IMG/VR virus record: IMGVR_UViG_3300032296_004125
Coordinates: 1-26,547 of that record
DNA: 26,547 nt
Reading direction: 5' to 3' (one strand)
Origin: a virus
How positions within the stretch are numbered: the stretch's first letter is position 1; each line of letters opens with the position of its first letter. Positions 1 to 26,547 of this stretch are shown here, piece after piece. A model generated the notes under the pieces. It was not told the origin of the DNA, searched no databases, and saw only the letters and a list, made by a program, of their open reading frames with translations. Both the position numbers and the translations under genes were made by a program.

Positions 1-412
1 AGTCGGTGTCCACCTCGTTCGGCTCTGGCTGTACCATGTCCACCGTAAATAGGTACGAGCCCTTGTGCCATGCACCCGCCTTGTCGAGGTACTTGCATGG
101 CATCCCCTTGAGCAGGGTCTTCTCGATGACGGCAATTCCTGAGGAGTTGACATCCCACATCTGCAAGAGACCCAGCGGAAGATCGGGTGTTGGCGTCTCT
201 GGGTTCTGGACGTACGCGCTAATGGGAAGTTTGTCATACAACGCTCCGTATTCTGGCAGGAATGCCTCGATATACAGCGCGCGGTGCCGTGGCGCCTTGA
301 CGGTCACCCAGTAGGCTGGGGTGAACTCTCCGTGACCATCCTGAAGGTCTCGCAGGTATTCCCTGCGGACGTAGCACGAAACGGTTGGAATGTTTGCAAT
401 GACGTGCGGCAT
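1..412 (-). CDS. Conserved phage hypothetical protein (3' end cut by window edge)
   Basis: I do not recognise a function. The frame is open from an ATG at 412 to the left edge, giving 137 residues without a stop, so the C-terminus lies outside. The protein starts MPHVIANIPTVSCYVRREYL and reads like a soluble globular protein, with motifs such as EFTPAYWVTVKAP and LPEYGALYDKLPISAYV; no signal peptide or membrane segment is visible. The ATG shares its A with the TAA of the upstream 59-residue gene (TAATG), which supports the start by translational coupling. It is the last visible gene of the leftward operon, downstream of MazG and several small ORFs, so it is probably an early or middle accessory gene. 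Confidence is high that it is coding and nil on role. Confidence 0.75.
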   Translation of the reverse strand, partial: MPHVIANIPTVSCYVRREYLRDLQDGHGEFTPAYWVTVKAPRHRALYIEAFLPEYGALYDKLPISAYVQNPETPTPDLPLGLLQMWDVNSSGIAVIEKTLLKGMPCKYLDKAGAWHKGSYLFTVDMVQPEPNEVDTD

Positions 413-591
413 TATGCGCTCGCCTTGATTTTATCTCGATACTTCTTGGCAGCCTGGCGCATGTATTCCCTCCGCCTTTCAAAATCTTCAACTTCCACAT
501 TGCATGCAATGCACATTGGATGCTTCCTTGAGTAGTAGAATTCTCCGTCGTTCGGCCACCACTCTAGACATCTTTTGCACTTGCGTATCAT
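412..591 (-). CDS. Small zinc-finger protein, 59 aa
   Basis: This is a 59-residue protein with two CxxC knuckles: CKRC near residues 5-8 and CIAC near 27-30, followed by a basic helical tail (RREYMRQAAKKYRDKIK). The spacing and the WP..(D/E).EFY element between the knuckles resemble the small zinc-binding proteins common in phages; binding of zinc, and possibly nucleic acid, is inferred. The start is coupled to the upstream membrane peptide (TAATG at 589-593) and its own stop is coupled to the next gene by another TAATG. It resembles the 71-residue protein at 1157-1372, so the two may be diverged paralogues. No further function can be assigned. Confidence 0.7.
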   Translation of the reverse strand: MIRKCKRCLEWWPNDGEFYYSRKHPMCIACNVEVEDFERRREYMRQAAKKYRDKIKASA

Positions 592-731
592 TAGCTAATA
601 ATCTCCGCAACGACCCAGATGATTGCGAATGCAACAAGCGCGTAGAAAAATGATTCTACGGGCGTCGTCACATAGATTTCTTTGTGTTCATACTTGTAGC
701 GCTGATCATCAACCTTGCGAATCTTTTTCAT
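591..731 (-). CDS. Small single-pass membrane protein, 46 aa
   Basis: A 46-residue ORF with a charged N-terminal half (MKKIRKVDDQRYKYEHKE) and one hydrophobic stretch near residues 27-45 (FFYALVAFAIIWVVAEIIS) running almost to the C-terminus, so it looks like a tail-anchored membrane peptide. The start has a good ribosome site (GGAG seven bases upstream... GTGAGC before the ATG) and lies inside the end of the MazG-like gene, overlapping by 23 bases. Its stop is coupled to the following zinc-finger gene. The role is unknown; it could modulate the host membrane or anchor a partner. It is one of three tiny membrane peptides in this operon. Confidence 0.6.
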   Translation of the reverse strand: MKKIRKVDDQRYKYEHKEIYVTTPVESFFYALVAFAIIWVVAEIIS

Positions 732-1143
732 GCTCACTCCTGTTGACGCTGCGATCTACGGAAAATCCTTTCGGGTATCTGAGGCGGAGCTTCTTCTCGT
801 TCTGAACCGCAACCTCCGAAAGGTCGATCCGAGCAACTGAGGCAATCTCAGCCACATACCAAAGGATATCACCAAGCTCCTTGGTGATGTAGTCGCGATC
901 GACAGCGTGTCCGTGTCCAATCCACTTCTTGAGGTGATCGATCAGCTCACCAGACTCCCCAGCAAGACCCATCGCTGCAATCGCAACGCGCCCCTGTTCT
1001 GGGTCGAGGTAGATGTCGCCACGAGCGGTCATGGCAGCGCCTCGCTGGTAATCGTCAAATCCGCTGGCCCACGCCTTGTGGTTGCAGCAGTTGCCTTCGC
1101 TGCACCCAGTACAGCCGCAAGTACACGCGGTTTCGGTAATCAT
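709..1143 (-). CDS. MazG-like nucleotide pyrophosphohydrolase with Cys-rich N-terminus
   Basis: The all-alpha NTP pyrophosphohydrolase core spans about residues 45-125. The metal-binding ExxE...ExxD signature is visible as ESGE (E63, E66) and ELGD (E89, D92). Enzymes of this family hydrolyse nucleoside triphosphates to monophosphate and pyrophosphate with Mg2+; in phages they are thought to clean or rebalance the nucleotide pool or lower (p)ppGpp, but the substrate here is unknown. I start at the ATG at 1143 because AGGAGG lies just upstream; a longer in-frame version to 1185 is less likely. The first 22 residues hold six cysteines and a histidine (C7, C9, C11, C14, C19, C20, H22), an odd metallothionein-like extension not typical of the family. 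It overlaps the downstream membrane peptide by 23 bases. Confidence 0.85.
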   Translation of the reverse strand: MITETACTCGCTGCSEGNCCNHKAWASGFDDYQRGAAMTARGDIYLDPEQGRVAIAAMGLAGESGELIDHLKKWIGHGHAVDRDYITKELGDILWYVAEIASVARIDLSEVAVQNEKKLRLRYPKGFSVDRSVNRSEHEKDSQG

Positions 1144-1156
1144 ATTTCCTCCTAAT

Positions 1157-1372
1157 TCAGAACGCATCGCCACACCGGCACACATCTTTCCCTGCTTTTC
1201 TTGCTGCTAGTCGTTTCCTAGATCTCTCTAATTCCGCTATTTGTTCTTCAGCCATGCGTGAGGGCGAAAAGTTTTTTACCCCGTACTCGCATGAGCTGCA
1301 CTGCATCTTGCCGCGGCGGTAAAACTCACATTCTGGCGGCCAAACCTGCTGGCAGCGTGAGCAATGCTTCAA
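1157..1372 (-). CDS. Small zinc-finger protein, 71 aa
   Basis: A 71-residue protein with CSRC at residues 4-7 and CSSC at about 25-28, separated by a WPPECEFY element, then a charged helix (EEQIAELERSRKRLAARK) and a C-terminal CRC. It shares its knuckle spacing and the WP..EFY signature with the 59-residue protein at 412-591. Zinc binding is inferred from the cysteines. The likely start is a TTG at 1372-1370 that overlaps the TGA of the upstream gene (TTGA), so translation is probably by re-initiation; no strong SD is seen. The stop is 14 bases before the MazG-like start. Role unknown. Confidence 0.65.
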   Translation of the reverse strand: MKHCSRCQQVWPPECEFYRRGKMQCSSCEYGVKNFSPSRMAEEQIAELERSRKRLAARKAGKDVCRCGDAF

Positions 1373-1866
1373 AATTGCACCGACTCGTTGATGACAATTG
1401 GCTGTGCCTCGAACGAGGCGAACACAGGCATGCCGGGCTTGATAAACCCACCCTCGATATTGAAGGAGATGTATTCGTCCGCTTCCTCAATGTGGAAGCA
1501 GCCCTCATGAGTGTCCCCTGGGTTGTTCGCCTCGCAGGTCGACACAAAGTCGTCAAACAAGCGCTGCAGGATCTTGTTGCGGTCGTAGATAGCGACAATC
1601 ATCTGTCCGTCAGACCCGTGAAAGATTGTCCCGTGTCCTACGAGGCAATCTTCCCACCCATCGGCGTACAGGACGTCTTCACGCTGTTCAATTGCTGGTC
1701 GCGTAATCGTTGTCTGCTCTTCCATGCCCTCAATCCTCCATAGTCCATACTCTTGTCCATGCTCGGTGAATCCGATCACTCGTGCTGTTCCGTCGTCTAG
1801 TGTATCTCGATAAAGTTTGACGTGCACGCCGTTTACTGTGGCGGTGCAGATCGCTCTGCTGTTCAT
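1369..1866 (-). CDS. Hypothetical protein, 165 aa
   Basis: I do not recognise a family. The protein is acidic and mostly beta-like in appearance, with no membrane segment. It begins with a strand-rich part (TATVNGVHVKLYRDTLDDG) and has cysteines near residues 7, 53-54, 110 and 122. The ATG at 1866 overlaps the TGA of the upstream gene as ATGA, a clear coupling signal. It lies between replication genes and the nucleotide-metabolism gene, so an early accessory role is likely, but nothing in the sequence names it. Confidence 0.65.
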   Translation of the reverse strand: MNSRAICTATVNGVHVKLYRDTLDDGTARVIGFTEHGQEYGLWRIEGMEEQTTITRPAIEQREDVLYADGWEDCLVGHGTIFHGSDGQMIVAIYDRNKILQRLFDDFVSTCEANNPGDTHEGCFHIEEADEYISFNIEGGFIKPGMPVFASFEAQPIVINESVQF

Positions 1867-2159
1867 GTGTAATTCTTGATTCTTTCTAGTGAGTTTTCAT
1901 GTATCGGTTCGCTTACGTGCCATGCGTCTAGCATCCAGGCCGCCCAAAACCGTGGGCGAACAGCGGGGACTACCCGTGTGGCAATCAGTTGCCTGTAGCG
2001 GCGGTCGGGAAGCAGGCGAATGATGGCAGTAGCGAGACTAGCCGCTACCTCAGTTTTTCCCAAAAAAAATTTCGAGAAGCCATCGTAACGAAGTTGGTTA
2101 TAGGGGATCACAATGATCGATCCGTCTACATTGGCGATAACCATTCGACCCTGCTTCAT
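1863..2159 (-). CDS. Hypothetical protein, 98 aa
   Basis: No family is recognised. I begin it at the ATG at 2159 (MKQGRMVIANVDG); a second ATG at 2144, with a GGG-containing weak SD, is an alternative. An upstream extension to 2312 is unlikely, since it would read through the 12-bp hairpin at 2188-2227 and the end of the 33-residue gene. The protein is basic in the middle (RLLPDRRYRQLIATR) and Trp-rich later (FWAAWMLDAWH). The stop overlaps the next start (ATGA). The 91-base gap before it is one of the longer gaps in this operon and contains the hairpin, which may affect its expression. Confidence 0.55.
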   Translation of the reverse strand: MKQGRMVIANVDGSIIVIPYNQLRYDGFSKFFLGKTEVAASLATAIIRLLPDRRYRQLIATRVVPAVRPRFWAAWMLDAWHVSEPIHENSLERIKNYT

Positions 2160-2187
2160 CTTGAGCCGCGCGCGAGGATAACTAGTT

Positions 2188-2227
2188 CTCGTACCCAAGA
2201 GCCAATGATGTAGCCCTTGGGTACGAG
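2188..2227 (-). other. Perfect 12-bp inverted repeat (RNA hairpin or operator)
   Basis: The arms CTCGTACCCAAG (2188-2199) and CTTGGGTACGAG (2216-2227) are exact reverse complements around a 16-base loop. It sits between the stop of the 33-residue gene and the start of the 98-residue gene on the leftward transcript. No U-tract follows on either strand, so it is not a standard intrinsic terminator. It could be an RNase processing site, an mRNA-stabilising stem or a protein-binding palindrome. Confidence 0.6.
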
Positions 2228-2250
2228 TCTCCGAAGGAGAAGCAACACAA

Positions 2251-2352
2251 TTATCTATTGACGATTCTGAACCAAAGGGTCCAGAGGGCCAACGTGAGCG
2301 TGGAGCCGACAACGACTGCCGCCACGTAACTAAAGAACGTTCCGATATCCAT
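2251..2352 (-). CDS. Tiny single-pass membrane peptide, 33 aa
   Basis: A 33-residue ORF made almost entirely of one hydrophobic segment (about residues 6-28, including VAAVVVGSTLTLALWTLW) ending in the basic tail RIVNR. The ATG at 2352 overlaps the TGA of the SSB gene as TGATG, which strongly suggests coupled translation right after SSB. Function unknown; it may be a membrane modulator. Its short length keeps confidence moderate, but the precise coupling and clean membrane profile argue for a real gene. Confidence 0.5.
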   Translation of the reverse strand: MDIGTFFSYVAAVVVGSTLTLALWTLWFRIVNR

Positions 2353-2729
2353 CAGAACGGAACCTCTGAAAAGTCTTCTTCAGGCGCGGCCTGCTTGACT
2401 GCGCCAGCGGCACCCTTACCCTTGGCGAGCAGGTCGAATGTGCGCGCCGTGATCTGAATCGAAGACTTGGACTCGCCGCTGCGGGTCTGGAAAGTCTTCA
2501 CGGACGGAACGCCTTCAACGCACACAAGGTCACCCTTGTCGAGCAGCTGCACGGCAAGTTCTGCCTGCTTCTCCCAAATGGATACGTCGTACCAATTGGT
2601 GGTCTCTTCGCCGCCGCGCTTGTTCTTCACCGCAACGCTGAACGATGAAACGTTCTTTCCTGTCTTGGTGCTGCGAAGTTCTGGCTTGCTTCCAAGCCTG
2701 CCAGTTACTTCAATCCTTTCCTTTGCCAT
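2352..2729 (-). CDS. ssb: Single-stranded DNA-binding protein
   Basis: A 125-residue SSB. The N-terminal OB-fold covers about residues 1-100, with the usual opening (EVTGRLGSKPELRSTKTGK), the TNWYDVSIW strand and the GDLVCVEG turn. A short linker with Ala/Gly/Lys leads to an acidic C-terminal tip ending DFSEVPF, matching the family tail that recruits replication and repair proteins. It coats single-stranded DNA during replication and recombination. The start at 2729 has AGGAG upstream and lies just after the RusA stop. With the annealing protein, nuclease, loader and resolvase in the same operon it forms the phage replication-recombination module. A typical bacterial SSB is longer, around 170 residues, so this is a compact phage version. 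Confidence 0.93.
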   Translation of the reverse strand: MAKERIEVTGRLGSKPELRSTKTGKNVSSFSVAVKNKRGGEETTNWYDVSIWEKQAELAVQLLDKGDLVCVEGVPSVKTFQTRSGESKSSIQITARTFDLLAKGKGAAGAVKQAAPEEDFSEVPF

Positions 2730-2730
2730 T

Positions 2731-3126
2731 TCACTTCTCCTGACTTAGGACCAGTCGGACATATTCTTCCGCTGCTCCAAATTCCATTTCCCAAACTCGT
2801 GGGATAAACCATCGGTCATTGACGACCAATCCAGCCGCTACCGCATCTAGCGTTAGCTTCAATAGGTTATCAGCATCCATCGGTCTTTTCAAATGCGCCC
2901 AGATGTCGATGACAATCCTCTTCCCGTCTACCGGCAGGAAGTCCGGCCTTGTGACTAACGCTTTCTGTGTCGCATAGGTCACGATCTCCTTCCATGCTTT
3001 TGCTTCTCGTGTCATGTAGATGATTTTGCCCGCAACGCGATACGCGCGGTTCCATGATGGCGGTCTTCCTACAAGGACAATCTCAAGCCCTTCCGTCCAG
3101 CCTTCCAAGCCTGATACGCTGGTCAT
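2731..3126 (-). CDS. RusA-family Holliday junction resolvase
   Basis: A 131-residue protein with the RusA signature: the acidic cluster DADN (D84, D86, N87), then K90, D94 and D104 in the segment KLTLDAVAAGLVVND. RusA dimers bind four-way junctions and cut them with Mg2+ at the conserved aspartates. In a phage the enzyme resolves branched replication intermediates before packaging. I chose the ATG at 3126 because it gives normal family length and is preceded by a GGTGGGCGGGG purine-rich stretch; longer versions to 3321 would overlap the DnaC-like gene almost fully. The chosen gene still overlaps that gene by 44 bases. SSB follows directly. Confidence 0.85.
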   Translation of the reverse strand: MTSVSGLEGWTEGLEIVLVGRPPSWNRAYRVAGKIIYMTREAKAWKEIVTYATQKALVTRPDFLPVDGKRIVIDIWAHLKRPMDADNLLKLTLDAVAAGLVVNDRWFIPRVWEMEFGAAEEYVRLVLSQEK

Positions 3127-3739
3127 CCCCGCCCACCTTGATGGCGCGACAGGTCTGCTGTAGTCGGGAGATGAGAGCCCCATATCCAAGGGCATCGAGT
3201 TCGTCAAGGCCGCGGTTCGTCGTGGCGATCGTCGCGAGACAGGCACTATATCGGCTCTCAACAAGGACGTAGAGTCGCTCTGCCGCCCAGTCGGTTGCCT
3301 TCTCCTTCCCAAGATCATCAAGGACCACGACGCTTGCGCGTGTCAAACAAAAGTCAAACAAGTTCATGACTTCTGGATCATTGTACTTCATTGACTGGCG
3401 AATCCGATCTAAAAAGATCGGCACATTGATAAAGCGAACTCCACCAAGACCAGCGGCAACTTTCTCTCGGACTGACGCCACGGCAAGGTGGGTCTTTCCC
3501 GTACCTGGCGGCCCAACAAAAAGAAGGCCCCGCTCCCCAATCGGTGCCTTTGCCCACTCCATTGAGGCCTCAAGGGCCGTCTTAGAGCCACCCTGCGCCT
3601 CGAAATTTGCGAAGGTGCTGTCTAAGTACCTTTTTGGGATTCCAACGCCTAGAAGCGCTTTTTCGAGGTCCTGTGGCGGCTTACTCTCGCCCCACATGAT
3701 GTCCTCCAGGTATACAACTTCGGTGCTACTTGTTGTCAT
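3083..3739 (-). CDS. DnaC/IstB-like AAA+ ATPase (helicase loader)
   Basis: A 218-residue AAA+ protein. Walker A is GPPGTGKTH at residues 76-84, Walker B is VVVLDD at 137-142, sensor I is TTN at 173-175 and a likely arginine finger is R192 in SRLQQTC. The layout matches DnaC/IstB-type ATPases that load the replicative helicase onto DNA opened by an initiator. The N-terminal 65 residues would contact the helicase. The gene follows the putative initiator and a 28-residue membrane peptide whose end it overlaps by 14 bases. No replicative helicase is in the window, so the phage may recruit that of the host or encode one beyond the left edge. Confidence 0.87.
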   Translation of the reverse strand: MTTSSTEVVYLEDIMWGESKPPQDLEKALLGVGIPKRYLDSTFANFEAQGGSKTALEASMEWAKAPIGERGLLFVGPPGTGKTHLAVASVREKVAAGLGGVRFINVPIFLDRIRQSMKYNDPEVMNLFDFCLTRASVVVLDDLGKEKATDWAAERLYVLVESRYSACLATIATTNRGLDELDALGYGALISRLQQTCRAIKVGGDDQRIRLGRLDGRA

Positions 3740-3812
3740 TATCGCGCTCCCCCGCAGCGGCGACCAAGAGGATCACCGCGACGAGCAACATAAACAGTGC
3801 TGGCTGCAACAT
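3726..3812 (-). CDS. Tiny membrane peptide, 28 aa
   Basis: A 28-residue ORF with a hydrophobic core (MLQPALFMLLVAVILLVAAA) and a charged tail GERDNDNK. It begins immediately after the TAG of the initiator gene (positions 3813-3815), with GAGGAG a few bases upstream, and ends inside the start of the DnaC-like gene. The ribosome site and membrane profile are the only support. Function unknown. It could be a leader that couples translation of the loader, or a genuine membrane peptide like those at 591-731 and 2251-2352. Confidence 0.45.
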   Translation of the reverse strand: MLQPALFMLLVAVILLVAAAGERDNDNK

Positions 3813-4505
3813 CTACTCCTCCAACTGTGCATCACGAACAGATGATGTTGTGTGCACCCTCTTCTTACTGCCTTTTCCGATCGCTGTCAAATATGCAATT
3901 GGGTCGCCCTTGAGGTCGCGCAGTGCCGCGTCGCAGATGGCAGACATTAGCGCGGGAATTCCACCTGGATATTCGCGCATCAGCTTTGCAATGCGAGCGT
4001 AGTCGGCTCTCTGTGGGACGATGCCATTCATCTGTCCCATGAATTCAACAAGTCTTCCCTGTCGGTTCGGCCCTGCCACAATGTATTCCATCCACTCTTT
4101 CATGCTCCGAACCTTTACCTGCGCATCGTGTTCGTCGCGAAGGCCGAGACGGTTTAGTCGGTCGCGAGCGGCCGCTGCAAGCGCCTCCCTTGCCTCGCGC
4201 ATTCCATCAGATGGAACCTGCCACTCGTCCCAATCGTGAACCACAAGTCCGTCGAGAAGCCCAACGCGTCGGAAGTGCGGAAGGAACTTTGTGTTTTGCG
4301 ATCCGACCATTGCTTCAATGTGCTGATCTGACTCAAACACTCCGTCGGTTTCTGATGCCGCGCACAACAGAACAATCCATGCCCATCGCGCGTTGTTATC
4401 TGGCAGCCGCCAAAGTTTCTTGTGTCGCGGAAGATCGCTATAGCATCTCCAGTAGACGCGGGCGTCCCCCATCTCTTCAAGAGGAATAATCGGTGTCATG
4501 CCCAC
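3813..4505 (-). CDS. Putative phage replication initiator (winged-helix replisome organiser)
   Basis: A 230-residue protein placed just before the DnaC-like loader, the usual position of a phage replication initiator. The N-terminal part (ARVYWRCYSDLPRHKKLWRL, then WIVLLCAASETDGVFESD and VGLLDGLVVHDWDEWQ) has the look of the winged-helix domain of replisome-organiser proteins that bind the origin. A charged middle (residues about 105-145) leads to a C-terminal helical part (YARIAKLMREYPGGIPALM) that could recruit the loader. The start is uncertain: a GTG at 4505 has AAGGAG seven bases upstream, while the ATG at 4499 would be 13 bases away; I prefer the GTG. Family assignment is by pattern and context. 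Confidence 0.6.
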   Translation of the reverse strand: MGMTPIIPLEEMGDARVYWRCYSDLPRHKKLWRLPDNNARWAWIVLLCAASETDGVFESDQHIEAMVGSQNTKFLPHFRRVGLLDGLVVHDWDEWQVPSDGMREAREALAAAARDRLNRLGLRDEHDAQVKVRSMKEWMEYIVAGPNRQGRLVEFMGQMNGIVPQRADYARIAKLMREYPGGIPALMSAICDAALRDLKGDPIAYLTAIGKGSKKRVHTTSSVRDAQLEE

Positions 4506-4507
4506 CG

Positions 4508-4603
4508 CTAATCTCCTTCTGGATCGCAATCCATGCAGTAGTTGTTTTCTTCTCCGAACTCACCAATGAATTCCGCACCACAGTTCTTGCACGTGCAGAT
4601 CAT
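4508..4603 (-). CDS. Tiny zinc-knuckle protein, 31 aa
   Basis: A 31-residue ORF (MICTCKNCGAEFIGEF onward) with five cysteines arranged CTCKNC at residues 3-8 and CMDC at 23-26, a minimal zinc-ribbon pattern. The ATG at 4603 overlaps the TAA of the nuclease gene (TAATG) and the stop is two bases before the GTG of the initiator gene. The final codons contain the AAGGAG that serves that next gene. The short, cysteine-paired sequence resembles zinc ribbons seen as small phage ORFs; role unknown. Confidence 0.55.
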   Translation of the reverse strand: MICTCKNCGAEFIGEFGEENNYCMDCDPEGD

Positions 4604-5475
4604 TATTTTTCCCAGTCAGGCCAAAGGTCTTTCTTCAGTGCTGGGACCAGATTGTACAGCTCTTTTCTCTTTTCGGGAATCTGCTGTGGGTGGCTCTCCC
4701 ACTTATCGCACAGTTCCTTGAATTCGCAGTTTGCATGCGCAAACGCCGTTGGGTTCGGATAGATCGCGCCCTTCTCGATTGCGTCAAGGAACGCGCGAGC
4801 CCCGATGTACATCTTGTCAATATCTTCCTGAGTGCGGGTAGTAGTTCTTCGATCAACATTCACGCCCTTAGCCGAGTTGCTAATGATATTGAATGTCACC
4901 GATGGGTCGTGGTCATAGTTTTGGCGAACAGCATTCACATAGGCGGTTGCCTGAATGTCTCCGCGCTCTCGATCCTTCTCCCACCTTCTCTGTGCGGTCT
5001 TGTGCTCGACCACGCGGAGATCTGTGGTGAGCATGTCGAGATTTGTCTTCAACTTCATCGGAAGCTTCCCAAGTTTCGAGTGGGAAATCTCCGACATCAT
5101 TGAGTGCTCAACATACTTTGCAGTCCAGTCGTCGCCCTCAAGAACAGCAGCCCGAAGCATCTCTTCGCCATTAAAGCCCTCGCTAAGGATATCGCGCTCT
5201 TTTTCTGCGCCCCAGTCCACCTGCGCCGACTCTATTGACCAAACTTTTCGATAGTGATCGAACACCGGCGTAAGGTCGCCATTTCGCTTGCCGCCCGTAA
5301 TGGGCTCGTACCATCGCTGAAGTCCGGCGTGGACCGAGGTACCCAGGGCGAAGTACGCCGTCGTCCTGTTGGTCCACATACCGAGCCGATACTTGTACCA
5401 CCAGCGAAGTGGGCACGAAAGGAATTCGCGCAACTCACTTACACTGATGTGCTGCGGGTTTCTCTCCTCAATCAT
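4603..5475 (-). CDS. PD-(D/E)XK nuclease (RecB/Cas4-like exonuclease)
   Basis: A 290-residue nuclease of the RecB/Cas4/lambda-exonuclease superfamily. Visible motifs are the N-terminal SELREFLSCPLRWWYKY, H49 in GTSVHAGL, D147 in NLDML, E157 and K159 in VVEHKT, and the Q175-x3-Y179 motif in GDIQATAYVNAV. It probably degrades one DNA strand to expose single strands for the annealing protein encoded directly upstream; the two genes overlap by ATGA at 5472-5475. The C-terminal cluster keeps C250-x5-C256, but the position that is usually Cys three residues earlier is H247, with C21 at the N-terminus; a metal cluster ligated by three Cys and one His is possible, or it may be lost. Confidence 0.82.
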   Translation of the reverse strand: MIEERNPQHISVSELREFLSCPLRWWYKYRLGMWTNRTTAYFALGTSVHAGLQRWYEPITGGKRNGDLTPVFDHYRKVWSIESAQVDWGAEKERDILSEGFNGEEMLRAAVLEGDDWTAKYVEHSMMSEISHSKLGKLPMKLKTNLDMLTTDLRVVEHKTAQRRWEKDRERGDIQATAYVNAVRQNYDHDPSVTFNIISNSAKGVNVDRRTTTRTQEDIDKMYIGARAFLDAIEKGAIYPNPTAFAHANCEFKELCDKWESHPQQIPEKRKELYNLVPALKKDLWPDWEK

Positions 5476-6071
5476 CCAACGAGCTCCGCTCGGCGAGCGC
5501 GGAATCTCTTGATCAAGAACTCACGGGAAAGTTCGTCAATATCAACACCGTCGGCGTTCGACTCATTGATCGACTTTCCAATCTCAGTAAGTTCATCAAT
5601 CGTCTTCGCCTTGGCGAATGCATCGACAAACTTCTGGATGTGTGGCGGGAGTGCGACGTCTTCGTCAAAAACCTCAGCGGCGGCCTTTGCTGCTGACTTT
5701 CCGCCCTTTGACTTGATCTCGTCGTCAGACGCGATTCTCTTTGACGGAAGGCCAGCCATTACCAACGCGCGACCAACTGCCGATGTCTCGCAATTCTCAA
5801 TCTCTGAGCCGCGGGTGTACGGCGTTGCGCCAGGAATCTGCATTGCGCTGTGGCCAATTCCCGCTGGGCGGTCATCCATAAAGCCGAGTGCATCGTCAGG
5901 TCCGTTGTCGCCCTTAACGCCGCGATATGCTCGCGCCTCTACGACTACACGCTTTTCGGTGTGCTCAACAATTCTGGTTTCAATGCGTGCGTTGGGGTAC
6001 GCCTCGTACCATGCGCGGATTCGCTCTGCGACATCCACGTAATCCTTAAGTGCGCTCTTATCGAATGCCAT
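5472..6071 (-). CDS. Putative single-strand annealing recombinase (ERF/Rad52-like)
   Basis: A 199-residue protein. The segment YTRGSEIENCETSAVGRALV (about residues 85-105) is the core of a phage family in which a T/S-rich ENxETSAxGRAL stretch follows an alpha/beta N-terminal domain; I associate it with ERF/Rad52-like annealing proteins, though some databases leave this family unnamed. The C-terminal third is charged and helical. The gene is coupled (ATGA) to the PD-(D/E)XK nuclease downstream, matching the common annealase plus exonuclease pair, and SSB and RusA follow in the operon. It would pair complementary single strands during recombination-dependent replication. Coding status is certain; the annealing role is inferred. 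Confidence 0.55.
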   Translation of the reverse strand: MAFDKSALKDYVDVAERIRAWYEAYPNARIETRIVEHTEKRVVVEARAYRGVKGDNGPDDALGFMDDRPAGIGHSAMQIPGATPYTRGSEIENCETSAVGRALVMAGLPSKRIASDDEIKSKGGKSAAKAAAEVFDEDVALPPHIQKFVDAFAKAKTIDELTEIGKSINESNADGVDIDELSREFLIKRFRARRAELVG

Positions 6072-6339
6072 TTGCTTCCTCCTTATTCAAATACTCATCG
6101 AGGTCCTCGAAGAGTCTTCCTTCTTCAATCCCAAGAAATTCAGAAATCTTCTTGCGCATCGGGCCACTGATAGGCGCCTGACCATACTGCACCTGATTTA
6201 GATAGCCGTACGATACACCAAGATGCTTGGCGATGTATCGCCTCTTGATCCCAGTTTCTTCTAGGAGTTTCCACACCCGAGCAGTTTTCTTCCTCTGAAT
6301 AATGCGCTGCTCCGCAAAATTCGGACCAGTTTGCTTCAT
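6058..6339 (-). CDS. XRE-family HTH DNA-binding protein, 93 aa
   Basis: A Cro/C1-type helix-turn-helix fits residues about 30-78: RRYIAKHLGVSYGYLNQVQYGQ is approximated by helices around I36-L40 and S43-Q49, followed by the usual GPMRKKISEFLGIEEGRLF tail. The N-terminus is basic (QRKKTARVWK). It probably regulates transcription of the early operon or of its own region. It overlaps the annealing gene by 14 bases and its ATG overlaps the upstream stop (TAATG), so it is embedded in the operon and not in a divergent immunity switch. With no integrase or divergent repressor-Cro pair visible, a lysogenic role is not supported. Confidence 0.75.
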   Translation of the reverse strand: MKQTGPNFAEQRIIQRKKTARVWKLLEETGIKRRYIAKHLGVSYGYLNQVQYGQAPISGPMRKKISEFLGIEEGRLFEDLDEYLNKEEANGIR

Positions 6340-6581
6340 TACCCTTCCTTGCTTTCTAGCACTGGATTTGCAACCCAGTCCTCCATCGCTATCGAGATGC
6401 CCCTACGATACGCCAAAATGTCATCGTATGCAACTAGCGTATCAAGGTCGTTGGATGCGGCGTTGGCCGCCTCAAACGCAATCATCTCCTTCGGCTTAAT
6501 ATGAGCGCTCTCGTCAAGAGATTGCTGGAGATACTCCCTGAACTTGCTCCGACCGAGCAGCATCAGTTCCATTTCCTGCAT
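6339..6581 (-). CDS. Hypothetical protein, 80 aa
   Basis: No family is recognised. The protein is soluble, mildly acidic and mostly helical (FREYLQQSLDESAHIKPKE, MIAFEAANAASNDLDTL). The ATG at 6581 has a strong purine-rich ribosome site (GGGGAAGGG) six bases upstream, so this start is preferred although it lies inside the end of the upstream 92-residue ORF. Its stop overlaps the XRE start as TAATG. The close coupling suggests a job with the HTH regulator or recombination genes, but nothing more can be said. Confidence 0.6.
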   Translation of the reverse strand: MQEMELMLLGRSKFREYLQQSLDESAHIKPKEMIAFEAANAASNDLDTLVAYDDILAYRRGISIAMEDWVANPVLESKEG

Positions 6582-6792
6582 TTTCGTCCCTTCCCCTGCC
6601 GTGCACAGTGCACCTATCTAGGACACACTTTGAGGTGTTCGAGCCGGGGGCCTCAATGGCCTCCTCTAAACCCATCACCCTGCCGCCAGGATTACAGTGC
6701 GCGTTCGCACAAAAATACACCTTCAGCCGTAGCTGAAAGAGCGTCCCGCCACATGCGTAGCAAGACAATCCGAGGGCACCCTTATTGGACAT
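6514..6792 (-). CDS. Zinc-ribbon protein, 92 aa
   Basis: The N-terminal 45 residues hold a zinc-ribbon-like pattern, CYAC at 11-14 and CANAHC at 28-33, and the start at 6792 has an excellent SD (AAAGGAGG). The C-terminal 45 residues are Gly/Asp/Asn-rich and overlap the next gene by 68 bases, so the real protein may have lost an earlier stop, or a shift near 6600-6640 may have altered its end. The ribbon part is convincing as coding; the tail is not. Function unknown. Confidence 0.5.
   Translation of the reverse strand: MSNKGALGLSCYACGGTLFQLRLKVYFCANAHCNPGGRVMGLEEAIEAPGSNTSKCVLDRCTVHGRGRDENAGNGTDAARSEQVQGVSPAIS
6601..6613. promoter_or_regulatory. 13-bp palindrome, candidate operator
   Basis: GTGCACAGTGCAC is a perfect palindrome around a central base and lies 20 bases upstream of the 80-residue gene and its XRE partner. 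Such a short palindrome is expected by chance a few times in a window of this size, so only its location makes it a candidate site for the HTH protein encoded at 6058-6339. Confidence 0.2.
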
Positions 6793-6808
6793 ATGCCCCT
6801 CCTTTCAG

Positions 6809-6832
6809 GATATCATCTTACTTGATGATATC
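6809..6832 (-). other. 9-bp inverted repeat spanning a stop codon
   Basis: The arms GATATCATC (6809-6817) and GATGATATC (6824-6832) are perfect inverse repeats with a 6-base loop that contains the TAA of the 57-residue gene, just upstream of the SD of the 92-residue gene. It could tune translation of the next gene or be a weak operator. No U-tract follows on the leftward transcript. Confidence 0.3.
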
Positions 6833-6991
6833 ACCCTTGGTCAAGCCTGCGTTGGGTAGGCACCCAATGTGATATTTGCGATTGCCTCTTTTCACAATAG
6901 GCCCTAGGCCCCTGCCGATGATCCCCGCCGACTTCGCCATGCACTGGCGATTGTCGCATCTTGGTCTAGGAAAGCTCTCCACTTCGATCAT
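6818..6991 (-). CDS. Small Cys-containing basic protein, 57 aa
   Basis: A 57-residue ORF starting at an ATG at 6991 with GAGGG upstream, overlapping the end of the HNH gene by 26 bases. Cysteines lie in CDNRQC (residues 12-17) and C44 with H41, giving a possible C-x4-C-x23-H-x2-C zinc site. The middle is rich in Gly and basic residues (GIIGRGLGPIVKRGNRKYH), suggesting nucleic-acid contact. The sequence is not low-complexity and fits the spacing of its neighbours, so I consider it a real gene. Role unknown. Confidence 0.55.
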   Translation of the reverse strand: MIEVESFPRPRCDNRQCMAKSAGIIGRGLGPIVKRGNRKYHIGCLPNAGLTKGDIIK

Positions 6992-7280
6992 ATTCAAATC
7001 CCTCTAAGTATTCATACAGTGCCTCTCGCCACTTGCGAGAGGATTCTGTTTTCATTTTATGATGCCACCCGCACAGCGTCACCAGATTCCACATCTCCGA
7101 GGGGCCACGCTTGCCAAAGCCAGAGTTAAAGACGTGGTCAAGTTCAAGGACGATCTGCCCGCCGGACCCGAACTGGCTGCCGCACTCATCGTGCATTCCG
7201 ACTCGAGGACCAATGCAACCCCTGTCCCTTTGAAGGACATCTTTCCTCATCTTTGGCGTGACTGGATCTTTATGCCCCAT
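6966..7280 (-). CDS. HNH endonuclease-like protein
   Basis: A 104-residue protein with the HNH pattern: the first motif ELDHV (D48-H49), the central N in MWNLVTLC, and the final CGWHHKMK with paired histidines. Zinc-ligand cysteines near 22, 33 and 70 may support the fold. Small HNH proteins of this size commonly sit near the packaging genes of tailed phages, where some act with terminase; here it lies between the portal and replication genes, and no terminase is visible, so a packaging role is only possible. It could also be a nicking or homing-type enzyme. The ATG overlaps the TAA of the upstream gene (TAATG). Confidence 0.78.
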   Translation of the reverse strand: MGHKDPVTPKMRKDVLQRDRGCIGPRVGMHDECGSQFGSGGQIVLELDHVFNSGFGKRGPSEMWNLVTLCGWHHKMKTESSRKWREALYEYLEGFEYDRSGELS

Positions 7281-7420
7281 TAGACCCTCTTAGATCGCTT
7301 AGCTTTCTTTTTGGGGAGATCCGGCTCTTCGGAAACTGGTCGACGCTTCACCCCGTCCGCTTTCATGACTCGACAGGGGATACAGAAGCATGGCTGCTGG
7401 TGGTAAAACTTATCTGCCAT
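7280..7420 (-). CDS. Tiny Cys-containing protein with basic tail, 46 aa
   Basis: A 46-residue ORF. The N-terminal half has CFCIPC (residues 11-16) and the C-terminal half is a very basic tail (KKKAKRSKRV). The start at 7420 follows the portal stop by six bases, though without a strong SD, and its stop overlaps the HNH start (TAATG). A zinc knuckle plus basic tail suggests nucleic-acid binding. It may be a partner of the HNH protein. Function not known. Confidence 0.55.
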   Translation of the reverse strand: MADKFYHQQPCFCIPCRVMKADGVKRRPVSEEPDLPKKKAKRSKRV

Positions 7421-7426
7421 AGAGAC

Positions 7427-9580
7427 CTATCGCTTTCGCTCTTTGGCCTCAACTGACCTCATCACCTTATTCGACCAGGCCTTTCCCGGATCACCGCCCC
7501 AAAGAGCCCAGGCAATTCTTCCAGCAGATGGGAATCCCTTTTGGCCAGGAGCCCAGCCTTCGCCCTTCTTGTCGACTTCGTGACGTGCAAGGTATGCGCG
7601 CATCTTTCTCACTCTTGCAATTGTCATCTTGTTTCCCGTGAGCATTCTTGCGGTTACTTGACCAGGTCCAATTCCGCCTCTGCCAAACTCTTTTCGCCAA
7701 TCAAGCCCACGTCGCGCTTCTGCCTTTACTCCGGCAGGAACATTAAGGTTGATTGTGTCGGCCTTTTCAACTTCAATATCTCCAAGGTTTGGAATTGCTG
7801 CGCCAGCAGCCTTGTAGGATGAATCGGCTGATGGGTCGTAATAGGAAACGATTGCTGCACCGGCCCGACTAATCTCGCTGACCTTCTGTCTCTTGAAGTA
7901 ATCAATTGCACTTGTCGGGAAGCTGCTTTCATAAACCTCGGCGTCAAATCCCGCTTCGGCAAGCTGACTTCTAACAAAATCAACTTGTCCCTTTGTCGAG
8001 GTGATTGCAACCACCGAAGAGCCGCCCTCAACAAATCCATCTATTGCGTCAATGATGTGTGAAGGGCACTCGTCGCTGAGCAACGCCTCTGCATCAACGA
8101 GAACAACGCTCTTCTTAGACGGTTGCTGATTTGGATTCATTTCAGGATTCGGCTTAGCCTCAAGTTGGTCTTTGCCCTGATCTGGCTCTTGGCTCCCTGC
8201 CCCGTTGTTTCCGGCACCGCCATCTGGGACGTCTCCACCAGGTGTTGGCTCCTGCTCTGGTGCGTCGGGATCGCCAACCTTGCCCTTCAGGTAGAGCTCG
8301 TAATATCTCATTGGCATATACCCAAGCGGGCTTGGCATCCATACCTCATCGCCCATAAGCCCAACGCCTTCCTGGCCGCGCTCCTTAAGCGCGTCATTGA
8401 GTCGAAGCCATGGAAGTCCGGCAAGTGCTGCCTTGTAGTAGTCAGCAACTGTCTGCGCAGACTCGCGACCAACATCAGTGTAGACAAATCGCAAGCCCTT
8501 GTCATAAAGCCAAACAACTTCTCTAGTGATGTAGTCCGCAATAAGTTCGCAAAGCGGAGCAATGCCGTTGTCGGCAGTGAACGCCGCGCCGTACTCTGAC
8601 GAGCTCTTATTCACGTCAAAGTTTAGCCCGATGTCTTGCGGCTGAACGCCGAAGACTGCGCAGATCTTGCGTGCGAGATAGATCTGCCACTCCATGAACT
8701 GCATGTCTCGGTTTGACTGTGCCATAGGAATCCACTTGACCCCCTTACCGCCACCAGTGATCGCGGTCTGGCTCTTGCCTGCGATTTCGCCTTCCCAATA
8801 GTTCTTGAAGGCATCAACCTGATCAGGGCGAACGCCTTCGCCAAGATCAATGATTCCTGGCGGGGTCGCCTGCTCAACAATGTTGTTGTTGTACTTAGCC
8901 GCCCGAAGGTCCGCCTCAATGGTCTCAGCAAGAACTTCTAGCGGTGAGAGGCCGAGCGGGGAATACGTCACTCGGTTTCCCACAATGACAATCATCTCTT
9001 CGTTCAGGTACTCGGCAATGATCTTTCCGGTCTCGTCGTATTCAAAGTATCGCGGCTTCTTTAGGTTTGTTCCGTCCCAGTCCGGGTCGAAGGCAATTCT
9101 TGCACCGTCTTTTGGCCAGAGGTTCTTAACCGGTCTTCCGCTTCTTCCCGCCCGCGCCCCGACAGTGTGTTCCTTCTCAATACAGCCCTGATCCAGGACA
9201 AGAATATCCTCAACGATCGGCTCGATAAACGATCTCCACGAATCAAGACGAGTATTTGGATCTCGCAAAAGATCCTTAATCGCCTTTACGTTTGCTTCGT
9301 TGATTTCACCGTTGCCATCAATGCTGACAATGTCCCACTTTGCGCGGCTGATCTGCTGCCTGCGAAGATTAATTGCAGATCTAATCCATGGGTTTGTTCG
9401 GGACCACTTGCGAAGCTGATTAACTGAACGCTTCTGCACAGTACCCTTGCCAGCGCCTCGCGCGTAAGGCTGCGAGTCGTAATTTGGAATAAGGATTGCA
9501 TCCTTTATTGCTTGAACATCAGCTTCTGCTTGCGTGCTTTCAACTTGGCGCTTTACGCGCTCCCACGGCATCATTACCAC
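7427..9580 (-). CDS. Phage portal protein with C-terminal HAD-like domain
   Basis: A 717-residue protein. Residues about 20-432 are an HK97-type portal core, with features such as NPWIRSAINLRRQQISRAKW, the GNRVTYSPLGLSPLE segment and YLARKICAVFGVQPQDIG. The dodecameric portal forms the vertex through which DNA is packaged and ejected. A Pro/Gly/Gln-rich linker (433-489) leads to a divergent HAD-like domain (490-605; VVLVDAEALL, VVAITST, then VSYYDPSAD) and a conserved C-terminal module (613-706) with ARRGL, YLARHEVDKKGEGW and SAGRIAWALWGGDPGKAW. The GTG at 9580 has AGGAG eight bases upstream; an ATG at 9574 overlapping the upstream TAA is an alternative. It is on the opposite strand to the protease and capsid genes, which is unusual. 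Confidence 0.9.
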   Translation of the reverse strand: MVMMPWERVKRQVESTQAEADVQAIKDAILIPNYDSQPYARGAGKGTVQKRSVNQLRKWSRTNPWIRSAINLRRQQISRAKWDIVSIDGNGEINEANVKAIKDLLRDPNTRLDSWRSFIEPIVEDILVLDQGCIEKEHTVGARAGRSGRPVKNLWPKDGARIAFDPDWDGTNLKKPRYFEYDETGKIIAEYLNEEMIVIVGNRVTYSPLGLSPLEVLAETIEADLRAAKYNNNIVEQATPPGIIDLGEGVRPDQVDAFKNYWEGEIAGKSQTAITGGGKGVKWIPMAQSNRDMQFMEWQIYLARKICAVFGVQPQDIGLNFDVNKSSSEYGAAFTADNGIAPLCELIADYITREVVWLYDKGLRFVYTDVGRESAQTVADYYKAALAGLPWLRLNDALKERGQEGVGLMGDEVWMPSPLGYMPMRYYELYLKGKVGDPDAPEQEPTPGGDVPDGGAGNNGAGSQEPDQGKDQLEAKPNPEMNPNQQPSKKSVVLVDAEALLSDECPSHIIDAIDGFVEGGSSVVAITSTKGQVDFVRSQLAEAGFDAEVYESSFPTSAIDYFKRQKVSEISRAGAAIVSYYDPSADSSYKAAGAAIPNLGDIEVEKADTINLNVPAGVKAEARRGLDWRKEFGRGGIGPGQVTARMLTGNKMTIARVRKMRAYLARHEVDKKGEGWAPGQKGFPSAGRIAWALWGGDPGKAWSNKVMRSVEAKERKR

Positions 9581-9813
9581 GAGTCTTGCTCCTTCGGCTT
9601 TCTTGTTCTCCAGGACCTTATCGCATTAGAAACAGCCATGCCATCAAGGTCCTTGTTGACAATCTGTCTAGCTTCTGTGTAATTAAAAGGTATAAGTCGC
9701 ACTCCGTCAACTATACCAACTCCTCTAAATGAAGGAAGCCTTCCCCACCATTTTGGCACAACGAACTTGCCGTCTTCAAACTGCAGCTCGATGCTCTCGC
9801 TAATGTCAAGCAC
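9574..9813 (-). CDS. Hypothetical protein, 79 aa
   Basis: A 79-residue soluble protein, no family recognised, with a beta-like N-terminus (IELQFEDGKFVVPKWWGRL) and a basic end (IRSWRTRKPKEQ). The start is a GTG at 9813 overlapping the TAG of the upstream gene, with AAGG upstream. Its stop overlaps the portal start region. Position between a Cys-rich protein and the portal suggests a head or packaging accessory role, by context only. Confidence 0.6.
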   Translation of the reverse strand: MLDISESIELQFEDGKFVVPKWWGRLPSFRGVGIVDGVRLIPFNYTEARQIVNKDLDGMAVSNAIRSWRTRKPKEQDSW

Positions 9814-10334
9814 TACTTTTCGCCTTCCTCGTCGCCTTCGGACTCAGTGTTTGAGCCAATCGCAACCATGGCCATCTCAAGCCCTGCATAATCTTCCATA
9901 TCAAATGGGTTTTCCTTTCGGAAAGTTTCCCAGAAGCCATCGTACTCCTTGTCGTTAACATCTTCCAGCCTTGTGAGTTCTTCTTCGACATGGCGCTGGT
10001 ATTTGATCTGCTGGGGAACGCTTCGTTTAACCCTTGAAAGCACCTTGTGGCACTGCTTACAAACGGAGTATCTTTTTTGACCCTTTGCCCTGGGGACCAT
10101 TGGCTCTGGAATAAGGTCTTGCTCCATATGGTCCTCACCGACCATTATTGTGCATAGGGCGCACCTTGGATGCGCCCGATGTATCTCCTCGTATCTTCTC
10201 ATGACTGGCGCCAGGGTCTTCTGGATGCGCCGTATGGCCAGCACGATATCGAGAATACCGCCCTCAGCGTCGTTTAGCTCTAAGCACAACCGGCACTTGA
10301 CTGCCGTATCTTCACACATGCGGCAATTATACAT
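9813..10334 (-). CDS. Four-CxxC zinc-binding protein, 173 aa
   Basis: A 173-residue protein with eight cysteines in four CxxC pairs: C4/C7, C14/C17, C58/C61 and C92/C95, enough for two zinc sites. The middle is helical and basic; the C-terminus is strongly acidic (SEGDEEGEK). The pattern suggests DNA or protein binding, but no family is clear. It is the first gene of the leftward operon, directly opposite the head operon. No SD is visible before the ATG at 10334; TAGTAT lies nine bases upstream and could be a -10 element for a leaderless or near-leaderless transcript. It could be a packaging factor in the place where terminase is normally found, but this is speculation. Confidence 0.65.
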   Translation of the reverse strand: MYNCRMCEDTAVKCRLCLELNDAEGGILDIVLAIRRIQKTLAPVMRRYEEIHRAHPRCALCTIMVGEDHMEQDLIPEPMVPRAKGQKRYSVCKQCHKVLSRVKRSVPQQIKYQRHVEEELTRLEDVNDKEYDGFWETFRKENPFDMEDYAGLEMAMVAIGSNTESEGDEEGEK

Positions 10335-10515
10335 AGACCGTAAATACTAGTCATTGACACGCTATGGTAGATTCATGTAGGAAGCAAAGGTCTTGCAATA
10401 ATGAATATAAGAGGGGATGATTCGATGGTGCTTATACGGGACTATCTGCTGACACCGATGTCTAACAGGGGTTCCGATCGGCCTGTCGACGGCCATAAGA
10501 ATTGGGGGTCTGATC
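10335..10515. promoter_or_regulatory. Divergent promoter region between leftward and head operons
   Basis: This 181-base region separates the start of the leftward operon (10334) from the protease start (10516), so it must hold promoters for both unless read through. A TTGACA sits at 10354-10359 on the plus strand, but no good -10 lies 16-18 bases downstream (TAGGAA is the best). TAGTAT on the minus strand, just before 10334, is a candidate -10. The plus part also contains a possible leader ORF (10401-10526). The elements are weak, and phage-specific factors may be needed. Confidence 0.35.
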
Positions 10516-10526
10516 TTGGACTTTAA
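10401..10526 (+). CDS. Possible leader peptide, up to 41 aa
   Basis: An ORF of 41 codons from an ATG at 10401, or 33 codons from the ATG at 10425, the latter with GAGGGG eight bases upstream. It ends at a TAA at 10524-10526, overlapping the TTG start of the protease by 11 bases. The sequence (ending KNWGSDLGL) does not match a family I know. The overlap would couple translation of the protease, whose rare TTG start might need it. It may be only a chance ORF. Confidence 0.3.
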   Translation: MNIRGDDSMVLIRDYLLTPMSNRGSDRPVDGHKNWGSDLGL

Positions 10527-12723
10527 AATTTACACCAACGCCCTGAAGGCCTATGAGTCTGAAGATGGCGAGCGATATGTAACCGGAACAACTTCTTCAA
10601 CAATTCGGGACCTGCATGGCGATGAGATGTCGCTGGATGCCCTGAAGACAATGGCTGAAACAGCCAGACAGAATATGACGGTGTTCCTCAATCATAATTA
10701 CAATGTCCCAGAAGACCTTTTTGGCTCCGCCACGGATGCCCAGATTGTTAGACGATATGACAGCGAAACAAACGAAGAGGTTTATGACCTCGATCTCAAT
10801 ATTCGGGTGGTAAACGAAGACGAAAACCCGGAGGCGCTTCGCGCTTATCGCGCAATCAAGCGCGGGGTTAAGCTTGGTCTCTCCATTGGAGCCCGCGTTG
10901 AAAAGGCGCGTCGCAAGGCTGCCGAAGGAGACAAGCCCGAGTCAATCCTTATTGAGAAGGTTCGCCTACTTGAGGCGAGCGTTGTTGGCATTCCTGCCAA
11001 CCAGAGATCCTACCTGCAGAACGCAGTAAAGAGCCTCCGCTCTGGTAGCGTCGATATTAGCGAGCTTGAGGGCGTGATCGAAGAAGAGAAAGCGCCTGCA
11101 TCTGCCGCAATTGAAGAGATGACGCTGAGGGCCTCCGCAATCATTGAGAAGCTGAAGGCGCTTCCCGTTGAGGGGGAGACTGCCGCCGAGGCAAAGCCCC
11201 TTGTGGATTCGCTTGCAAAGCTTCTTGCCGATGTGGCAACGCTTTACATCAAGGCCCAGGGCGCGCACTGGAATGTCGTTGGCCCAGATTTTACTCAGTA
11301 TCACGATCTTTTCGAAGAGATCTATGAGGACGTATACAAGTCCATTGATCCTATTGCCGAAAACATTAGAAAGCTTAACGCGCCTGCCCCAGCGGAGCTT
11401 CGCGAGATGGCACTTATGGCCTCTCAGATGCCCGTAGCAGACGACTACGACCCAGAGAGCCTTGCGTCCGCGCTGTATGCGGCCAACGAGCTCGTTCTTC
11501 GCAGCATCATGAACGCTTTCGCCGAAGCGAACAAGCTCAACGAGCAGGGAATTGCAAACTTCCTTGCTGAGCGCCAGGACATGCACCAGAAGTGGTCGTG
11601 GCAGCTTAGGTCTTCCCTTGCGGAAGAGGAAGAGGATACCGGCGAGGGCGGAATTGATGAGGAAGACACCGGTGAAGAGTCGGAGGACGAGGAGACTGAA
11701 AAGTCTGCTGGTTCAAAGATTGGATTTGGTGACTTCGTTGCCTGGAAAGACACCGACGGGCCCGGCGGGTACGGCGAGGTTGAGCAGGTAGTTAAGGAAG
11801 GTGCTGTTGTTGTTCCGAAGTCAAATGAGGAAGTAGCAGCAGTTCCAAATGATCCGGCAATTTTGGTGCGCATCTGGGCGCAAGAATCTGAGGGCAAGTA
11901 TAAGCCGACTGGCGAGTTCATTGGTCTTTTGGCCTCAATGGTCAAGAAGGTCAGTGGCCCAGGCGAGGGCGCCGAGGGCGCACCAAGTCAGACTGCCACC
12001 CAGATTCCGGGTCTTGAGATTCTCCCACCTGGAACAGTTCCAGGCGGGGCAAGTTCACAGGAGAAGTCCATGGATATCGAAGAGAAGAAGACTCGTGTGA
12101 CCGTTACGGTCAGCACGGATTCTGAAGAGAAGCAGCCAGCTGCCGCATCTGTTGCTCCCTCCGCTCCGGATGCGGCAGCCGCGGACTCAGAGGAGAAGCT
12201 TGATGAAATCAAGGCTTCTGCCGAAGATGTGGCCGATGGCGAAGTTACTGAGAAGGTAGAGGACGAGAAGGAAGTCGTTGAGGAAGAGCCTGTCGACGCC
12301 AATGTCGAGGCCCTGCAAGAGCTCGGCGCTGAGCTCGTTACCGGCGACGCTGAAAAGTCCATTGCCGATGAATCATCCGTACAGCCCGAAGTGGCCGAGG
12401 CGGTTGTTATTAGTGTCGAGACCGAGGCCTCTTCCTTTGAGGAAGTGGAGTCGATCGCGAAGTCAGCTCTCGATGCAGCCAATGCTGCTCAGGAGGAGGT
12501 TACCGGCCTTTCGGCAAGAGTGACCGAGCTCCTTGAGTCGAAGGCCAAGGTCGAAGAAGATCTTGCGAAAGCGCTCGATCTTATTGATCGCATTAGCGAT
12601 CTTGGGATCGGTCGAAAGTTCGTCGACAGGAGTTCACAGAAGGTCAACGTCAAGGCCGCAGAGCGCGCGCCTTGGTTGAGCCCATATGTTCAGCGCGTCC
12701 TTGAGGCGCAAGACGAGGAGTAA
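10516..12723 (+). CDS. Prohead protease fused to Dps-like, Tudor-like and scaffold-like domains
   Basis: A 735-residue head maturation protein. Residues 1-175 are an HK97-type prohead serine protease: likely catalytic H60 (FLNHNYNVPEDLFGS) and S123 (GLSIGA), then LLEASVVGIPANQRSYL. Residues about 225-370 form a complete Dps/ferritin-like four-helix domain, with H251 (AHWNVVGPDF), H263, E267, D278 and E282 at the ferroxidase positions, and a Dps-like last helix (FLAERQDMHQKWSWQLRSSL). After an acidic linker, residues 400-480 (FGDFVAW...) resemble an SH3/Tudor-like domain found in phage proteases. Residues 480-735 are Ala/Glu-rich with a final coiled coil, like a scaffold. The start is TTG at 10516 behind GGGGGT; no in-frame ATG exists upstream. 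The capsid gene follows two bases later. Confidence 0.88.
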   Translation: MDFKIYTNALKAYESEDGERYVTGTTSSTIRDLHGDEMSLDALKTMAETARQNMTVFLNHNYNVPEDLFGSATDAQIVRRYDSETNEEVYDLDLNIRVVNEDENPEALRAYRAIKRGVKLGLSIGARVEKARRKAAEGDKPESILIEKVRLLEASVVGIPANQRSYLQNAVKSLRSGSVDISELEGVIEEEKAPASAAIEEMTLRASAIIEKLKALPVEGETAAEAKPLVDSLAKLLADVATLYIKAQGAHWNVVGPDFTQYHDLFEEIYEDVYKSIDPIAENIRKLNAPAPAELREMALMASQMPVADDYDPESLASALYAANELVLRSIMNAFAEANKLNEQGIANFLAERQDMHQKWSWQLRSSLAEEEEDTGEGGIDEEDTGEESEDEETEKSAGSKIGFGDFVAWKDTDGPGGYGEVEQVVKEGAVVVPKSNEEVAAVPNDPAILVRIWAQESEGKYKPTGEFIGLLASMVKKVSGPGEGAEGAPSQTATQIPGLEILPPGTVPGGASSQEKSMDIEEKKTRVTVTVSTDSEEKQPAAASVAPSAPDAAAADSEEKLDEIKASAEDVADGEVTEKVEDEKEVVEEEPVDANVEALQELGAELVTGDAEKSIADESSVQPEVAEAVVISVETEASSFEEVESIAKSALDAANAAQEEVTGLSARVTELLESKAKVEEDLAKALDLIDRISDLGIGRKFVDRSSQKVNVKAAERAPWLSPYVQRVLEAQDEE

Positions 12724-12725
12724 AA

Positions 12726-13961
12726 ATGTCTGAAGTACGAGAGAAGTTGGATGACGTCGCGAAGGGCCTAGAGTCCCTCAACGGCGCTCCGATCGGCCGA
12801 GATCTCGATGTCGAGAAGAAGTCCGATTTTGATCCTGCTGAGGCCTATGCCGTTCAGCGCGAACTTCGCAAGAAGTTCTCAAAGATGAGCGCATCGGAAC
12901 TCAACGAGATGCTTGATGTTCAGGCCTCGCGAGAAGTTGGGAAGCAGGCTGATGCCGGTATCCTTAACCAGCTTGCGTTGTCGAACCCACAGATTGCAAA
13001 GGCACTTGACAGCAGCGGTGGTTCGGCGCTTATCCGCCAGGACCTCGAGCCAATCCTTTACAGCCTGTTCGTTAAGAAGTTCCCATTCTTTGACCGCATC
13101 CGCAAGGAGCCTGCAAACGGCCTCGTGCACGCGTTCAATCAGCAGACCGCTTACGGTGATGCAGTCTTCCAGACGGAGACCGGCACTGTAACCGACGATA
13201 ACTCGACGTATGCTCGCCAGACGACCAATGTGGCCGTTCTTGCGACCCGCCGTGGTATCACGCTTAAGAATCAGTTCGCGCTTGGTCAGGGCGGCTCGCC
13301 GTTCAATGGCCTTTCGCAGGAGCTTGGCAGCGGCGTAACCGCCATTGCGCACAAGCTTCAGAAGACCCTGTTCCAGGGCAACGCAACCGTTACGGCAAGC
13401 GCCGGTGCCAACACCGAGCTTGGTGCTTATGACGCCAACTCGTTCGATGGCCTCCGCAAGCTTCTTGGTACGGCTGCTTCAGCTGGCAACGAGATTGTTG
13501 GGAAGGGCACGGCTTCATACCTGTCCACCATCAACGAAGCAGTTGCTGGAGTTCTGGACAACGGTGGCGCTCCGTCGGCCGTCATCTGCACCCCAACCGA
13601 CTACGCAGGCCTTGTGAATGAGCTTACAAACCTCGTTCGTTACAATGCGCCTTCGCAGACGGAGCAGGCTGCTGGTGCAACCTTCGGTTCCGTCGTGACG
13701 GCTGCTGGCTCACTGCCAATCCTTGCCGTTCCTGGCGATGCCATTGGTCAGTACGCAGTTTCCGGCACCGACTACCGCGATATGTACGTGGTGGACGAGG
13801 CTGGCTGGTCGATGCCATACCTTGGCTCCGACTCAATCACGACGCTCGAGATTCCGATCGGCGTGAACGGTGCCCTTACGCGCCTCTACATCATGTATGT
13901 GATGTTCGGGTTTGCAAACAAGGCTCCACAGTTCCAGGCGAAGGTTCGCGTTACGGTCTAA
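12726..13961 (+). CDS. Major capsid protein (HK97 fold)
   Basis: A 411-residue protein directly after the protease fusion, as expected for an HK97-type major capsid protein. The N-terminal 100 residues are charged and helical (RELRKKFSKMSASELNEML), fitting a delta or scaffold segment that the protease would remove. The rest is a long alpha/beta capsid fold, with LIRQDLEPILYSLFVKKFPF at the N-arm, the E-loop-like QTETGTVTDDNSTYARQTT, and a C-terminal TRLYIMYVMFGFANKAPQF. It self-assembles into the icosahedral shell. The ATG at 12726 follows the protease stop by two bases. A perfect 12-bp hairpin follows the stop, which could protect or limit the transcript. Confidence 0.92.
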   Translation: MSEVREKLDDVAKGLESLNGAPIGRDLDVEKKSDFDPAEAYAVQRELRKKFSKMSASELNEMLDVQASREVGKQADAGILNQLALSNPQIAKALDSSGGSALIRQDLEPILYSLFVKKFPFFDRIRKEPANGLVHAFNQQTAYGDAVFQTETGTVTDDNSTYARQTTNVAVLATRRGITLKNQFALGQGGSPFNGLSQELGSGVTAIAHKLQKTLFQGNATVTASAGANTELGAYDANSFDGLRKLLGTAASAGNEIVGKGTASYLSTINEAVAGVLDNGGAPSAVICTPTDYAGLVNELTNLVRYNAPSQTEQAAGATFGSVVTAAGSLPILAVPGDAIGQYAVSGTDYRDMYVVDEAGWSMPYLGSDSITTLEIPIGVNGALTRLYIMYVMFGFANKAPQFQAKVRVTV

Positions 13962-13979
13962 TCCGTAAGTATTGCAACT

Positions 13980-14008
13980 GGGGCCCCAGGATTAATTCCT
14001 GGGGCCCC
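13980..14008 (+). other. Strong 12-bp hairpin after the capsid gene
   Basis: GGGGCCCCAGGA (13980-13991) and TCCTGGGGCCCC (13997-14008) form a perfect 12-bp stem around a TTAAT loop. No T-run follows, and the next SD (AAGGAG) starts eleven bases later, so it is more likely an mRNA stabiliser or attenuator than a full terminator. It separates the highly needed capsid gene from the downstream genes. Confidence 0.65.
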
Positions 14009-14027
14009 GGAAGCGAAGGAGCAATAA

Positions 14028-14348
14028 ATGTTTGACGATGTTAAGAAGGAAACACCAACGGTTGATGTAAATGCAGTTGCCAAGAAGGCCGTAACCGCAG
14101 CTAAGGCTGCGGTTTCAGACGACGAGGTAGTTCGCGTACGAAACCACAGCGGTCTTTCTTCGCTTGTTTTTGGAGACGGCACCGTTGCCCGTTTCCACGA
14201 GGGTGTCGCGCGCATTAAGGCTAAGTACCTAGTCCAGGCTGTTGCCCAGGGCTGCACGGTCGAGACTGATGCACCGGCAGCTCCGAAGCAGGAGCTTTCG
14301 GCCGCCCAAAAGGCCGAGCTTGAAAAGGTTTTCGGCAAGTCCGAGTAA
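14028..14348 (+). CDS. Small head-region protein, 106 aa
   Basis: A 106-residue protein between the capsid and connector genes. The N-terminal 30 residues are Lys/Ala/Val-rich and helical (AVAKKAVTAAKAAV), followed by a compact beta-like core (EVVRVRNHSGLSSLVFGDG, ARIKAKYLVQAVAQGCTVE) and a helical charged C-terminus. It has a clear SD (AAGGAG) before the ATG. I do not recognise the family. The position fits a capsid accessory or decoration protein. It is flanked by two strong hairpins, which could set its expression relative to the capsid and the connectors. Confidence 0.65.
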   Translation: MFDDVKKETPTVDVNAVAKKAVTAAKAAVSDDEVVRVRNHSGLSSLVFGDGTVARFHEGVARIKAKYLVQAVAQGCTVETDAPAAPKQELSAAQKAELEKVFGKSE

Positions 14349-14361
14349 TCAATCTAGCTTC

Positions 14362-14410
14362 AATGGGGCTCGCAGACACTTTTTTAGTGCAATGCGGGCC
14401 CTATTGTTTT
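14362..14410 (+). terminator. Likely intrinsic terminator inside the head operon
   Basis: Arms 14362-14373 (AATGGGGCTCGC) and 14394-14405 (GCGGGCCCTATT) pair over 12 bp with two G-U wobbles, with an inner CACT/AGTG stem around five T residues. GTTTTA follows the stem. On the plus strand this is a good terminator, though the short T-run suggests partial readthrough into the connector genes. Confidence 0.6.
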
Positions 14411-14421
14411 AGGATGTGAAA

Positions 14422-15336
14422 ATGATAAGAGTGAACGTATCTGTCCCGAATCCAGCTACCGCAGCCGCAACATATACAGGGATTCAAATCGGTAAGGCCG
14501 CGTCCCAGGCCGACGCAAGCACCCAGACCGGAACGTTTTCCAATCTTGGTACCGTAATAACGCTTGACGCCAAGATCGGTACGTACTCATATTCGGACAG
14601 CGATTCACCTTATGGCTACTGGTACGTATGGCGACTGACTGGGAGCTCGAACAACGGCGCCTGGTCAAGTCCGTATCAGGGCGTTGACACTGGCTATGTG
14701 ACGGTTGCTGAGCTCCGAGAATACGAGCTTGGATCACTCTCCCTGCCAGATGGAAGCGACTCGAGCGACAACAGGCTTGAAAAGCTGGTTGGCGTCGCCT
14801 CCAGGATGGTTGACGGATACTGCGGGTTCTCATTCAGATACAAGACCACAGTTGAGCAGCACAAGTGGAACCAGGAGACAAGAAGGGTGTTCCCGTACTC
14901 TAGGCCAATCATTACCGTCAATTCATTTGAGGTATTTGTTAGCAATCAGCAAAAGGCCACTTTCAACCTTTCAGACCTGTTCATAAACACAAGTCAAAAC
15001 TATGTTGAAGTGACAAGCCTGGCGAACGTAACCTACTCCATATTCCCCGCAATTGTTGCTCTTGGGCTTATCGATCCGGTAGCCAGGATCAACTATACCC
15101 ACGGATACACCGTGACGCCTCAGGAGATCAAAGACGCGACTGCGCTGATCGCCATAGACCTCGCCTCAAGGGACGCGCTCTATCAGACTGGAATGGGCCA
15201 ATTGACAAGGCTTACGGTTGGCGACACAACAATGGAAAGGCTTCCGCAGGTTGCCCCAGGGAAGCAGTCTGCGCTGGCAATACCGCCAACGGCAGCGGCA
15301 ATCCTTGACCAGTACATCGCGGTGTCTATTCGATGA
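14422..15336 (+). CDS. Head-tail connector protein with N-terminal beta domain
   Basis: A 304-residue protein. Residues about 95-304 look like an HK97 gp6-type head-tail adaptor: TVAELREYELGSLSLPD, a helical RLEKLVGVASRMVDGYCGFSF, then a beta-rich part and a final helix (TAAAILDQYIAVS). It would form the ring under the portal. The first 90 residues (IQIGKAASQADASTQTGTF, GYWYVWRLTGSSNNGAW) look like an FN3/Ig-like domain, a common addition to phage structural proteins. I use the ATG at 14422, which has AGGA seven bases upstream; a GTG at 14416 is the alternative. The stop overlaps the next gene as ATGA. Confidence 0.75.
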   Translation: MIRVNVSVPNPATAAATYTGIQIGKAASQADASTQTGTFSNLGTVITLDAKIGTYSYSDSDSPYGYWYVWRLTGSSNNGAWSSPYQGVDTGYVTVAELREYELGSLSLPDGSDSSDNRLEKLVGVASRMVDGYCGFSFRYKTTVEQHKWNQETRRVFPYSRPIITVNSFEVFVSNQQKATFNLSDLFINTSQNYVEVTSLANVTYSIFPAIVALGLIDPVARINYTHGYTVTPQEIKDATALIAIDLASRDALYQTGMGQLTRLTVGDTTMERLPQVAPGKQSALAIPPTAAAILDQYIAVSIR

Positions 15337-15668
15337 TCCCAGGGGCAATGACAACCGTCACCCTTAAGCGAAAAGGGATGACGACACAGGACGCAACTGG
15401 AACCCCAGTGACCATAGATGAGATTATCTGGTCAAAGAAGTGCCACTACCAATCGCTTCGAGAAGACGGGAGCAGGGAGCACGCCAACCCAACCGGGCCA
15501 GCATCTAGGCAGGTTTATCGCTTCTGGACACCGTACCTCGAGGGCAGGGATCGCCCTAGGCTGAACGACAGAATGGTGGCGGACTCCTACGAGTTTCGCG
15601 TCATCGCGATTGACTTCGAGGCAGTCCGCCACCATCTTCTTGTTCGCGCAGAGAGGGTCGAGCGTTAA
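15333..15668 (+). CDS. Head closure / head-tail joining protein
   Basis: A 111-residue protein that directly follows the gp6-like adaptor with an ATGA overlap. The small beta-barrel layout, with basic start (TVTLKRKGMTTQDATGTP), IDEIIWSKKC and a C-terminal RVIAIDFEAVRHHLLVRAERV, fits SPP1 gp16-type head closure proteins that seal the connector after packaging. The family is assigned by position and general pattern; no single motif decides it. Its TAA and the TAA of the converging metallophosphoesterase gene share the tetranucleotide TTAA at 15665-15668, leaving no room for a terminator between the two operons. Confidence 0.65.
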   Translation: MIPGAMTTVTLKRKGMTTQDATGTPVTIDEIIWSKKCHYQSLREDGSREHANPTGPASRQVYRFWTPYLEGRDRPRLNDRMVADSYEFRVIAIDFEAVRHHLLVRAERVER

Positions 15669-16870
15669 TTCAGTTTACAACGCAAAACCTTCATATCGTC
15701 CCAACCGTTTGAATCTACCACCAAGGTAAGAATCCCAGTCGGGGCGTCAACCCCAGCAACTTCCTTATACCACTGAGAGCCGCCATCAAGGCTTGGGGCC
15801 TGGATATGCGTTCTTGCACCATGCGTTGACATCGCAAGGTGATGGTAGTGACCCGTCAAGAGAAGCGTGGCATCAGATACGGGCTGCATGCCAAGAGCCT
15901 GCTTTGCCCACCAATTCTCCACTTTTCCTACTGCATTGCTGCCGCCTCGTCGAGCCTGATGCCCGTGGGCAAGCCCAACCACCGTCCCGTAGACGTCAAG
16001 CGTCAGGGTCAAGTCATTCTTTGGAATCACAAACTTGACGTGTCCAAATGCGTCTGGATTGGCGGAAAGAATCTCTGCCACCTGCTCAAACACGGCAACG
16101 TCGTCATTGTCTCCAAAGGTTGTAAACGCCTTACCGCCTCGCCTGTTTTCACCATGGTTCCCAGGCACGCAAGCAACGATCACCTCTGGGGAAAACTTAG
16201 ACCACTGCATAATGGCCTTCGTAATCAGCCTTCGGGCAACCGTAATTTGCTCTCGACGATCAAGGTCTGCCTGGAACGCCTGCATGTCGTAGTGTCCGTC
16301 GCAGTTCTCGATGATGTCACCGAGGCCAACAACAACTAAACGTGATAGCGGCCTGCCAAACTTCCTTAGTTCCTTCCAGCGATTTTCAACCTCATTAATC
16401 CCAGCAAGGAAGCGCTCAACAATCTTGACGCTTCCGCCGTTTTCTCCCTTTCCGAGCTGTAGGTCTGATATCGCAACAATCATTGCGCGACCGTCTGATG
16501 AAACCTCTGGCCTGGAGAACTTGTGCTTCTTAATCTCCTCGACCATCTCCTGGACGTCTGCGCCCATCGAGGCGACCTTTCGGACAACCTTGCCCTTCCA
16601 TTGTCGATTCAATACGCCAAGCGTGTCTCCCCAGACATTGAATAGCACTGGCTCAACAACCTCAAAGTGTTCAGGGTCAAGACCCCAAACCCTAAGAACC
16701 GTTGCCCAGTCTGGTGCATTTTCTGCTGGCATTCCAGTGGTCGTAACAGTCCCCTCGTTGCCGTTCCACTGCACGCCTGGCTCCCACCCTTCTGGGTGTT
16801 GTCGCCTTGGCTTTTTTGCGTTTTCCATATCTCGCTGAACTGCGAGTATTTTTTCAAATTCTTCGCTCAT
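15665..16870 (-). CDS. Calcineurin-like metallophosphoesterase
   Basis: A 401-residue protein. The phosphoesterase domain (about 125-400) shows SDLQLG (D136), GLGDIIEN (D185, N189), PGNHGE (N238, H239), AHGHQ (H302, H304) and TGHYHH (H341, H343), the set of metal ligands of the calcineurin-like family. The first motif normally reads DxH but here is DxQ (Q138), so one metal ligand is altered. The N-terminal 100 residues carry a phage-specific domain (HPEGWEPGVQW, then WGLDPEHFEV). Similar proteins occur in many siphoviruses, but their substrate is unknown; they may act on nucleic acid or cyclic nucleotides. Its start overlaps the stop of the HTH gene (ATGA) and it shares that gene's promoter. 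Confidence 0.85.
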   Translation of the reverse strand: MSEEFEKILAVQRDMENAKKPRRQHPEGWEPGVQWNGNEGTVTTTGMPAENAPDWATVLRVWGLDPEHFEVVEPVLFNVWGDTLGVLNRQWKGKVVRKVASMGADVQEMVEEIKKHKFSRPEVSSDGRAMIVAISDLQLGKGENGGSVKIVERFLAGINEVENRWKELRKFGRPLSRLVVVGLGDIIENCDGHYDMQAFQADLDRREQITVARRLITKAIMQWSKFSPEVIVACVPGNHGENRRGGKAFTTFGDNDDVAVFEQVAEILSANPDAFGHVKFVIPKNDLTLTLDVYGTVVGLAHGHQARRGGSNAVGKVENWWAKQALGMQPVSDATLLLTGHYHHLAMSTHGARTHIQAPSLDGGSQWYKEVAGVDAPTGILTLVVDSNGWDDMKVLRCKLN

Positions 16871-17109
16871 CGTTCACACCCGCACTGACCGCGACGATGC
16901 CGAGACATCGTATGCGGCTTCACGGAATATCCTTTCTGACCCAGCCAGCGAGCGATCGCAGTCGACTGAATCGTTTCGTCTTTCATCGCCTCCTTGAAGG
17001 CGGTTTGCTCTTGAGCGGCAAGACGCGTGTACGTCAAGCCGATTGCGCACGACGGGCCCTTCCTTGCGGAGTCCTTGCGCATTTCATCTAGCATGTCACT
17101 AACTGACAT
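16867..17109 (-). CDS. Small HTH-like DNA-binding protein, 80 aa (possible TerS-like)
   Basis: An 80-residue protein. The C-terminal part (IQSTAIARWLGQKGYSVKPH, then SRHRRGQCGC) resembles the HTH of small phage proteins that sit beside this type of metallophosphoesterase; some are called terminase small subunit-like, but I cannot confirm that. The start at the ATG 17109 is chosen for its AAGGAG with six-base spacing; a longer TTG start at 17124 is weaker. It has its own promoter (17157-17185), and a palindrome at the likely transcription start (17132-17149) could be its operator for autoregulation. If it is a TerS, the large subunit lies elsewhere. Confidence 0.6.
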   Translation of the reverse strand: MSVSDMLDEMRKDSARKGPSCAIGLTYTRLAAQEQTAFKEAMKDETIQSTAIARWLGQKGYSVKPHTMSRHRRGQCGCER

Positions 17110-17131
17110 TTCCATCTCCTTCAACCTTTAC

Positions 17132-17149
17132 CTTGGCATACAGGCCAAG
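17132..17149. promoter_or_regulatory. Candidate operator palindrome
   Basis: CTTGGC (17132-17137) and GCCAAG (17144-17149) form a perfect 6-bp inverted repeat with a 6-base gap, placed right at the predicted transcription start of the promoter at 17157-17185 and upstream of the HTH gene. The position suits autorepression or a 5' mRNA hairpin. The short arms mean chance is possible. Confidence 0.35.
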
Positions 17150-17156
17150 TGAAATG

Positions 17157-17185
17157 ATCATAACAAATAGACGAAAAGTTTTCAA
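17157..17185 (-). promoter_or_regulatory. Sigma-70-type promoter for HTH and metallophosphoesterase genes
   Basis: On the minus strand TTGAAA (17185-17180) is followed after exactly 17 bases by TATGAT (17162-17157), each one mismatch from consensus. It lies directly after the terminator of the tail-lysis operon and before the HTH gene, which is just where a new promoter is needed. Predicted start of transcription is about 17150. Confidence 0.7.
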
Positions 17186-17197
17186 CATACGTGTGGA

Positions 17198-17231
17198 TAA
17201 AGAAAGACCCCCAGGGTTTCCCCTGGGGGTC
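17198..17231 (-). terminator. Intrinsic terminator of the tail-lysis operon
   Basis: On the minus strand GACCCCCAGGG pairs with CCCTGGGGGTC (11 bp, perfect) around a GAAA tetraloop and is followed by TTTCTTTAT. This is a strong rho-independent terminator, placed eight bases after the stop of the basic peptide gene. Confidence 0.88.
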
Positions 17232-17238
17232 CTCTATA

Positions 17239-17364
17239 TTATCGAGAGAAGATTCGGGCTAGTAGGCCCTTCTTTGCCTTGGGCTTTGGTGCCTTTGGCG
17301 CTGCCTTCTTCGATGGAGAAGCCTTTTTTGCTGCTGGCTTCTTTGTCTTCTTAGTTGCTGCCAT
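17239..17364 (-). CDS. Lys/Ala/Pro-rich basic peptide, 41 aa
   Basis: A 41-residue peptide with 15 lysines in repeats like those of histone H1 tails (KKTKKPAAKKASPSKKAAPK) and a C-terminal amphipathic patch GLLARIFSR. It is the last gene before the terminator and follows the holin-like gene. Such composition suggests DNA or membrane binding; candidates are a DNA condenser, an internal virion peptide or a membrane-active lysis accessory. Start ATG at 17364; the SD (AAAGGG) is rather far away. Two small hairpins lie between the holin stop and this gene (17385-17398 and 17403-17421). Coding is likely from position and composition; function unknown. Confidence 0.55.
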   Translation of the reverse strand: MAATKKTKKPAAKKASPSKKAAPKAPKPKAKKGLLARIFSR

Positions 17365-17411
17365 GTCAATTACCGTCCCTTTCTCGGCCATTTGGCCGTG
17401 GAACGAGTATA

Positions 17412-17807
17412 TCAGACTCGTGGCTTGGTGTCTTCCTCATCGTCAAGCGAGCCGTAGGCCTCATTGGCAAGGCTTCCTGCAAGCTCGTCAGCGATTCCGT
17501 CTCCGTCGGTATCGATAGCAGTTCCCTGAATGTGGGACGTGGAAGCCTTCTCGGCGGCAACGGCCTTCGCCTTGCCTACGCCAAACTTCCCGTCCTCTGG
17601 GTTCAGGGCGCGGACAATGACCTGGAGGCATGCGGCAAGACCAGCCGAAATTACCGTTCTGAAGTCTCCGCCGCTGATGTCAAGAAGCGGGATTCCTAGA
17701 CCAAGGGCAACGGCGATCGAGGTTGCAATAAAGGCACGGGCGGCCTCCAGGAGCATCTCGTCGATTCCGGTGTTGTCTTTAATCCAAATAAGTGCGCTCT
17801 TAATCAT
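17412..17807 (-). CDS. Holin-like membrane protein with EF-hand-like motif
   Basis: A 131-residue protein next to the endolysin gene. Two hydrophobic segments are visible, about residues 23-44 (AARAFIATSIAVALGLGIPL) and 50-68 (RTVISAGLAACLQVIVRAL), with an N-terminal amphipathic helix, which suits a class II-type holin that permeabilises the membrane for lysin release. The C-terminal 60 residues are soluble and acidic and contain DTDGDGIADEL (99-109), an EF-hand or dockerin-like calcium loop, uncommon in holins. AGGA precedes the ATG at 17807. Holin function is inferred from membrane profile and neighbour. Confidence 0.65.
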   Translation of the reverse strand: MIKSALIWIKDNTGIDEMLLEAARAFIATSIAVALGLGIPLLDISGGDFRTVISAGLAACLQVIVRALNPEDGKFGVGKAKAVAAEKASTSHIQGTAIDTDGDGIADELAGSLANEAYGSLDDEEDTKPRV

Positions 17808-17822
17808 TATTCAAAATCCTCT

Positions 17823-18446
17823 CTACTTCTTCTCAATGATGATGACATGCTTGAAGGGCGGGGCGTTGTGCTCTCCGGAGACCCTCTTGGAGTCCGCAAT
17901 AGCCCTGAGCTGCGCCTCGGTCACGTTGACCGCAAACTGCTCCTTGCCCTTGCCTGAACGCGTTGGGCACGCCCACATCCAGCCCTCTACGGGGTCCCAC
18001 GCAGCGCAGGTCATATGACCATAGCCAGCGGTTATGTGCGACTTGTCCTTCTTCGCCCAGTATCTCGCCCAGCCCGCATGCCAGGCGCTTACTTCGACTT
18101 CCTTCGGGTAGCCAATCGGCTGCTGCACCCACACGGCAAGCGCGGCGCCCTTCTTGCAGCTATTCACGACATCTGACCAGTCATTTGCCCATCGGGCATT
18201 TGCACCAAGCTGCTTGGCGGTCTTGATAAGGTCGCCAAGTGAAGATCCGTTGTCGGATACCCCCTGCTTGTCCTTGTGGCCAGTTGCCTTCTCCTTGGCC
18301 TTGATTCCGTCCGCTGCGGAGAAATCCTTACCAGGAGCATATTGATAGACCCAGGAAACAGCAGCGGCGACGCTAGACGGACCGCAGTCATCTAGAATGC
18401 CACCCTTTTCCTCGTGGTCCAGCTGAGACTTAACCTTAAGCTTCAT
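17823..18446 (-). CDS. Endolysin with C39-like cysteine peptidase domain
   Basis: A 207-residue protein with a papain-like C39-type peptidase pattern: C21 in DDCGPSSVAAAVSWV, H144 in GYGHM and D151 in AAWDP give a plausible triad. Enzymes of this type in phages are used as endolysins that cut peptide bonds in the cell wall, and the neighbouring holin-like gene supports that. No signal peptide or separate wall-binding domain is clear, so release would depend on the holin. AGGGGG precedes the ATG at 18446. It could instead be a tail-associated peptidase, given the large tail gene upstream, but lysis is favoured. Confidence 0.72.
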   Translation of the reverse strand: MKLKVKSQLDHEEKGGILDDCGPSSVAAAVSWVYQYAPGKDFSAADGIKAKEKATGHKDKQGVSDNGSSLGDLIKTAKQLGANARWANDWSDVVNSCKKGAALAVWVQQPIGYPKEVEVSAWHAGWARYWAKKDKSHITAGYGHMTCAAWDPVEGWMWACPTRSGKGKEQFAVNVTEAQLRAIADSKRVSGEHNAPPFKHVIIIEKK

Positions 18447-18511
18447 CTGAAACCCCCTAACTAGAACCCCATTTGAGGCTATGTCATTTTACCAGCGCAA
18501 GGCTGGTTTTT

Positions 18512-21500
18512 CTAGCCTTCTAGTTCTGCGACGCGGGCCTCAAGAGCGTCTACCTTGGCGTTCAATTCCTTGATTGCGCCAGCAGCAATCGCAAGTGCCG
18601 TAATTCCCTCAATATCTGGCATTAAAACACTTTCTGCGTTTATGTATTGATAGTTTGAGTCGCTTGGAGAAATTGCCTCTTCTGTTATTAGGCACGGTTC
18701 AATTTCGCGCAACTCCTGAGCGATAAGGCCAACGCGCCTGTTGGATGGGTCAGAGTATTTATAATTAAACTGCACAGTTCTCATAGAAAGAACCTTATTA
18801 AGCATTCCGGTTGAATAATTAACAATGTTTTCTTTCATTCTTTCGTCAGATGTGCCAGTTGCGCTTACAAATGCCGCAACGTTAGTTGATGATTCCCAGT
18901 AAATTCTATGAACTGGTGTGCTTGTGGTAAATAATGAAAGGTCGCCAACTGCTAGGGTGGATGCAGTTGGGGCAGTGCCGCCACCAGCCTGATCATCGGC
19001 ATACGTTCTTGTAGCCGCCCCAGAGGAACCCGTTCCGGAAGTTCCATGAACCCTGCCAGTAACTATTACTGCGTCGTTAAATGTAAAAGTTGTGCCGTCA
19101 TGGTCAATGATATTTGCGGTTGACCCTGGGCGGAGAGAGCTTGCTGTAACATATGAAGAAAAAGTTCCGTTTCCGGTTATATTAGCCCCGCCCGATGTGA
19201 CTGTCAGCGCCCCTTCAACCGTTAGTGGAATCTTTGATGTAAACAACGATGACGATATCGTAACCCTACTTGTAAAAGTTCCAGCTGTGTCATCTTCGTC
19301 AGTAAGAGATGTTCCGCCAAGTTGAATTGTTCCATCATTTGCTGCAGCAATATCGCCGAACGTTCCTGCAGCCTGAACTACAATTGCTGGATATGTGCTA
19401 CCGCTTGGCTCAAACCAGCCAGACTTTGCGTACATTCTGCCGCCGAGACCGCCAGCGATCCCAACGGTAAATGAACCGGAAGAAAGATTTAGCGTTGTTC
19501 CCGTGATACTTCCGCCAGTGATTGCAACATTAGAAGCAGTCACTGCTCCGGCATTTGTAACGGAGAAAGCAGCAGAAGCACCGGCGGTTGATGTCGCACC
19601 GGCAAAGAAGGCAAGTCCCGTGTCTGCCGCCGTGTCTATGAGTCCGGCATATTTTACCGAGCCAGTAGTTGATGCATTCGTCAGTCGGTCGGAAGCAATT
19701 GTGTATCCACCAATTGTCCCAGATGTGGCAGTGACAGATCCAGTAATTGTTGCGCTAGATGCTGTTATAGCCCCCGTATTACTGACGGTAAAATTCGTTG
19801 AGGTGATTGCATTCGTTCCGCTGTTAACAAGTGCCGCCCCGTACGGGAAAACTTCCGTTTCTGCGACCGTTGCGCTTGTTCCGACGGTGTATGAAAATTT
19901 AGTGTCAGTTGGCGCCGGGCTTGCAAGGATTGTAAATGTTCCGTCAAACGGAGCGCCCATATTTGTAATTTTTACACTGTTACCAGCAGAGTAACCGTGC
20001 GCAACGGTCGTTGTGAGTGTTGCAGTGGTATCAGACTGGACCTTAAGAGAGACATCCCTTAGATTCCCAACTCCAAACCTTGAGTCAATAACAAGGGCGC
20101 CAGACTTTATTACTGAAGCATCAAGACCCGCAGCAGAAATAAGGCCCGCAGTAATGCTATTGGCAACGATATCTCCAGACCCAATTGCGTTTTCCCAGGC
20201 ACCACCTACGCCAACCTTTCTCAGCCCTGGAGGTGTTCCGCCAAGGTGGTAAACGATTGTTCCTTCGGTGTACGAGGCGCTCGGGAGGGTCGGAAGCGTC
20301 GGGCTGCTGATGATCTCAATAGCCTTGAGGCTTGATACAAGCTTTTCCGCAGTAATTGACCCGTCCGCAACCGTCACCGTAGGCTCGTTCGGCTCTGTTG
20401 GACTGCTTACTTCAGTAAACGAGCTTGCAGTAAGGTCGCTTGAGAGTGACCGTACCTTATAGCGATACTGAAGGGCGTTTGTTAGCCCGCCGTCGTTTAC
20501 ATATGTTGCTTTTGTATTTTGAACAGTTCTAAAGTCTGTAAAATTGTAATAGACGTAGCCGCTGACGCTTGTGGTTGAAATTGTTCCGCTTGTAAGCGAT
20601 GCAAACGTAAAGCTTGTTGTTGTCGTTGAGGCGACAGACCACTGGCCCTCAAGCGCCATGATGTTGGTTGTTGTTGACTCAAGGTCAATTCTTATTACGT
20701 CATTGGCTACAAGGCCATGATTTACGGCGGTTGTAACAGTTACTGTCGACCCGCTTCTTGAAATCTCAGAGATTGCCCTAAATATCGCGTCTTGCCGCTG
20801 AACTTCAAATGAGGCGAGTTTTTTGTTTACTTCCCTAGTCTCATCAAAAGACCAGGAAACAGCAACAGATTTGTCGTTTGCGGAAACAGTTAAATCCGAA
20901 GGAATATCTGGCGTTGGAGGGACCGGATTTACATCATCAATTTCCCTGATTCTTTCGCTAAGCCTGATAAAAGCGCTTCTCTGCAGCCTTACATCGCCAC
21001 CTACGGTTATTGTATAGACGATATCCATGCCAAGCATTTTTGCGGCAACAGATTTCACGATCATTGGCTTTGCGATTTCCATCGTATTCCATATAAATGG
21101 AATCACGTCTCCAACTTCAGGAACTGGGTATACCGAGTCAGAGGCGTTTCTTGGCCTCATCTCAAACGTGTATGACTCTATAGGCAGCCCGTTTTCTTTC
21201 CAGTACCCCTCGGCAGAAAGCTCTGCGTCGGCAAGCGTTTCCACCCTGTCGTCGGTAATTGCCGCCTCGACAATTTTTCCGTTTGTCGCCCAGATCCCAG
21301 GCACAAAGTCGTAGTCAACGTACTGAACTGGATTTCCGCTTGTATCTGTTAGCGCAACCTTGTTTCCGCTTGAATCCCTTGTCCTGAACACGGCGTAGAG
21401 GTGCAGCCTGTTGGCGGTGTTTCCGGACTCTACTGGGCTGCTTGGCACTTCCATTTCGTAGATCGGAACGGTGTACGCAGCAAGGTCTTCAAAATCTCCA

Positions 21501-23458
21501 TACCCCATGGCGCCAGTGATCTTGATTACGCTCCAATCTGTGAAGCTTACCGATCCGTGCTGGCTGCTCGTGCACTCTCCAATCAGTCCAATATACGCCG
21601 CGGACGAATTTGATACATTCACAACTTTCCAAAGCTTCTCCCACTGGCCAGCCGCGGATAGGTTCCCAAGCGAGTGCCTTGATATCTCTGTTCCTGAGGA
21701 GTCATACAGCGCGTAGTGGGCGTCAAGCCTGTTAATGTGATCGCTTGCCTTAGCGCGAACAGAGATAAAATACTTTTCTGTGTGGACCACTGCAATTCTG
21801 CTCGCAGATGCTGTTGATATCGCTGTTCCAGAGGTGCTGCTTGTAACCGTGTACCCAGCCCCGTACGGTCCGCTCGTTGATGATCCAAGCGCAAAACCCG
21901 AGGCGGTAGTCCAGCCGTCGATATTCCCGTCGTAAAGCCCGTTGACGACAAGCTCTTTTGGCGTCTTGGCACGATAGTGAAGCCTGCAAGAATAGGCGCC
22001 AGCACCGTCAAACGACCCCTTATCAACCCAGTACTCCGCTCCAGTCTTCTCGGAGATGTAGTCAAGTATGTTTCTAATCGTTCGCCCGCCATACTGCTCG
22101 GCATTTGGCGTGTCGCTCTCCTGGAAGTAAGGACTAAACCTATACTGTGTGTCCACGGCCTCAACGTACGTGCTGGTGTCGAGTCCGATTTCGCTAACCC
22201 ATGAGTTATCGAAAAGCCCACCAAAGACTGAGATCGGATACAGCCATCCACGAACGTTGTCCGCCCCAACACCAAGCCTGTAGTTGTTTCCGCCAACCGT
22301 GTATATCTCACCATCGGCCCAGCCCCTCGCGGATGAGCTCGTCAAAACAGTTGGGGATTCAACGGTTGATAGAGATCCGACAAGCGCTGATCCCCCAGAG
22401 GTGAGATACGCGCCAGTGATGGTCGCAGAGCCGTCATCGCCAACGCTGTCGTATGTGATTTTTGTGCTATTTGGAACAGCTTTGACAAGGACAAAGCCCG
22501 TTTGGGCAACAGAGAACCCAGGCGTTTGCGGAATAGATACAACAATCGGGTCTTCAACTGAAAGCCCGTGTGCTGATGATGTTGTTATCTCAACAACATT
22601 GGATGTTCTTGTTGCCGCAGTAATCGTCTTTTGCGATGTAAGTGTGTTTGCCGTCTTGCCTAGATATTCAACATTCTGCGTGCCAGATCCTGAGGCAGAC
22701 GTTCTTTTTACATATATCCTGACGCTGTCTGCGGATCCCGGGTTTTTCCATTTTATCTTCAGCCTCTGTGTGCTTGTTCCCGCAGACAGCGCAAGTGAAA
22801 CCGCCTTTGTGACTGGCCCATACTGAGGCGTTGCGGAGTCCCTGCCGGTCATTGTGGAGTTTCTTGCCTGAGCTCGAACCTCGTAGGTTCCGTCGGATAG
22901 ATTCCCACCAGTAGACTCAGACGAGAGCGAAAGCCCGTCAATCTGCCCGACCACAGAGGGAAGCGAGGCGGAAGAAGTGTATGTGGTTGTTCCACCGTAT
23001 ATTACGTCAATATCTCTGGAATCTCTTGGGGCATAGTAGTCAGCAACAACGTGCTCTTCAAGTATTGCGGTATTGTCGGCGCACTCAACATCCTGAATGA
23101 TGCTTCCGCCCTGTCGGTTTGTGGACACTCGAGTGATAATTCCAGCAAACAGCACAGTATCTGGGTTTGTTTCAGTATCGACAATCCTTATCTCGGCACG
23201 GTTTGGCACCTCGATAAGGAACGATTCGTCTGCTATTGCGGTGTTCAGCTTGTCAGAAAATGTTGCCCCGGAATAACCAGAAACTTCAGTTGAGGACTTT
23301 GGAAGTATCGTCCAAATTGGGATTCTTGCATTGGCGCTGGTGCCTTCGCTGTTTGATTCCCAGGAAAGATTTTCATAATCGACCCTGCCGCTAATGTCAT
23401 AAAAAGCAGCAGTCTGTCCTTCGTACTTAAGCTTTACCAGTACTCTTACCGAAGCCAT
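18512..23458 (-). CDS. Tail-tip / tail-fibre protein with S74 chaperone domain, 1648 aa
   Basis: A very long structural protein immediately after the tape measure gene. The N-terminal 150 residues and region 400-830 resemble baseplate-hub or tail-tip parts; residues 500-650 look like a carbohydrate-binding beta sandwich; an FN3-like domain begins near 848. Residues 1220-1340 carry the shallow repeats of tail fibres (FTVSNTGAITASSATITG, FSVTNAGAVTASNVAITGG). The C-terminus from about 1535 is an S74 intramolecular chaperone: SDERMKEN (S1537, D1538, K1542), RRVGLIAQEL and a final coiled coil. This domain trimerises and cleaves itself off after folding. Three related beta-rich repeats sit at 286-355, 904-972 and 1142-1213. 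It probably recognises the host surface. ATG at 23458 follows the upstream TAA directly. Confidence 0.85.
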   Translation of the reverse strand: MASVRVLVKLKYEGQTAAFYDISGRVDYENLSWESNSEGTSANARIPIWTILPKSSTEVSGYSGATFSDKLNTAIADESFLIEVPNRAEIRIVDTETNPDTVLFAGIITRVSTNRQGGSIIQDVECADNTAILEEHVVADYYAPRDSRDIDVIYGGTTTYTSSASLPSVVGQIDGLSLSSESTGGNLSDGTYEVRAQARNSTMTGRDSATPQYGPVTKAVSLALSAGTSTQRLKIKWKNPGSADSVRIYVKRTSASGSGTQNVEYLGKTANTLTSQKTITAATRTSNVVEITTSSAHGLSVEDPIVVSIPQTPGFSVAQTGFVLVKAVPNSTKITYDSVGDDGSATITGAYLTSGGSALVGSLSTVESPTVLTSSSARGWADGEIYTVGGNNYRLGVGADNVRGWLYPISVFGGLFDNSWVSEIGLDTSTYVEAVDTQYRFSPYFQESDTPNAEQYGGRTIRNILDYISEKTGAEYWVDKGSFDGAGAYSCRLHYRAKTPKELVVNGLYDGNIDGWTTASGFALGSSTSGPYGAGYTVTSSTSGTAISTASASRIAVVHTEKYFISVRAKASDHINRLDAHYALYDSSGTEISRHSLGNLSAAGQWEKLWKVVNVSNSSAAYIGLIGECTSSQHGSVSFTDWSVIKITGAMGYGDFEDLAAYTVPIYEMEVPSSPVESGNTANRLHLYAVFRTRDSSGNKVALTDTSGNPVQYVDYDFVPGIWATNGKIVEAAITDDRVETLADAELSAEGYWKENGLPIESYTFEMRPRNASDSVYPVPEVGDVIPFIWNTMEIAKPMIVKSVAAKMLGMDIVYTITVGGDVRLQRSAFIRLSERIREIDDVNPVPPTPDIPSDLTVSANDKSVAVSWSFDETREVNKKLASFEVQRQDAIFRAISEISRSGSTVTVTTAVNHGLVANDVIRIDLESTTTNIMALEGQWSVASTTTTSFTFASLTSGTISTTSVSGYVYYNFTDFRTVQNTKATYVNDGGLTNALQYRYKVRSLSSDLTASSFTEVSSPTEPNEPTVTVADGSITAEKLVSSLKAIEIISSPTLPTLPSASYTEGTIVYHLGGTPPGLRKVGVGGAWENAIGSGDIVANSITAGLISAAGLDASVIKSGALVIDSRFGVGNLRDVSLKVQSDTTATLTTTVAHGYSAGNSVKITNMGAPFDGTFTILASPAPTDTKFSYTVGTSATVAETEVFPYGAALVNSGTNAITSTNFTVSNTGAITASSATITGSVTATSGTIGGYTIASDRLTNASTTGSVKYAGLIDTAADTGLAFFAGATSTAGASAAFSVTNAGAVTASNVAITGGSITGTTLNLSSGSFTVGIAGGLGGRMYAKSGWFEPSGSTYPAIVVQAAGTFGDIAAANDGTIQLGGTSLTDEDDTAGTFTSRVTISSSLFTSKIPLTVEGALTVTSGGANITGNGTFSSYVTASSLRPGSTANIIDHDGTTFTFNDAVIVTGRVHGTSGTGSSGAATRTYADDQAGGGTAPTASTLAVGDLSLFTTSTPVHRIYWESSTNVAAFVSATGTSDERMKENIVNYSTGMLNKVLSMRTVQFNYKYSDPSNRRVGLIAQELREIEPCLITEEAISPSDSNYQYINAESVLMPDIEGITALAIAAGAIKELNAKVDALEARVAELEG

Positions 23459-26400
23459 TTAGATCCTTCCTACGCCTGACGACCTCAGCAGTGACCTTTG
23501 GGCCCTTGAGACTTCCTCGGCAAGCTTCCTAATGTCTTGGTCGTTTCTAACAGTTGGGTTATTGATTATAACACTTGCGTTTACCGCGCCGGATGTGCTA
23601 CCGCCAGCTGCACTAATGCCGTGTATTGGTCGATATGTCCTTGGGAACACCCTGGCGACACCGTACGGGGTAACCTGCATTGTTTCCGTGCCAGCCTCGC
23701 CTACCCTAAATATACCAGGGCCCATGATAGTTCCGCCGCTTGCAAAACCGGCAACAGGGTTATACTTCCCAAGCGGGCTAAGTGTGGACTTGAGCTTTGT
23801 GACCTGCACCTCAAACTGCTTCTGTATAGAATCTGCTGCGGACGGTGCGACGCTCATCGATGTTGCAAAGAGCCTTCTCATCTCAGCGCCAACAAGGAAC
23901 ATCTTTAGCGCATTTGAATGTGTCATCCCCCAAACCGTTGGAGAAATTCCTGTTGGCGCCATTTTCTTTGCGCTATCTTGAACTTCTTTCCAAAGTGTCA
24001 TGAATCTCAGCCTTAGGGCACCGAGAGTCATCTTGTTTGCGGTAACCTGCATCCCTGCGGCATCTGACTCAACCTGCTTTTCCATTTGAGCACCGACGCC
24101 ATGCTCTCTCCAGTTGTCGTACGGCCTTCCGCCAAGCGTTGATGTACCGTTTCCAGCAGACCCCGGCGGAGCTGTGTACTGTCCTCCTGGGTCATCGCCA
24201 TCGCCATTGCCTTTTGTTCCGGGGTTGTTAAGCGAGTTTTGCAGCTGCTTGATTTTCTTGACAAGCTTGGCAATCTTATCTGCAAGCTTGATGAATTTTT
24301 CAATTGTCTTTGTCCAGGACCCCAAGAATGACTCCCCAAAATTGGCAGCATCTTCGGCAAGCTCCGCATCAAGGTCGCCAATACTTGCAAACGATTGACC
24401 GTATAGGGCCTTAATTCTCGCAATTGCCTCTGCGCCTGTAATTTTTCCTTGTTCCAAGAGAAGCATGATTCTTTGCATCTCTTCCTGGAACTTCATTCTC
24501 ATCGCCTCAAACCTCTCGTCAATATCCTCAAGTCCCCTGGTTACCGGTTCGCTTGTCATTGCCTCGTCAAGGGCAATTCTCTTTCTCTCAAGCGAAGCCT
24601 GCTTTACGGCATCAGTCTTTGCCTCTTCGGCCTCTCGCATTCTTGCCGCAGCTTCAAGCGGATCAATAGATGCGTCGTAGAGGGCAAGCCGTGCCATTTC
24701 TATGTTTCTATTTGCATCTCGAAGGTTTTTCTCAACAGCGAGCAGTCTATTCTTCTTCTCTTGATCCTCAATTTCGTCCTTAAGTGCCTTAAGGTTCCAT
24801 GTCGTTCCCTCGACAATGACTTCCTGGGTTGCAAGGAACGCCTCTTTTGCCTTCTCAAGCTGCTCTCTGAATCTCTTGTCAAACAGAGCCTGAATTCTGT
24901 TTTGCAGGGCTCCGGATGCTATGTTGAACTTAGCCTTAAGGAAGGAAAGCTTTTCGTTAAGCTTCTCAATTGCCCTTGAAAGGCCTTCAGTTGATTCCTC
25001 AGCACCATTGATGAGAAGATTCCACTGCTCTGCCTGCTCTCTGCTTACCATAAATCGGCTTGCAAGCGTATCTAGCATTTGGTTTAGTTGGTCTACGTTT
25101 GTGAACGGGCCAGCCTGCATTACCGCGGCGACAATTTCAGCCTGAGCCTTCATTGCGGCAAGATTTGCAAGCTGATTGTTTACTATTTCGCCCGTTTCGT
25201 TTCTGATTGGCGTCTCAAACTCAAACGCAAGCTTGTTTTCGTAAACCTTCTGAATCATTGATTGAATGTTGTCTAGCAGAACCATATTCTGCTGCATCTC
25301 TTCGGTATTTAGGCCAAGAGGTGCCGCCGCGTTCGTGAACGCCTCTTCTGCGCTAAGCGAACCGCCAGCCTCATTGAGCGCAGCAAGAACATCTTTAATT
25401 CCGAAATTTATTGATTCGATTTCTGGATTTAGGGCCTTGAATGACGTAACAATGTCGTCAACCTTAAGAGGAATTTGTTCGGCAATTGAAACCATCTCGG
25501 CAAACGTCATCTTGCCGTCTGTCAATGCGTTGTTCCAGATTTCTTGCTCCATCTGTGCCTGGGTCATGTCCATCTCAACGCCTTCGCCAGCAACCTCTCC
25601 GTCTTGGAATTGCGGTCTTCCAACGGCATCAGATATCACTCCGCCTGCCGCTGACCCGAGCATTGAGCCGATGATGGCGCCGATTGGACCCCCGAGCAGG
25701 AATCCAACTAGTCCGCCAATAACAGATGTTATAGATGAAATTGCCGTCCTAATAACATCTGCCTTGTTGACAAAAATGTCAAACAGTGCAAAGAAGCCGG
25801 TCAAAAGAACGGTAGACTTACCAACCAGTCCAAGCCCGTCTTTCAGGGACTTTCCTAGTGCTGCAAGTCCGCCTGCCCCAGTCTTTAGTGCGTTAACAAA
25901 TCCACCACTCTCCTGAACAACATTTTTTGCCCCTTTTGTGCTGAGGTATGCCCCGATTCCGCGCTCTATGCTTGGCCTTAGGGGTCCGCCCGCCAATCCA
26001 ACTGCCGCAGCCCTCGCAGCAGAAGCTCCTCTAAGCCCCGCAAAGGCACCGCCAATAGACCTTGCAAAAGTGGAGATACTTTCTTTGAAGACGCTTACTG
26101 CATTCTTAAAGAATCCCCCAGTAGACTTAAGGTCTGCGCCGAAACCTGCCATCCTGGCTGCTATTGGGGTATCCCTTGTTGCAAGGGCACTGACTCCGGA
26201 CAGGTATTCTTGCCGTGCCGCAACCCCAATAAGTCTTGACCCACCGACCCCAGAAAGGTTCCTTACGCCCTGCGCCGTCTGTGCTGTTGCGGAAACTTGC
26301 GCCTGCGCTGCTGCAACTGTTGCTGAAATATTTTGTCTTTGAACGGGGCTGAAAGCGTTTCCGGTTTGATCAACAACCTTCTGCATGACCACTTTTTGAA

Positions 26401-26547
26401 TCTTAAGTTCACCAGCCGCAGTTCTTGCCTTGTTGGCAAGCGGAGCGCCCATCTGATATGCCTGCCTGGAGGCAATAGTTCCTGCGCTAAACGCACCAAG
26501 TGAGCCAAAGAGCTTCTGGAGGCCTCCAAGTGCACCGCCAGAAGGTG
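23459..26547 (-). CDS. Tape measure protein (5' end cut by window edge)
   Basis: The frame is open to the right edge, so the start lies outside; an ATG at 26452 is internal (the upstream reading continues as GGALGGLQKLFGSLGAFSAG). About 1028 residues are visible. It has Ala/Gly-rich helices, hydrophobic segments (TVLLTGFFALFDIFV and IGGLVGFLLGGPIGAIIGSML), a long coiled-coil part with charged helices (about 500-700 of the visible part), and a C-terminal stretch GGTIMGPGIFRVGEAGTE that is typical of tape measure proteins. The protein sets tail length and is carried in the tail tube. It is followed without gap by the tail-tip gene. Genes for the tail tube and assembly chaperones would be to the right. 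Confidence 0.88.
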   Translation of the reverse strand, partial: PSGGALGGLQKLFGSLGAFSAGTIASRQAYQMGAPLANKARTAAGELKIQKVVMQKVVDQTGNAFSPVQRQNISATVAAAQAQVSATAQTAQGVRNLSGVGGSRLIGVAARQEYLSGVSALATRDTPIAARMAGFGADLKSTGGFFKNAVSVFKESISTFARSIGGAFAGLRGASAARAAAVGLAGGPLRPSIERGIGAYLSTKGAKNVVQESGGFVNALKTGAGGLAALGKSLKDGLGLVGKSTVLLTGFFALFDIFVNKADVIRTAISSITSVIGGLVGFLLGGPIGAIIGSMLGSAAGGVISDAVGRPQFQDGEVAGEGVEMDMTQAQMEQEIWNNALTDGKMTFAEMVSIAEQIPLKVDDIVTSFKALNPEIESINFGIKDVLAALNEAGGSLSAEEAFTNAAAPLGLNTEEMQQNMVLLDNIQSMIQKVYENKLAFEFETPIRNETGEIVNNQLANLAAMKAQAEIVAAVMQAGPFTNVDQLNQMLDTLASRFMVSREQAEQWNLLINGAEESTEGLSRAIEKLNEKLSFLKAKFNIASGALQNRIQALFDKRFREQLEKAKEAFLATQEVIVEGTTWNLKALKDEIEDQEKKNRLLAVEKNLRDANRNIEMARLALYDASIDPLEAAARMREAEEAKTDAVKQASLERKRIALDEAMTSEPVTRGLEDIDERFEAMRMKFQEEMQRIMLLLEQGKITGAEAIARIKALYGQSFASIGDLDAELAEDAANFGESFLGSWTKTIEKFIKLADKIAKLVKKIKQLQNSLNNPGTKGNGDGDDPGGQYTAPPGSAGNGTSTLGGRPYDNWREHGVGAQMEKQVESDAAGMQVTANKMTLGALRLRFMTLWKEVQDSAKKMAPTGISPTVWGMTHSNALKMFLVGAEMRRLFATSMSVAPSAADSIQKQFEVQVTKLKSTLSPLGKYNPVAGFASGGTIMGPGIFRVGEAGTETMQVTPYGVARVFPRTYRPIHGISAAGGSTSGAVNASVIINNPTVRNDQDIRKLAEEVSRAQRSLLRSSGVGRI

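Follow-up and report, generated by a model that had tools for sequence, protein, structure and literature searches.

The window analysed here is the whole of a 26,547-nucleotide stretch, positions 1 to 26,547 of the IMG/VR virus record IMGVR_UViG_3300032296_004125, and all coordinates below refer to it. On its plus strand, at 10516..12723, lies a gene for a 735-amino acid prohead protease that begins with a TTG codon and carries an internal module of the Dps type. The first 176 residues (10516..11043, +) make up an S78-type prohead protease domain, as judged from Pfam, PHROG and conserved residues. Peptidase_S78 matches residues 102-170 (Pfam, E 5.7e-6, 27.0 bits against a cut-off of 21), and PHROG 80, the head maturation protease family, matches the 735-aa open reading frame (ORF) with an E-value of 3.2e-9. 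A whole-protein scan of viral contigs, from which 79 loci were kept, gave 38 non-redundant proteins at 95%, including the one in the window, and the Pfam S78 match is present in every one of them. Residues H60, S123 and E153, which we take to be the likely catalytic residues of the S78 protease (a candidate triad), show no variation in 38 of 38 relatives. Searches of the protease domain against solved structures, by single sequence or by profile, returned no significant match.

The protease gene sits in a head module. The major capsid protein gene (12726..13961, +; SU10_MCP, E 3.2e-9; PHROG 752, E 1.7e-12) starts two bases past the protease stop, and nearby are genes for a portal protein with a C-terminal PHROG 2859 accessory domain at residues 605-714 (7427..9580, minus strand) and for a head-tail adaptor assigned to PHROG 442 (14416..15336, +). 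The protease ORF is unbroken in the window and uninterrupted in other contigs as well. This is not the arrangement of an encapsulin system, with its encapsulin shell in a cellular operon, as the shell gene is a phage capsid gene and the virus record also holds portal, adaptor and tail genes.

The Dps module spans residues 209-371 (11140..11628, +), with helices at 224-368. The first-pass annotation had read a whole Dps fold into residues of about 225-370 of the protease. Profile searches, structure matches and modelling all bear this reading out, with the single adjustment that the conserved part is slightly longer, at about 209-371. Pfam Ferritin matches residues 232-369 above the Pfam cut-off (E 2.1e-13), PHROG 3636, a Dps-type 'DNA binding protein' family, matches residues 227-368 (E 6.3e-27), and the best solved chain is 8ff9, the Pseudomonas aeruginosa Dps called PA0962 (E 8.3e-24). 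For the module, an AlphaFold2 prediction based on 21 phage copies reaches a pLDDT of 88.5 and has four long helices and a short B-C helix. When this model was compared with the PDB by Foldseek, the structure search that the first-pass annotation had proposed, the top matches were PA0962 with TM-scores of 0.81-0.87; VIA-align 2 gave Z-scores of 18.7-20.9 among the matches listed, nearly all of which are Dps. A weaker model of the full-length protein (pLDDT 60.9, pTM 0.31) repeats the Dps helices at 224-368. The modelled module thus has what defines a mini-ferritin fold, namely a ferritin-like four-helix bundle with a short helix in the B-C loop, and the match to Dps is far beyond chance.

A gapless alignment with PA0962 places four residues of the module on its iron ligands: H251 (11266..11268, +) on H37, H263 (11302..11304, +) on H49, D278 (11347..11349, +) on D64 and E282 (11359..11361, +) on E68. 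According to the accessible part of the PA0962 study, H37, D64 and E68 bind one iron, H49 and E68 bind the other, and the site lies at the subunit interface (PMC10002758). Judged from sequence, the complete inter-subunit ferroxidase set of His, His, Asp and Glu is therefore present. It had been proposed at the outset that homologues generally lacking these residues would speak against a Dps site; instead, the four ligands are kept in 21/21 Dps copies of the window's protease family and in 78/78 non-redundant modules from viral contigs. The invariance of H251 is partly a selection effect because this residue lay in one of the two search patterns used in each scan, whereas H263, D278 and E282 lay in no search pattern. 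The same four residues had been named in the first-pass annotation together with E267, and it is this fifth residue that must be dropped. Position 267 is E, G, A, Q, S, K, N or L across relatives (eight letters among 78 modules) and has no counterpart among the PA0962 ligands given in the accessible text (PMC10002758); since it is both freely variable and no ligand in PA0962, E267 should not be counted in the site.

The Dps module is acidic (pI 4.6), as are the tethers that flank it, and simple electrostatic binding of DNA therefore appears unlikely from its composition. Not all Dps proteins bind or protect DNA. Formation of the PA0962 12-mer requires a divalent metal (or pH 6.0), and the metal sits at the same ligands, as the available portion of that study describes (PMC10002758). 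Because PA0962 also needs metal for its 12-mer, ligand conservation alone does not imply enzymatic use. Rates of change were also compared among the parts of the protein, although these values come from few pairs that are not independent of one another. The median dN/dS is 0.078 for Dps (17 usable pairs, 69 saturated pairs dropped) and 0.054 for the protease domain (103 usable, 483 dropped), against 0.30 for Tudor-like type A (91 pairs, 176 dropped), 0.315 for type B (87 pairs, 179 dropped) and 0.344 for the C-terminus (596 pairs, 103 dropped). Where it is present, Dps is on this evidence kept as an enzyme-like domain, although its metal ligands could also serve assembly.

The remainder of the protein is a chain of smaller elements. 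An acidic linker (residues 372-399, 11629..11712, +; net charge -14) that is predicted to be disordered leads to a beta-rich Tudor-like module (11713..11961, +), for which the Hva1_TUDOR match falls below the Pfam cut-off here and above it in relatives. A second acidic, low-complexity linker (residues 483-639, 11962..12432, +; net charge -30) is mostly predicted to be disordered and contains a conserved EKKTRVTVTVSTD stretch. The conserved C-terminus (residues 640-735, 12433..12720, +) consists of a long helix at 640-695 and a terminal helix at 723-734, and we view it as a candidate head-targeting part. In the full-length model, pLDDT drops below 50 at residues 372-399, 483-594 and 604-639, and the beta module occupies about 407-479, such that the whole resembles folded units joined by disordered tethers. 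Sequence and modelling together give the order of parts as protease, disordered acidic tether, Dps, Tudor-like module, second disordered tether and C-terminal helix.

Comparison with close relatives reveals that the middle of this protein is exchanged as a block. The window and a 73-kb record (L026) are 98.5% identical over 4516-11090 and 97.5% identical over 12081-18575, and the 990 bp between (11091..12080, +), which hold the Dps and Tudor-like modules, are swapped for 384 unrelated bases. Two further loci (L025 and L028) have the same break points, and both break points fall in Glu/Lys-coding linker. The replacement module in these near-identical phages is unrelated and has no Dps fold, and the cassette block was not found elsewhere in the records that carry L028 and L026 (G008 and G009, respectively). 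Exchange is also indicated by L021 and L057, which share 92.7% identity in their Dps DNA as against 70.5% in their protease DNA.

Pfam detects Ferritin in 21/38 and Hva1_TUDOR in 16/38 of the non-redundant proteins mentioned above, the Ferritin share being biased upward because one scan pattern lay in the Dps part. Adding a scan with the protease only brings the set to 47 non-redundant proteases, 21 of which contain a full Dps, and two clusters retain just the C-terminal half of Dps without the ligand-bearing helices. Among the 45 complete proteases, the protease domain, Dps, two Tudor-like types and an unnamed 110-aa module are combined in 14 different ways. The two Tudor-like types, A and B, overlap in the profile models used. 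The 110-aa module has no match in Pfam or PHROG at E 0.1, and the name 'D6582' is accordingly unsupported for it. When only the protease pattern is used (149 loci confirmed, 80 kept), 68 ORFs are complete, comprising 19 with full Dps, 4 with partial Dps and 45 with none; at 95% redundancy the figures are 16, 2 and 19 (n=37). On the protease tree, Dps presence requires at least 14 changes, 10 of them forced by well-supported branches, and presence shows no detectable clustering, as values equally low arose in 128 of 500 shuffles of the labels. Among 15 records of 28-91 kb, which may be incomplete, Dps occurs once in eight and is found in none of the other seven, and in the eight it always lies in the protease-length ORF and nowhere else.

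From these sequence comparisons, the region between the protease and the C-terminal helix is a cassette region that holds Dps, Tudor-like modules, the unnamed module or nothing. Dps-bearing and Dps-less versions of the protease are each seen in several contigs, and the data show Dps to behave, at the level of sequence, as an exchangeable cassette under strong purifying selection. Since a full Dps is missing from over half of the family and near-identical phages do without it, whatever benefit it provides is not essential.

The fusion extends well beyond this protease family. A scan with the family's Dps gave 132 confirmed loci (80 kept) and a broader Dps scan gave at least 574 (80 kept). Other protease-Dps fusions, whose existence the first-pass annotation had left to a database search, were found in proteases of five PHROG families (80, 2753, 9427, 3270 and 18402). 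By Pfam and PHROG, Dps is C-terminal to an S78 protease in L182 and L184 and N-terminal to one in L189, L203, L211 and L216; it lies behind proteases of other PHROG families in L201 (PHROG 2753), L209 (PHROG 9427) and L180 (PHROG 3270); and in L208 it belongs to a 1,859-aa portal and protease protein (PHROG 859 and 18402). The L189 protein unites Dps, Tudor-like and unnamed modules, the very set known from the window's family. We reject a one-off fusion or assembly artefact, as several contigs carry each version of the protease and fusions are also found in other families.

Two of the 80 loci kept from the broader scan were already in the earlier set, which leaves 78 tabulated Dps ORFs, of which 20 are no longer than 230 aa, 58 are longer and 28 contain a recognised protease. 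Ten long Dps ORFs without an explained partner were scanned. In one of them (L267) a single ORF encodes Dps together with Zeta-toxin and minor head protein domains, three have DUF5824, one has PHROG 2859, and the rest are mostly Dps alone. Dps ORFs without a recognised protease also lie directly downstream of the portal gene (L284 and L250) or between the portal and capsid genes (L286).

In a tree of 91 rows, the 78 modules from viral contigs form one branch (support 99/98), set against an outgroup of nine rows from one bacterial phylum and four phage-isolate rows. As the bacterial rows are narrow and the viral rows were fetched by Dps patterns, this viral Dps clade has been tested against those outgroups only, and the bootstrap of the tree is unsettled, with 28 of 87 inner branches open. 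The viral branch mixes contexts, including different protease families, N- and C-terminal fusions and standalone genes. The last make up 22 of the 78 viral rows, and local profile models found no protease in the fetched flanks of these 22 loci. Changes of context number 24 with all groups and 21 without the bacterial and isolate rows, and both counts are too high because the label for other long ORFs ('long_other') includes members of protease families that are cut by contig ends (L077 and L196).

The full protein searched against 50,697 phage records at E 1e-5 matched 11 records, with all rows matching the Dps part only, and thus no protease-Dps relative was found among cultured phages by this search. 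Two further Dps modules matched 9 and 7 phage records, and at four isolate loci that were examined the Dps ORFs are separate genes of 149-163 aa. A protease scan of genome-assembly contigs gave one relative (L081), in an Anaerolinea (Chloroflexota) metagenome-assembled genome. This protein of 409 aa has the protease and the C-terminus and no modules, and is the nearest in a bacterial assembly; a Dps search of the same genome found none. Among Chloroflexota more widely, 40/151 genomes have Dps matches at 23-37% identity. Viral model libraries already contain such proteins with automatically assigned names: three are called 'Prohead protease' (333, 763 and 432 aa) and one, of 622 aa, 'Dps', the last having 65% identity to the window's Dps module. 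A search of the literature for a prohead or maturation protease joined to Dps or ferritin, in a searchable set mostly without subscription journals and bioRxiv, found no such fusion described, in line with the first-pass annotation, which knew of no established description. The parts are known, as are the principles, namely internal head proteins and ferritin-type cargo in HK97-fold shells; their combination is widely recurrent and seems undescribed.

Given that the fusion partners share the head, the likeliest purpose of the arrangement would be to bring Dps into the procapsid. The first-pass annotation had raised the same idea; kindred modules do recur in maturation proteases, portal-linked proteins and minor head proteins, and it is from these fusions that we infer entry into the head. 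We tentatively favour, with slightly less than even confidence, a role for the protease as a cargo carrier that takes an exchangeable Dps into the procapsid, there to handle iron and peroxide near the DNA. Incorporation of the protease into the procapsid, as is usual for prohead proteases, would put several tens of Dps subunits inside the shell. A T4 table row in the accessible part of one source can be read as giving 72 copies of the protease for each prohead, with 3 in the mature head (PMC9026906). With about 70 copies, on the T4 scale, about six Dps shells might form. The C-terminal helix may target the head, by analogy with the phage SPN3US protease, whose C-terminal propeptide is proposed, in the available text, to target the prohead core (PMC7411985). 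Once inside, the Dps subunits would pair and would probably form mini-ferritin shells too large to exit. A Dps 12-mer is about 9 nm wide, and it could hardly leave the shell, whereas protease fragments could. The protease would release Dps by cutting the tethers. Within the head, Dps would use hydrogen peroxide to oxidise Fe(II) and would store the iron, and Fenton damage to the packaged genome or to the head under assembly would thereby be averted. T4 internal proteins and the ferritin-like cargo of encapsulins, both discussed below, serve as precedents, and the clean swap of the block and the 14 changes on the protease tree agree with the behaviour of cargo. Against this reading stand the many family members without a full Dps, the half-length copies that lack the ligand-bearing helices, the acidity of the module and the standalone genes of the same clade.

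This cargo-carrier reading can be extended to a broader proposal, which we hold as possible although doubtful, that several tailed-phage lineages have made the head a ferritin compartment. A viral Dps clade, spread as a cassette and carried by the protease into an HK97-fold procapsid, would remain there as an iron- and peroxide-handling core by the genome. If true, viruses would have their own equivalent of the encapsulin-ferritin organelle, and iron inside virions would have a source.

The same cargo could serve a different end if Dps is packaged and acts only after ejection, entering the host with the DNA and blunting iron or peroxide stress, or host defence, early in infection. The rapid gain, loss and exchange of the cassette among close relatives does resemble the behaviour of host-interaction cargo, and the union of Dps with Zeta-toxin and minor head protein domains in L267 fits the same pattern. 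Furthermore, the T4 internal proteins IPI-III and Alt are targeted to the prohead, where its protease cuts them, and they remain in the head and later pass into the host, as described in the accessible parts of two sources (PMC9026906, PMC7411985). However, a folded dodecamer should be far too wide for the portal and tail, and would therefore have to disassemble, and we consider this explanation unlikely.

A structural purpose, in which Dps would drive oligomerisation of the protease or contribute to nucleation of the scaffold core and the ligands would hold metal for assembly rather than catalysis, strikes us as improbable. It would suit the metal (or pH 6.0) requirement of the PA0962 12-mer at these very ligands, at least as the available text reports it (PMC10002758), and the folded units on disordered tethers in the full-length model. 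On the other hand, more than half of the family lacks the module, as do phages with about 98% identity in protease, capsid and flanks, and the module that replaces it is unrelated and without a Dps fold. An essential assembly role is thus disfavoured by patchy presence and by near-identical phages that lack the module, and the assembly core considered in the first-pass annotation fares poorly as an essential function.

Should Dps instead do its work in the infected cell's cytoplasm, whether ahead of packaging or with none at all, the fusion would be nothing but a route to late expression. Standalone members of the viral Dps clade occur in viral contigs, and standalone phage Dps proteins are known and, in the accessible portions of the relevant reports, are read as protecting the infected host (PMC8008677, PMC6669764). 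Yet the proteins to which Dps is fused are time and again head proteins rather than an arbitrary sample of late proteins, and a procapsid protease would be an unusual carrier, probably of low copy number, for a protein meant to act in the cytoplasm, which makes this account quite improbable. Neutral hitchhiking, or an artefact of gene prediction or assembly, might be suspected from the patchy presence, the half-deleted copies and the origin of all sequences in metagenome contigs, but is highly improbable in view of the single unbroken ORF here and in other contigs, the recurrence of both versions, the retention of the ligands across very different contexts and the low dN/dS.

Prohead proteases, which cleave capsid and internal proteins within the procapsid, are regarded as expendable tools of assembly. 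If they bring folded enzymes into the head as well, then they would constitute a route of delivery to the virion interior that is not described in the literature searched, and a ferritin-type enzyme would be the best-kept cargo of that route here. Phages would, if the cargo-carrier reading is true, possess a direct means to counter oxidative damage or free iron in and around the packaged genome. The reading would also connect the heads of phages with encapsulin-ferritin compartments, and it would be relevant to the debate over iron in phage particles.

It is informative to set this system beside those it most resembles. The bacterial Dps PA0962 (8ff9) shares the fold, the short B-C helix and the four iron ligands with the phage module at about 32-33% identity, although it is a free protein, whereas the phage module is internal to a prohead protease and has acidic tethers on both sides. 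The standalone Dps proteins of phages (Gratiaviridae, other gut phages and Lactobacillus phages; S-SRM01, BUCT695 and BS162P1) have the same ligands, but are encoded by separate small genes and are only about 25-36% identical to the fused modules. With the S78 prohead proteases of PHROG 80 the protein shares the protease domain and a gene that precedes the capsid gene, and it differs from ordinary members in having the cassette. A functional parallel is offered by T4 IPI-III and Alt, which, so far as the accessible sources describe them, are variable and dispensable prohead cargo handled by the prohead protease. The T4 proteins, however, are separate and bear capsid-targeting propeptides, whereas the putative cargo here belongs to the protease chain itself and folds like a ferritin. 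Finally, encapsulins have the HK97 fold in common with phage capsids and take up ferritin-like cargo that is sometimes fused, as stated in the available part of one source (PMC8346489), and thus enclose a ferritin-like enzyme in an HK97-fold shell, as is proposed for the phage. In the system proposed here, by contrast, the shell is that of a tailed phage, and the Dps cargo is fused to the protease and not to the shell protein or to a targeting peptide.

Accessory domains other than Dps, the mini-ferritin module of the window's prohead protease, are found in head proteins of these phages. The window's portal protein (7427-9580, minus strand) carries a C-terminal domain at residues 605-714 that matches PHROG 2859, and the PHROG search gave further matches in two proteases with Dps in front (L189 and L211), in L244, in the L208 protein that joins portal, protease and Dps, and in neighbours of the Dps ORFs of L237 and L267. 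The PHROG 2859 domain looks like a further accessory module of head proteins. The DUF6321 domain (E 3e-29) of the PHROG 9427 protease at L209 (3828-6110) is another, in a similar kind of position, and the order there is protease, DUF6321 and then Dps. By eye only, a small gene adjoining a standalone Dps in L293 (5699-5992) resembles this DUF6321 module. A single 804-aa ORF at L267 (5566-7977) combines Dps with a Zeta-toxin domain and also matches a minor head protein.

The Dps module itself is not always whole. The proteases at L059 (2163-3809) and L061 (5905-7551) have only its C-terminal half, in frame and without the helices that bear both histidine ligands, and this form is present in several contigs. 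At L235, the protease ORF (413-1294) and the Dps ORF (1267-2919) share 28 bases but are read in different frames, so that a split or a frameshift of the fusion is possible at this locus.

Within the otherwise disordered acidic linker of the window protease, the stretch EKKTRVTVTVSTD (12076-12120) is kept in many family members. The end of the swapped cassette that carries Dps falls at this stretch, which may serve to anchor recombination or as a site of cleavage or docking.

The only relative of the window protease found in a bacterial assembly is a module-free 409-aa protease on an Anaerolinea MAG contig (L081, 9971-11200). This location may hint at hosts among the Chloroflexota. As in the window, the relative is accompanied by a capsid gene, which follows it and is similar to the window's own.
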